Assembly (NCBI GenBank): GCA_001910725.1
Contig: MJGA01000044.1
Span: forward strand, 62,001 to 126,000
Length of the DNA: 64,000 nucleotides
Reading direction: 5' to 3'
DNA from: Phanerodontia chrysosporium
Lineage: Eukaryota; Basidiomycota; Agaricomycetes; Polyporales; Phanerochaetaceae
A program made the position numbers and the translations under genes. The notes under the pieces were generated by a model, which saw nothing but the letters and a program-made list of their open reading frames with translations, had not been told where the DNA came from and made no database searches. Position 1 is the stretch's first letter. Each line of letters starts with the position of its first letter. Positions 1 to 64,000 of this stretch are shown piece by piece.

Positions 1-616
1 CACACACCTGTCGCAGCTCCTTGCAGCGGTCGCAGGGACCAGGCGCTCCAGCGGTAGCGTGAGCCTGGTGCCCCATCTGTCTGCGCTTCTTCTGCTGTGG
101 CTCCTGTTCGACCTCTTCCTCCTCGGTCTGGTGCTCCTCGGATTGCTGCTGCCGCTGGTGCAGCTGGTCCCCCTCCTCGTCCTCCGCCTCCTCGTCCGCC
201 TCCTCCTCGTCCGCCGCCTCATCGTCCGCCGCCTCGTCCTCCGCCTCGTCCTCCGCCTCGTCCTCCGCCTCGTCCTCCACCTTCTCCTTGCCCTTGCCCT
301 TCTTTTCCTCCGCCTTCTTCTTGCCCTCCGGGTGCCGGGCCTTCTCCGCCATCTCCGCCTCTGCCCCATTCTTCTCCACGTCCATCTCCTCCACGTCCAT
401 CTCCCCGGCCTCACTCGCCGTTGCCGCCGTTGCCGCCGTCGCCGCCGCTTGTTCCTGTTGCTTCTTCGCCAACCCTGCGCGCAGCTCCTCGACCCTCCGC
501 CGCAAGGCTTCAACCTTCTTCTGTTGAAGGCGCAGTTCTAGTGGAGTGTCAGCGGCAGCATCTGTCAGGTTCTGCTAGCACTTACGTTCTTCTTCCCTTG
601 CACGCACGGTGGACAT
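1..616 (-). CDS. Zn2Cys6-type coiled-coil acidic protein, copy G (3' end off window)
   Basis: Two-exon gene running off the left edge. Exon 1 is 616-586 (ATG, 31 nt) and exon 2 starts at 537. The intron 585-538 is 48 nt with GTAAGT donor, GCTGAC branch-like site and TAG acceptor, and the frame continues across it. The protein starts with a charged helix rich in Gln, Lys and Glu, then Ala/Thr, then a long Glu/Asp/Ala tract made of EDEA units. Just before the edge comes CDRCKELRQVC, the first half (CX2CX6C) of a Zn2Cys6 cluster. Exon layout, acidic character and cluster match the antisense genes at 3605-4622, 23829-25073 and 41518-42640, so this is probably the antisense gene of another, more diverged A-type gypsy element. 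Zinc-dependent DNA binding is inferred from the motif only. Confidence 0.6.
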
Positions 617-1311
617 GATGGGTTGTCAGATGAAGGATGGGAGAGACATCACAAAGTCGTCAAGTGCTATTAAATATTGAACTAGTCGTACCCCTGGCAC
701 CATGCACTGGCACCCCGAAAACCTGCATCAACGATTCTCTTGAGGGGTATTAGGAATTCTGTTGAGGATCCGGAGGTTTCTGCAGAACGGATGATGTGAA
801 CCTGAAGTCACTCGAAAGACTCCACAGCAGTGGGCCTAGACCCTATAGCGAGCAGACGTAAGTCCGCGAGTAGGCAGCTCGTGTGCCACCCCCGAGACTG
901 TGAGGCATTGCATGCAGTTGGGGAGGAGGATATCAGGCCGAGGGAGCGTCCGACTGTTCTGGCCCTGCGGCGTGGTCGCCATTGGCGACCACCGTGGATC
1001 ACAGCCTCTCACTTGGTTTACTTGCACTCCGGTCGCGGAGAAAGCATAGCAAGGAACAAGTGATCATAGGTGGAGTTTCAGTCGAGCATAGATTGTGCAT
1101 AGTGAAGTGGTATGAAAGACGATATTGAATTCAGCGTACAAGTGTCAGCGCATAAGCTTATCACATGGATGCGGAGTTCGCGGAGATGTGTGAAGAGTTT
1201 CGGACTTTGCGGCGCGTATTAGTATTGAATGTTTTACATAGTTGTTGTACATGTTAGCATGGCTCGTCTGCCTCCAATGCTGCTAGCACCTCATCGTCAA
1301 AGTCCTCCTGG
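617..1311. other. Intergenic; upstream region of copy G
   Basis: The first 200 bases resemble the upstream regions of the other antisense copies: an AT-rich TATTTAATA-like box at about 669-680 and a CCCCTGGCACC block near 690-720. Nothing else is recognised; short ORFs here look random. Confidence 0.4.
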
Positions 1312-2015
1312 TCATGAACATGCGATGGCTGCCATGCTGCCGCTGCGACCATCTCTAGCCTGGTGAGTCCATGTGCCAAGGCGAGGTGGGAGACAGCGAG
1401 CCGCGCAGGCCTTTGCGTATAGTGGGCCTCGCATGCCCGCTACTGGAACGTTAGCGGAGAACAGCAGGAGGAGAGGCCGACGCACCAGAACGTCGAAAGC
1501 TGTGTTCCAAGTCTCATCATTTCTACGCATGTCTTGCCAAGGTAGGTCCAGGGCAAGAATGTAAGAACTCATGCGACGCGCCTGGCGCAGGCACTGCGAG
1601 ACTTCGGACCTGCGGACGGCAATGTCGACGGGCTCGTCATCAGCCAAATCAGTCAGGTCGATGACATCCCGTTCCTGCTCGTCTGGACGTTCCTCTTCCC
1701 CGTCCTCGACATCAGGAAGGGGTCCTCCATGATCCATAACGTAGTCCATGACCTCCAGGATTTGCCTTATCGGGTCGTTGGCGTGCCTTGCCATCCGCTC
1801 TGTGAGCTCCTGAGCCGTTTGTTCGCCGGCTTGCTCCTGGAGGATAGCTTGCTGCGAACGACGATGAACGTGACATGGCGTTGATGTAATGAGGGCGTGC
1901 TTACTATCTGCTCCAGGAGGTCGTGCTCGCCACCAAACCACCCTCCCCTGGTTGCGGACAAGAGGTGCCTGAGACGCGACAGCGCAGTTGCAGGGAGGTC
2001 GTTGAGGGACGCCAT
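1312..2015 (-). CDS. Two-exon hypothetical protein with SUMO-interacting-like motif
   Basis: Exon 1 is 2015-1905 (ATG) and exon 2 is 1851-1312. The intron 1904-1852 (53 nt, GTAAGC...CGCAG) joins the frames without a stop, giving 216 residues. The N-terminus is MASLNDLPATALSRLRHLL, a likely helix. The middle is acidic and contains DVIDLTDL, which fits the hydrophobic-acidic pattern of SUMO-interacting motifs. The C-terminus is basic and Ala/Leu rich. No enzymatic motif is seen. It could be a small nuclear adaptor or a decayed gene; I do not recognise the family. Intron borders are convincing, function is unknown. Confidence 0.5.
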
Positions 2016-2442
2016 AGGTGGTGGGATGGAACAAGGATGAGTGCGACAGCGTTTGGGACGCGATTCTGGAGATGAGTGGGCTATCTCCTCACATGTGATT
2101 TATCGCAGATAGCTGCGGGTGGTCAGGTGTGACAATAGCTGCACAGCCAGGGTACGGCTGGCCATTGAGGTCAGGTCCGTCCTCAGGTCAGCTGAAGGGG
2201 TCAGCTGAAGTGATAGGATGGGTGAAAACTCCCGGGGTCCTGGGCTGGAATTTAGACCTGCGTCACATTATGTCCGGCGTGCATGAGTCGGGTGGGTAAA
2301 AACGTGTGATTGTTCCACTCTGTGCCTACTCCGTGGGACTACAAGACCAATATACCCCGCAGGATATAAGATGTTCCTGCCGGCAGGAATGTCTTTTCTA
2401 ACCGGCACTGAGTCTTGCAAGTGGCAGGTGGACCAGTAGGAG
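2016..2442. other. Intergenic, nothing recognised
   Basis: No coding-like frame, repeat or structured element seen. Confidence 0.4.
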
Positions 2443-2912
2443 TGTCATGGCACTGAAACTTTGAGCCATCTCTGGATCTGGAGAACGCCGGAGTTCGAGG
2501 GAAGTTGCGGATTGTCTAGGGAGTCATCCTGGAAATTTGCAGCTGTGAACTCCAGTGGTTGCTAAGGACTCTCTTCGCCACATGCTCTCATGAGACATTC
2601 CCAGATTGGTAGTACGACATATTTTGTACATCTCCGCCCACCTCCGCGAAGTCCGGACTCGGTGGTATGTAAGCGCACGCGCTAGTACTTGCAACTTCAG
2701 TTCGGATATCGACTGAGGTCCCCCTCTGTACCTTCTCCACTCTGGTTTATCACTTCTTGCTACATCTGTGTGAGCTCGAACCCAGCCACTTCTCCGCATC
2801 TCCGACTCGGAAATACAGGGAAGGCGGTCTGCGGAGAGTGTAGGGCTGAAGCCAATTGCCATCGGACCGCCAACTCCGCTTCTCCAGCCGGTCTCCGTTC
2901 TGCCTCTTGACA
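2443..2912 (+). repeat. Diverged solo LTR, A family
   Basis: Starts TGTCATGGC and ends CTTGACA like the element A LTR. It shares blocks throughout: the GAGAACGCCGGAGTTCGAGGGAAG stretch, the CCACATG / TTCCCAGATTGG block, and AACTTCAGTTCGGATATCGACT, which contains the predicted transcript start. About 470 bp against 531 bp in element A. The 5-bp flanks (AGGAG and TTAGG) do not match, so it is either old or rearranged. Confidence 0.75.
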
Positions 2913-2998
2913 TTAGGACAAGGCTGAGCTCACCGTAAATGCTCTGCGTTGACCCGTCTGATGCGAATGGATATAGCTGAGCTTACTTATCAGAGTTT

Positions 2999-3329
2999 AT
3001 GATAAGGTCTGTGGTTGTATGTACTCTTTGCTCCCCCATGTCCAATACTGGAGACGCTCATGCTACCACTAGCAAGCAATCGACACAAGACGGCAAGAAT
3101 CTCTATCTCGAACTGCAACCAAGTGTAAGTTACGCGTACAAGGGCGGGTATGGCACATGGTTTACGACTGCTGACACCTCACGCAATATCTGGATACTGG
3201 GCTCGAAAACAGACCTGACCCCAATGGCCAACTGTACCAGGGACCAGGTCTTCAAGCTTCAATACAAGGACTTGCTAGCCCGTTTTATGACTGGTGCTGT
3301 GTTAAGATGCAATGCAAAGACTGGCTACT
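2999..3329 (+). pseudogene. Unidentified ORF fragment fused to an LTR remnant
   Basis: An open frame from ATG 2999 runs through unique sequence and then continues into the LTR fragment at 3330, stopping at 3574. The unique part (about 110 residues) has YKGGYGTWFTTADTSRNIW and a later CNAKTGYCNLA with paired cysteines. I do not recognise it. It may be a genuine gene fragment interrupted by an LTR, or an open frame by chance. Confidence 0.25.
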
Positions 3330-3506
3330 GCAATCTCGCCGTGGGCCCGAACCCCGCCACTTCTCCGTATCTCCGACTCCAAAATCCATGCAACGCAGCA
3401 TGCGGAGGGTGCAGCCCTCTCGCCACTGCCATCCTACCCCCTGGGCTCCGATCCTCAGGCCCCCAGCTCCGCTTCTCGGGCATCATCTCTGACCCGCAGC
3501 TTGACA
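3330..3506 (+). repeat. Truncated A-family LTR (3' part), left end of element E
   Basis: Matches the last third of the A-family LTR from CAATCTC..GTGGGCCCGAACCCCGCCACTTC to the terminal TTGACA. The sequence after it resembles the short A/T-rich region that precedes the antisense gene in element A, so gag and pol have been lost between the two. Confidence 0.65.
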
Positions 3507-3604
3507 CGTCCCTTCCCTTCAGTCACACAACACTCCTGAAAAAACAAACACATGTATTAAAGGAAAAAATATAAAGAAAACAAAAAGTCCCCTCCCCCCC
3601 CCTC

Positions 3605-4622
3605 CTACTCCTTTGTCCTCGCCCTCTTCCTCGCCGGACTCTTCCCCTCTTCTCCGGACTCTTCTGAATCCTCCGACAACTCCTCAGACCCCGACTCTTC
3701 ACATCCCTCCAAATCCTCCCCATCTTCTCCCTCTGTCTCCACCGCCTCCACCATTTCTTCGTCTTCCTCGTCTCCATCTTCTTCTCCGCTTTCTTCGCTC
3801 CTCTCTGCCGCCGCCGCCAACTCCGCCCGCATCGAGTTCACCCGGACGGTCCATTGCTGCACGTTCTCGGGCCAGTCCACCTGGTCGGTCTTCAGCCGCT
3901 CCAGCTCCTGCGCAACCGCCTGTAGCTGCTCCAGTGGAACTCCGACCTCCGCCTCCGGCGGCGCCCCCTGCGCCCGCAACTGGACTGACGCCGAATCAAA
4001 ATCCGGGTCAGTCAACCCCGCGTACAAAGCGTCCGCCAGACTACCCATCTTCACCGCGAGCTTGGAGAGCTCCTGTCGAGACCGATTTGCCTCCTCGGAG
4101 AACCTCTTCCCCTCCGCCCTCGCCGCCACAGGCAGGCGGTCCAAGGCTGCCACCCACGCAGCAGACTTGGACACGGCCTCCAGCTCCGAGCGTCGCTCGG
4201 AACCCACAACCTCTGTTTCTGCCTCCGTCTCCGCTGCCGTCTTCCGCTTCCTCTTCGCCCCCGACTGCCTCTCCGCCTCCTTCTCTTGCTTCCGCTGCTT
4301 CTCTGCCGCCCGCTTCCAGTTCTGCTCCGCCTCCTCCGCTTGACGCTTCGCCTCCTTCATCTCACGCAACGCCTTCTCTGCCCGGCGCTTCGCCTTCTCT
4401 GCCCGGCGCTTCGCCTTCTCTGCCCGGCGCTTCGCCTCCTCTGCCTGACGCTTCGCCTCCTCCGCCTTCCGCCGCATCTCCTTGAGCCACTCCTCCATCT
4501 CGTGCCTCTTGCGCACTGCCTCGGCTTTCTGAATTTCTGCAACCTCGTTAGCGACCGGACGCCCTAGATCAAACTCCGAAACCCGCACCTTGTTCAAGTT
4601 GCGTTTCTCCTTCGGAAGACAT
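3605..4622 (-). CDS. Antisense accessory protein, copy E (Zn cluster lost)
   Basis: Exon 1 is 4622-4589 (ATG, 34 nt) and exon 2 is 4536-3605; the intron is 4588-4537 (GTGCGG...TTGCAG). Spliced product 321 residues. The N-terminus is a long Lys/Glu/Ala coiled coil with heptads of the EEAKRRAEKAKRRAEKAK type, then a middle domain shared with the other copies (ADALYAGLTDPDFDSASVQLR; WPENVQQWTVRVNSMRAEL), then a very acidic tail ending ARKRARTKE. The Zn2Cys6 block between coiled coil and middle domain in copies A and F is missing here, replaced by unrelated sequence. The frame is otherwise open. Lies in antisense to the gypsy element it sits in. Confidence 0.65.
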
Positions 4623-4832
4623 GGGTGTTCTGAGCAACGCCAGCCCAAGTCCGCCAGCCTAAAATACTAAAGAAACGTACCCCCTGGCACCCCATCCGAA
4701 ACCCCCAAAAACCAGAAAAATTCCCTATCCGTTGAGGAGCGCCGAAATCTGTTGGGGCACGCAAAAAATTCACCGAAGTCGTACGATCTAGTGAATTGCT
4801 TGCCCTCCAAGGTCTCGGCCTAAGCGACGTAC
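4623..4832 (-). promoter_or_regulatory. Antisense gene promoter region, copy E
   Basis: On the minus strand, GTATTTTAGG lies about 40 nt ahead of the ATG, and GGGTGCCAGGGGGTACG and TCGTACGA blocks lie further upstream. The same three blocks occur at the same places upstream of copies A and F, which suggests an internal promoter rather than read-through from the LTR. Inferred from conservation only. Confidence 0.45.
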
Positions 4833-4882
4833 TGTCATCCCGCCGAAACTCCCACCCATCTCCGCTCCTGGAGAACGCCAAA
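4833..4882 (+). repeat. Start of element E 3' LTR (left of C insertion)
   Basis: Begins TGTCAT, preceded by a diverged GCCTAAGCGACGTAC that corresponds to the polypurine tract region in element A. Ends in the CCAAA that was duplicated when element C inserted. Confidence 0.6.
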
Positions 4883-5351
4883 TGTCACGGATGTGACGGT
4901 GCTGCCCTATTTTTCGCCGAATTTTGGCTATTTTCCTCGATTAATCCAACGGGCGAGCAGCCCTCGCGCCGTCTGGAGTCCTAGCCGCCCACACTCAGCG
5001 CCTGGCCATGCAGCGCCAGCGCCCTGATGGCGCATCACCCCTAGACGCCAGCGCATCCCGCTGCGCGCTCAGACACTGCCCGGATCACCGGTCTGCCTTG
5101 CAACCGGTTCCCCGGATCGCCGAAGTGGCACTGTCATCCCTGATGACTCCCCTCACCGAGACACGCCAAGCTGATCAGCCTGATGACACAGCCTCGGCCC
5201 GACGCAGCCTCGAGACACTGCCAGCTGACACAGCCTCGTGACATAGCCCCCGCACAGCCTCGCCGCGCAGCCCGCGTCGCAGCCTCGCTGGCTATGCCAA
5301 GCACTGCCCATCAGCTTAGGTAATCGTACAGCCTGCCCTAGAGTACTGTAG

Positions 5352-5386
5352 TATATAAGGGTAGCTCCCCTCGCTCCTGTCCGTCA
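5352..5386 (+). promoter_or_regulatory. TATA box and predicted transcription start of C
   Basis: TATATAAGG at 5352. The predicted start is A5386, 34 nt downstream. The position is fixed by complementarity: ATCTCGACCT at 5386-5395 is exactly complementary to the primer-binding site at 5580-5589. Confidence 0.7.
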
Positions 5387-5413
5387 TCTCGACCTCTTGG
5401 TCAATACGGACAG

Positions 5414-5473
5414 GTAAGCCCGTTGTTTGTACATTAGTTACTAGTGCTAATACACCTTGGTCAATACGGACAG
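5414..5473 (+). other. Candidate 60-nt intron inside the LTR
   Basis: GTAAGC donor at 5414, TGCTAATAC branch-like site, CAG at 5471-5473. Both borders lie in copies of the 18-bp direct repeat CTTGGTCAATACGGACAG. The same arrangement is present in all four C/D LTRs. If real, splicing must be limited to a subset of RNA, because the LTRs keep it. It could instead be a repeated regulatory site. Confidence 0.35.
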
Positions 5474-5577
5474 CTGAGCAAGCTTGTTCGTCGCTGCGTG
5501 ATTCGCTCCGCCGCGCCTCGTCGTCGACCTCCCCACTTGCCCTCCCTCGTGAAGCGTTGAGCCCTAGCTCCGCGACA

Positions 5578-6420
5578 TTAGGTCGAGATCTCTTGGGTGC
5601 CCTAGGCAATTCTTCCCCTACCGCTCCCCCAAATACCGTTTCAAAAAGTTTATTCCCTCCGCTTAAAGCGAGTACGTCGCAGTCGAGCAGCCTGCTCACT
5701 CCGTACACGTTGCTGAAGTCCTTGCTTGCAGTGCCGAAAGACGTCCGGCTCAAGGACCACATCCCCCAGCGCATCTTCGACCGCCTCCAACGTCGTCGCG
5801 AGGCCGGCAACCCCGTCAAGTGGACGGACCGCAAAGTCAAAGCGGTCGTCAAGTACGTGTCCACGCTCCCCCAACCTCCGCCCTCCGTCCCCTCCATCAA
5901 CTGGACTGCCGTTCGCGAGGCTCGTGAGGCCGAACAACGCGTAGGCAACCGTATCCGCGAGCAGCGCCAACGAGAGGCGCAAGAAGCCCAGGCCGCCGTA
6001 GCCGCCTCCTCCTCGAAGCTCAGTTTGGCAGAGCGCCTCAGCGCCGTCCCGACGTACGAGCCCATCGCCCGCAAGCCCGTCGGCATCGACATCCCCAAGT
6101 ATTCCCCCACCGACCTCGTCGGCATCTTCACGCCCAAGCTCGACGCCACCATCAAGCGTCTCAAGGCCGTCGAGGAAGTCGACCTCTTCCACCTCGTGAA
6201 CAGCGACCACGCGCACGGCGTCTGTCAGCTGATCGAGCGCCTCCAGCAGATCCGCGCTGAGCTCAGCCGCCTCGCCCCCACCACCACGTTTAAGGAGTGG
6301 CATCAATACGAGCTTGGACTAGCTCAGATTGGTGACATTTCGTTCATCGGTTTAAGGCGCAACTTCCGCCGCATCGTGGGAGAATTGGACATCGTGTACC
6401 GGGCTGGATATTTTGAGTAG
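5578..6420 (+). CDS. Pre-gag open frame (ORF0) without any ATG, element C
   Basis: An open frame in the same phase as gag, closed by TAG at 6418-6420. The part shared with element D begins at about 5730 (VPKDV). Predicted features: a basic N-terminal part (IPQRIFDRLQRRREAGN), an Arg/Glu/Ala coiled coil (REAREAEQRVGNRIREQRQR), a middle IDIPKYSPTDLVGIFTPKLD, and a C-terminus FKEWHQYELGLAQIGDIS then an Arg-rich helix ending YRAGYFE. There is no ATG in any frame from the predicted cap site (5386) to the gag ATG, so translation would need a non-AUG start. A 36-nt in-frame length difference from D and mostly conservative substitutions support coding. Function unknown; the C-terminus resembles the pre-gag protein of element B. 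TTG, CTG or GTG starts are possible, and the exact start cannot be fixed. Confidence 0.5.
   Translation, partial: LGRDLLGALGNSSPTAPPNTVSKSLFPPLKASTSQSSSLLTPYTLLKSLLAVPKDVRLKDHIPQRIFDRLQRRREAGNPVKWTDRKVKAVVKYVSTLPQPPPSVPSINWTAVREAREAEQRVGNRIREQRQREAQEAQAAVAASSSKLSLAERLSAVPTYEPIARKPVGIDIPKYSPTDLVGIFTPKLDATIKRLKAVEEVDLFHLVNSDHAHGVCQLIERLQQIRAELSRLAPTTTFKEWHQYELGLAQIGDISFIGLRRNFRRIVGELDIVYRAGYFE
5580..5589 (+). other. Self-priming primer-binding site of C
   Basis: AGGTCGAGAT, two bases after the LTR end. It is the exact reverse complement of the predicted first ten bases of the mRNA (5386-5395). No tRNA-type TGG start is present. This matches the Tf1-type mechanism in which the RNA 5' end primes minus-strand synthesis. 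Confidence 0.7.
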
Positions 6421-6849
6421 TTTGTAAATATATCTCGTATCGCACTGGATTTCGACTGTTCGAATTGTCCGCACTTCTTCGGGCGAACCACAGAGAACGG
6501 CGTCACTCTTCCCGCTGATCTCCACGTCGAGGAAAACAACGGGTCTCGAGAAGCCAGGGAGTGCAGTCAGCAGCCCTGCCCTTATCGAGAGACTGCCCCT
6601 CCGCTACTCCCGGTTCCGCCTAGCGACCGAGAGACACAGTTCGAACGCCCTCATTTCGCGCAACGGCTAGAATTCGCCCGCGCCTCTGCCACTACTCCGA
6701 ATACTCCCGACCACAGTCCCCCGGACAGCAGCCACCACTCGTCTCCCGAAACATCACTCGGCTCCGTCCTCTCCGATCACGAACCAGTCCCCTCGCCCCT
6801 CGATCTCTCCCGTGCTCATTCAGGAGCCAACACTCCCCGTCCCCCCAAC
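6421..6849 (+). other. Open linker between ORF0 stop and gag ATG
   Basis: The 143 codons from the TAG to the gag ATG contain no stop in the ORF0/gag frame and encode a Pro/Ser/Asp-rich segment. If the TAG is read through, or if the frame is entered upstream, ORF0, linker and Gag would form one polyprotein. Confidence 0.5.
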
Positions 6850-8100
6850 ATGTCGAGCACTCCCGGTGGAGCGCCGCCCGGTCCGGCGCCTCCCGACCCC
6901 GTTTCTGCTGCGCTCCTGCAAATGGCCCAGGCGATGACGCAGCTCACCAACACGGTCAATACTCTGGCCCAGGCCATCGGTAACAATCACACAACGGTCA
7001 ACGCCACGGTCAACGCGAACAAGGAGCTGCCCTTCGTCGAGAAGCCCGTCCCGTTCAAAGGGAAAGGTTCGGACACGGCCCGTCTCTTTCGCGCCGCCTA
7101 TCGCATCTACGCGGATGGACAGCCGGAGAAATTCGGCAAGCGCGACGTCAACGGCAACCTCCAGCGAGACCCCGACTCCGGCAAGATCTTGGTAGACGGC
7201 CAAAAGTGGATCGTCGGCGCCCTCTCCTTCATGCAGGACGAGGCGGCTGAATGGGCACGGCAGTACATCGAGCAGGCGGCAGACGGTGTTCAGATATTCG
7301 ACGGCTCTCGCGCTACGTTTTGGGAAGCGTTCAAGAACCGGTTCGAGCCCGTCGACGAGAAGGCCGAGGCCCTCAGCAAGCTGCAGGCGTGCACACAAGG
7401 CAATCGCCGGTTCGCGGAGTTCTTTGCGGAGTTCCAAGCCCTCGCCGGTCGCACGAAGCTCACCCCGGAAGACCTGGCGGCCCGGCTACGGACGAAGTTC
7501 AACAAGGACTACCTCGAACGGATCTCGTACATGGTCAACCCCAGCACCGGCAAAGGACCCGAGACGTACGACGAGCTCAAGAACGCTGGTTTCGCCGTCG
7601 ATCGGTCGAAGGACAAGCTCTCGCAGGATCTCTTGGCGCAGCAAGGCAAGACGTCCTCGACTCCGGCTGGCTCATCGACGCGCGCCTTCCGCGACCCGAA
7701 CGCGATGGACATCGACGCCGCCAACATCGACGAGCTGTTTAAGGGTCTCACTGGCACGGATCTCAAGCGCCAGTTCGACGCCGTCATGAAGGATCGCTGC
7801 AAGGTCTGCGGCTCGAAGTCCCACAAGTCCACGGACCCCGTTCACCGCGATTCGGTCTGCAACCACTGCGGCAAGAAGGGTCACTGGTCCCGCGTCTGTC
7901 GCGCTCGCCTCGAGGGCAAGCCGAGAACCGCCCCCGCTACCGCCGCCGTCCGCGCCTCGTCTTCGGATACCTCGTCTCAGGACTCCTCGTCTCCGGCCTC
8001 CTCGTCTTCTGGCAGCTCGTCCGACGACCAAGCCGCCGCGCTCGCCGCCCTCCGTGATCAGCTGGCTCTGATACAGAAGCAGCTCGGGGGTTTTGCTTAA
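6850..8100 (+). CDS. gag: Gag, element C
   Basis: 416 residues. The start is the first ATG of the predicted transcript. Order: Pro-rich N-terminus; amphipathic segment (LLQMAQAMTQLTNTVNTLAQ); the retrotransposon Gag capsid region (PVPFKGKGSDTARLFRAAYRIY, then FMQDEAAEWARQYIEQ and FWEAFKNRFEPVDEKAEALSKL); a zinc knuckle CNHCGKKGHWSRVC (CX2CX4HX4C) preceded by an extra CKVCGSKSH half-knuckle; and a Ser-rich tail. It packages the element RNA into virus-like particles. The end of the frame overlaps pol at the slippery site 8088-8094. Confidence 0.95.
   Translation: MSSTPGGAPPGPAPPDPVSAALLQMAQAMTQLTNTVNTLAQAIGNNHTTVNATVNANKELPFVEKPVPFKGKGSDTARLFRAAYRIYADGQPEKFGKRDVNGNLQRDPDSGKILVDGQKWIVGALSFMQDEAAEWARQYIEQAADGVQIFDGSRATFWEAFKNRFEPVDEKAEALSKLQACTQGNRRFAEFFAEFQALAGRTKLTPEDLAARLRTKFNKDYLERISYMVNPSTGKGPETYDELKNAGFAVDRSKDKLSQDLLAQQGKTSSTPAGSSTRAFRDPNAMDIDAANIDELFKGLTGTDLKRQFDAVMKDRCKVCGSKSHKSTDPVHRDSVCNHCGKKGHWSRVCRARLEGKPRTAPATAAVRASSSDTSSQDSSSPASSSSGSSSDDQAAALAALRDQLALIQKQLGGFA
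8088..8094 (+). promoter_or_regulatory. -1 ribosomal frameshift site GGGTTTT between gag and pol (C)
   Basis: In gag phase the codons read GGG GGT TTT GCT TAA, so the heptamer G GGT TTT fits the X XXY YYZ rule two codons before the gag stop. The -1 frame is open from here into pol with no stop. The identical site is in element D at 17837-17843. Confidence 0.7.
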
Positions 8101-11100
8101 GGGGCCGGAGTGACGCCGCATCGTCGGTCCCCGTTTCGTCAAGCCCGGATTCAACTCCGGCGCCTTCGCTAGAACCACAGGACATTTCTGACGTCATCCG
8201 CTCATGTACAATATCAGTGTTAGACCCTTTCTCAAACCATTATCGTGTACCTGTAAAGCTCACCGGACTCAATAAAACTATTCGCACACCCGCAATGATT
8301 GACTCCGGTGCGACTTCGCTGTTCATCCACGAGGATTTCTGTAAACGGCACAAGATCCTCACGGTACCGCTCAAGAAAGAGATCACACTGTACAACATCG
8401 ACGGAACTAAGAATGAAGCAGGGTCTATCACACGCCGTGCCAGACTCCAGCTCACTGTGGGTTCCTACACGTTTAAGGAGGAGTTTCTTGTCACGAACAT
8501 TGGTCCAGAGGACGTCATCCTCGGACTTCCGTGGCTCAAGAAATGGAATCCGAACATCGACTGGGAAACGGGAGACGTCCAGTTTCAGCTCCGCGGCGGA
8601 GCTGAGGACACCCCGGTTTTCGGCATCCATCAGATTGACGCCAACCGCTCCGAACGCCGAGAATGGCTTCGAGCAGGCATTGTTGAAGACGCCAAGGACG
8701 AAGTCTGGATTCTCGCTGGCTACACTTACTCGCAAGCGATCGCTGTCGAAGCCAATCGCGAAAAGTACGCCAAGACGTTCGAAGAGCTGGTCCCCAAAGA
8801 GTACCACCGACACAAGAAGGTGTTCTCTGAAGAGGAATCACACCGCCTTCCGAAGCATCAGCCCTGGGACCACGCGATAGATCTCGTTCCGGACGCCCCG
8901 GCCTCGATCAAATCGAAGGTTTATCCCATGTCCCCGATCGAGAATGAAGAACTACAGCGGTTCATCGACGACGCACTCGCCAAAGGCTACATCGTCCCCA
9001 GCAAGTCTCCGATTGCCTCACCCGTATTCTTCATCAAGAAAAAGGACGGCAAGCTCCGGTTCATCCAGGACTACCGCAAGCTCAACGACATCACCGTGAA
9101 GAACCGGTACCCCCTCCCGCTCGCCTCTGACATCATCGGGAAGCTCCAGGGCGCTAAGATCTTCACCAAGTTCGACGTCCGTTGGGGCTACAACAACGTC
9201 CGGATTAAGGAAGGTGACGAGTGGAAAGCCGCCTTCGTCACCAACCGCGGTCTCTTCGAGCCCAGGGTCATGTACTTCGGTCTGTGCAACAGCCCCGCCA
9301 CGTTCCAGGCCCTCATGAACCACATCTTCGCCGACCTCATTGCCGAAAGCAAGGTCGCAGTCTACCTCGACGACATACTCATCTGGTCGAACGATCTCGC
9401 TTCGCATCGGAAGATTGTTCACGAGGTCCTGGCACGCCTCGCCAAGTACGATCTGTACCTTCGGCCCGAAAAGTGCGAGTTCGAGCGCTCAGAGATCGAG
9501 TATCTTGGGCTCCTCATCAGCGAAGGACAAGTCGGCATGGACCCCGGCAAGGTTAAGGCAGTAGCCGAGTGGCCGACCCCAAAGAACCTCAAAGACGTAC
9601 GAGGCTTTGTCGGGTTCGCCAACTTCTATCGCCGTTTCATCAAAGACTTCTCAAAGATCTGCCGCCCGCTGCACGATCTGACGAAGAAGGATACTCCGTT
9701 TAATTGGGGTCCCGCACAGGCGGAAGCCTTCGAGACGCTCAAGCGCGCTTTCACGACTCAGCCCGTGCTCGCCATGTGGAGCATTGATCGGCCAACTCGC
9801 GTCGAGACCGATGCTTCCGGCTACGCCACTGGAGGAGTCATAGCTCAACGCAACCCTGAAGACGGTCTCTGGCATCCAATCGCGTATCGCTCACAGACCA
9901 TGAGTCCCGCCGAGCGGAACTACGAGATCTGGGATCGCGAGATGCTTGCAATCATTGAAGCCCTCAAAGATTGGCGCCAGTTCCTCGAGGGTCTCCCGGA
10001 GCCTTTCGAGATCTGGACCGATCATCAGAATCTCCAGTACTGGAAGACTGCGCAGAATCTCACGCGGCGACAAGCCCGGTGGGCCTCCTACCTCGCCGAG
10101 TACGACTTCCGCATCATCCACCGCCCTGGCAAGACCCATCTCCTCGCTGATCCGCTCTCCCGGCCCTCCTCGCTGCATGTCTCCGACGAAGAGGACAATC
10201 GCTCGCAGGTAGTATTGAAGCCGGAGCTGTTTAAGATAGCCGCCACAATGGCTTTCGCAAACCCCTCCCCCCTCGAGAAGCGCATTCGCGACTGCTCCGA
10301 AAAGGAAAAGGAAGTCGCAGACGCCCTGCAGACTCTCCGGACCAAGGGGCCCCGCAAGCTGCGCAACGGCGTTCTCGAATGGGAAGAGGACAACGGCCTC
10401 CTGTACTACCATGGGAAAGTCTACGTGCCGAACAGTGCCGCACTGCGCAACGACGTCATTAAGTCTTGTCACGACGCGCCGACTGCCGGACACCCTGGGA
10501 AGCACACCACCCTCGAGTTGGTCTCTCGGTACTATTGGTGGCCACGCATCTCCGCCGACGTTAGCCGCTACGTGCTCGGCTGCGATCAATGCCAACGGTA
10601 CAAGTCCGCCCCACATCCGAAAGCCACCCTACAGCCCCACGACGTCCCTTCAGGGCCTTGGGAACACGTCGGCGTGGATCTCATTACGCAGCTCCCACGT
10701 GACGCCAAGACCAAGAAGGACTCGATCGCGGTCTACGTAGACCACTATTCGGATCAGTGCCACCTTGTGCCGGTCGACTCGACGATCACTGCCGCCGGCA
10801 TGGGCGACGTCCACTACACGGACATCTTCCGCCTTCACGGCCTCCCGCGCAAGATCTTCTCCGATCGTGGACCCCAGTTTGCAGCCCAGTACATGCGAGC
10901 GCTGTATAAGCGCCTCGGCATCGCTATCGGTCTCACCACGGCATATCACCCCGAAGGCAACGGCAAGGTCGAGCGCAAGAACCAGGAAGTTGAGAAATTC
11001 CTGCGTCTCTTCGTCTCCCAGCGCCAAGACGACTGGGTCGATTGGCTCCCGATGGCCGAGTTTACCCTAAACTCGCACGTGTCTAGTGCTACCGAGCGCA

Positions 11101-11851
11101 CCCCCTTTGAGATTGTTTACGGCTATACCCGGACTTCACGATCCCGGCCGGCAAACACACCAAGGTTCCCGCTCTCGATGAGCGCCTAGACCGCATGGCT
11201 CACATTCGCAAAGAGGCCGAAGCTGCCCTGCGCCTAGCCAAAGCCCGAATGAAAGAAGAGTACGAGGCCGCGAAGAAACGCGCCCACTCCTTTAAAGTCG
11301 GCGATCAGGTTTGGCTCAGCACGAAGGACCTCAGCATCGATCAGCCTTCGCCCAAGCTCGGCCCCCGCCAGCTGGGTCCGTTTAAGGTTCTGGAAAAGAT
11401 CGGCGATCTGGACTATCGGCTCGAGCTCCCGAGCTGGCTGAAAATCCACCCGGTTTTCCATGTCAACCGCCTCAGCCCGTGGCACGATCAGGGCGTCGAG
11501 AAGCCCCTGCCTCCCAAACCTGTCAAGGTTGCCGGCGAAGAAGAATACGTCGTCGAGAAGGTCCTCGACAGCCGCATATACCGCCGCCAACTACAGTATA
11601 AGGTCCGCTGGAAAGGCTACGGCCAAGCCGGCGACACATGGGAAAAAGCGGACAACCTCAAGCACGCCAAGGCCCTGGTCAACAAATTCCATCGCGAAAA
11701 TCCGGAAGCGCCCCGCAAGCTCGCTGCCACCGCCTTCGAAGCCCTTGCCGCCTCTTTTCGCCCGTTCGTCACCGAAGTCGACGTCTCTCTCCTTCCTGCC
11801 TCCGATCGCGCTAAGGCCGATCTCGATTGGGAGGAGGGGCGCCACATCTGA
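8091..11851 (+). pseudogene. pol: Pol, element C (one frameshift near 11128)
   Basis: Entered by -1 frameshift. Order: aspartic protease (AMIDSGATSLFIHEDF, active Asp in DSG); reverse transcriptase with VYLDDILIW (catalytic YLDD, coding 9363-9374); RNase H starting at RVETDASGYATGGV; integrase with a zinc-binding N-terminus ending CDQCQRYK and a catalytic core with GVDLITQLP, FSDRGPQFAAQY and NGKVERKNQEVEK; GPF-like linker; and a chromodomain (YVVEKVLDSRIY...YKVRWKGYGQAGDTWEK). Near 11128 one base is missing relative to element D, giving a stop at 11189; the remainder is open from 11195 to 11851. Copies and integrates the element; the chromodomain probably targets chromatin marks. Confidence 0.93.
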
Positions 11852-11876
11852 CGACCTCGCGAGGACGCTCGGTTTT

Positions 11877-11889
11877 AGGAGGGGGGTAA
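11877..11889 (+). other. Polypurine tract of C
   Basis: AGGAGGGGGGTAA immediately before the 3' LTR. Expected plus-strand primer. Confidence 0.75.
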
Positions 11890-12584
11890 TGTCACGGATG
11901 TGACGGTGCTGCCCTATTTTTCGCCGAATTTTGGCTATTTTCCTCGATTAATCCAACGGGCGAGCAGCCCTCGCGCCGTCTGGAGTCCTAGCCGCCCACA
12001 CTCAGCGCCTGGCCATGCAGCGCCAGCGCCCTGATGGCGCATCACCCCTAGACGCCAGCGCATCCCGCTGCGCACTCAGACACTGCCCGGATCACCGGTC
12101 TGCCTTGCAACCGGTTCCCCGGATCGCCGAAGTGGCACTGTCATCCCTGATGACTCCCCTCACCGAGACACGCCAAGCTGATCAGCCTGATGACACAGCC
12201 TCGGCCCGACGCAGCCTCGAGACACTGCCAGCTGACACAGCCTCGTGACATAGCCCCCGCACAGCCTCGCCGCGCAGCCCGCGTCGCAGCCTCGCTGGCT
12301 ATGCCAAGCACTGCCCATCAGCTTAGGTAATCGTACAGCCTGCCCTAGAGTACTGTAGTATATAAGGGTAGCTCCCCTCGCTCCTGTCCGTCATCTCGAC
12401 CTCTTGGTCAATACGGACAGGTAAGCCCGTTGTTTGTACATTAGTTACTAGTGCTAATACACCTTGGTCAATACGGACAGCTGAGCAAGCTTGTTCGTCG
12501 CTGCGTGATTCGCTCCGCCGCGCCTCGTCGTCGACCTCCCCACTTGCCCTCCCTCGTGAAGCGTTGAGCCCTAGCTCCGCGACA
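11890..12584 (+). repeat. Element C 3' LTR
   Basis: 695 bp, nearly identical to 4883-5577. Followed by the target duplication CCAAA. Confidence 0.95.
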
Positions 12585-12790
12585 CCAAAGTTCGTACAGT
12601 CGTGGAATTCCAAGGCGTTACATCGGATGTCCGGAGTGGCAAACTCCATCGGTTGCCAAGGACTTTCTTCACCACATGCTCACCTTTACCCCCTTCGTTC
12701 CCGAGATACTCCCACATTGGTAGTACAATATCTTTTGTACCTCTCCACCCATCTCTGCCCATCTCTGTCCATCTCCGTCAACTCCGGACT
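12585..12790 (+). repeat. Continuation of element E 3' LTR (right of C)
   Basis: Resumes A-family LTR sequence after the duplicated CCAAA: GTTGCCAAGGACTTTCTTCACCACATG, CCCCCTTCGTTCCCGAGA and TCCGTCAACTCCGGACTC blocks correspond in order to element A 35720-35878. Similarity fades after 12790, before the TATA region. Confidence 0.6.
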
Positions 12791-13346
12791 CTTGGAACTG
12801 CTCTCGCAGGACTCAACTCGAGGGTCGGGGGCAAAACCGTGTTCCAGTCGTGGTGGCTTGGTGTCGAGATACTTCCGAGGCTGCACGTCTCAAAAATAGG
12901 GCAACGTCAAGTGTCCCTTTTCGCGTTATTGCGACATGTCTCTGTTGCTGGATAGGGATATTCGTTGTAGATTCTGGCTTGTGGAAACCTTGTGACCCAG
13001 GAAAGTCACTACCGATGTCCTGGAAATTGAGCAGAGCATAGCATATCTATACACTTGAAGGCAACCATGTCCGCGGCTCCTGCTATTCCACAGCCATACA
13101 AAGCAAAAGCACGTCTTGCAAGGCCAACTTTTGAATTCTCATCTTGTTGAGCTCTCAAGGCGGCCCTGTGTCAATGCTGGTGCATTGAAAGCATTGGCAA
13201 AGTATTCAGTGCGCACTCTCAGAGCCAAAGCTTACAATGAACAAGAGACCACTTCGCTGCGCTTCGTGGGTCGCAGTCCGGCCTTGTCACTGCTCCGCGT
13301 TCGGACTATTACGACAGTGAAGGTTGCAATAAGATTTGAAATATAT
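12791..13346. other. Intergenic between C and D, nothing recognised
   Basis: Unique-looking sequence with only short ORFs. It forms the spacer between the two inverted gypsy copies. Confidence 0.4.
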
Positions 13347-14040
13347 TGTTGCGGAGCTAGGGCTCAACGCTACACGAGGGAGGGCGGATGGGGATAACGA
13401 CGACGAGGTGCAGCGGAGCGAGTCACGCGGCGACGCACAACTTATACAGCTGTCCGTATTGACCAAGGTGTATTAGTACTAGTAACTAATGTACAAACAA
13501 CGGGCTTACCTGTCCGTATTGACCAAGAGGTCGAGATGACGGACAGGAGCGAGGGGAGCTACCCTTATATACTACAGTACTCTAGGGCAGGCTGTACGAT
13601 TACCTAAGCTGATGGGCAGTGCTTGGCATAGCCAGTGAGGCTGCGACGCGGGCTGCGCGGCGAGGCTGTGCGGGGGCTATGTCACGAGGCTGTGTCAGCT
13701 GGCAGTGTCTCGAGGCTGCGTCGGGCCGAGGCTGTGTCATCAGGCTGATCAGCTCGGCGTGTCTCGGCGAGGGGAGTCATCAGGGATGACAGTGCCTCCT
13801 CGGCGATCCGGGGAACCGGTTGCAAAGCAGACCGGTGATCCGGGCGGTGTCTGAGCGCGCAGCGGGATGCGCTGGCATCTAGGGGTGATGCGCCATCAGG
13901 GCGCTGGCGCTGCATGGCCAGGCGCTGAGTGTGGGCGGTTAGGACTCCAGACGGCGCGAGGGCTGCTCGCCCGTTGGATTAATCGAGGAAAATAGCCAAA
14001 AATCGGCGAAAAATAGGGCAGCACCGTCACATCCGTGACA
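13347..14040 (-). repeat. Element D 3' LTR
   Basis: On the minus strand it starts TGTCACGG (14040) and ends GCAACA (13347), with TATA at the family position. Confidence 0.95.
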
Positions 14041-14053
14041 TTACCCCCCTCCT
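14041..14053 (-). other. Polypurine tract of D
   Basis: On the minus strand AGGAGGGGGGTAA directly before the 3' LTR, identical to C. Confidence 0.75.
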
Positions 14054-14078
14054 AAAACCGAGCGTCCTCGCGAGGTCG

Positions 14079-17000
14079 TCAGATGTGGCGCCCCTCCTCC
14101 CATTCGAGATCGGCCTTAGCGCGATCAGCGGCAGAAAGGAGAGAGACGTCGACTTCGGTGACGAACGGGCGAAAAGAGGCGGCGAGGGCTTCGAAGGCGG
14201 TGGCAGCGAGCTTGCGGGGCGCTTCTGGGTTTTCGCGATGGAACTTGTTGACCAGAGCTTTGGCGTGTTTAAGATTGTCTGCCTTTTCCCACGTGTCGCC
14301 GGCTTGGCCGTAGCCTTTCCAGCGGACCTTATACTGTAGTTGGCGGCGATATATGCGGCTGTCGAGGATCTTCTCGACGACGTATTCTTCTTCGCCGGCA
14401 ACCTTGACAGGTTTGGGAGGCAGGGGCTTCTCGACGCCCTGATCGTGCCACGGGCTGAGGCGGTTGACATGGAAAACCGGGTGGATTTTCAGCCAGCTCG
14501 GGAGCTCGAGCCGGTAGTCCAGATCGCCGATCTTCTCCAGAACCTTAAACGGACCCAGCTGGCGGGGGCCGAGCTTGGGCGAGGGCTGATCGATGCTGAG
14601 GTCCTTCGTGCTGAGCCAAACCTGATCGCCGACTTTGAAGGAGTGGGCGCGTTTCTTTGCGGCCTCATACTCTTCTTTCATGCGGGCTTTGGTTAGGCGC
14701 AGGGCAGCTTCGGCCTCTTTGCGAACGTGAGCCATGCGGTCTAGGCGCTCGTCGAGGGCGGGAACGTTGGTGTGTTTGCCGGCCGGGATCGTGAAGTCCG
14801 GTGTGTAGCCGTAAACAATCTCGAAGGGCGTGCGCTCGGTAGCACTGGACACGTGCGAGTTCAGGGTGAACTCGGCCATCGGGAGCCAATCGACCCAGTC
14901 GTCCTGGCGCTGGGAGACGAAGAGACGCAGGAATTTCTCGACTTCCTGGTTCTTGCGCTCGACCTTGCCATTGCCTTCGGGGTGATATGCCGTGGTGAGA
15001 CCGGTAGCGATGCCGAGGCGCTTATACAGCGCTCGCATGTACTGAGCTGCAAACTGGGGTCCGCGATCGGAGAAGATCTTGCGTGGGAGGCCGTGGAGAC
15101 GGAAGATGTCCGTGTAGTGGACGTCGCCCATGCCGGCAGCGGTGATCGTCGAGTCGACCGGCACAAGGTGGCACTGATCCGAATAGTGGTCCACGTAGAC
15201 CGCGATCGAGTCCTTCTTGGTCTTGGCGTCGCGTGGGAGCTGCGTGATGAGATCTACGCCGACGTGTTCCCAGGGCCCTGAAGGAACATCGTGGGGCTGT
15301 AGGGTGGCCTTCGAATGTGGGGCGGACTTGTACCGTTGGCATTGATCACAGCCGAGCACATAGCGGCTAACGTCGGCGGAGATGCGCGGCCACCAATAGT
15401 ACCGAGAGACCAGTTCGAGGGTGGTGTGTTTCCCAGGGTGTCCGGCGGTCGGCGCGTCATGGCAAGACTTGATGACGTCATTGCGCAGCGCGGCACTGTT
15501 CGGCACGTAGACTTTCCCATGGTAGTACAGAAGGCCGTTGTCTTCTTCCCATTCGAGGACGCCGTTGTGCAGCTTGCGGGGCCCCTTGGTCCGGAGAGTC
15601 TGCAGGGCGTCTGCGACTTCCTTTTCCTTTTCGGAGCAGTCGCGAATGCGCTTCTCGAGGGGGGAGGGGTTTGCGAAGGCTGCCGTGGCGGCTATCTTAA
15701 ACAGCTCTGGCTTCAACACTACCTGCGAGCGATTGTCTTCTTCGTCGGAGACATGCAGCGAGGAGGGCCGGGAGAGCGGATCAGCGAGGAGATGGGTCTT
15801 GCCGGGGCGGTGAATGATGCAGAAGTCGTACTCGGCGAGGTAGGAGGCCCACCGGGCTTGTCGCCGCGTGAGATTCTGCGCAGTCTTCCAATACTGGAGA
15901 TTCTGATGATCGGTCCAGATCTCGAAAGGCTCCGGGAGACCTTCGAGGAACTGGCGCCAGTCCTTGAGAGCTTCGATGATTGCAAGCATCTCGCGGTCCC
16001 AGATCTCGTAGTTCCGCTCGGCGGGGCTCATGGTCTGCGAGCGATACGCGATTGGATGCCAGAGACCATCTTCAGGGTTGCGTTGGGCTATGACTCCTCC
16101 AGTGGCGTAGCCAGAGGCATCGGTCTCGACGCGAGTTGGCCGATCAATGCTCCACATGGCGAGCACGGGCTGAGTCGTGAAAGCGCGCTTGAGCGTCTCG
16201 AAGGCTTCTGCCTGTGTGGGACCCCAATTAAACGGAGTATCCTTCTTCGTCAGATCGTGCAGCGGGCGGCAGATCTTTGAGAAGTCTTTGATGAAACGGC
16301 GATAGAAGTTGGCGAACCCGACAAAGCCTCGTACGTCTTTGAGGTTCTTCGGGGTCGGCCACTCGGCTACTGCCTTAACCTTGCCGGGGTCCATGCCGAC
16401 TTGTCCTTCGCTGATGAGGAGCCCAAGATACTCGATCTCTGAGCGCTCGAACTCGCACTTCTCGGGCCGAAGGTACAGATCATACTTGGCGAGGCGTGAT
16501 AGGACCTCGTGAACAATCTTCCGATGCGAAGCGAGATCGTTCGACCAGATGAGTATGTCGTCGAGGTAGACTGCGACCTTGCTTTCGGCAATGAGGTCGG
16601 CGAAGATGTGGTTCATGAGGGCCTGGAACGTGGCGGGGCTGTTGCACAGACCGAAGTACATGACCCTGGGCTCGAAGAGACCGCGGTTGGTGACGAAGGC
16701 GGCTTTCCACTCGTCACCTTCCTTAATCCGGACGTTGTTGTAGCCCCAACGGACGTCGAACTTGGTGAAGATCTTAGCGCCCTGGAGCTTCCCGATGATG
16801 TCGGAGGCGAGCGGAAGGGGGTAGCGATTCTTCACTGTGATGTCGTTGAGCTTGTGATAATCTTGGATGAACCGGAGCTTGCCGTCCTTCTTCTTGATGA
16901 AGAATACAGGGGAGGCGATCGGAGACTTGCTGGGGACGATATAACCCTTGGCGAGTGCGTCGTCGATGAACCGCTGTAGTTCCTCGTTCTCGATTGGGGA

Positions 17001-17840
17001 CATGGGGTAGACCTTTGATTTGATCGATGCCGGGGCGTCCGGAACGAGATCTATCGCGTGATCCCAGGGTTGATGCTTTGGGAGGCGGTGCGATTCTTCT
17101 TCGGAGAACACCTTCTTGTGTCGGTGGTACTCCTTGGGAACCAGCTCTTCAAACGTCTTGGCGTACTTCTCGCGATTGGCTTCGACAGCGATCGCTTGCG
17201 AGTAAGTGTAGCCGGCGAGGATCCAGACTTCGTCCTTGGCGTCCTCAACAATGCCTGCTCGAAGCCATTCACGGCGTTCGGAGCGGTTGGCGTCAATCTG
17301 GTGGATACCGAAAACCGGGGTGTCCTCAGCTCCGCCGCGGAGCTGAAACTGGACATCTCCCGTTTCCCAATCGATGTTCGGATTCCATTTCTTGAGCCAC
17401 GGAAGTCCGAGGATGACGTCCTCCGGACCGATGTTCGTGACAAGAAACTCTTCCTTAAACGTGTATGAACCTACAGTGAGCTGGAGTCTGGCACGGCGCG
17501 TGATAGATCCTGCTTCATTCTTAGTCCCGTCGATGTTGTACAGTGTGATCTCCTTCTTGAGTGGTACCGTGAGGATTTTGTGCTGCTTGCAGAAATCCTC
17601 GTGGATGAACAGTGAAGTCGCTCCAGAATCAATCATTGCGGGCATGCGAATAGTCTTATTGATTCCGGTAAGCTTTACTGGTACACGGTAGTGGTTGGAG
17701 AAAGGGTCTAGTACAGATATTTTACATGAGCGGATGACGTCAGAAATGTCCTGTGGTTCTAGCGAAGGCGCCGGAGTTGAATCCGGGCTTGACGAAACGG
17801 GGACCGACGATGCGGCGTCACTCCGGCCCCTTAAGCAAAA
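14079..17840 (-). CDS. pol: Pol, element D (intact)
   Basis: Open from the frameshift site (17840) to TGA at 14079, about 1253 residues. Domains in order: protease (MIDSGATSLFIHED), RT with YLDDILIWSND, RNase H (VETDASGYATGGVIAQ), integrase with CDQCQRYK zinc motif and core residues in GVDLITQLP / SDRGPQFAAQY / NGKVERKNQEVE, a linker with GPRQLGPFKVLEKIGDLDYR, and a chromodomain (VEKILDSRIYRRQLQYKVRW). Compared with C, the base missing at C 11128 is present here, so the frame runs through. The D protein replaces a few residues only (for example CIIHRPG for RIIHRPG). Likely the source or close relative of active copies. Confidence 0.95.
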   Translation of the reverse strand, partial: FCLRGRSDAASSVPVSSSPDSTPAPSLEPQDISDVIRSCKISVLDPFSNHYRVPVKLTGINKTIRMPAMIDSGATSLFIHEDFCKQHKILTVPLKKEITLYNIDGTKNEAGSITRRARLQLTVGSYTFKEEFLVTNIGPEDVILGLPWLKKWNPNIDWETGDVQFQLRGGAEDTPVFGIHQIDANRSERREWLRAGIVEDAKDEVWILAGYTYSQAIAVEANREKYAKTFEELVPKEYHRHKKVFSEEESHRLPKHQPWDHAIDLVPDAPASIKSKVYPMSPIENEELQRFIDDALAKGYIVPSKSPIASPVFFIKKKDGKLRFIQDYHKLNDITVKNRYPLPLASDIIGKLQGAKIFTKFDVRWGYNNVRIKEGDEWKAAFVTNRGLFEPRVMYFGLCNSPATFQALMNHIFADLIAESKVAVYLDDILIWSNDLASHRKIVHEVLSRLAKYDLYLRPEKCEFERSEIEYLGLLISEGQVGMDPGKVKAVAEWPTPKNLKDVRGFVGFANFYRRFIKDFSKICRPLHDLTKKDTPFNWGPTQAEAFETLKRAFTTQPVLAMWSIDRPTRVETDASGYATGGVIAQRNPEDGLWHPIAYRSQTMSPAERNYEIWDREMLAIIEALKDWRQFLEGLPEPFEIWTDHQNLQYWKTAQNLTRRQARWASYLAEYDFCIIHRPGKTHLLADPLSRPSSLHVSDEEDNRSQVVLKPELFKIAATAAFANPSPLEKRIRDCSEKEKEVADALQTLRTKGPRKLHNGVLEWEEDNGLLYYHGKVYVPNSAALRNDVIKSCHDAPTAGHPGKHTTLELVSRYYWWPRISADVSRYVLGCDQCQRYKSAPHSKATLQPHDVPSGPWEHVGVDLITQLPRDAKTKKDSIAVYVDHYSDQCHLVPVDSTITAAGMGDVHYTDIFRLHGLPRKIFSDRGPQFAAQYMRALYKRLGIATGLTTAYHPEGNGKVERKNQEVEKFLRLFVSQRQDDWVDWLPMAEFTLNSHVSSATERTPFEIVYGYTPDFTIPAGKHTNVPALDERLDRMAHVRKEAEAALRLTKARMKEEYEAAKKRAHSFKVGDQVWLSTKDLSIDQPSPKLGPRQLGPFKVLEKIGDLDYRLELPSWLKIHPVFHVNRLSPWHDQGVEKPLPPKPVKVAGEEEYVVEKILDSRIYRRQLQYKVRWKGYGQAGDTWEKADNLKHAKALVNKFHRENPEAPRKLAATAFEALAASFRPFVTEVDVSLLSAADRAKADLEWEEGRHI

Positions 17841-19081
17841 CCCCCGAGCTGCTTCTGTATCAGAGCCAGCTGATCGCGGAGGGCGGCGAGCGCGGCGGCT
17901 TGGTCCTCAGATGAGCTGCCGGAAGACGAGGAGGCCGGAGACGAGGAGTCCTGAGACGAGGTATCCGAAGACGAGGCGCGGACGGCGGCGGTAGCGGGGG
18001 CGGTTCTCGGCTTGCCCTCGAGGCGGGCACGACAGACGCGGGACCAGTGACCCTTCTTGCCGCAGTGATTGCAGACCGAGTCGCGGTGCACGGGGTCCGT
18101 GGACTTGTGGGACTTTGAGCCGCAGACCTTGCAGCGATCCTTCATGACGGCGTCGAACTGGCGCTTGAGATCCGTGCCGGTGAGACCCTTAAACAGCTCG
18201 TCGATGTTCGCGGCGTCGATGTCCATCGCGTTCGGGTCGCGGAAGGCGCGCGTCGACGAGCTAGCCGGAGTCGAGGATGTCTTGCCTTGCTGTGCCAAGA
18301 GATCCTGCGAGAGCTTGTCCTTTGACCGATCGACAGCGAAACCAGCGTTCTTGAGCTCGTCGTACGTCTCGGGGCCTTTGCCGGTGTTGGGGTTGACCAT
18401 GTACGAGATCCGTTCGAGGTAGTCTTTGTTGAACTTCGTCCGTAGCCGGGCCGCCAGGTCTTCCGGGGTGAGCTTCGTGCGACCGGCGAGGGCTTGGAAC
18501 TCCGCAAAGAACTCCGCGAACCGACGATTGCCTTGTGTGCACGCCTGCAGCTTGCTGAGGGCCTCGGCCTTCTCGTCGACGGGCTCGAACCGGTTCTTGA
18601 ACGCTTCCCAAAACGTGGCGCGAGAGCCGTCAAATATCTGAACACCGTCTGCCGCCTGCTCGATGTATTGCCGCGCCCATTCAGCCGCTTCATCCTGCAT
18701 GAAGGAGAGGGCGCCGACGATCCACTTCTGACCATCTACCAAGATCTTGCCGGAGTCGGGGTCTCGCTGGAGGTTACCGTTGACGTCGCGCTTGCCGAAT
18801 TTCTCCGGCTGTCCATCGGCGTAGATGCGATAGGCGGCGCGGAAGAGACGGGCCGTGTCCGAACCTTTCCCTTTGAATGGGACGGGCTTCTCGACGAAGG
18901 GCAGCTCCTTGTTCGCGTTGACCGTGGCGTTGACCGTTGTGTGATTGTTACCGATGGCCTGGGCCAGAGTGTTGACCGTGTTGGTGAGCTGCGTCATCGC
19001 CTGGGCCATTTGCAGGAGTGCAGCAGAGACGGGGTCGGGAGGTGCCGGACTGGGCGGCGCTCCACCGGGAGTGCTCGACAT
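17831..19081 (-). CDS. gag: Gag, element D
   Basis: 416 residues, differing from C gag at a handful of positions (for example SPAPPDP for GPAPPDP). Same capsid region and CNHCGKKGHWSRVC zinc knuckle. ATG at 19081 is the first ATG downstream of the predicted cap site at 20580. Confidence 0.95.
   Translation of the reverse strand: MSSTPGGAPPSPAPPDPVSAALLQMAQAMTQLTNTVNTLAQAIGNNHTTVNATVNANKELPFVEKPVPFKGKGSDTARLFRAAYRIYADGQPEKFGKRDVNGNLQRDPDSGKILVDGQKWIVGALSFMQDEAAEWARQYIEQAADGVQIFDGSRATFWEAFKNRFEPVDEKAEALSKLQACTQGNRRFAEFFAEFQALAGRTKLTPEDLAARLRTKFNKDYLERISYMVNPNTGKGPETYDELKNAGFAVDRSKDKLSQDLLAQQGKTSSTPASSSTRAFRDPNAMDIDAANIDELFKGLTGTDLKRQFDAVMKDRCKVCGSKSHKSTDPVHRDSVCNHCGKKGHWSRVCRARLEGKPRTAPATAAVRASSSDTSSQDSSSPASSSSGSSSEDQAAALAALRDQLALIQKQLGGFA
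17837..17843 (-). promoter_or_regulatory. -1 frameshift site GGGTTTT (D)
   Basis: Minus-strand codons GGG GGT TTT GCT TAA, as in C. The pol frame is in phase with a -1 slip at this heptamer. Confidence 0.7.
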
Positions 19082-19510
19082 ATTGGGGGGACGGGGAGTA
19101 TTGGCTCCTGAGTGAGCGCGAGAGAGATCGAGGGGCGAGGGAGCGGGTTCGTGGTCGGAGAGGACGGAGCCGAGCGATGTCTCGGGAGACGAGTGGTGGC
19201 TGCTGTCCGGGGGACTGTGATCGGGAGTATTCGGGGTAGTGGCAGAGGCGCGGGCGAATTCTAGCCGTTGCGCGAAGTGAGGGCGTTCGAACTGTGTTTC
19301 TCGGTCGCTAGGCGGAACCGGGAGTAGCGGAGGGGCAGTCTCTCGATAAGGGCAGGGCTGTTGGCTGCACTCCCTGGCTTCTCGAGACCCGTTGTTTTCT
19401 TCGACGTGGAGATCAGCGGGAAGGGTGACGCCGTTCTCTGTGGTTCGCCCGAAGAAGTGCGGACAATTCGAACAGTCGAAATCCAGTGCGACACGAGATA
19501 TATTTATAAA

Positions 19511-20377
19511 CTACTCAAAATATCCAGCCCGGTACACAATGTCCAATTCTCCCACGATGCGGCGGAAGTTGCGCCTTAAACCGATGAACGAAACGTCACC
19601 AATTTGAGCTAGTCCGAGCTCGTATTGATGCCACTCCTTAAACGTGGTGGTGGGGGCGAGGCGGCTGAGCTCGGCGCGGATCTGCTGGAGGCGCTCGATC
19701 AGCTGACAGACGCCGTGCGCGTGGTCGCTGTTCACGAGGTGGAAGAGGTCGACTTCCTCGACGGCCTTGAGACGCTTGATGGTGGCGTCGAGCTTAGGCG
19801 TGAAGATGCCGACGAGATCGGTGGGGGAGTACTTCGGGATGTCGATACCGATGGGCTTGCGGGCGATGGGCTCGTACGTCGGGGCGGCGCTGAGGCGCTC
19901 TGCCAAACTGAGCTTAGAGGAGGAGGCGGCTACGGCGGCCTGGGCTTCTTGCGCCTCGCGCTGGCGCTGCTCGCGGATGCGGTTGCTTACGCGTTGTTCG
20001 GCTTCGCGAGCCTCGCGGACAGCAGTCCAGTTGATAGAGGGGACAGAGGGCGGAGGCTGGGGGAGCGTGGACACGTACTTGATGACCGCTTTGACTTTGC
20101 GGTCAGTCCACTTGACGGGGTTGCCGGCCTCGCGACGACGTTGGAGGCGGTCGAAAATGCGCTGGGGGATATGGTCCTTGAGGAGAGGTGCGTGCGGGGG
20201 CGGAGAGGCCGCGCTTCGACGAACGTCTTTCGGCACTGCAAAAGCAAGCCTTAGCAACGCGTACGGAGTGAGCGGGCTGCTCGACTACGACGTACTCGCT
20301 TTAATCGGAGGGGTTAAACTTTTTTAAACGGTGGTTTGGGGGAGCGGTAGGGGAAAATTGCCTAGGGCACCCAAAAG
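19511..20377 (-). CDS. Pre-gag open frame (ORF0) without any ATG, element D
   Basis: The core open frame runs from about 20257 to TAG 19513-19511, in phase with gag, and is nearly identical in protein to C ORF0 from VPKDV onward. D has 12 extra residues (Arg/Ala/Ser/Pro-rich) after VPKDV. Upstream of 20257 the D frame has a stop where C has CAG, so the conserved coding part probably begins near the acceptor-like TTGCTTTTGCAG about 24 nt into this frame, or at a non-AUG codon close to it. As in C there is no ATG in any frame between predicted cap site and gag. The 142 codons between its TAG and gag are also open in phase. Confidence 0.5.
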
Positions 20378-20387
20378 ATCTCGACCT
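20378..20387 (-). other. Self-priming primer-binding site of D
   Basis: Minus-strand AGGTCGAGAT, 2 nt inside the LTR end at 20390, complementary to the predicted RNA start at 20580-20571. Confidence 0.7.
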
Positions 20388-20389
20388 AA

Positions 20390-21083
20390 TGTTGCGGAGC
20401 TAGGGCTCAACGCTACACGAGGGAGGGCGGATGGGGATAACGACGACGAGGTGCAGCGGAGCGAGTCACGCGGCGACACACAACTTATACAGCTGTCCGT
20501 ATTGACCAAGGTGTATTAGTACTAGTAACTAATGTACAAACAACGGGCTTACCTGTCCGTATTGACCAAGAGGTCGAGATGACGGACAGGAGCGAGGGGA
20601 GCTACCCTTATATACTACAGTACTCTAGGGCAGGCTGTACGATTACCTAAGCTGATGGGCAGTGCTTGGCATAGCCAGTGAGGCTGCGACGCGGGCTGCG
20701 CGGCGAGGCTGTGCGGGGGCTATGTCACGAGGCTGTGTCAGCTGGCAGTGTCTCGAGGCTGCGTCGGGCCGAGGCTGTGTCATCAGGCTGATCAGCTCGG
20801 CGTGTCTCGGCGAGGGGAGTCATCAGGGATGACAGTGCCTCCTCGGCGATCCGGGGAACCGGTTGCAAAGCAGACCGGTGATCCGGGCGGTGTCTGAGCG
20901 CGCAGCGGGATGCGCTGGCATCTAGGGGTGATGCGCCATCAGGGCGCTGGCGCTGCATGGCCAGGCGCTGAGTGTGGGCGGCTAGGACTCCAGACGGCGC
21001 GAGGGCTGCTCGCCCGTTGGATTAATCGAGGAAAATAGCCAAAATTCGGCGAAAAATAGGGCAGCACCGTCACATCCGTGACA
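20390..21083 (-). repeat. Element D 5' LTR
   Basis: 694 bp. The TATA box (minus-strand TATATAAGG around 20615-20607) lies 33 nt from the predicted start at 20580. The candidate LTR intron and its two CTTGGTCAATACGGACAG repeats are present. Confidence 0.93.
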
Positions 21084-23126
21084 TATATTGTGCATCAGAG
21101 CGCGCTGTGCACGCGAACAGTCAGACTGTCCTCAGCTAGCCAACCGTGGGATAACCGTGGGCCAGGGTGCGAGGCCGCCTGCGGCGGCCCTGCACTGGCC
21201 AAGACCAAATTGCCCAAGGCAGACATACACGGTCAGGTGGATGGTCATCGGATCGGTCCATGACGATGTCAGGAGGGATAGTATTAGGGGCCACACCCAG
21301 AGTATATAAGAACGCGAGAGGCGAGAGGGGCAATCAAGCAGGGATAAGAAAAAAGGTTAGAACAGACGTACTTACTTTCGAGTCATCTGGTTAAATGTAT
21401 GAGTGATATATGTTGGACATGCCTATACATGTCGCACAAGCCAGCTGGACGTGCGCCCATAACCCTATTCATAAGCCGTAACCTTGTCTTGAGAGTTGTG
21501 CACCCGCACCATGACACGTTCTTGGACAAAGTCCCAAAGCTAATGCGATACTACAGCGTACACAAGAGGCTTGACGGGAGGAATGTTTTTCTCAGACTAT
21601 GAAGTTGGAGCACGCTGAGGTATGTGTGTCCAATTTAGCTCTAGTACTAATGGCCGAGCAGGGTATATGCACACAGAAGTGACCATTGATGAGGACTCTG
21701 GAAGCTTCCTATAGTGCTTATCCGGTCGATGAGCTAATTTTGGCTTCTGGGGCCCATGAGTTTTGAGCCCTCTGGGGGGGGGGGGGGGGCATAATCGAAC
21801 AAGCGGTATACAATATAATTTCCCTTTTCTGAGGGATTTCTGTACCATTTTATCATATGCACAACTATGCCTGCCTGCCGCCCCTTTGATTTACGACTGG
21901 TCCTCTTCTTCTTCTTCTTCTCAAAGAAAGGCTTGATGTATGCTTGAGCACTGCCAGGGTGGATAGCTTCCCATCTGTGAAACGAGCGGTGAGCATGTGC
22001 TTATGCAAGGAGAAGGTGTCAATACATTACTGTTTCCATGCCCTGTCTTTTGAGAGTGAAGTACCGGCCATGCAATGAATCCAGCGCTGCTGAGCCTAGG
22101 TGACCAATGCGTTTGCTGTGGTGTCAGAACACGTTCTCGCCCTCCATCAGGTTATTCTAATGAAAGAGTTAATCAACCTGCAGGCGGAGATACAAAGGCA
22201 ACAGACCTGCACGAATACTCGGACCGTGAGGTAGGTTAGTGCGCTGAGATCGACCATGCCGTGGGCTGAGAGGACTGCGCAATGGCAAGTTGTCTTGCCT
22301 GTACCAGAGCCTTTCTTCCTATAGAAGGATGTCACTTCACCCAGGTAAGTGCAGTTACACTTCTGCATGATTACAAGGGAATCCTCCTTGAGCGGATTAA
22401 CAACAGAGATGTTGTGGGTGGCAAGCCCAGGGACTAGTAAGATGAACAGAGTGAGCAACCTTCTATACTCATGAAGGACCTGGCTACATGCACGTTTCTC
22501 TTCGAATGGATGACTTTCCGTAAGCCTTGAGAGGCCTCGAGACCTGAACAAAAGCACGAGATATATGTTAGCCGACGTCTAAAACTGACCGAACGCAAAA
22601 TATTCAAGCCCGCTCTTGCCTTAGCAGGGCAAGGCACCAGCGTCCCGCCCGCTGCCGGACGTGCCGAGGACCTTTTGTTTATTGCGTTGGATGCTCACAT
22701 TTTGTCTCTAGGCTTACGGGAAGTCATCCAATGTAGGGGTACGGGCAATAATTTTTGTGGCTATAGCCCATGGGGTAGCATGTGCACCTTCGGGGTACTC
22801 GTTTACTGCGCAAGAGACCCTGCAAAGGCAGAGTCTGCGCTGGCTGTGGTAGCCGTCTTCGATGTAATCCAGCGTTCCTTGCAAGTGTATCCGCTGCACC
22901 GCTTCTGTATCCAGCTCTGCAACTCCTCGTTTGTGCTTGTTGCAAAGCGAAGTTAGTGCTGAATATCGTTTGTGGTTGGTGCTGCTGGTAATAGCCATAA
23001 TAGCCATGTGATAGGGTCTGCGAGGAATATCAGACACTCACCAGGGCTTTCAGGTTTGTGCCCCTGTGTGGCTTTGAGCCCTGCAGCCTCATCCAGAGCC
23101 TTTGTTGCTTGCACAAGGTTGCGGGA
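21084..23126. other. Intergenic, no gene supported
   Basis: Contains a 16-base G run at 21774-21789, a short CTT microsatellite near 21905-21922, and a GTATATAAG near 21302 that might be an old promoter or LTR fragment. Short ORFs (up to 136 codons, minus strand 22557-22147) show no motif I recognise. Confidence 0.4.
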
Positions 23127-23355
23127 TACCATGGCGCTGAAACTCCGAGCGATCTCCGCTCGTGGAGAACGCCGGAGTTTGAGGGAAGTTGCGGATCTAC
23201 AAGGGAGTTATCCAGGACATTCGGACATATGATCTCCGGTGGTTGCTATGAATTCTGTTCACGACATGCTCCCATCATGTCGCAAACATTTACCCCCTTC
23301 GTTCCTGAGACATTCCCAGATTGGTAGGACGATATGTTCATGTACATCTCCACCA
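23127..23355 (+). repeat. Element F 5' LTR fragment
   Basis: Matches the first ~230 bp of the A-family LTR up to GTACATCTCC, where it switches to pol sequence. Confidence 0.75.
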
Positions 23356-23598
23356 CCTCCGGTCAAAATCGACGGAGACATCGAATACGAGATCTCCGAG
23401 ATGGTGGACTCCAAGATCGCCAAGCGTCGAAGATGTCCCCTCCTCTACAAGGTTCGATGGTTAGTATATGAAAACACCGACGAAGAGTTCGAATGGATTC
23501 CGGCAAGCGAGCTAGAGCATGCTCAGGAATACATTGCGGACTTCCATCTCCGGTACCCCGAAAAACCCGGTCCACTCTCGGACTCCATACTCCGATGA
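23356..23598 (+). pseudogene. Pol remnant: chromodomain end, element F
   Basis: Encodes the last ~80 residues of the A-type Pol: EYEISEMVDSKIAKRRRC, YKVRWLVYENTDEEFEWIP and AQEYIADFHLRYPEKPGPL, a chromodomain, ending at TGA 23598. All upstream pol is deleted. Nearly identical to 41030-41271 in element A. Confidence 0.85.
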
Positions 23599-23828
23599 TA
23601 CCCTACCGTTTCTCTCTCCATTTCTCTGTCTCTCTCGCCTTGTAAACAATATCAAGAAGAAAAAACCTGACTCTCTCCGCACTTCTCCGATTTCTCCATC
23701 TTCGATCTTTGTCCCTAATTCCGGTTTCCCGTATCCGCTCACTCTCACACACGAATCCCCAAAAAACATCACATAGTATTTTTATAAAAAAGAACATAAG
23801 AGAAAGAAAAAACCAACCCCCTCCCCTA

Positions 23829-25073
23829 CTACGTCCGCGCCTTCTTCCTCGCCGGACTTTTCTCCGCCTCCTCGTCTTCGGATTCCTCGGCGTCCTCTTC
23901 TTCCGACGTTTCCGACGTCTCCGAGCTCTTCTCCGAGCTCTCCTCATCTTCCGTCTCCTGTGCCTCCACCAAGGGGCTCCGTTCTTCGGCCTCCTCTCCG
24001 TCCGCGTCTTCTTCTCCGTCCGCGTCTTCTTCTCCGCCCGCGTCTTCTTCTCCGCCTTCCCCAGCTGCCTTGGCCTGCTCCTCCGCCGCCGCCAACTCCG
24101 CCCGCATCGACTTCACCCGGACGGCCCACTTCCGCGCGTTCTCGGGCCAGTTCGCCTGATCCGTCCTGATCAGGGCCAACTCCTGCTCCACCGCCTCGAG
24201 CTGCTCCCGCGGAACTTCGACCCCGGCTCGGGCGCCGACCCCAACACCTGGAGGCGGACGAGGGCAGGGTCAAAGTCCGGGTCCGCCAGCCCGGCATACA
24301 GGGCCTCCGCGAGCATGCCCATGCCGGCCGTGAACTTCGCGAACTCGAGGCGGGTCACCTTGCCCTCGAGGGTGATCTGCTCCCCCACGTCCCGCACCGT
24401 GGCCGTCAGCCGCCCCAGGGCCTCCACGATCGCGGCCGCCCCAGCCGAGATCTTCGCCTCCGCTCCGCATCCGCAACCTCCGGCCTTCGCCGGCGGCTCC
24501 TCCGCCCGCTGCTTGCCCTTCTCCGCTGCAGCCGTCCGCCGCGCCACCCGCTCACGGGGACCCCGTCCTGCGTGCACGGCCGCTTGGAGGTCGCGCACGG
24601 CTGGCAGACTTTCGCACGCCCGCCGACCCGCCACTCGCACACCTGCTTCATCCTGCGACAGAAGTCGCAGGGCGTCCGCTTGGCGAGCTCCGCTGGCCTC
24701 CGCACCTCCGGCCCTGGCTCCGACTCCTCCTCCGCCACCTCCGACCGCCTCCTCTTCACTGCCGACGCGGACCTCCCCGCCTCCTGCTCCTCGCGCTTCC
24801 TCCGCCTCTCCGCAGCCCGCTTCCGATTCTCCTCCTCCTCCGCCCGACGCTTCTCCTCCTCCTCCGCTTTCCGCTTTGCCTCCTCCGCCTTCCGCCGCGC
24901 CGCCTCGCGCTTCTGCTCGATCACGCGCCTCTTGCGCGCCGCCTCCTCGAGTTGCCGCTTGGCCTCCTCTTCGGCCTCGCGGATTTCTGCGGAATCCGGT
25001 TAGCACGGACCCCCAGAGAGCGAACCCCGAAGTACTGACCGCGTTCGAGTGCTTGCTCGTCGGAGGAGGACAT
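23829..25073 (-). pseudogene. Antisense Zn2Cys6 gene, copy F (two frameshifts)
   Basis: Exon 1 is 25073-25040 (ATG, 34 nt), the intron 25039-24987 (GTCAGT, GTGCTAACC branch, CGCAG), and exon 2 starts at 24986. Exon 2 opens with the Lys/Glu/Ala coiled coil and then the full cluster: CDFC, RRMKQV, C, ten residues, CQPC, ATSKRP, C, exactly CX2CX6CX10CX2CX6C. After VSG the frame shifts (about 24550) into the middle domain ADALYAGLADPDFD-like block, and shifts again (about 24210) into WPENARKWAVRVKSMRAEL and the acidic tail. Two indels make it a pseudogene; splice sites are intact. Confidence 0.7.
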
Positions 25074-25282
25074 GCTGGTTCTGAGGAACTTCAACCAGAA
25101 TCCGCGTGCTTAAAATATCGGAGAAACGGACCCCTGGCACCCCACCCCAAACCCCGAAAACCCGGAAAAAACCAATCCGTTGGGGGGGGCGCCAAAAGTC
25201 CGTTGGGGCGCGAGAATTCACGAAAGTCGTACGATGTCGTAAATCGCTTGGCCTCGATGGTCTCGGCCTAAGAGGGAGGTAC

Positions 25283-25809
25283 TACCATGGCGCCGACACT
25301 CCGAGCCATCTGTGCTGGTGGAGACCGCCGGAGGCTGAGGGAAGTTGCGGACTTGCGAGGAGTTATCTAGGACGTTCGGACTTGTGATCTCCGGTGGTTG
25401 CTTATGGGTTCACGACATGCTCCCATCATCTCGCAAACCTTTACCCCCTACACGTTCCTGAGACATTCCCAGATTGGTAGTGTGATATGTTCATGTACAT
25501 CTCCGCCCACCTCCGCGAACTCCGGACTCAGTAGTATATAAGCTCCCGCGCTAGCACTTGTATCTTCAGTTCGGATATTGACTCAGGTCTCCCTGTACCT
25601 TCTTGACACTGCTCAATCCCTTGTCGCAATCTCTGTGTGGGCCCGAACTCCGCCACTTCTCCGTATCCCCGACTCCGAGATCCAGGCAACGCAGACTGCC
25701 GAGGGTGCCGCCCTTTAAGGCTGAAGCCAACTGCCGTCCGACCCCCGACATCCGCTTCCCCCGACCCCTTCTCCGCTCTCCGGCCCCATCTCCGGCATGC
25801 ACCTTGACA
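25283..25809 (+). repeat. Element F 3' LTR
   Basis: 527 bp, starting TACCATGG after an AGAGGGAGGTAC polypurine tract and ending CTTGACA. Carries TATATAAGC (25538) and CAGTTCGGATAT, the self-priming start motif of the family. Confidence 0.8.
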
Positions 25810-26148
25810 TGGGACTTGTAACTGACATAGCACAGCTTCAGCCTCGACATGCTGACCAAGAAGACATTGAAGATCTATATATGCGCAAGGGTTCGGCTCG
25901 CAAGACAGACGCGCTTTGACGCTATAACGGATGATTTAGTTTGTATTACAATGTAGTTAGTGTTCGTACAATGTCCGTAGGATAATATGTTGAATTTGTG
26001 GTTCTCAGGGAGCACGTGCAGGCATGAAAGATGACAGCCAACAGCATGCAAGCAGCAAGCAGATATGTCTAGCCGCGAAGCACTCAGAGTAAGCGTGTAA
26101 CCCGCAATGTTTGGCAGGATACAGCGGGTAGGTGTACGAGTGAGCATA
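25810..26148. other. Intergenic, nothing recognised
   Basis: No coding-like frame or repeat apart from the beginnings of the GCGAAGCGCG-type sequence that forms the adjacent array. Confidence 0.35.
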
Positions 26149-26385
26149 CGATCTAGACATGATAGCGCGAAGCGCGTAAGTTCTGGTGCGAAGGTAAATA
26201 GCACACGTATTACGATCTAGACATAATAGCGCGAAGCGCGTAAGTCCTGGTGCGAAGACAAATAGTACACGTATTACGATCTAGACATAATAGCGCGAAG
26301 CGCGTAAGTCCTGGTGCGAAGGCAAATAGCACACGTATATAACACTATACTTAAACATGATAGCGCAAAGCGCGTAACCTAGGTG
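26149..26385 (+). repeat. 64-bp tandem repeat, three copies plus a degenerate fourth
   Basis: CGATCTAGACAT starts at 26149, 26213 and 26277, a constant 64-bp period, and each unit contains TAGCGCGAAGCGCGTAAG and CTGGTGCGAAG. A diverged fourth unit (AAACATGATAGCGCAAAGCGCG) follows at 26353. The core GCGCGAAGCGCG is itself near-palindromic. Confidence 0.85.
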
Positions 26386-26551
26386 CAGGTTGTAAGCATA
26401 GAGTATAATGTGGGGAGACAAAATATACTCACTTCTGGTGTGAAAACAAAGAGCACAAGGAGTGATCCTGAGGTGATGAGAGATTATATACTACGATTGA
26501 AGAATTAAAGTCCGATCAAGTCTGTGCTATCTAATCTAAGGTAAGTCATAC
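26386..26551. other. Short intergenic interval, nothing recognised
   Basis: No feature seen. Confidence 0.3.
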
Positions 26552-26810
26552 TGTCACGGAGCAAAGGCTCAACGCTGCACAAGGGAGGAGATGATGACAA
26601 CTGGCTGCAGCGGAGTGAATCACGCAGCGACGAACTAACTTGTGCAGCTGTCCGTATTAATTAAGTTGCATCAACAATGTATTCTACAATACAAACGACA
26701 GACTTACCTATCCGTACCAAATGGCGCGAAGGCTGCTCGCCCGTTGGATTAACTGAGAAAAAGAGCCAAAAATTGGTGAAAAATAAGGCTACGTGATCAT
26801 ATCTGTGATA
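26552..26810 (-). repeat. Shrunken solo LTR of the C/D family
   Basis: Minus-strand sequence keeps the family LTR ends and blocks (CGTTGGATTAATC-like, ATACGGACAG, GCGTTGAGCC) but is only 259 bp because U3 is deleted. Flanked by CATAC at 26547-26551 and 26811-26815. The terminal CA is changed to TA and several CpG sites are TpG or CpA. Confidence 0.75.
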
Positions 26811-26815
26811 CATAC

Positions 26816-27579
26816 AGAGAGTCTGCACGCATGGGTGCAACAATTGTACTTGTAATGCACAACATTTGTTTTCATGCAAGAGCAGAGGAAGATCATTGTT
26901 GGACGAGGCCAGCACCTGACCGTTGAACATAATAGATACTCATGCTCAAAGGTGTACAAGTCTCTGAGCATGCATGTCAAGGGTTGAGTCGCTCTGCAAG
27001 GTTGAAAACGAGATCTATAGCATGGTAAGAAGGCTACAGAGAGTGATTGTGCCTGAGACTGGTGTTGGTTTGTCAAAGACGACTGAAGACGAAGTTACAA
27101 AAACGGTGAGCTACGAGATTAGATAAGGTAACTACGTAATTGGGAATTTGAGCTGTGAGAATGGTACAGGGTTTGTGCGCAGTATATATACGAGAGTACA
27201 ATTCTTAGTTGTCTGAAATTACTACTCAATGTCAGTGTGAGGAAGAAGTACAACAAACTGAATACAAATGAATACGGTATTGAACGTTGCAAGAGATAGC
27301 GTTGTGTAGTGAGCATGAGGGCGGTGATGTGCAGCGATGTCTGCGAGGTACCTCTAAACGACCTTGCCGACACATAGACGGGGTTAGGGGGTGTGGGCGA
27401 TGAAAATTTGACGCTGCATGGGAGAGTGGGGCGGGTGTGGATTATGCCTAGATTCTTGCTGTCGGTTTAGGGTACATGTTGGGTTCAGGATGGGGCTAAG
27501 TACGGGTTCATGGTTATTAGAGGGTTAAGGTGGGTTTAACTAGGGTTGAAGGTGAAGTATCTGAAGTGGTGCTGAGACA
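26816..27579. other. Intergenic, nothing recognised
   Basis: Low-complexity GGGTTAGGG/GGGTTAAGG-like bits occur around 27380-27560. No gene supported. Confidence 0.35.
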
Positions 27580-28160
27580 GCCTATGCGCCGCGAATGTTT
27601 TGACACACTCGCGGTGAACTGACGTGAATGGTCATGGTCCCATATACACATGGGTCAGCCGCGATTGTTTCGTGACAGTCGCGGCGATGCCTACCTTTTT
27701 TCGCGATCATGGGCATTTGCAGCAGTCTGAGCCATTTTTTAAATTAAATAATGATCATATCGCATCCAAATAAAATCGCAAAAATAGGCATATATCGCCG
27801 CGAGTGTTTCGTAACACTCGCGGCGATGCCTACCATTTTTCGCGATTTTTCCATGGGCATTTGCAGCAGCCTGACCCAATATTAAATTAAATAATGATCA
27901 TATCGCATCCAAATAAAATCGCAAAAATCGGCATATATCGCCGCGAGTGTTTCGTGACACTCGCGGCGATGCCTACCATTTTTCGCGATTTCTTCATGGG
28001 CACTTCGGTGGCCTGAGTAATTGTTTAAATTAAATAATAATCATATCTCATCCAAATAAAATTGCACAAATTGGCATAAATCGCCGCGATTGTTTCGTGA
28101 CATTCGCGGCGATGCCTACCATTTTTCGCGATTTTTCCATGGGCGTTTGCAGTCAGGATT
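27580..28160 (+). repeat. Tandem array (~143 bp period) built around long palindromes
   Basis: GCGGCGATGCC recurs at 27681, 27820, 27963 and 28106 (periods 139, 143, 143). Each unit carries a 34-base near-perfect hairpin: arm ATCGCCGCGAGTGT, loop TTCGT(A/G), then the reverse arm; clear copies at 27794-27827, 27937-27970 and 28080-28113, with diverged ones at 27655-27688 and 27584-27614. Units also share CATTTTTCGCGATTTTTCCATGGGC and AAATTAAATAATGATCATATCGC blocks. Confidence 0.9.
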
Positions 28161-28316
28161 AAATAGTTATTCAAGAATGAAATCCTAAATTATAAACTGC
28201 AAGTACAGTGTTTTACCACTTTTTGAGAAACTAATTTTTACGATGATGAACCCATATTGACATGGGTCAGCTGCAGGTGTTCTGTGACATATGCAGTGGA
28301 CTGACACAGGGGGTTT

Positions 28317-29339
28317 AGGGTTATGAGGGCCTCTAGGATGTACTAGGATGCACCTCAAGCACTGCTACCTGCAGCCAAGCGCCCAATTCTGGTGCTAGGC
28401 GCCTAGCCCCTTGGCAGTAGACCGTTCACTGGCACAGTGCATTCTAGCAAGGATTTCAGCTGCAAAGTGTTGTAGCACGCTTGCTTGCATGCTCAAGGCC
28501 TTGGCTAGCCACGGCCGTTTATGGCCGTGTGCTAGCCCTGTGTCATTTAGCTGCATGCAAAAGAGAGCAATATACTTTGCAGCTGAAATCCTTGCTAGGA
28601 CACCACACTATTAGCATGGCTGCCACTGGCAACCACCTGTCAGGACTACAAAACCAACCCTAGCATAGGGGCGAGTGACTGTTGTCAGTATTTTGCCTGC
28701 CACTGGCAACCACCCGTTCAGAGCAGCCAGAAACCCCAAAATGTGCAAGTGAGTGTGCTGCGCACCTTGCAGGTGAATTCCTTGAGTGAACACACTGCAC
28801 TGTGCTAGTGTGGGTGCCAGTGGCGACTACCCGTTAAGATCACGAAACCAACCCTAGCATAAAATCAAGTGATTTAGGGTTTTGCTTGACGATTGCGACC
28901 ACTCGCCCCTAGCAGGATCTTTCGCCTAGGTGGTCGCCACTGGCGACTGGCTTTCGTGACAGAGTGTGAACCTATATCTAGGGGTAAACTGAGCACAGCA
29001 TCGTGCCGGCTGCCACTGGCAACCGATGTTGACTGAGCACTTTATGATTCAACGGAACAAGATCACACTATAGATGTCAGAACAGAGCAAGTCGCCAGTG
29101 GCAACCTACATGTTTCACACATGCACAAACCCAAGCATAGGGTTGCATTGAGCATGGTGTGCCGGTTGTCAATGGCGGCTGGAATTGTTGTTACTAGACT
29201 GTGCTTTCAATACGCTGAGATCAGGTCATCCACGCCAAGTGGGGCATCACTGGCAACAACCACATGGGAGAGCGGTCTCATACACGGAGAAAACCTCCAT
29301 GCCTTCCGTTGTTGAGAGAACGTGGGCTTGTCAGTCGCC

Positions 29340-29341
<2 letters not shown>
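28317..29341 (+). repeat. Repeat R, left copy (truncated)
   Basis: Nearly identical over about 1.03 kb to 59648-60672 (few substitutions), from AGGGTTATGAGGGCC to GTCAGTCGCCAC. Then the LINE poly(T) begins, whereas the right copy continues. Carries many copies of GCCACTGGC(A/G)AC or its complement. No coding capacity seen. Confidence 0.9.
28444..28598. repeat. 155-bp foldback with 25-bp inverted ends inside R
   Basis: Left arm 28444-28468 begins CTAGCAAGGATTTCAGCTGC; right arm 28574-28598 is its exact reverse complement. An inner hairpin GGCTAGCCACGGCC / GGCCGTGTGCTAGCC lies in the loop. The right R copy has the same structure with one mismatch. MITE-like, but no target duplication is evident. 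Confidence 0.7.
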
Positions 29342-29385
<44 letters not shown>

Positions 29386-29876
29386 CCTTGTTTAACGTCC
29401 TCGAGGGCGGAGCCCTATGGTAGACGGTAAAGCTACTGGTGTCTAAATACATGGTGGACGAATGCTCGTGGTCGGCTTGAATGCACAGGCGTGCCGCGGG
29501 CGCACACCGAGAGGTGAGGGGAAAGACTACGGTAAGCTGAGGTATACGGTGAGCAGACCTCACGTCAGGCACAAGGTTCGAGCCGGCACTTTGTGCTGGA
29601 CTCCGGGATCTAAACCTGCTGTGCCTTTGTTGAACTGGTCAACTGGGCTCTCCGGCCTCTTGCCACAGAGGGGTACACTCGTTGGTTCTCCAACTCGTGT
29701 CAGAACTCCCCCGAAGTCCACTCGTGACCCTCGTTTGACGGGGCTGTACATGCGCGTCGAGATAATAGTGAAATACAGAAGCAGAAGAAGGAGGTCGAGG
29801 CTTGGGAGTTGAGGCATGAGTTCTGTGTGCGTGGCGTCAGTGTCTGTATTGGAAAAGAGGCCGTACGTCCCTTGTG
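29342..29876 (-). other. LINE 3' UTR and poly(A) tail
   Basis: From the ORF2 stop to the 39-base tail. Nothing else recognised. Confidence 0.75.
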
Positions 29877-32401
29877 TCAGCGGCGGCGTGCTTTCTTTTT
29901 CGGCGTCGTGGGATCCAGTGAGTCGGGGACCGGTTTTGAGCCGAGTTGGTCGCGGAAGCGTCCAGTCGCGTGGATGTATCGAAACAGCGGTTTGAGGAGC
30001 TTCCGGTCGTTGAGCAGTGCTGCGAGTCCTCGAGTGCGTGGGCCGCCGTCGAAATATAGACCAAGGCGAGCTCTGTCGTATGCTGGGCAGAAGAGGAGGT
30101 AGTGGTCGACTGATTCCGGCGCGTCTTCGCAGCGGAGGCATAGGGGTGATGGTACGCAGTTGATACGATGCAGGTGCTTGTTCAGCGGGGCGTGTCCTGT
30201 TCGCAGTTGTATAAGGAGTGCGGCGTGTCGACGGGGGATGTTCTGGGTGAGTTGGGCATAGTGTTTGGACGGGAGGCTATTGTCGATGCGGGAGATGCGG
30301 GTGTGTCGCGGGGAGTCGAACCACGTAGCGAGTGCGTCGTTCTGGAGTTTGGTCGCCATGTTCTGTCGAAGCCGAGATGCACTGCAGGGTAGTGGTTTGC
30401 GGAGGTAGGATGGGAGGTACTTTCGCGTCGTCGAGGTTCCGGCTGCTGCTTCTTTTGCTGCGACATCCGCTGCTTCATTTCCTTCTACATCGCAATGTCC
30501 GGGGATCCAGGCTACTGTGATCTGGACGTCCGATTGGGCCTTTTGGGCCGACCTCCTCTGTGCTTGTACGTGGTCCAGTAGGTAGGAGGCTGGCCCCGGG
30601 TGTCTCGATCTGCAGGATTCTACGGCAGCTTGATTGTCCAGTGCAAGGTATGCTGTACTCACATGTGCACGCTCCTGTCGGAGGAGCTCCAGTCCCAGTG
30701 AGATTCCCACTAGCTCGGCTTCGTACACGGTGTGCCGGTCGGAGCTCCCCAGGTGGTAGTAGAGTGTTCTATGTATGTCTTGTCGGTATAGAACAGCGGC
30801 TGCGCCAACTCCTCCATCGTGGTCCGAGCCATCGGTGTAGATGCGGACGCTGCGGAATCCGGCGGTCTGTTGTCTGCGGCGATCTTCTGCGATGGCGTCT
30901 TCCTTCGTGTCGGCGATGTGCACTGTCCAGTTGGGCTTCCAGCGGAGGGAATATCGGTATGCTGGGATCTTCTCGATGTCCTTCGGCTTGAGATTGAAGT
31001 ACGTGAGTAGGGCATGCATAGTGGAGCACTGTCGTTTCACCGGTCTGGAGGCGGCCCGTGCGATCAGGGGTGCGAGGGGATGAGGCGAAGTGAGGGTGCA
31101 GGCGCGGAGGGCCCCCTGGTGGTACAGTTTTTCGACTAGGAGCCGGAAGGGGAGGACGTTGGTGTGAGCGTCGAGGACATCGGTTGCCGTGGTCTTCATC
31201 GCGCCGGTCATCATGATGACGGCTTGTCTGTGGACCCGTTCGAGTTTTCGAATAGCCCCTACTGAGCCCTGTTGTCTGGTCTTTTCCGGAAGTCTGTGGA
31301 CAGGGACGAGGAAGACGTCAGCCGCGTAAAGCATGGAAGGTACGGCTAGCGAGAAATATAGGCGGTACGCTAGTGATGGGGGTATGCCATGTCTTGTTCC
31401 CGCCATGCGTTTGAATAGCGTGACCCACTTCAGACCTTTCTCAAGGGCGGCGTCGATTTGTTTCTGCCATCGTAACTTGTGATCAACATGTACTCCAAGG
31501 AACTTATACGACTTAGCTGGTTGTATGGTTGGGTGGCCCTGCCCTAGGTTAAGGGCGGGGCCTATTCCTGCGTCGCGTCGCTTGTTGGAGATGTTGAGCA
31601 GTCCGAACTTCTCGACGGAGAAGTTGGAGCCGTGACTCTCGGACCATTGGAAAGCACCTCCTGGACGTATCATGAACTGCTTGAGCTGTCTATGTGTGTC
31701 TGCGTAAGTGGGTCCAATGGTGAAGATGGCCACATCGTCGATGTTACCCGTGATGAACTCTCGTTCTGCTGCTTTTGCCGCCCCGAGCAAGGGTGCATTG
31801 TACAGGAGGTACAGGACGACAGACATGGGGTATCCTTGCTCGAGGCAGCCGGGTAGGTCGTAGAACGGTGAGGTGTAATCATCGAATTCGAGCGTTGTGA
31901 CGCGGTCTGTCATTTTGCGTTGTACCCAGCTGAGCAGGGCCTCGGGGATGCCTTGAGCGCGAAGGTTTGCGAATAGCCGTTCCGATCTAACACTGGGAAA
32001 GGCAGCTTTGATGTCGAGAAAGAGAACAGAGACTACATCACCTGCTCGTAGTGCGTTCTTGATGGTCATGGTCATGTAATGCAAGGCGTCAGTGGTCATG
32101 CGGCCAGGGCGTCCGAGAAAATGATGCGGAAGGATGTTACGTTTCTCGAGCTCGTGCATGGTTACCTTCGTGACCACTGAGACCCCTATTTTCCCCATGT
32201 TCTGGCCAAGCGTGATGGGGTGGAGCGCGGAAGTGGTGGCGTAGCTCGGTTTGTTCAGCTTTCGTAGGACTACGGTGCGGTCGCGTTTGAAGTGTTGCGG
32301 CCAGTGTTTCACCGTGAATGTCGCTCGGAAGATGCGTGCGAGTATGGGGGCTAAGAGGTCGTTACCCCATACGTAGGGTGCGTTCGGTAGGTCGTCGATG
32401 C
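29877..32401 (-). CDS. LINE ORF2, C-terminal part: RT, RNase H, zinc motif
   Basis: Continues the ORF2 frame interrupted by element B. RT motifs in order: LGRPGRMTTDALHYMTM, FLDIKAAFPSV (first catalytic Asp), GCLEQGYPMSVVLYLLYNAPLL, GNIDDVAIF (the DD pair, with Ile where Tyr/Phe/Ala is usual). Then YRLYFSLAVPSMLYAADVF. RNase H follows: IYTDGSDHDGGVGAAAVL, VYEAELVGISLGLE, LALDNQAAV, and WIPGHCDVEGNEAADVAAKEAA supply its acidic residues. The C-terminus has CLRCEDAPESVDHYLLFCPAY, the CCHC motif typical of such elements. Reverse-transcribes its own RNA at the nick. Confidence 0.92.
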
Positions 32402-32933
32402 TGTCAAAGTAAACCCCGCTACTTACCTTAGTAGCTTAGTTGGGGGAACTTGACTGCGAGTGGGTGCGAGTGAAGTAGTTGGTAGACGAGGTAGATGATG
32501 CTGGGGACTTAAGCCCAGCAGAGCCCGGTATATATACATGAAGGGGAGGACCCCTGGTACTACCCGAGACCCCTGATACTGCCCATCACATGCACGATGG
32601 CGTGATGATGGTGCGATACTTGCCAAGACACTCCGGGCTCGGTGAAGTCTAAAGCCGAGTACCGGATGTGTCCGGAACCTTCTACGCTATTCTAGAATAC
32701 ACTACCCGGACCCTGGGTCCGGCTACCTACTATACCCTTGTACCGGAGCGTCTACATCATAGATAAGATAAAGATAAGATCCTCACATGACTCTGAGTCC
32801 ATTTCCAGCACGTGACCAACACGTGACCGCGTTCTGATGCGTGCCTGTCCTAACCCTAGTCCATAACCCTAACCCCTGGCGCCTACTGGGCGCTTACAAG
32901 AATAAAACCGTAGGGAATTAGAAAACTGTGACA
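32402..32933 (-). repeat. Element B 3' LTR
   Basis: Plus-strand TGTCAAAG...GTGACA, 532 bp, same as 48206-48737. Preceded on the minus strand by an AAGAGGGGGTAC polypurine tract at 32934-32945. Confidence 0.95.
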
Positions 32934-32972
32934 GTACCCCCTCTTCAGATTCGAACTCCCGAGAGAAGACTT

Positions 32973-35637
32973 TTATTTTCCAGTGGATCCAAACCCGCCT
33001 GATCCACGATCGGTTGACTGTAGCGTTTCGACAACTTCTATGTCGGCATCGGCGATTTTCTCCAGGATCAATTGAGCCGCCCTATCTCCAGTCGTCACTG
33101 TGAAGTCACTGTCGCTTGTGTTAAGGAGTAGTATTTTGACGATACCCGTGTAGTCCCGGTCGATAACACCTGCGCCGATATGAATGCCTTTGAGTGCCAG
33201 TCCTGATCGTGGTGCAATTCGTCCATAGGTCCCAGTTGGAACTCGGATGTGAATGCCAGTGCTGATGAGTTTGCGGTCTCCTGCTGGAATTGTTGCATCC
33301 TCTGCTGCATACAGGTCCCAGCCTGCTGCCTCGGTAGTGCTCTTGGATGGTGTCTTTCCACCATCTAGAACGATTTGAAGGGTTTCCTCTTCATCGAGTT
33401 CTAAACCGTCTGTTTCCATAGGTGCTTCTTCGTTCCGAACGCGCCAAAATTCCGCGATCTTCTCTTTAGCACCTTCCAGATTACTTTCTGGTTCCCATTT
33501 GTCTTCTTCTGGCCCATAACCCTTCCATCGAACCATGTACCAGTTTCGTTTTCTGACACGCCCGGTAGTCTTATGGTTGAGAATTTTCTCGACCTCGTAC
33601 TCAAGCTCTCCGTCGTGAACTTCTGGCTCTGGTGGTGCGGCTCGTTGGCCGACGATGGAGGGTGTAGAATAGGGGATTAATTTACTAGCATGGAACACCG
33701 GGTGATATGCCCTGTATTGTGGAGGCAGTTTCACCTTGAAGGTTACTTTGGATAGTTGTTCGATGATTTCGAACGGTCCTAGGTACCTCGGTGTCAGCGT
33801 GCGTTGAGTGGTTTGGTAATCCTTTGAATTCAGCAGGACTTTGTCGCCGACTTTAAACGGCACTTCTTGCTTGTTCTGGTCATAGTACCACTTCATACGG
33901 TCCGCTGCTAGTTGTAGGGCTGCTTTGGCCTTGTCTTGGGCGTCTTGTCTAAGTCTGAATATCTCGTTCAAGTCCTTGCTTTTGGCTTGCTTGTCGAGAG
34001 TTGGTCCTGCCCGTGGGTGTCTACCATATTCTAGAAAGAACGGCGTGTCCTTTGTACTTTCGTGTGCTGCATTGTTGTAGGCGAATTCTGCAGTGGGCAG
34101 ATAATCGACCCAGTCTTCGTGATTGACATTATCAGCGAAGCAGCGTAGGTACTGTTCTAGAACTTGATTTACTCGTTCTGTTTGACCGTCTGTCTGAGGG
34201 TGGTATGCCGTTGACATCGCTAACTCGATACCGAGTAGCTTACACCATTCTTGAAAGAGTTCAGCCGCGAATTGAGTTCCTCTGTCTGAGATTATCTGCA
34301 AAGGTAATCCGTGGATAGGGTAAATTCTATCCATCAGGATCTTTGCGAGGTCTTTAGCAGAGAATTTGTTCGTTATCGCGAAGAAGCGTGCTCTCTTGGT
34401 GAGTCGGCATACGACGACTAGAATGGCATCTTTTCCTCTTGACGGCATCAACTGAGTAATCAAGTCGATGGTAATAACTTCCCAAGGTCCGTTAGGTACC
34501 TTGTTGGGCATGAGTTGTCCGTAGGTCTGCTGTGTGCGATTCTTCATTCGCTGACACGTGTCGCAACCTGTGACGTATTTCTTGACGAAGACAGACATTC
34601 CCGGCCACCAATAGTTTCGGGAGACAAGTTCATAGGTCTTCCATCTGCCTGGATGTCCGGCTGATGGGTGGTCGTGGTGCATTTGGACTACTCGTCGTCG
34701 TAAGTCCTCATTCTCATCCTTTGGTATGTAGATATGACCCCGGAAGAGTAGCAATCCATTCTCAAAGTTCCATTCCTCTAACGGTTTCTTGAACTCGCGT
34801 GGGCCTGATTTGAGTAACGATTGATAGTTCTTGGTGACTTCGTCGGATAACAGAGCCTTCTTGACCTCTTGGAGCAGTAAATCGTCGTTTACTGGAGCGT
34901 CATGGGAGGCGTCGATCGCGCAGACTTCGAGCAGATTGGCGAAAAATTCTGGTTTCAGAAGAATATGATCGCGATTATCGAGTTCTACCCCCTCTTCATG
35001 ATCTGGTCTCCTGGACAGAGGATCTTCAGCTTCCATTGTTTTACCCGGCTTGTGGTGTAGTGTGAAATGGAATCTTGTTAGGTATAATGCCCAACGAGCT
35101 TGACGGCGAGACAATTTCTGGGCCTGCTTGAAATAAGTCAGGTTCTGGTGGTCTGACCATATCTCGAATTTCTCCGGATGTCCCTCTAGATAGTGCCTAT
35201 ACTCTTCTAACCCGCGGATTATGGCCAACATCTCCTTGTCGTATATCTCATAGTTCCTTTCGTGAACATTGAGTGACTTGGAGTGGAAGGCTACCGGATG
35301 GTAAAGCTTATCGTTTGGGTCGAGTTGTGACAAAACTGAGCCGATCGCGAAGTCACTCGCGTCGGTAGAGAGTCTGAACGGATTAACGTCGTCTGGAATT
35401 CGTAGAATTGGTGCAGAAGTGAACGCCTTTTTCAGGTCGTCAAACGCCTTCTGCTGGTCAGGACCCCATTCCCATGGTTGATCCTTCTTGGTGAGTACCG
35501 TGAGTGGCTTCGTGATCTTCGCAAAGTCTTTAATAAACCTGTGATAGAAATTCGCGAATCCAAGGAATGCCTGAACGTGCTTGACCTTGGTCGGTACGGG
35601 CCACTCCGTTACGCCCGTGACTTTAGCAGGGTCCATT
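32973..35637 (-). pseudogene. pol: Pol of element B, C-terminal piece (RT end to dUTPase)
   Basis: Second half of a pol frame cut by element A in the middle of RT. Contains the RT thumb (FLGFANFYHRFIKDF), RNase H (LSTDASDFAIGSVLSQ), integrase (zinc motif ending CDTCQRMK; core TIDLITQLMP, ISDRGTQFAAELF, TDGQTERVNQVLEQYLR), a GPF-like segment (LTPRYLGPFEIIEQLSKVTF), a chromodomain (YEVEKILNHKTTGRVRKRNWYMVRWKGYG), and the dUTPase domain described separately. No internal stop. It is called a pseudogene only because the gene is physically interrupted; the two parts rejoin in phase at the duplicated CCATT. Confidence 0.93.
32976..33365 (-). other. dUTPase domain at the Pol C-terminus (element B)
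   Basis: The last ~125 residues of Pol contain all five motifs of trimeric dUTPases in order: AAGWDLYA (1); GRIAPRSGLALKG (2, with the PRSG uracil-site signature); GVIDRDYTGIVKILL (3, catalytic Asp); GDRAAQLIL (4); and RGSGGFGSTGK (5, the Gly-rich phosphate-binding arm). The enzyme would hydrolyse dUTP to dUMP and pyrophosphate, limiting uracil incorporation during reverse transcription. It is fused in frame after the chromodomain through an acidic linker, with no intron or stop. Confidence 0.93.
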
Positions 35638-36168
35638 TGTCATGGCGCTGAAATCCCGAGCCAACTCCGGTCATGGAGAACGCCGGAGTTCGAGGGAAGC
35701 TACGGAGTAGCATGGACATTCGGAGTTGCGACTCCGGTTGGTTGCTAAGGTCTTATCTTCACCACATGCCTTCATCATCTCGCAAACCTTTACCCCTTCG
35801 TTCCTGAGACAAATCCCAGATTGGAAGTATGATATGTTTTGTACATCTCCGACCATCTCCACGAACTCCGGACTCAGTAGTATATAAGCTCCCGCGCTAG
35901 CACTTGTATCCTCAGTTCGGATATCGACTTAGGTCCCCCTTGTACCTTCTCGACTCTGCTTAATCCTTTCTCGCAATCTCTGTGTGGGCCCGAACCCCGC
36001 CACTTCTCCGTATCTCCGACTCCGAAATCCAGGCAACGCAGACCGCCGAGGGCGCAGCCCTTTAAGGCTGAAGCCGACTGCCATCCGACCCCCGACCTCC
36101 GCCCTTCTCCGACCCTTTCTCCGCTCCGTCCTCCGTTCTCCGGCCCATCTCCGTCCCGCACCTTGACA
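35638..36168 (+). repeat. Element A 5' LTR
   Basis: TGTCATGG...CTTGACA. TATATAAGC at 35881; predicted start A35914, 33 nt downstream, defined by AGTTCGGATAT (35914-35924), which is complementary to the primer-binding site. Confidence 0.95.
35881..35914 (+). promoter_or_regulatory. TATA box and predicted start of A
   Basis: TATATAAGC to A35914, 33 nt. The same TATATAAGC...CAGTTCGGATAT arrangement is in the F LTR; the solo LTR at 2443 keeps only a degenerate TATA (GTATGTAAG). Confidence 0.7.
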
Positions 36169-36170
36169 GT

Positions 36171-36181
36171 ATATCCGAACT
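36171..36181 (+). other. Self-priming primer-binding site of A
   Basis: ATATCCGAACT, 2 nt after the LTR; the exact reverse complement of the predicted mRNA 5' end 35914-35924 (11 of 11). Confidence 0.75.
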
Positions 36182-36196
36182 CACACTCGGCACTGC

Positions 36197-37591
36197 ATGA
36201 GCGCCTTCCAGCAGGCGTACGGACACATCAACGTCCGGCCGCGACGATCCACGTCGCAACGATCCACGTCGCAACGACCCGTGTCGCGACGACACACGAC
36301 TCCGGACGAGGACCGGTTCGAAGAACTAGGTCCAGACGAGGAACCCCAGGCTGCAGAGCCGCAACCGGAAAACCGGGCCTCTGAGGAACCTCCGGTCCCG
36401 GAATTCCACATGCCTCGCGAATCCCCGAACAACCCGTTCCAGGATTCCGACCGGAGTAGAGAGGGCTCCCAGTCCCGTTCCGGCTCACGGCGTTCGGAGC
36501 CACGGAACGAGGAAGCTCCGCCATCGGACATAGTCCGGTTAGCGGAGGTACTGGAACGATTAACTCGTAAGACGTCCTCCTCTCCTCCGCCCCGCTCTGT
36601 GAAGGTCCGGAAGCCCGATCCGTTCGATGGCTCCGACCCACAGAGGCTCAACACCTTCCTGCTCCAGTGCCAACTGGCCTTCCGGACTGATACCCGGAGT
36701 TTCTCCCGGGGTCAGGACAAGGTCAGCTTCGCTCTCTCGTACCTCAAGGGTACTGCGTTGGACTGGTTCGAACCAGCCATCATGAGGGGCGAAGATCCGG
36801 AATGGATTGACGACTGGGATATCTTCGTGGAAGAACTCCAGTCAAACTTCGGAGTCTTTGACCCGGAGGGCGACGCGGAGTCCAAACTCCAGACGCTAAC
36901 CATGCGCGACGATAAGCCGTGCGCAAAATATCTTGCTGAATTCAACAGGTTAGCATCCCGAGTTCAGTGGAGCGAGCCGGCCTTGTGCTTCTTGCTCTAC
37001 AAGGGCCTTCCAGCCCGGCTCAAGGACAAGATCTCCGAGTCCCCGTCCGGCAAGCCTAAAACGCTGGCCGGAATGCGGAGGATGATCCAGCTCTACGACC
37101 GGCGATATTGGGAGCGCCAGGAAGAGATCCGCCGTGAACGGGGGTCTCAGCCAAAAGCCAGCTCGTCGCAGAACTCCGGCTCACGGAGTAACAACTCCGG
37201 AGGCAGTTCTAACAATGCGTCGAGCAGCGGCAACGGCAACCAGGCTGCTAAGTCCAGCGGCAACAACAACCAGGCAAAGGGTTCGAACTCCGGGGGCAGG
37301 AATGATACTCCGAACCCGAGGGCGAACTCCGCGCCGCGGCCCGGAAACAACAGCGGCGGCAACAACTCCACCGCTGACAGGGCAAAGGCAATGGGTTTGG
37401 ACAAGAACGGTAAACTAACGCCAGAGGAGCGTAAACGCCGTTTCGAAAACAACTTGTGCATGTTCTGCGCAAAGCCCGGCCACAAGGCCCGGGACTGTAC
37501 CAACCCCGCCTCTACGGCCTCCCAGGCTAAGGCCCGCTCGGCTACGACCACGAGCTCCGCTACTCCGCAGAGCTCGGAGTCAAAAGCCTGA
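36197..37591 (+). CDS. gag: Gag, element A
   Basis: 464 residues, ATG 36197 only 15 nt after the priming site. Order: Arg/Ser-rich N-terminus with repeated STSQR units; acidic stretch; capsid-type domain (PDPFDGSDPQRLNTFLLQCQ, LSYLKGTALDWFEPAI, FVEELQSNFGVFDPEGDAE, YLAEFNRLASRVQW); a long Asn/Gly/Ser-rich low-complexity segment; and a zinc knuckle CMFCAKPGHKARDC. Ends TGA 37591, with pol in the -1 frame. Confidence 0.95.
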   Translation: MSAFQQAYGHINVRPRRSTSQRSTSQRPVSRRHTTPDEDRFEELGPDEEPQAAEPQPENRASEEPPVPEFHMPRESPNNPFQDSDRSREGSQSRSGSRRSEPRNEEAPPSDIVRLAEVLERLTRKTSSSPPPRSVKVRKPDPFDGSDPQRLNTFLLQCQLAFRTDTRSFSRGQDKVSFALSYLKGTALDWFEPAIMRGEDPEWIDDWDIFVEELQSNFGVFDPEGDAESKLQTLTMRDDKPCAKYLAEFNRLASRVQWSEPALCFLLYKGLPARLKDKISESPSGKPKTLAGMRRMIQLYDRRYWERQEEIRRERGSQPKASSSQNSGSRSNNSGGSSNNASSSGNGNQAAKSSGNNNQAKGSNSGGRNDTPNPRANSAPRPGNNSGGNNSTADRAKAMGLDKNGKLTPEERKRRFENNLCMFCAKPGHKARDCTNPASTASQAKARSATTTSSATPQSSESKA

Positions 37592-40500
37592 GCAACTCTC
37601 GTGGCTCCGCACGGGCCGAGAGTTGCGTTGAATCTTCCCGTGCATCCGAGGAGCTCCGTCTCAACGCGTCCGCTCTTTCTCCGTCGCATTCCTTCTATGT
37701 TCCGCTAACCGCACCCCCCGATCTTTCTCTTCTTGCGCTGCTAGACAGTGGCTCCTCACATTGTTTCATTGATTTCGATTTTGCCAAACGGCACCATCTC
37801 CGGCTCAAGTCCGTTCCTCCGCTTCCGCTCCGTCTTTTCGATGGATCTCTTGCAGGGACCATCTCCTTCTCCGTTGATCTTCCGGTCACTTTTCCGACCG
37901 GGAACACCCTGGATTTGTCTTTCTACGTTACTAAACTCGACTCTCCGTCGACTGCAGTCTTAGGTCTCAACTGGCTATCCGCCTTCAATCCGTCGATTGA
38001 CTGGGCAGCCCGTACCATCACCTTTCCGCCTGCAGTCTCTCCCGTACCCCCGTCTCCGGCTGATAAGGCCACATCTCCGGAGAAAACCCCCACTTCCGAC
38101 GAGTCTTCCGATCCCACTCCTCTTGAACTCCGCTCCGCTCCTCTCGTTTCCCTCATCGGAGCAGCCGCATTCGCGCGAGCCTTGCAGTTGCCCGGCTCAG
38201 AAGTATTCCACTTCTGTCTGCGCGCCGTCTCCAACTCCGCTACTCCCGCTCCGACACCCCCGCTCGACCTATCCAATGTTCCCCCAGAGTATCACGACTT
38301 CGCCGACGTCTTCAGCGAGGAACATGCCTACACTCTACCCCCTCACCGACCTTACGACCTCAAAATCGAGTTGGAAGATGAAAAACCCCTAACTCCGGGG
38401 CGTCTCTACTCCCTATCTCCGGCTGAACTCCAGGCTCTCCGCGAGTTCATCGATAAGAATCTCTCCGCAGGATTCATCCGCCAGTCCGCCTCTCCGCACG
38501 GAGCTCCGATCCTCTTCGTCAAGAAGAAGGACGGGAGTTTACGCCTCTGTGTGGATTTCCGCGCACTGAATCGCATCACCAAGAAAGACCACTACCCCCT
38601 CCCGCTCATCTCCGATCTCCTGAATGCTCCGGGGAAAGCCCGTATCTACACCAAGATAGATCTCCGCCATGCGTACCATCTGGTCCGCATCGCGGAGGGC
38701 GACGAGTGGAAAACCACGTTCCGCACGCGCTACGGCTCTTTCGAGTGGTTGGTTATTCCTGAGGGTCTTACTAATGCTCCTGCTGCTTTCCAGAGATTCA
38801 TGAACGACGTTTTCCGCGACCTGCTCGATGTATGTGTTATCGTCTACCTCGACGATATCCTCATCTACTCCGATTCTCCGGAGGAGCACCGGAAACACGT
38901 CCGCGAAGTTCTCCGCAGACTCCGCGAGCATGGCCTCTACGCCAAGGCTCCAAAGTGTCAGTTCCACACTGACTCGGTGGAGTACCTCGGATACATCTTG
39001 TCCCCCTCCGGACTTTCGATGTCCGAGGACAAGGTCAAGATTATTCTTGACTGGCCTACTCCGCGGAAGGTCAAGGACATACAGTCCTTCCTAGGGTTTG
39101 CAAATTTCTATCGTCGCTTCATTCCTTTCTATTCCGATATCGTTGTTCCGCTAACCCGTCTCACCCGGAAGAATACTCCGTGGAAGTGGACTCCGCAGTG
39201 TCAGGAGGCGTTCGATACCTTGAAAAAGGCTTTCACGTCCGCTCCGACACTGGCGCAGTGGAAGCCCGGAGCTCCGTTGATTGTGGAGACCGATGCGTCC
39301 GACTATGCACTAGCGGCCATCCTATCCATGGTCACGGACGACGGCGTTCATCCGCTTGCGTTCCACTCCCGGACATTCTCCGCTCCGGAGTTGAACTACG
39401 ACGTTCACGACAAGGAGTTGCTAGCCATCTTCGAGGCATTCCGCATCTGGCGGCACTACCTCGAAGGCTCCTCTACCCCCATAGACGTCATCACCGACCA
39501 CAAGAACCTGGAGTATTTCTCCACGACGAAACTCCTGACCCGGAGACAAGCCCGGTGGTCGGAGTTTCTGAACTCCTTCAACATGGTCATCCGCTTCCGT
39601 CCCGGCCGTCTGGGCACCAAGCCCGACGCGCTCACTCGACGATGGGACGTCTACCTTAAAGAGGGAGGTAACGGCTACGCCAACGTCAATCCGCACAACT
39701 ATAAGCCGATCTTCACCTCCGAGCATCTCGCTGCATCCCTCCGAGCGACCATCCTCGCAGCTCCGGTTCTCCGGGCTGTGGTCACTATGGACGTGGAAAC
39801 ACTGCACGACGATATTCGTAAGGCTTTGGCTACGGATTCCCTTGCTTCTTCTATCCTTTCCCAATCTCCGCTTCCTCCGCGCTGGTCCGCTGATAATACA
39901 GGTTTACTTCTTCTCGACAATCGCATCTACGTCCCCGACATTCCCGAACTCCGGCTCCGAGTTCTCCGTTACAAGCACGACCACCCCCTCGCGGGTCACT
40001 ACGGCTTTAACAAGACTCTCGAGCTCCTCCGACGCGAGTATACGTGGCCCGGTGTCCGTGGGTTTGTCAAGGACTACTGCCAGTCTTGCACGACTTGCAG
40101 GAGATCCAAGGCGCCCCGGCACAAGCCATACGGAACTCTGCAACAACTTCCGATCCCGGAGAAGCCATGGAACTCCATCTCCATGGACTTCATCGAGCAC
40201 CTTCCGAAGTCCTTCGGATTCTCCGCTATCCTTGTGGTGGTGGATCGTCTCACAAAGCAGGCAATCTTCATCCCCACCCACGACGAGATTGATGCTCCGG
40301 GACTAGCTAAGTTGTTCATCCTCCACGTTTTCTCCAAGCACGGAGTTCCCTCGCACGTCACCTCCGACCGAGGTTCCGAATTTGTCTCTCAGTTTTTCCG
40401 CTCTCTGGCACTGGCTCTGGACATTGAGCTCCACTACACCTCCGGGTACCACCCCGAGGCAGATGGGCAGACAGAGCGTACTAACCAGACTCTCGAGCAG

Positions 40501-41271
40501 TATCTCCGGATGTACTGCAACTACCAGCAGGACAACTGGTCGGAGTTACTTCCGCTCGCGGAGTTTGTGTACAACAATGCCCCGAGCGCAACAACGGGCA
40601 TTTCTCCGTTCTTCGCTAACAAGGGTTATCACCCGAATCTCACAGTGCACCCCGAGCGTGACATCGCGTCCGCCCGCGCTCGCGACTTCGCTGTCGATCT
40701 CCACGAGCTCCAGTCGGAGCTCCGGACACAGATCGCGGAAGCTCAGAAGCGCTACCAAGGACCTGCCGATGCCCGGAGATCACCTCCACCTGACCTCCAG
40801 GTCGGAGACATGGTCTTCGTCAAGGCTAAGCACTTCCGGACTACCCGTCCATCTCCGAAGCTTGCGGAGAAAATGCTTGGCCCTTACAAGGTCATAGCAA
40901 AGGTTGGCCCGCAGTCCTACACACTGCAGCTACCCCGCGAATTCCGCACCGTACACCCCGTGTACCACATATCCATGTTAGAACCTCACCTTTCTAGTTC
41001 TATTCCAGGTCGGACTACATCTCCGCCACCTCCGGTCGAAATCGACGGAGACCTCGAATACGAGATCTCCGAGATCGTAGACTCCAAGATCGACAAACGT
41101 CGGAGATGCCCCCTCCTCTACAAGGTCCGCTGGTTAGGATATGAAAACACCGACGAAGAGTTCGAATGGATTCCGGCAAGCGAGCTAGAGCATGCTCAGG
41201 AACACATTGCGGACTTCCATCTCCGGTATCCCGAAAAACCCGGTCCACTCTCGGACTCCGTACCCCGATGA
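37531..41271 (+). CDS. pol: Pol, element A (intact)
   Basis: The -1 frame relative to gag is open from 37531. Protease LLALLDSGSSHCFIDFDF (Asp at 37744); RT with VIVYLDDILIYSDSPEEH; RNase H (VETDASDYALAAILSM); integrase with a histidine pair, CQSCTTCRRSK, and core MDFIEHLPKS, TSDRGSEFVSQF, ADGQTERTNQTLEQYLR; GPYKVIAKVGPQSY linker; chromodomain (YEISEIVDSKIDKRRRCPLL / YKVRWLGYENTDEEFEWIPA). No canonical slippery heptamer is found at the overlap; the gag end reads TCA AAA GCC TGA, which would allow only a one-codon slip, so how pol is reached is unclear. Confidence 0.95.
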   Translation, partial: GPLGYDHELRYSAELGVKSLSNSRGSARAESCVESSRASEELRLNASALSPSHSFYVPLTAPPDLSLLALLDSGSSHCFIDFDFAKRHHLRLKSVPPLPLRLFDGSLAGTISFSVDLPVTFPTGNTLDLSFYVTKLDSPSTAVLGLNWLSAFNPSIDWAARTITFPPAVSPVPPSPADKATSPEKTPTSDESSDPTPLELRSAPLVSLIGAAAFARALQLPGSEVFHFCLRAVSNSATPAPTPPLDLSNVPPEYHDFADVFSEEHAYTLPPHRPYDLKIELEDEKPLTPGRLYSLSPAELQALREFIDKNLSAGFIRQSASPHGAPILFVKKKDGSLRLCVDFRALNRITKKDHYPLPLISDLLNAPGKARIYTKIDLRHAYHLVRIAEGDEWKTTFRTRYGSFEWLVIPEGLTNAPAAFQRFMNDVFRDLLDVCVIVYLDDILIYSDSPEEHRKHVREVLRRLREHGLYAKAPKCQFHTDSVEYLGYILSPSGLSMSEDKVKIILDWPTPRKVKDIQSFLGFANFYRRFIPFYSDIVVPLTRLTRKNTPWKWTPQCQEAFDTLKKAFTSAPTLAQWKPGAPLIVETDASDYALAAILSMVTDDGVHPLAFHSRTFSAPELNYDVHDKELLAIFEAFRIWRHYLEGSSTPIDVITDHKNLEYFSTTKLLTRRQARWSEFLNSFNMVIRFRPGRLGTKPDALTRRWDVYLKEGGNGYANVNPHNYKPIFTSEHLAASLRATILAAPVLRAVVTMDVETLHDDIRKALATDSLASSILSQSPLPPRWSADNTGLLLLDNRIYVPDIPELRLRVLRYKHDHPLAGHYGFNKTLELLRREYTWPGVRGFVKDYCQSCTTCRRSKAPRHKPYGTLQQLPIPEKPWNSISMDFIEHLPKSFGFSAILVVVDRLTKQAIFIPTHDEIDAPGLAKLFILHVFSKHGVPSHVTSDRGSEFVSQFFRSLALALDIELHYTSGYHPEADGQTERTNQTLEQYLRMYCNYQQDNWSELLPLAEFVYNNAPSATTGISPFFANKGYHPNLTVHPERDIASARARDFAVDLHELQSELRTQIAEAQKRYQGPADARRSPPPDLQVGDMVFVKAKHFRTTRPSPKLAEKMLGPYKVIAKVGPQSYTLQLPREFRTVHPVYHISMLEPHLSSSIPGRTTSPPPPVEIDGDLEYEISEIVDSKIDKRRRCPLLYKVRWLGYENTDEEFEWIPASELEHAQEHIADFHLRYPEKPGPLSDSVPR

Positions 41272-41517
41272 TACCCTTCCGTTTCTCTCTCCATTTTTCT
41301 CTCTCTCTCGCCCTGAACCAACATCAAAAAAAACAAACAGACAAAGTCTCTCTCCGCGTTTTCTCCGATTTCTCCAATTTCTCCGTCTCCGAACTCCGTC
41401 TCTAATTCCGGTTTCTCGTATCCGTTCACTCTCACTCTCACTCACACAAGAAATCCCCGAAAACATCACATAGTATTAAAAAGAAAAAAAACATAACATA
41501 AACAAAACAAAAACCCC
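41272..41517. other. Convergent gap between pol and the antisense gene
   Basis: A pyrimidine-rich then A-rich stretch with AATAAA-like and TAGTATTAAAAAG sequences; similar sequence follows pol in element F. Likely holds the 3' ends of both transcripts. Confidence 0.4.
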
Positions 41518-42640
41518 CTACTCCTTCCTCGCCTTCTTCCGCGCCGGACTTTTCTCCGCCTCCTCCTCCTCCGACGACTCCGAGCTCTCCTCCGAGCTCT
41601 CCTCCTCACCCTCCGTCTCCTGCGCCTCCGCCAAAGGGCCCCCTTCTTCTTCTTCTTCGTCTCCTTCTCCGTCTTCTTCTCCGCTCTGCTCCGCCTCCGC
41701 CCGCTCCAACTCCGCCTTCATCGACCCCACGCGGACGGCCCACTTCTTGACCTCACGGGGCCACCGCGCCTGATCCGCCTTGATCAGGTCCAGCTCCCTC
41801 CGCACCGCCTCCACCTGCTCCGCCGGCACCTCCACCTCCGGCCCCGGCGCCGGACCCAGACCCTGCATCCGGACGAGGGCGTCGTCGAAGTCCGGGTCGG
41901 CGAGACCGGCGTACAGCGTGTCCGCCAACACCCCCATGGTGTAGGCGAACTTGGCGAACTCGCGCCGGGTCTCGTCGCCCTGGCGCTTGACCTCCGCCGT
42001 GAGGTCGTCCACCGCCTCCGTCAGGAGGCCCAGGGCCTCCGCGATCGCCCCCGCGGCCGTCGCCACCTCCGACTCCGCTCCGGCCTCGGAGTCCGCGACC
42101 TCCTCCGCCGTCACCAGGGCCTTGCCCTTCCCCTTCTCCGCGGCCTTCTTCCGCGGCGCGACTCCGCTCACGGAGACGCCACCCCTCGTGCACGGCCGCT
42201 TGGCGACCGCACACGGCTGGCAGGCCTTCGCCCGCCCCCCAACCCGCCACTCGCACTCCAGGCCCAACTTGCGACAAGAGTCGCAAGGGGCCTGCTTCGC
42301 GGCCTCCGCCTCCGCGTGCCTCCGGGCCTCCGTCTCCGCGGACCCCTCCGCCACCTCCGGCCGCTTCCTCTTCGCGGCCGACGCGGACCCGCTCGCCTCC
42401 TTCTCCTCCCGCTGCTTCCGCAGCTCCGCCGCCCGCTTCCGCTTCTCCGCCTCCGCTGCCTTCCGCTTCGCCTCCTCGCGCCGCTGCTCGATCTCGCGCC
42501 GTTTTCGCGCCGCCTCCTCGAGGGCCCTCTTGGCCTCCTCCTCGGCCTCCCGGATTTCTGCGAACTCCGTTAGCGTCAGACTCCGGAGAAAGAACTCCGG
42601 GGTACTCACCCTGCTCAAGGCGTTCGTCTTCGGAAGACAT
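41518..42640 (-). CDS. Antisense Zn2Cys6 coiled-coil protein, copy A (intact)
   Basis: Exon 1 is 42640-42610 (ATG, 31 nt), exon 2 is 42557-41518. The intron 42609-42558 (52 nt; GTGAGT, GACGCTAAC branch, CGCAG) restores the frame; 356 residues. Order: short acidic start (MSSEDERLEQ); Lys/Glu/Ala coiled coil (about 12-75); cluster CDSC, RKLGLE, C, ten residues, CQPC, AVAKRP, C, matching the fungal Zn2Cys6 spacing CX2CX6CX5-12CX2CX6C, in a basic setting; a conserved middle domain (FAKFAYTMGVLADTLYAGLADPDFDD); a helix (LIKADQARWPREVKKWAVRV); and an acidic Ser/Glu tail ending SPARKKARKE, a likely nuclear signal. Probably a nuclear DNA- or RNA-binding regulator, possibly acting on the LTR; this is inference. 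Confidence 0.8.
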
Positions 42641-42834
42641 GGTGGTTCTGAGGGACCCCAGCCAGAATCCGCGAGCCTAAAATACCCGAAATCCGTACCC
42701 CGGGCACCCCTTCCGCAACCCCGGATACCCGATCAATTTTCATCCGCTGGGGAACGCCGCATTCCGTTGGGGCACGAAAAAATACGAAAATCGTACGATG
42801 TCGCGAATTCGCTTGGCCTCGAAGGTCTCGGCCT
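42641..42834 (-). promoter_or_regulatory. Antisense gene promoter region, copy A
   Basis: Minus-strand GTATTTTAGG about 40 nt before the ATG, GGGGTGCCCGGGGTACGG ahead of it, and TCGTACGA further up; the blocks are shared with copies E and F. Confidence 0.45.
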
Positions 42835-42847
42835 AAGAGGGAGGTAC
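42835..42847 (+). other. Polypurine tract of A
   Basis: AAGAGGGAGGTAC immediately before the 3' LTR. Confidence 0.7.
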
Positions 42848-43378
42848 TGTCATGGCGCTGAAATCCCGAGCCAACTCCGGTCATGGAGAACGCCGGAGTT
42901 CGAGGGAAGCTACGGAGTAGCACGGACATTCGGAGTTGCGACTCCGGTTGGTTGCTAAGGTCTTATCTTCACCACATGCCTTCATCATCTCGCAAACCTT
43001 TACCCCTTCGTTCCTGAGACAAATCCCAGATTGGAAGTATGATATGTTTTGTACATCTCCGACCATCTCCACGAACTCCGGACTCAGTAGTATATAAGCT
43101 CCCGCGCTAGCACTTGTATCCTCAGTTCGGATATCGACTTAGGTCCCCCTTGTACCTTCTCGACTCTGCTTAATCCTTTCTCGCAATCTCTGTGTGGGCC
43201 CGAACCCCGCCACTTCTCCGTATCTCCGACTCCGAAATCCAGGCAACGCAGACCGCCGAGGGCGCAGCCCTTTAAGGCTGAAGCCGACTGCCATCCGACC
43301 CCCGACCTCCGCCCTTCTCCGACCCTTTCTCCGCTCCGTCCTCCGTTCTCCGGCCCATCTCCGTCCCGCACCTTGACA
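42848..43378 (+). repeat. Element A 3' LTR
   Basis: 531 bp, essentially identical to 35638-36168; followed by CCATT. Confidence 0.95.
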
Positions 43379-44870
43379 CCATTTCTACATGATTCTTGGA
43401 TATAATCATGCCGAGATAGGCGAGTTTGTCCTTCTCGAATAGACACTTTTCTGCCTTTGCGAAGAGGTCGTTGTCTTCCAGTCGCTGCAACACTTCGTGT
43501 ACGATCTTTCGATGTTCCTCGCGGTCGTTGCCGAAGATGAGGATATCGTCGAGGTAGACCATAACCTTTCCTTGACGGATAAGGTCTTCGAAGATGTTGT
43601 TCATCATATTCTGGAATGTTGCCGGTGCGTTTGCGAATCCAAAGTACATAACTTTGGCCTGGAATAAACCGTCTTTGGTTACGAAAGCCGTTTTCCACTC
43701 GTCACCTTCCTTGATGCGGACATTGTTATATCCCCATCGAAGGTCGATTTTTGTGAATATCGACGCCTGAGATAGTGCGTCGATTAAATCGGCGATGCGA
43801 GGGATAGGATAACGGTTCTTCTTTGTAATTCCATTCAAGGGGCGGTAATCCATGCAAGGTCGCAAACTGCCATCGGCTTTCTTTACGAAAAAGAATGATG
43901 CAGCGATGGGTGACTTCGACTCTTCAATGTAGCCTTTTCGGCGTTCCTCACGAATCCACTCGTCGAAAGACGAGCGTTGTCTCTGGTCTAGTGGGTACAC
44001 CTTTCCGATTGGGGGCAATTTTGCTCCTTCCTCAAATTCGATGGCATGATCCCATGGTTTGTGGGTGGGCATGCGTTCAGACTTGGTTTTACTGAATACG
44101 CTTTCGAACTTGTGAACCCAACTCGGTACCTGTGATTTCCATTGCGAGGTGTCAACTGTATCGTCGTCATCCTTTTCCAGGATGTCAGCAACAGCCTCGG
44201 CTTGCGTTCGTTCCTCTGGGTTACTGAAATCAACCCAGTTGATGTGGTGGGGAATATCCTCTTCTCCAATATCGTCCAGTGAGGATTCCCAAGGTTGCTC
44301 TGGTTCGAGCTCTGCCAGCTCCTCGTCATTGCCGATTTCGATGTCGAGGGCTTGGACTTTCTGTGCCATGCTGGAGACTTTGCATGATTCAGGACATCTG
44401 GTGAACTTCCAATTGCCTTTTGCCCAGTCGATTTCTGGGTTATGCCGGTGTAGGAACTTGTACCCTATATACATGTCTTTGTCGTGCAAATCCGTCACGA
44501 GCAAGTACTGGGTATGTTTGTGTGTTCCAATTTCCAAGTAGGCTCGCAGGGCGTGAGTGATTCGTCCTGCTTTATTGATCGTTCCATCCGCATTTTTTAC
44601 TTCATACGGATTTGCCAACTTAATAGTTACCAGATTGTTCTTTTCGACGAAGCTGTGATTGATGAAACTCGTCGTGGCACCTGAATCAACCAGGGCTTCT
44701 GCCTGCGCTTTTTTACCATACACCCACAGAGTAATAGGAAGTTTGAACGATAAAGATTTATTACGCGAGACGTTCAATACATCGATAACAATTACTCTAT
44801 CTACATCCAGTGTAGACTCGGCCGTGGGTACATGATCAGCGTTATTAACCTGTAGGACGCAGGGATCCAC
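43379..44870 (-). pseudogene. pol: Pol of element B, N-terminal piece (protease to mid RT)
   Basis: Starts overlapping the gag stop (TAGTG) and runs to the A insertion. Protease: AEALVDSGATTSFINHSF. RT: GYIEESKSPIAASFFFVKK, SIFTKIDLRWGYNNVRIKEG, FVTKDGLFQAKVMYFGFANA and VYLDDILIFGNDREEH. Breaks off after LAYLGMIISKNHVEM and resumes in phase at 35637. An acidic insert (DNEELAELEPEQP-like) separates protease and RT. No ATG near the start, so probably made as a Gag-Pol fusion. Confidence 0.92.
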
Positions 44871-46434
44871 TACAGGTCGTTGAGAAAATCCACTTTCCGG
44901 TCAGACGATTTCGCGTATTTAGCAGCTCGGGCCCTCATACGTGCACGCCTAGCTTCCCGCTCATCAACGGGTTCCTGGGGGGGAGTCTGTTTCAACTCCT
45001 TCTCGTCTTCCTCCGTCCATTCGTGGATATGGGCCGCATTGATGACGACTTCGTCGTCGGCCTCGAGTCCCGCGATCTCCTTCTCTAATTCGGCCATTCT
45101 GGCCTTTGCTTGATTGAAGGAGTTTTTCTTGGCGGCGATTGCCGCTGCGTTCTTGCCTTTTCCTTGATTATTACTCCCCCGCTCGAGGAGGAGGCCTTGC
45201 CGTTGTTGTTGTTACCGGAGGACTGTTGCGGCTTCTGGTCTTTGAGCGAGAAGCAGTCCGAAGTGACGTGCGTTTTAGCATGCGCGAACTTCTTCAGCTC
45301 AGTGCAAATGGCGCAGGGAGTTGAAACCTTCTTGGCTTCTTGTGAATTCGCCTGTTGTTTCCCCTTGCCTTTGCCCTTGCCCGTTTGAGCCACGCTGATG
45401 TCCATAGCGTTCGGGTCCGGTGTAGAACCCGAGCCGTGCGAGTTTCCCTTGCTGAAGATGTGCGTCGCTGCGCGGTCGGGGTAGAGTTCCTTGTATGCCT
45501 CAACGAGATACGTCATGAATTCCGACGCGGTTGTAGGCCAACTCGAGCGACCGCGACCCAGCACGAAGATGCCCAGCTTCTCCTCGACGTTGTCGTACAG
45601 CTTGTTAATCATATGCGCATCCGTGAATGGCTTGCTGCTGTTGTCGAGGAGTACCTTGAAGCGAACCGAGTAGTCGATGATGTCCTTCTGAAGGGCCGAC
45701 TTGTCGTTGAGTAGCTTCTCGAGGTCCTTCGTTGCCGTGCGCGTAACATCCTTTTGACCGTATACCGTCTGGAGACTAGCCCAGAAGCTGTCGACCGAGC
45801 CCATGTCCTCGCCCTTGGCGTTCTTGTCCAACAGTGGTTGCATCAGCTTCAGGGCTGGTTCACGCAACAGGGACAACGCATTGACTATGCGCTGTTTGTC
45901 CGTCGTGATGCCCTGGGTGCTGTTCCAAAGTTCGACCAGATTTTTCCATTCCTCAAACTTCGTCGTGTTCTTCTCGCCTGAGAAGAGCGGCGGTTGGGCG
46001 GACTTGGGGCGAGCAGGTGCGCCACCTCCTGAACCGATACCGGCTGGGAGGGCGTTCAACTGTTTGATCGCATTGTCTGCGATCCCCTTGACGCTTTCCA
46101 GCGTGGCTTCCTGGACATAGGTGATTTTCTGGGTTTCGACCAGCTCTTCGCGGACTTCGTCCACCTTCTCCAGAATCGTCGTCATAGCCCCGTTAAAAAT
46201 ATTGAGGAACCCATCGAATAGGTGCCTCACGTGGGCCTCATTCTGACGGGAGGCTTCGACAACCCCCGCGTAGATCGATTCTTGAATGAAAATTCTTTGG
46301 TTCTGCGATATCTCCTCTGGTGCTGCGACCGAGGAGATTGCCTGAACCGTGGTCTCGTGAGAGAGCTGGATATTGTCCGAGGACAAGTTGATTTCGGTCC
46401 AGTTGATTTGAGCGATTTGATCAGCGTCAGCCAT
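44870..46434 (-). pseudogene. gag: Gag, element B (1-nt deletion near 45174)
   Basis: ATG 46434. Order: N-terminal helical part (IFIQESIYAGVVEASRQNEA), capsid-type region (QPPLFSGEKNTTKFEEWKNLV, LLREPALKLMQPLLDKNA, VDSFWASLQTVYG), DPNAMDISVAQTGKGKGKGK, and a Cys/His motif CAICTELKKFAHAKTHVTSDC instead of a standard knuckle. At a G5 run near 45174 the frame jumps to a 31-codon tail and stops at 45085; one extra G would continue into NNQGKGKNAAAIAAKK and the 75-codon acidic coiled coil (45097-44870) that ends at the pol overlap. Hence a homopolymer deletion in this copy, or an unusual frameshift. Confidence 0.8.
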
Positions 46435-46567
46435 TGTTTCTTAGTCAAAAGGTATGTTAGTACAAATTCTTTCCACTTTTACAGTTGGAAAGTAAGGAAA
46501 ACTCTTATGTATCACACAGAAGTTCAGTGTCAGGTGGAGTTTTTATTACATCGGGTTACAGGTGGAT

Positions 46568-47353
46568 TTAGTATTCGAATGAGATATTGAGAGCGACGAG
46601 CTCCCTTGCGATCTCTACATATCGAGTACTAAAATTTTCGAAGGATACATATTTTATTTTCTTCAGATCCCTCGTAATCCACCTGTAATGCTTTCCCTTC
46701 AACTTCTTTCTCCCCTTGTTCTCGTCGAAGTGGTCGTATAAGTCTTCGAAGTCGACGAGCAACTTCGAGACCTCGTCGCCTAGCTCCTTGTCGACCTTGT
46801 CGATGTCGACGAGGTGGTCGCTGAGCGGTACCAAACGAAGGTTTACCGCGTTGAACAAGTTCATCATCTCTTTTGTTCGATCGATGATGTGCGACTTCTG
46901 CATACGACCTGCTTCTTTCGGGACCTTGCCTTGCATGTCGCCGTCGTTCCCGTATGTCTCCTCGACCTCTTCTTGAGACAGGTGCTGAGGGGGGCCCAGG
47001 CGACTCAGGAGTGAGGGAGCCGGATTCGAAATCCGGTCCTCGAGACGCTTGCGCGCCTTCATCTCCATGATGAGCCTGGAGGCCTGTTCGAGCGCCCAGA
47101 GGCGTTCCTCGAACTCCTCGTTGATGCGATCCTGCTCGGCCTTCGGGACGGGGCGGGTGACGGTGCGACGGTTACGCTCGCGCTGGAGGAGATACTTCTC
47201 GCGCTGTTTGGGGCGCTCGATCTCGGCCAGCTTCTCCTTGACCTCCTCGTAGACCTTTTCTTGGGTCTCCTTGCGAAGCGAGATGCGCTCGGCGAGGGAG
47301 GGATAGGGGGCGGCGGCGTTGCGGGCAATGATGGTCTTGTTGTAGAACTTCAT
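46568..47353 (-). CDS. Pre-gag ORF (ORF0-like), element B
   Basis: 261 residues, ATG 47353, upstream of gag on the same strand and in a different frame (131-nt gap). Mostly helical and charged: LAERISLRKETQEKVYEEVK, KQREKYLLQRERNRRTVTRP, then NLFNAVNLRLVPLSDHLVDI and an Asp-rich helix, ending HYRWITRDLKKIKYVSFENF and YVEIARELVALNISFEY. The C-terminal pattern W-x3-L-x2-I-x2-(V/I)SF-x2-hydrophobic/aromatic-x(n)-I-x2-EL-x(n)-FE parallels ORF0 of C and D, and both have an SDH a little earlier. No known domain recognised. A pre-gag protein is not part of the usual gypsy plan. Confidence 0.65.
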   Translation of the reverse strand: MKFYNKTIIARNAAAPYPSLAERISLRKETQEKVYEEVKEKLAEIERPKQREKYLLQRERNRRTVTRPVPKAEQDRINEEFEERLWALEQASRLIMEMKARKRLEDRISNPAPSLLSRLGPPQHLSQEEVEETYGNDGDMQGKVPKEAGRMQKSHIIDRTKEMMNLFNAVNLRLVPLSDHLVDIDKVDKELGDEVSKLLVDFEDLYDHFDENKGRKKLKGKHYRWITRDLKKIKYVSFENFSTRYVEIARELVALNISFEY

Positions 47354-48192
47354 TTCTGTGTGATAACATAATCAACCAGCGTCCTTTTACAGGTACGACT
47401 TATGGGAAGGAAAAGTGCTCAGAAAATGAGGGTTACCAGCCCTCTCTTGCTGCGGTTCGAATCTTGATGCGCGCGCATTCGTGGGTAGAGTCGTTTACGG
47501 CATGCCATTATCTCTCTGCACATGCGCGATGGGGGAGTTTCAGATCTCAGTCGGGTTTCCACACCCGCTGCAAATGGTTTGTCGTGCCTTACAGCTACGA
47601 TCTCCACGGACTTCCTGGATGCTAGCGTCTTACCGCTTGTCATCCAGTACTGGGGATGCGGCCACCTTGCGGTGGACTCAACACCCCACGCGTCGCGTGG
47701 CCACTTACGCCTGTGGATCGGCAAGAAGATTCCCATGCTGTATTGCACAGCCCGCCCACATGGTCGCACTCCTGGCGCCACGTGTCCAACGGTGGGTCTC
47801 AACATGTCAAGCCCCTTGTCAGGTGGCCCAACGTATCCCCCAGATCCCAAGTCGTTTAGGTCTCCGGACAGGCCGAGCACAGCATCGCCTATTACAGGTC
47901 GATGTGCGCTTCGAACCCGCCTACACAAACATCACTCGCGATAATTCGTCGAGTAATGCCCATGCGACCCCATGGTCAACGACGTACAGCCCCCTTTTAC
48001 AGGTGGACCTCAGTCGCTGGCCCCACGAATGAAGAACTACCCCTATTACAGGTGGTAGCCGCGCATCGAAGAAGCGAACCTGCGAACGCAAGATTATAAG
48101 TGGTAAAAGGTGCCGACGTCGCCAGCAACGACGTCGAGCACACTGCGCACGACGATCAAGCCCTTAAGGCCGACGTCGACGCGAAGGGGTAT
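47354..48192 (-). other. Untranslated leader of element B
   Basis: About 840 nt between priming site and the pre-gag ATG. Apart from the repeated motif noted separately, no coding-like frame is supported. Confidence 0.5.
47384..48053 (-). repeat. ACCTGTAAWAGG motif repeated four times in the B leader
   Basis: Minus-strand ACCTGTAA(A/T)AGG at 47384-47395, 47888-47899, 47993-48004 and 48042-48053; a shorter ACCTGTAA lies at about 46557-46564. All lie in the leader between the 5' LTR and gag. Could be splice-donor-like sites, a packaging signal or protein sites. Confidence 0.5.
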
Positions 48193-48203
48193 AGCATCAT
48201 CTA
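48193..48203 (-). other. Self-priming primer-binding site of B
   Basis: Minus-strand TAGATGATGCT, 2 nt inside the 5' LTR; complementary (11 of 11) to AGCATCATCTA at the predicted RNA start 48306-48296. Confidence 0.75.
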
Positions 48204-48205
48204 AA

Positions 48206-48737
48206 TGTCAAAGTAAACCCCGCTACTTACCTTAGTAGCTTAGTTGGGGGAACTTGACTGCGAGTGGGTGCGAGTGAAGTAGTTGGTAGACGAGGTAGAT
48301 GATGCTGGGGACTTAAGCCCAGCAGAGCCCGGTATATATACATGAAGGGGAGGACCCCTGGTACTACCCGAGACCCCTGATACTGCCCATCACATGCACG
48401 ATGGCGTGATGATGGTGCGATACTTGCCAAGACACTCCGGGCTCGGTGAAGTCTAAAGCCGAGTACCGGATGTGTCCGGAACCTTCTACGCTATTCTAGA
48501 ATACACTACCCGGACCCTGGGTCCGGCTACCTACTATACCCTTGTACCGGAGCGTCTACATCATAGATAAGATAAAGATAAGATCCTCACATGACTCTGA
48601 GTCCATTTCCAGCACGTGACCAACACGTGACCGCGTTCTGATGCGTGCCTGTCCTAACCCTAGTCCATAACCCTAACCCCTGGCGCCTACTGGGCGCTTA
48701 CAAGAATAAAACCGTAGGGAATTAGAAAACTGTGACA
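48206..48737 (-). repeat. Element B 5' LTR
   Basis: 532 bp. Minus-strand TATATATACC near 48341-48332 lies about 32 nt before the predicted start at 48306. Followed by GATGC. Confidence 0.95.
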
Positions 48738-50015
48738 GATGCCTGCTGCTTTGAACTTCGGTAGGTGTGCTATTACATCTGAGACCATGGCTGTGGTTAT
48801 AGTCGGCATTGTGAAGAGCGGTGGCGGTAACTCAGCTGGGATTGGGATCTCCTCGTCATCGTCCTGTGATGGGAAGAAGGCGGCGTGTAGGAGCTCGCTC
48901 TTCTCGATGTTCGTGTTGACCAGTTCTGGAGCCCCGTTCGGCATTGGTCGCTGCAGTGGAGGGATGCGGGTGCGGCTACCGTCCGAGGCACCTCCCTTGA
49001 TGTATTTTGAGAAGTTCCAGATTGTCGACTCGTCTACGCCTTCCAAATAGGCCTCCCAGTGTTCGCGTTTCGCCTGTTGTATGTGATCGCCGTATCAGTT
49101 CCGTGCTGTACGGTACTCTTGGTGTGCCGGGTGATTCGCATCGCTGCGGTTGCGGTACGAGTGTCTTTCCAGCCGTTGGACAAGCTTGCGCTCGTTTGAG
49201 AGTTCTTTTGACCACCAGTGCTTCGTGAATGGTGTCTTGGTCTGTTTGGGGACGACTAGCGCTCGGACTGCATAGAGTACGTTGATGACGGTGTCGACTG
49301 TGGCTTCGAGCTCTTCTTTCGATGTAATCGGACCTGTTGGCAGTGCGCACTCCTCAAGCTCTGTTTGTAAAGCAGTATAGAACGTACCCGGGTCTGTTCC
49401 TCGCCAATTCCATCGGGCTCGTTCTAGGTTCGGCGGTGGGAGATCCAGTGTGAGGACCGTCAGGATAGGGTAGTGGTCGCATTTCGGCGGGCGCTTTTCG
49501 GGGAGGGTGGTGCAGGATATGAAAGAGTCTGCTAGTTGGTCTGAGGCAAAGACGTTGTCTGGGCGTGTGTGATTTCCGCTCCCGTGGGCTCGTAGGGTGG
49601 GGATATCTGCTGGGAGGAGTTGGAACAGTCCGTGTTCAGTCATCAAGTCTATGATCGGCTGTGCGGCATCGAGGAAAGGTCGGGTGAGTAGATGTGTGTT
49701 GCGGGCGAGCTCCCAGAACGGGTGGTGGCGGTTGAAGTCCCCCGCGACGAAGAGAGACAGTTCAGGTTCGTGATGTTTGTCTGCGTGACGTAGGTCGTGC
49801 TGTCGTTGAAGGTGTGTGATGTGGGTGCGGAGGGTGTGGATGGTGCGATCATGATGTTGGTCGTTGTAGACGTTGTAGATGAAGAGGGGACCTCGCGGGT
49901 TAGGGTTTGGGGGGCGCGAGACGCGAGCGTAGCGAGCGGCGAGCGCGGAATGCTTCACAGGAAAACCGAAGGCAGCCGACACTGATGTGTCGCGCTGAGC
50001 TTTCGTCGTGAAGAC
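48738..50015 (-). pseudogene. LINE ORF2, N-terminal part: endonuclease (in-frame stop)
   Basis: Open from 50015. Carries the C-terminal half of an apurinic-type endonuclease: FIYNVYNDQHHDRTIHTL, LFVAGDFNRHHPFWE (metal-binding DFN), SGNHTRPDNVFAS, and KCDHYPILTVL (the DH catalytic pair). The N-terminal half is absent, with two stops immediately upstream. TGA at 49097-49095 interrupts the frame (RTARN stop YGDHI), after which it continues (EHWEAYLEGVDESTIWNF) to the element B insertion and resumes at 32401. CGA to TGA deamination is a likely cause. Confidence 0.85.
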
Positions 50016-50939
50016 TCATCAGCGGTTTCCTACTGGGATATATACCCCTTGCAACCGCCAGGCCCGAAGGGACTGGCGGGCCGACGAGAGGCGAAATGTC
50101 GCTCGTCGGCTGTAATGCGATTGGTGCGGAGAAAAGTCTCCCCGAGGTCGGGAGCAACGAATCCCCTTAAGGGACTCTTTCTCGGCAAAAGTACGAAGGT
50201 TTTGTATGTACAGATCATGCGGAAGGGGCCAACAACACCCCAACGAGCAGCGGACTACCGAAAAGTCACCTTTCGAAGTCTCGAGATCTCGATCTGATTG
50301 GATCAATGCCACAAAGTGCCCGGACGAAGTCCGGCACGCAGCCACCCCGGCGAAAGTCTCCCGAACCTAGCGGAGTCAGTTCGGAGCCGACCCGGATTCG
50401 GGCCGGTTATTAACATGCGCATCGAATCCAGAGTTAACCGCAGCCCTGGGCCGAAGATCACATGATCACAAACGCTATTAGCAGCCACGAGACGAACACG
50501 TGGGACACGTGCGCGGCCATCACGGCGATCACCGAAGCGTCCACGCCACGAAGGCGGGCGCTCACTGCATCCATTAAATAATGACGCTGTACAACAAAAT
50601 ACTCTATAACTGCTGGCTGTACCGTTCAACGGGTACAACTCCGCTCCAGGGGGTTTAGGCCTGTGAGGGAGACGCTAATGAATACTTAGGCTTAGGGCTT
50701 AGGTTAGGGGTTTTGGGTTTGAACCAAAGTGTATGCCGCTAAGTAAATATCCTCTGACCATTACGGCCAGCAGTTATCGAATCGCATTATATGGGAAAAT
50801 CGACTGTGGGTTCAGGGTTCTAGGTGGGTTATAGGTTGGACCACTTTTTGGTAGTGGGGTTTTGGGGGTACATAACTGGAACTGGCGCGGGAAAGGGGTA
50901 CAATTTGGGGGTACCCAAGAATCAAGGGTGAACCCAGGG
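50016..50939. other. Region beyond LINE 5' end, nothing recognised
   Basis: May contain further LINE 5' sequence. Around 50690-50715 there are TTAGG-rich words. The continuation of repeat R expected if the LINE had simply inserted into R is not here. Confidence 0.35.
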
Positions 50940-51350
50940 CAAGGTACATAGGAGGTACAAGTAAGGTACAATAAGGGTACAATAAGGGTACAATAAGGGT
51001 ACATGAAGAGTACAAGTAAGGTATAGGTAAGGTACAAAGGGGTACAAGGAAGGTATAGGTAAGGTTCAAGGGGGTACTAGAAGGGTAACAAGAGGGTACA
51101 AGGGGGTACTAGAAGGGTAACAAGAGGGTACAAGGGGGTACTAGAAGGGTAACAAGAGGGTACAAGAGGGTACTAGAAGGGTAACAAGAGGGTACAAGGG
51201 GGTACTAAAAAGGTAACAAGAGGGTACAAGGGGGTACTAGAAGGGTAACAAGAGGGTACAAGAGGGTACTAGAAGGGTAACAAGAGGGTACAAGGGGGTA
51301 CTAGAAGGGTAACAAGAGGGTACAAGAGGATACCAGCAGGGTAACAAGAG
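50940..51350 (+). repeat. Minisatellite: irregular GGGTACAATAA, then nine 32-bp units
   Basis: AAGGGTACAATA units at about 50960-51005, then TACTAGAAGGGTAACAAGAG recurring at 51075, 51107, 51139, 51171, 51203, 51235, 51267 and 51299, exactly 32 bp apart, with a degenerate unit at 51331. The long minus-strand ORFs over it are artefacts of the period. Confidence 0.9.
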
Positions 51351-51433
51351 GGTATGGATAGGGTCCAGGTAAGGCTCCAAGAGTTCGCGGAAGGTATAAG
51401 GGGTTTGGATAGTGTTAAATATACATGACCTCC

Positions 51434-51459
51434 CCGCGCGTGTTTCGAAACACGCGCGG
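51434..51459. repeat. 26-bp perfect palindrome, copy 1
   Basis: Half-site CCGCGCGTGTTTC followed by its exact reverse complement; 398 bp upstream of the host-gene ATG. Confidence 0.85.
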
Positions 51460-51561
51460 AGAGTACAGCGTATCCTGTGGTGTTGGTTGGTAGAGGGTAC
51501 AAAGAGGGTACAAAGAGGTCCAAGGTCTTGAAAAGGACACTACGCTACACGTCATCTCGAT

Positions 51562-51587
51562 CCGCGCGTGTTTCGAAACACGCGCGG
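51562..51587. repeat. 26-bp perfect palindrome, copy 2
   Basis: Same sequence, symmetry extends to 30 bp (51560-51589); 270 bp upstream of the ATG. Confidence 0.85.
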
Positions 51588-51856
51588 ATGGGCGCCTTGT
51601 TTGATATGATCCGATTTGGATGTCCGACAAGCCCCATATCTGGGCATACAAATTATTAATATTATATTCTCATCAATTGATACATCCAAAACGGGACATA
51701 TGCCATCGATCGATGGATCAAGGCTCCCTCGTCGATGTCGCCTCTCGCTCTCTACCTTCACCAACACACCAGCAGACCCTAAATATACTGTTTGTGAGTG
51801 CAGTGCAAATTGATCTTACTACTAAGTTACTCACTGTGATGTTAGTTTGCTTAGAA

Positions 51857-54800
51857 ATGGCCCCCAAACAGTCAGCTAAAAGCTCTGTTTTGAAAAAGGC
51901 GATCAAGCTGGCCAAGGCCAACCCTGCCAGTGATCCCAAGGCGCTGCTCACTTCGCTTGCCAAACAGGGGACTGCAAAGTCCTCGGATGCGAATGCTAAG
52001 GCGTCTGGGAGCCAGCACACTGCGCAGGCGGACGCTGCGGACCCAGAGATTGCTGTTCTGAGCGAGGAGAGCGAGAAGAGCGAAGGAGAGGAGGATGCAG
52101 AGCAGGCCTCAAAGGGAAAGGGGAAGGAGAAGGCAACGGACGAGGATGTTTGGGTAGACGAAGTCCTCACTCCCGAGGAACAATACGTACGTGCTACATT
52201 GAACTAAAGCAGCGAGGTATATTAAATATAGATCGTATTCAGTCGAAGGAGCTCATGGAGGTCATGAACGAGCTATCCAAGCTCCCCGAGGACAAGAACA
52301 TCGTCGACCCGCACGTCATTGTGAAGATGCGGGTGAACATTCACGCGGCGTTCCTCGGATACGCTCGCGTTAACTGGATCGCACCTGAGTCAGTCCGCGC
52401 CGAGTTCGGCATGTGGGTCAGGCGTTTGGTTCACAGAGTCGGTGTCTCGAACCTGGTGAGGAAGTTCGATGAGGAAGAGATTCGACGCGTCGACTTGGAG
52501 ACGATGTTCAAGATCCCGCTGAGCCCGGCGACGGACCTCAAACCGGACGCGGGCGAGCGACTCCAGCGGTGCGCGAGCTTCGCAGCACTGCAGAAGCTCG
52601 ACATCGTCAAGGCGTCGGAAGAAGACTGGCCTACTCTGGACTCGCTGCTGAAGGACGGAACGAAGTACGTTGCTGTCTCTGGTGGACAGCATCGTCTCGC
52701 CGCGCTTCGGGAGTACATGAAGATTCTGAACGTTCGGCTCGTTCAAGGCGCGGCTCAGATTCATGCGTTGCGCGCAGAGGCCGAGCGGCTGAAGCCGCTG
52801 GTCGAGAAGGAGAAACTCGACGGCCCGCAGGATACCAGCACCCTCCTGTACGCTCGTGAGTACAAAGTCGTGCTTGACGACTTGGAGAGGGTGACTGCGC
52901 AGACGCGGAAGTGGGCACAGATCCAGAAGGCAAGCGGATGGTGGCTCGTCGCGATTTACGACTTTGGTGAGTGGCGAATTACTGGTAAATGCTATCAACG
53001 AAGCTGACGGACGAGTTACGACTTGACAGACAAGCTGACCTCGGACGATCTCTACGAGATGGCGAGGAACTTCCGGGAGATGGTGCGCGGAGAGACTCCT
53101 GAGGAGTTTCTAGAGATGATCCTGGGGCTCCTCGGCATCGAACTGGATAAGCTCCTCTACGGCGACGAGAAGAACGACGCGAGCAAGCTGGTGAGTATCG
53201 CGGTGAAGAATCTGGCAACGACGGCGACCTCGATGAAGGACGCGAACGCACCTCCGGCGGAAGCTGAGAAACTCAGCATGGACGCCGAGGAGGCAGACGC
53301 GAATGCGGGTGGCGCAAACGAGGACGCATCTGCGCCCGAGACCTCGACGAAGCAGACGAAGGCGGCCGCAAAGGCCGCTGCTCAGGCTGCGAAGACTGCA
53401 GCAAAGGCCGCGAAGGCCGCGAAGGCCGGCAAGGCTGCGAAGGGCGCGAAGAAGGACACGACTGAGATTGTCGACGCCGCGACAGCCATGGCCGAGGTTG
53501 CGAAGCAGCAACTGGGTCAGCCGCGAAAATCGGCGGCGGTGACTGCGCTGCTTCGCTCGGCGCATTCGCTCAGCCTGTTGGTTCGCATCGCACATGCGAA
53601 GGACGGGCTGGCGAAGCACGCGATCTGGAAGGTGAACTTGTTGCAGAAGCATTTGCTGGACGTGTACGGTGCGGTAAGTTCGCTCGCGCTCGCGCGAGGC
53701 TTGGCTTGACGTGCATGGGGCGTTGCTGATTTCTTTGGAACACAGCTTGCGTCGACGATCGTGGGGACGCTCTGGGTGCATTTCGATGCGATGGGGCGGG
53801 TCGTCAAGGACTGCCCTGACATCAGCACTCTGGACAACAGCATCGGCAACTGGACCCAGCAGGGTGCTTCGGAAGTCCCTGAAGTGGTCGCGCAGTCGAA
53901 GAAAAGCTGGCGCGGAATGTACAAGCTCATGCTGGGGAACAAGACGGAACGCCCTTCGTACGAAATACTCCCTGACATCATGGCCTTGGCGGACGAGGCG
54001 TACATGCATGCTTTCAAGACCGACAAGAAGCGCGTCGAGCTGGCGGACGTCGCGTTGTTGCTGACGAACAAGACTCTGCGCAACAACGACGATCAGGCCC
54101 TCGTCCAGCATGCCCTGGAGATGTACCTGACGAAGCTGCGCGAGCTCGTCTCTGCGAAGTGCGAGAGCGTGAAGGCGGACGACAGTGCGTCGCAGCACTC
54201 GAAGGATCTCTGGGCGCAGGTCGAGGCGAAAGCCGTCGTCTTTGTGCTCTCTGGGCAGCAATGCCACGAGAACTTTGGGCCGATGCCGCTTTCCAGCCTC
54301 ACGTTCGTCATGGACACGTTCCGTCGCTTGGAGTTTTGCAAGGACGCTTTATCTGAGGTGAGTACGACATTATTTTTCTTCGTGTAGAGTTTGGGTGCGA
54401 TTCCCCGCGCGTGTTTCGAAACACGCGCGGGAGATTATGCAGTTTCGAGGCACCGTTCAAAAACGGCCATTCATCCGCGCGTGTTTCGAAACATGCGCGG
54501 ATGAGCACGCCGTTTTGGACCCAAGGCTTCGTTCTTGTCGTTCGAGCCCACTAGGGCGAGAATGGGGTGGTTCCCCGCGCGTGTTTCGAAACACGCGCGG
54601 TGACTTGGCCGATTTACGTGCATGGTCCCCTTTCGAGCGTGTATGTCAGTTTTAAAGCGATTAACTGACACAACCATATTTGCAGATTCTTCCCTTCTTT
54701 GACCGCTCGATACCCTACATCATCACGAAGAACTTCTCCCCGTACATCGCACGCGACTTCTCCGAGGGCGTCATTGCCGCCTTTCGCAACCCGAACTCAA

Positions 54801-57800
54801 ATATCGTCCCTAAATATGTCGACAAGGCAGTGGAAGCGGTGCGTCATATCATTGCTAAGACTATCCGTCGTAGATACACCGTACTTACGCCTCGGTATAG
54901 CTGATGTGGATGCTGTACAACGAGGGCCCGCGAACCATCTACTTCATCGAGGACAAGATCAAGACCCTTGTCCCGCCTCGCCTCCTCGCCAAGGCAGAAC
55001 AGGGCGCAGTCCTGTCAGATGCCTGGTTCAACAGCAACGTCCAGGATATTGACACAGCCCGCACCGATTACAACGCCCGCCGCACCAACCGCACGAACAA
55101 CCGTACGCTCACGAGCCTGAACGAGCAGCTGAACAAGTTGCCGCGAAGTGGCCGTACTGCTGTCACCCAGCAGAGCGTAAAAGCAGAGACGGCAAAGGGC
55201 GGCAAGGGCAAGGGCAAGGGCAAAGCAGCGAACACCACCACCACGACGGCCAAGGGCAAAGGCAAAGGCAAGGCCAAGGCCAAGGGCAAGGCCAGCAAAG
55301 CGACCGCAGAGGAAGCTTCCGACAACGCCGCCTACGTCCCCCCCACCACCACCACCGAGCCTAGCGTCCAGACTGTTGAGTCTGCGATGACCTTCGTCGA
55401 CATCGCGCCTTACCAGGACTGGCTGAACTCTGACACCTTCGACCTCCTCGAGGCCCTGACATCGTACAACACCGAGCGCGAAGCTCTCCAGAACATCGTG
55501 AAGCTTTGGATCAAGGACCCCGAGAAGAAGTGGAGTGCACGCCACCAGGCTGTCACGTCAAGCCGGTCGGACGCAGGCCGATGGACACTGCGGTCCCACT
55601 ACCTTTGGCCTGCGTTCACTGCGAACAGCATGAACGAGCAGATCAGCACATTGTTCCTCGCCATGATTTTCGAGAGCACGCACAGCAAAGTGGTGCTCCC
55701 GAAAATCATGGATGATGAGCACATGCTGCAGCTTCGCGCTTCGATCGAGGCCGCGCTCGACCCTTACTCCCAGCCTGCCCTCGTCGCCACCACGAAGTCC
55801 GTCCGGATGTTCATCTGGCCGGACGGCGCGCGGTCGGCAGAATCCATCGAGAAGAAGCGCGAGGCTGCCTTACGCGCACGGCGTGAGCGAGCAGCCGCGA
55901 GAGCTGCACGGAATACGCGCCTGAAGGGCAAGAAGAAGGCTAACGACTCTGGCGACGTCGAGGACCAGAACGAGGACGAAGACGGCGCGAAGGGCGAGGG
56001 CGACGATGAAGACGAGGAAGAGAACGAAGGCGACGAGGACGAGGAAGAAGACGAGGATGACGAGGATGACGAGGACGACGAGGATGACGAGGACGACGAG
56101 GACAACGAGGATGACGAGGACGGGGACGAGGACGAGGACGAGGACGACAACAACGAGGACGCGACATCGGCTTCGTCGAGCAGCGACAGTGGGTCTGAGA
56201 TCTCCGCGTACACCGACGCGGAGGACGAAATCCCGATGCCGTTGGAGATGCTGCGGGCCCTCATCCTCTACCATCGCGACATTCGCACCGAGGTCGCCAA
56301 AGTCGAGGTAATCTTCCGACGCCTTCTCTCTGTCTCTGGCGTGTACGCTGTACACCCTGTCACCGGCATGATTGTTGTGAAGACCATCTCGAAGGCGGTC
56401 ATTCAGGCACTTCAGGCAGCGTGGACGGTAAGTAAAACATTTAATGGATGCCAGTCAAACTGAAGTATTTTATTCAGGTCATCATGGAGAATCTGGAGCG
56501 CCAGCGCGAGATCAAGGACAGCCACTTCGACGACTCTGACGCGGACGAGGACGACGACAGTGGCCATAGGAGCAACATGGCCCCAGGCTATTTCAAGATC
56601 AAGGGTGCCACGAACATGTTCCCGGCTCCGCTCTCAGGCCTGCGCATCGTCAACGACGTCGACCCGGCTGACCCGATCGATCTCAACGCGCTGCGCGAGG
56701 TGGAGGGCCCATCTGACCAGATGCTGGCGAAGCTGCTCCTCATTGCGACGCCTGCTTCGACAGCAGGAGGTGCCAGCCTCGAGGTCCGGCGTAAGCTACG
56801 GCAGAGCACGCTGAAGAAGGCCGAGGGTACGAAGCCTTCGGACACGATGGACGTCGACAAGGAGCCTCAGCCTCAGCCCCAGTCTCAGCCCGCGGAAGAC
56901 AGGATGGTCGTCGATGACGAGGCGCAAGCGACGGACCGAGCAGGTCCTTCGTCGTCGTCATCTGCGAGAGCGAAGACGACGCCTTTGTCGAAGCCACGCA
57001 CTGTCTCCAAGCGTCCGCGCTCCGTGCCCACGTCGCCTGCGAAAGGTGCTGAGACTGCTGCTGCTGGTGCGCCTGCAGGTACGCGTGCAGGACGCAGCGA
57101 CTCGGATCTTCGTTCTCCACCACCGAAGAAGCATCGCGCTGCAGACTCCGAGCCCGACTCACCGACGGAAGCCACAGACCAGGTGATGGCGTTCAGGCTC
57201 ACGCTTGAAGGGGAAGATGAAGAGAGCAACCTGCAAGAGGCCGGCCCGTCTGTCAGTGGTGAAGAACAGGCAGCTCCGTCCGCGTCGCAATCGCGCGATG
57301 ACACGGTCATGAAGGACGCGCAGGCCTTTGACATGGACGTCGACGACGACGACGCGCGCGGCGAAGATGTCAGTACAGAAGCGGTCCCACCAGTGGGTAC
57401 ACAGGCGACGTACGCAACGAGTGAACACTCGCCGCGTCCATCATGTGAGTATTCTTGATACCAATATTTGCTCGTGGACCGTCTATGTCGAAAACATGAC
57501 CCCTCTCCGCGCGTGTTTCGAAACACGCGCGGAGAGGAGCATCGTTTGGCCACCACGGTTGGTTTCAGCGAGCATGGTCCCAACCGTGCGTTTCCCCGCG
57601 CGTGTTTCGAAACACGCGCGGAGGATACCATGGTTTCACCATATAGTCGTTTTACATAGGCCACTGTGCCCAGAACGTTGGATATCCGCGCGTGTCTCGG
57701 ATCACGCGCGGAGGGTGACACCACTTCTTGGACAGTTCGGCTTCGACGGCTTCATGCCCCTTCGTTGTCGTTGTCGTCTTCGTGCTTGCTCGATCACACA

Positions 57801-58424
57801 CACAATGACTCAACTGACATGTTATATTCAGCTCTGCCTTCGCCGCTCACGACACAGCCCGCGTCCTCGCAAGTTCCTCAGGACCAGGAGCGCGAGCGCA
57901 GCGCAGACAACGTCTTCGATGACCTCGACGCGCCGCAGCTCAAGTCCGTCGACAAGGGCAAAGGCCGTGTGACCACCTCGCCGAATGCTTCACATGGCAG
58001 TCCATCCCCATCCCCATCGTCGCCTGCGCCCACACAGAGACAAAGCCCTGTCCCCGATGATGCCCATGCATCCCCCGCACCTCGCACGACATCTCTCGAT
58101 GGTGCCGCGGATTCCGCGCAGCCCCTCACACCTCTCGGCAACGTCGACGAGGAGGAGGAGGAGGAGGAGGAGGAGGAGGAGGAGGAGGAAGTGCCCCAGA
58201 AGAAGAGCAAGGGGCCTCGCAAGGGCAAGAAGACGACGAGCAAGCACCCTGGGAAACGTACCGCCATCACCCCGGCTCAGCGCGTCACTCGCAGCGCTGC
58301 TCCACATGGCTCTGTCCCAGACGAGTCCGCTGACGCAGAGGACGATGCCCCTCCATCGCGTGCTCCAATCGTCGTTCGCAACAAGCCAGAGAAGGGCAAG
58401 GCCACTAGGTATGAAGTTCTTTAG
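51857..58424 (+). CDS. Eight-exon large nuclear-type protein with ParB-like QHR motif
   Basis: Exons 51857-52186, 52243-52966, 53030-53673, 53746-54357, 54686-54838, 54901-56427, 56478-57444 and 57832-58424; phases agree and the product is 1849 residues. Introns are 50-72 nt except intron 4 (328) and intron 7 (387), which hold palindromes. The N-terminal region has VSGGQHRLAALREYMK (about residue 255), resembling the G-x-HR motif of ParB/sulfiredoxin-like domains, preceded by KFDEEEIRRVD and PLSPATDLKPD. Later: Ala/Lys linker (about 459-495), LWVHFDAMGRVV / EFCKDALSE helical region, Gly-Lys tract (about 920-955), Asp/Glu run (about 1176-1243), Ser/Pro-rich segment with PPPKKHR, and a 14-Glu run (about 1758). 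Composition suggests nucleus and chromatin. I do not recognise the family; the 3' end could extend beyond 58424 if a GTATGA at 58413 is a donor. Confidence 0.75.
54405..54600. repeat. Three 26-bp palindromes in intron 4
   Basis: Copies at 54405-54430, 54475-54500 (one mismatch, CAC to CAT) and 54575-54600, separated by 44 and 74 nt of unrelated sequence. All inside intron 54358-54685. Confidence 0.88.
57507..57711. repeat. Three 26-bp palindromes in intron 7
   Basis: Copies at 57507-57532 (symmetry extends to 34 bp), 57596-57621 and 57686-57711 (two or three substitutions, GTGTCTCGGATCAC core), separated by 63 and 64 nt. All inside intron 57445-57831. Confidence 0.88.
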
Positions 58425-59647
58425 TCGCTCGCTTCGCCTGCTGCCTCTCTTGTCTCTCGTCGCGCTCGTGCCCTCGCTCGTCTTCCTTCGCGCACTCGGC
58501 TGTCGTTCATGTCGTATCCACCTGTATTATGTCGCTCACCGTAACCCGTCACCCCCTCACGCTTTCGCTTTTCTGTATTGTTACTTTTGTATTAGTATCT
58601 CGTAATCTATGCTGCATACCGCTCTGCCTCGTCCTCCCGGCTGTCCGCTTTGCCTTTGGTTTGCCACCTATTCGCACTTCCAGGCACATCAAGTAAGTAT
58701 GAATAATCCACGCCTCAAAGACTCAAGGCTTTGCTTTACCTGTCCTGCACATCACCGCTCTCATACAGCATTCTGTAGATCCCTGTCTGGTGTTTCTGTG
58801 CAGGCATACTCTCCTAACAACTGCTCAGTGCGTGCAGGTCACTCCCCTAATTTGACTTGCCATTGAACAAAGAAAAGGAAAAGGAAAAGGAAAAGGAAAA
58901 GGAAAAGGAAAAGGAAAAGGAAAAGAAAGTATTAGAACTGGTTGGTGCAACACATTCATTGACTTATCACTTACTTTCACCCTTCGCATGCAGTTGCAAT
59001 GGCCTTCCAAGCCTACTGTACCTCCTCGTGTCGTTCTCTTGCACTCGACGACATCATTCCTTCCACTGCGCTGCGCTCGAGGTGCGGTTCTTTCTCTCGT
59101 TCGTGTTCAGCCCTCACGTACCCGGCACGCGTACCTCCTTCCTGATCCCCACATTCTCCGGTTGCCATGCGCTCCACGGCTCCTAAGGGCCGTACCTACG
59201 TCTTGATCCGTTTTACCTCACGGAGATTTACCCTGAATCTAACTTTATACGCTAATCACTTTTCGCTCTCGATCGCCAGGCGTTATTCCTCGCTAATCAT
59301 GTCAAATTCCTCCATCCAGGCTGCCTCATCGGGCATCCCTGCCGAATATCGCTACCACGTTTTGTCGCGAATTGTTCCTCAGCATCCTCGCCCAGCCGGA
59401 TCTTTCACCGTTCACTACCACACGGTTGCCCTCACGCTTCTCCTCAGAGTCTCTCTACCCATTCGCCACTCAGCCCACTAGTCCTATCTTGCTACTATGC
59501 CTGTTCAACACCGTGTTCTTCAACCACAGCTTGCTCCTGCTGCTCTTGGACACGCTAGAGCAAACACAACCCGCCTGGACGAAATCTTCCTTGACGAGTG
59601 AGTTATTGCATTTCATCTCACAGTTCGCCTGAATTTATTCCAATAAC
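58425..59647. other. Downstream region with microsatellite and possible exon fragments
   Basis: A GGAAAA microsatellite occupies 58869-58925. Splice-like words (GTAAGTATG at 58692, TTCGCATGCAG near 58990) and a short frame MPVQHRVLQPQLAPAALGHA starting near 59495 and ending at a GTGAGT donor suggest leftover or alternative exons, but no convincing gene can be built. Repeat R starts at 59648. Confidence 0.35.
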
Positions 59648-61420
59648 AGGGTTATGAGGGCCTCTAGGATGCACTAGGATGCACCTCAAGCACTGCTACC
59701 TGCAGCCAAGCGCCCAATTCTGGTGCTAGGTGCCTAGCCCCTTGGCAGTAGACCGTTCACTGGCACAGTGCATTCTAGCAAGGATTTCAGCTGCAAAGTG
59801 TTGCAGCACGCTTGCTTGCATGCTCAAGGCCTTGGCTAGCCACGGCCGTTTATGGCCGTGTGCTAGCCCTGTGTCTTTTAGCTGCATGCAAAAGAGAGCA
59901 ATATACTTCGCAGCTGAAATCCTTGCTAGGACACCACACTATTAGCATGGCTGCCACTGGCAACCACCTGTCAGGACTACAAAACCAACCCTAGCATAGG
60001 GGCGAGTGACTGTTGTCAGCATTTTGCCTGCCACTGGCAACCACCCGTTCAGAGCAGCCAGAAACCCCAAAATGTGCAAGTGAGTGTGCTGCACACCTTG
60101 CAGGTGAATTCCTTGAGTGAACACACTGCACTGTGCTAGTGTGGGTGCCAGTGGCGACTACCCGTTAAGATCACGAAACCAACCCTAGCATAAAATCAAG
60201 TGAATTAGGGTTTTGCTTGACGATTGCGACCACTCGCCCCTAGCAGGATCTTTCGCCTAGGTGGTCGCCACTGGCGACTGGCTTTCGTGACAGAGTGTGA
60301 ACCTATATCTAGGGGTAAACTGAGCACAGCATCGTGCCGGCTGCCACTGGCAACCGATGTTGACTGAGCACTTTATGATTCAACGGAACAAGATCACACT
60401 ATAGATGTCAGAACAGAGCAAGTCGCCAGTGGCAACCTACATGTTTCACACATGCACAAACCCAAGCATAGGGTTGCATTGAGCATGGTGTGCCGGTTGT
60501 CAATGGCGGCTGGAATTGTTGTTACTAGACTGTGCTTTCAATACGCTGAGATCAGGTCATCCACGCCAAGTGGGGCATCACTGGCAACAACCACATGGGA
60601 GAGCGGTCTCATACACGGAGAAAACCTCCATGCCTTTCGTTGTTGAGAGAACGTGGGCTTGTCAGTCGCCACTGGCGACGAGAGATGCTCAAGCGAGCGA
60701 GTTAGTTAGTCAGTTACCTCTGGCAACCAGAATTAGCATGTAGCCAACTCTAGCATAGGGTTAGGTGGCTGTTGGCATTATGCTTGCCAGTGGCGACCAC
60801 TCGTCAAAACCACAAAATTAATCGTGTCCTCAGCAAAAGTCTATGTTGAAGCAGTTGCCACTGGCGGCTGGCTGTAGTGAATTCAACCCAAATATAGGGG
60901 TTAGTAGACCGTGACGTGTTGGCTGCCACTGGCGACCAACACTCAAAATAACTTATAACAGGGTTACCCGATAGCGGCTTGCTGACTGTATACTTGTCAA
61001 ACTTGCCCTTACAGCCTGCTTCTGAACTTGCTTCATTCTCAAATCTGTGGTGTTGTTTGGAAGCCGTGCCATGGGTAGCACGATTGACTTGACTTGGTCA
61101 GGCAGATCGCCAATGGCGACCGACAAGTTCCACACATGCACAAACCCAAGCTTAGGGTTATTACATTGAGCACGATATGCTGGCTGCCAGTGGCGACCCA
61201 TGTTGTTGCTAGAGTGAGTGGTTAAGGTGAGTAGTTACAATACGGATCGATCACAAGCAGGATCGACGTAGTTTACAATGCAAATGTTACCCTGGGCCAT
61301 CTGGTGAGCTGCGTTGGGTGCCTGTCGGTCGCCAGTGGCGACCGGCTCGACTGAGCATTGCTCCGAGGTGCTAAATGTGGTCACCACTGGCAGTTGGACA
61401 CTTATCCAACAGAACTGCAC
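59648..61420 (+). repeat. Repeat R, right copy (longer)
   Basis: The first 1.03 kb matches 28317-29341. It then continues with the same style: GCCACTGGCGACC or complement at about 60667, 60786, 60857, 60929, 61106 (variant), 61181, 61330 and 61385 (variant). No coding frame. Contains the foldback described at 28444 with one mismatch. Confidence 0.85.
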
Positions 61421-62209
61421 AGGTCTATCACAGGTTTGGAATCAAAATCAATCAGTCCTTTACAATGGAAAATATATACACACATAACCAAGAAGTCGAC
61501 AGCATGTCCAGGCAGGGGAGATAAAATCCAAGTCCACTTCGCACTCGAGTCTGCCCCCTGAAGTTGGAACATTGTGAAGATTTCTTCACCACTACTCACC
61601 AAGCTCATTATGCAAGAAGTTCACGTTTCTGCACTTCTAAGCTTAACTGCAGATATCAACTGATCCCTGTTCTTTGCATGCAAATATGTCAGTTTTTAAA
61701 AAAAAAAAACTAATTGAATTCTGCCTTTCTCTTCCGCATTCTCCACCCACATTCTCCACCTTTGAGGCTGCACGCATTTCATTGGTAGATAGAAAAGTGA
61801 ATGCTTATTGGATACTACTTGTAATATAACACAAAAACAACGTCCACGACCTGCCGGGCAAAGGTGACCTGCGAAAAACCAACCAGCTGACATATACGAG
61901 GGAGGGAGGGGAGGAATATGCGGACGGATGTCAGTGGAGGCGACGCTGCAGGTGACAAGCCTCTTTAGCAAGTCGGGTTTCCCCGTTTGCGGGTTCTGGC
62001 GGAGATCGGCTCGGCGGAGTCACGCGACGACGAAGCGAACGGCTGGGAAGGTGTCTTTTTGGTCCTGGGCTTCGCCTGTTCTGCTTTCTTGGGATCGCGG
62101 CGAGGCTTCTTGACCGGCGGACGCGCTGGACTTGGGCTCCGCTGGGAGGGAGGCAGTGAACTCAACGGAGAGTAGTCACGAATAGAACTCGTGACACGTC
62201 GGCGCGGAG
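61421..62209. other. 3' flank of the helicase gene, nothing recognised
   Basis: An A run at 61699-61710 and short ORFs only. Confidence 0.35.
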
Positions 62210-64000
62210 CTAGTTGGACCAATGAGTACGCTGGTCACGTAGATCGCGTAACAACTCACAGGCCATGTTCGAGAACTGCTGCTGGAGCTCATCCATGTTC
62301 ACATCAGGGTCAACCGGAGGAGGAGTCGAGGGTTCGTTCTCATCCTCATCCATGCGATCCCCTTGACGTGGCTCCTGCTCGTCATCCCCGTCCTCGTCGT
62401 CGTTGCTGTAACTCGGCTGACGTGGCTCATCCTCATTGTCGCTGGGATCAAGCTGGTCTTGCTCGTCACCCTGATTGTCGGAGGGTATGGTACCGGCAGA
62501 GATTGAGTTCGACGGCTCCGTGGGGTCGATATCCATGTCTTCAGGCTCCAGAGGCGGTGCGACAGTGGAGTTGCGCCCGGACTTCTGCTTCCGCCTTGGG
62601 GGAACGACTCGCCATTCTCCGCCCTCCTCCGATTCAGGACCAGGCGACGGAGCTGGATCGTTGTCCACGTTCGGCTCGGTCTCAGTCTCCTGAGCCTTGC
62701 CCTTGCCCTTGCCTTTACCTTTGCTCTTGCCCTTGCCCTTGCCTTTGCCCTTGCCCTTGCCGGAGCTCGTTGCCTCGCTGTCACGTCGAGCGGTATCGGG
62801 AACCTCGTCGTCGTCGTTGTCGTGGTCATTGTCCGAAGTTGAGCCATGGTCGAAGTCGATCTCGTTCTCCCGGTGACCCGCTTGGGCGTTGAGGGATTTC
62901 GCTGTTCAAAGCATTCGTTAGGATATGTTACAAGTGTGTGAATTCCACCAATAGGCTTACCGACGACTGGCGTAATGACCGGCTTGAACAACATCTCTTG
63001 CATGCGAGCCTTACCGAACGCGATGTTGGCGATGGACCGTTCGCCGACGTCAAGTGCAAGGGGCCGGTAGAGGATGACCTGCTTCGCCTGAGGCGGACGC
63101 CAGACACGACCAGTCAGCTGCCGATCTTCTTGAGCGGACCACATAGGGGACTGAGATGCGGAGAAGTAAGCGATGAGGATGCTACACGCAAAAGCAGAGG
63201 CACATACCTTGAGGATGACGATGTTTGCGCAGTCAATGTTCAGCCCAGACTGACCGACACCCGAGACGACGAGGACGAGAGGTTCCTTGGACTCGCGGAA
63301 TTCCTTGAGCACTCGAGCTCGCTTGGTCGGGGAAACCTTGCCAGAGATGAAGAGCGACTTGATGCCCTCCAAGTTAAAGACCTGAATGTGTCACAGGGCA
63401 TAGTCAGTGCGTGTATCGGTCAGTGGCAAGCTAATCAACTCACCCTTTTGACCATCTCGTGGTGCGACGTGAACGACTCGTAGAGGATGACCTTGTCGAC
63501 AGCGTGGATTTTGTCGAGCCAAAACTGAAGTTCCGTGGACGGGGAGAACTCCGCGCCTGATGCCTTCGCGTTCTGGTACTCTTCGTACTCCTGAGCTAGC
63601 TGGGGATCGTCCGGTGGTGGATGAGAGTACGGTTCACCAGGTACGAGGTCGTTGGTCCAAGCCTGCCACTCTGGATCATCCTCGTCAATGTCGACGAACC
63701 GATCACCTCCAGGGCATTTGTTCACCAGGGGCGGGAGACTGGGCTTGGAGAAGTGGTACTTCAGGATCTTGATCACAGCCTGGAGTTTCGTAGCCGGTTG
63801 TTCCCTCCACTCCTCCAGCGACGCCGGACCTCTCCACAGCTTGTCCTGCAAGAACTTGACGTGATCGAGGACAATACGTGACAGCAAGTAGAATCGCTGA
63901 AAACAGCAGTCAGCGCAATTATCGGAGCAGAGCTTGTGGAAGCAGGGCGGTCACCGGAGGTGACCACCATTGAGCCTCGTACTCACATTTGACGGAAATC
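62210..64000 (-). CDS. SNF2-type helicase, C-terminal lobe and tail (N-terminus off window)
   Basis: Exons on the minus strand: >64000-63987, 63896-63444, 63381-63208, 63150-62961 and 62901-62210, with introns of 90, 62, 57 and 59 nt; frames agree. The visible protein starts near RFYLLSRIVLDHVKFLQDKLW. Helicase C-terminal domain: KVILYESFTSHHEMVKR, FNLEGIKSLFISGKVSPTKR, FRESKEPLVLVVS, then motif V (GVGQSGLNIDCANIVI) and motif VI (SAQEDRQLTGRVWRPPQAKQV with the Q-x-GR-x-R-like pattern), followed by VILYRPLALDVGERSIANIA. The tail has a Gly-Lys repeat (about 62700-62760), an acidic region, and EWRVVPPRRKQK. ATP-dependent remodeller or translocase family; the ATP-binding lobe lies beyond the window. 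Confidence 0.85.

Follow-up and report, generated by a model that had tools for sequence, protein, structure and literature searches.

What does a spliced gene that runs against gag and pol do in a retrotransposon? The question is raised by element A of the window, by which we mean the whole stretch of 64,000 nucleotides analysed (positions 62001-126000 of contig C85, in a genome of 39.0 Mb and 145 contigs). An earlier note on this DNA had described a two-exon gene on the strand opposite to pol, placed between it and the 3' LTR, with a zinc cluster in its product, and had likened the layout to antisense genes of some retroviruses.

A recent Gypsy element with an antisense gene

Element A is a recent Ty3/Gypsy chromodomain LTR retrotransposon (Table 1), having a gag, a pol with the PR-RT-RH-IN order and a chromodomain, LTRs of the form TG...CA and a 5-bp target duplication. 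When the 120 best of 4176 pol relatives were considered, the named fungi were Agaricus bisporus, Pisolithus tinctorius, Leucocoprinus and Ustilago, and amphibian and other records were present as well; the host is probably an Agaricomycete. The pol stop (41271) is followed by 246 nt, the antisense gene (42640-41518, minus strand, 356 aa), 207 nt and the 3' LTR, and the coil of the 356-aa protein is N-terminal. The two-exon gene of the earlier note was thereby recovered, and it is present in 11 copies. The gene and its splicing signals are evident in the DNA; its antisense transcription and splicing are presumed.

Table 1. Coordinates of element A, its antisense gene and related features in the window.
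Feature	Position	Strand	Details
5' LTR of element A	35638..36168	+	TG...CA, 531 bp; target duplication CCATT; 1 mismatch vs 3' LTR
gag	36167..37591	+	stop-to-stop frame; Retrotrans_gag, Ty3_capsid; zinc knuckle below cut-off
pol	37531..41271	+	stop-to-stop frame: protease, RT, RNase H, integrase, chromodomain
Antisense gene, exon 2	41518..42557	-	coiled coil, Zn2Cys6-like cluster, helical middle domain, acidic tail, basic C-terminus
Zinc cluster codons	42190..42285	-	CX2CX6CX10CX2CX6C
Antisense gene, intron	42558..42609	-	52 nt, phase 1, GTGAGT...GCAG; branch point CTAAC 16 nt before acceptor
Antisense gene, exon 1	42610..42640	-	31 nt
Antisense promoter region	42641..42847	-	GGGGTGCCCGGGGTAC at 42710-42695, TATTTTAG at 42684-42677; no CGGAG
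3' LTR of element A	42848..43378	+	17 CGGAG/CTCCG sites
Zone saturated with CGGAG/CTCCG	35638..43378	.	179 sites, sharp ends at LTRs
Relic antisense gene	3605..4622	-	complete open 321-aa frame, no zinc cluster
Relic antisense gene	24406..25073	-	zinc cluster present; frame breaks soon after; first stop ends at 24406
Array paralog, first part	1..616	-	gene continues beyond window; in repeated gene-array block, no Gypsy relic

A DNA search with the antisense gene gave 15 matches, namely 11 near-full gene copies and four pieces in relics of the window. The last 1209 nt of pol matched 13 places at an identity of at least 94%, of which 11 are the same 11 copies, each with the antisense gene adjoining; the C19 copy matches this query from position 194 on, C2 matches it at positions 1-899 only, and the relic at 25073 matches it at 954-1209, beside its broken antisense gene. 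The gene is present in 11/11 near-full genome copies that retain the 3' end of pol. The LTR pairs of all nine copies compared differ at 0, 0, 0, 0, 1, 1, 1, 2 and 4 positions, and the 5-bp target duplications are perfect in eight of these nine and agree at 4/5 positions in the other; in the L018 copy, the LTR-pair script found no LTR pair. The family has transposed recently together with its antisense gene. The intron of the gene persists through these insertions, which is expected, because it is antisense to the genomic RNA.

Selective constraint on the antisense frame

The frame is open in 10 of the 11 copies, with one stop in the L018 copy, and the splice sites GTRAGT...CAG are retained in 11/11. 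The CTAAC branch point lies 16 nt before the acceptor in all of them, yet 22 of 53 intron columns vary. All 10 distinct exon indels among the 11 copies are multiples of three (the longest 45 nt), whereas 21 of the 25 indels outside the exons are not; multiples of three account for 0/5 upstream, 0/1 in the intron and 4/19 downstream. Because of these open frames, exon indels in multiples of three, and retained splice sites and branch point, the antisense gene is more than a product of chance.

Furthermore, dN/dS was 0.13-0.49 in 51 of the 53 defined pairs (of 55 pairs, which are not independent), not near 1, the value that by the earlier note would have spoken against the gene; the two remaining pairs gave 0.63 and 0.79, each on at most two synonymous changes. 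In the seven pairs for which all six frames were tested, the predicted antisense frame had the lowest dN/dS every time (0.27-0.44), and the 3' end of pol gave 0.03-0.09 in the same pairs. Since the values of the gene are low yet above those of the pol end, the antisense protein is constrained and evolves faster than pol. Coding on the sense strand of the same stretch was rejected, as the sense frame without stops in element A gave a dN/dS of 1.3-2.9 in 7/7 pairs.

Upstream of the gene, variation is low in the 60 nt preceding the ATG (pi 0.013), and the putative promoter has a conserved TATA-like core that is related to the core before the array paralogs described below. The longest CGGAG-free stretch of element A (42595-42875, 280 nt) contains this promoter.

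Zinc cluster and predicted fold

Zn2Cys6 domains have the spacing CX2CX6CX5-12CX2CX6-8C, to which the cluster of element A conforms, and the perfect six-cysteine pattern claimed in the earlier note is exact in the protein of element A. The Pfam check that it had proposed came out lower: PF00172 (Zn_clus) scored 12.1 bits with the whole protein and 15.1 bits with the domain alone, below the curated cut-off of 21 bits; it was the only domain listed for the 356-aa protein at E up to 1. With a model of the domain, 24 of 25 Foldseek matches were Zn2Cys6 domains (8 different proteins, best E 0.097), the eight VIA rows listed for the zinc-cluster domain were all Zn2Cys6 domains, and a sequence search of the PDB at E up to 10 matched PPR1 alone. 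In alignment A2, the seven domains were chosen by their cysteine pattern, so the shared cysteines follow by construction. On these models, a Zn2Cys6 fold is predicted for the antisense protein.

In the protein database, which includes fungal proteins (the Agaricus, Pisolithus and Leucocoprinus pol among them) and in which antisense genes of transposons may lack annotation, residues 90-310 found no homologue at E<=0.01 among 7989 candidates scored. A profile search (7996 scored) gave a single JGI fragment of 116 aa, which on inspection by eye is almost the same as the end of array paralog N5889. Matches to NCBIfam were scattered and weak, and were taken as coiled-coil noise.

Relatives in relics and in a gene array

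The first exons of 31-34 nt and introns of about 50 nt reported for related genes were borne out: as placed, they measure 34 and 52 nt at 4622, 34 and 53 nt at 25073, and 31 and 48 nt at 616. The upstream box said to be common to these genes is less uniform: element A and the gene at 4622 alone have exactly TATTTTAG, and the box reads TATTTTAA at 25073 and TATTTAAT at 616. Their assignment to Gypsy relics holds for the gene at 25073, whose relic retains the end of pol (23343-23598), the gene and an LTR (25286-25809); over 23343-25809 it is 75% identical in DNA to positions 41016-43378 of element A, and 94% in the pol end. The gene at 4622-3605 has an open frame from which the zinc cluster is absent, and it has LTR pieces at 3330-3506 and 4833-4879 and no gag-pol adjoining. 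The assignment fails for 616-1, a member of a gene family that forms an array within a repeated block; this family and the antisense gene have promoter and intron in common.

Outside the window, a relic on contig C91 (L053) preserves the order of LTR, promoter, gene and pol, with about 78% identity in pol and other DNA interposed. The next pol matches listed, at 25 places, form a family at 42% identity (37 scored of 717 candidates), and none of the antisense-gene matches listed lies within 15 kb of these places. Because the relics keep the layout and no gene match lies near the 42% family, one Gypsy lineage among the matches listed carries the antisense gene and has retained it over a long time.

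The C91 relic (C91:1167000-1176900) has a CpG o/e of 0.27-0.44 in three pieces, as after methylation-linked loss of CpG and unlike element A. As for the repeated block, it covers C85:36000-65151 and 125000-142400 (L052, L042, L044, L046, L050) and positions 1-3150 of the window; at least 19 kb of it are common to C63 and C85, and pieces occur on nine contigs, often near contig ends. It contains SNF2/helicase-like pieces (PF00271 above cut-off at 62299-63387 of the window, PF00176 just below it in L052), paired ORFs without Pfam matches and the tandem gene array, and is possibly subtelomeric.

Saturation of the element with CGGAG

CGGAG occurs 162 times in 7210 bp of element A, against 153 times in the 50.6 kb of the window outside the lineage (about 7-fold) and against a dinucleotide expectation of 36.7 for the element (z 22). 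This saturation, which is the strongest clue to the function of the antisense gene, first emerged on searching LTRs for CGG words. The LTR of element A exceeds its expectation of 2.2 CGGAG/CTCCG nearly eightfold (Table 1), and three relic or solo LTRs hold 12, 8 and 8 against 0.9-1.9 expected; the LTRs of Gypsy B and C have no excess of CGGAG, and the promoter word GGGGT has no clear excess in LTRs. For comparison, two arbitrary 2.5-kb pieces gave 2.8 and 0 CGGAG per kb. In a set of 106 bins of 1 kb from contig C85, 10 hold at least 13 CGGAG, and all of these lie in element A or in the 25073 relic. Genome-wide, three CGGAG within short range occur at 422 places, against 218 for the reversed control, and on the 966-kb contig C13 22/22 listed places of this kind fall inside its single copy of the element A family.

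When the coding regions were shuffled synonymously, with protein and codon usage held fixed, CGGAG led all 5-mers in pol (80 vs 29.2, z 11.6) and in gag (21 vs 8.3, z 5.0); in the control pols of B and C, the best word reached z 4.2 and 4.8 and was a word other than CGGAG. Because the enrichment in pol extends to both strands and to all three frames, codon-pair bias was ruled out as its cause. By a second-order model, CGGAG ranks 1 in element A, pol and LTR, 9 in gag and 3 in the 25073 relic. Against the dinucleotide expectation, three relic stretches of the A lineage gave z 5.1-9.6, and no excess was found in the other Gypsy families (two copies of C, 0.6 and 0.4; B, -0.9 and -2.5; a 42%-family locus of 9 kb, -2.1). 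The three pieces of the C91 relic gave z 1.1-1.3, values that are uninformative at their CpG o/e.

The repeated block is mildly enriched by the same second-order model: CGGAG ranks 3 in the array, and it ranks 1 (39 vs 22.1) in C85:36000-45999, 10 kb without listed members of the gene family. Taken singly, CGGAG positions showed no better conservation in pol (p 0.40) and varied more in the LTR (p 0.03), and no fixed half-site spacing was prominent by eye. The word keeps its density as its positions change, a pattern consistent with site turnover or with compositional drift.

Comparison with known systems

The earlier note knew of no described equivalent. Antisense accessory genes at this position have already been described in Grande, Retand and the fungal element Boty; a Zn2Cys6 gene antisense in a retrotransposon did not appear in the titles and opening lines of abstracts listed by literature search. 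Antisense ORFs between pol and the 3' LTR are known as gene23 of maize Grande and from RIRE2, Retand (TRP28) and PvRetro13 (PMC7264820; PMC11963269), and gene23 is nuclear and has its own promoter (PMC7264820). Element A resembles these in position, orientation, presence in most copies and the proposed nuclear or DNA-binding role, whereas they are plant elements with other protein families (TRP28, SMC-like); the main text of both papers lacks the word "zinc", and their passages on these genes mention no element-wide motif saturation. A fungal case is brtn of Boty in Botrytis cinerea and Sclerotinia, an additional antisense gene in a Gypsy element (Zhao et al., 2011, cited in PMC7264820 and PMC8365987); the citing passages mention no zinc cluster.

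The resemblance to HBZ proposed earlier holds for layout and stops at the protein, as the Pfam scan (E up to 1) listed no bZIP in the antisense product. HBZ of HTLV-1 is encoded by an antisense gene at the 3' LTR and is a bZIP protein. Its localisation is nuclear (PMC11963269).

Well-studied Zn2Cys6 factors such as GAL4, PPR1, Leu3, Put3 and Hap1 typically recognise pairs of CGG triplets (PMC5559640). The antisense protein is like them in its six-cysteine spacing and predicted fold, and unlike them in scoring below the Pfam cut-off, in having a long coil before the cluster rather than after it and in having no other transcription-factor domain in Pfam. A further parallel is offered by the VANC anti-silencing proteins of Arabidopsis VANDAL transposons. 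VANC21 binds YAGTATTAY, a motif that is abundant in the transposon encoding it and scarce outside it, and the density of the motif matters (PMC5735166; PMC10398659). Both cases combine a protein encoded by a transposable element with a short motif that is dense in that element and rare elsewhere, save for the milder enrichment in the repeated block; the parallel is one of working, with no claim of homology. VANDAL differs as a plant DNA transposon with target motifs that are mainly noncoding and often tandem, whereas element A, an LTR element, carries its motifs in gag and pol too, and its binding and anti-silencing are presumed. Finally, the TET/JBP genes found in DNA transposons of fungi are believed to counteract silencing (PMC12730594).

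Possible function and alternative explanations

The reading that we tentatively favour, possible rather than probable, is that the gene is an accessory gene of this Gypsy lineage whose Zn2Cys6-type product binds CGGAG in its own element and acts in cis. The gene was probably captured, with promoter and intron, from the zinc-cluster gene family, since both are common to the array paralogs; the direction of this transfer is presumed. Its antisense orientation would let the intron survive passage through element RNA. The Zn2Cys6-type DNA-binding product would enter the nucleus, could recognise CGG-containing words (CGGAG) in its own LTRs and coding DNA, and might act in cis on the copies, most likely by keeping chromatin open or LTRs active, in a self-recognition like that of VANC. 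By analogy with VANC21, the Zn2Cys6 factors and the TET/JBP transposons, it would be an element-specific regulator of chromatin or transcription. We hold this reading less firmly because the gene-free part of the repeated block is enriched too and because the cysteines in the alignment are shared by construction. A stronger form, which we consider doubtful, is an independently evolved system of self-recognition and anti-silencing, in which a captured antisense gene was matched by synonymous recoding to about 180 words and the protein coats and protects its own element only.

Two alternatives accept a working protein and part from the favoured reading over the word. The product might be a plain LTR regulator, an activator or repressor at its own LTR only, in a Tax/Tat-like or HBZ-like feedback, with the CGGAG of pol and gag caused otherwise; the excess in intact, relic and solo LTRs and the typical role of Zn2Cys6 proteins as transcription regulators (PMC5559640) would suit it, but pol and gag are saturated too, beyond codon choice, and we find it unlikely. 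Rather unlikely is also that CGGAG is a mutational or compositional quirk while the protein does other work, such as bringing the pre-integration complex into the nucleus or targeting integration. Turnover of the positions without special conservation, the raised neighbouring words GCGGA and ACTCC, and the milder enrichment of the repeated block, even where no family members are listed, are consistent with such a quirk; the sharp boundaries at the LTRs within the same chromosomal context argue against it, as do the absence of an excess from the three further families of Gypsy elements that were tested in this genome and the place of CGGAG as top 5-mer in pol under two null models and in the LTR and whole element under one.

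That the gene is a passenger, captured once from the host, passively replicated and functionless for the element, is very improbable: family members do exist outside Gypsy elements, but the frame is constrained across copies, the gene accompanies every near-full copy that retains the pol 3' end, and it was retained in relics as diverged as those at 25073 (3' stretch) and on C91 (pol). Least credible of all would be a role of the antisense RNA rather than the protein, through dsRNA or interference with the sense transcript; the conserved promoter region before the ATG would agree with it, and such RNAs are known for other elements (PMC7264820), whereas selection acts on the reading frame and the splice sites are retained.

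What is new here is the CGGAG saturation of a whole element, which suggests a selfish element that recognises itself. If the favoured reading is true, LTR elements too can evolve a private code of DNA recognition, by gene capture and synonymous recoding, and the function of a retrotransposon antisense accessory gene becomes directly testable, with one protein, one predicted word, one family and near-identical recent copies. It would also explain the antisense placement of such genes, in which intron and promoter survive retrotransposition, and would make a repeated fungal gene array their likely source.

Neighbouring features in the window

Rfam gave nothing at the gathering threshold within the window. 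Gypsy element B (32402-48738), whose LTRs are 100% identical, is interrupted by element A. Gypsy element C is present as two inverted copies (4881-12584 and 13344-21084), about 95% alike, that form a large palindrome, and the first of them seems to split an LTR belonging to the 4622 relic. A repeat array of about 0.4 kb with a 32-bp period lies at 50975-51390, and a 1-kb sequence with an internal inverted repeat occurs twice (28317-29342 and 59648-60673), at 99% identity.
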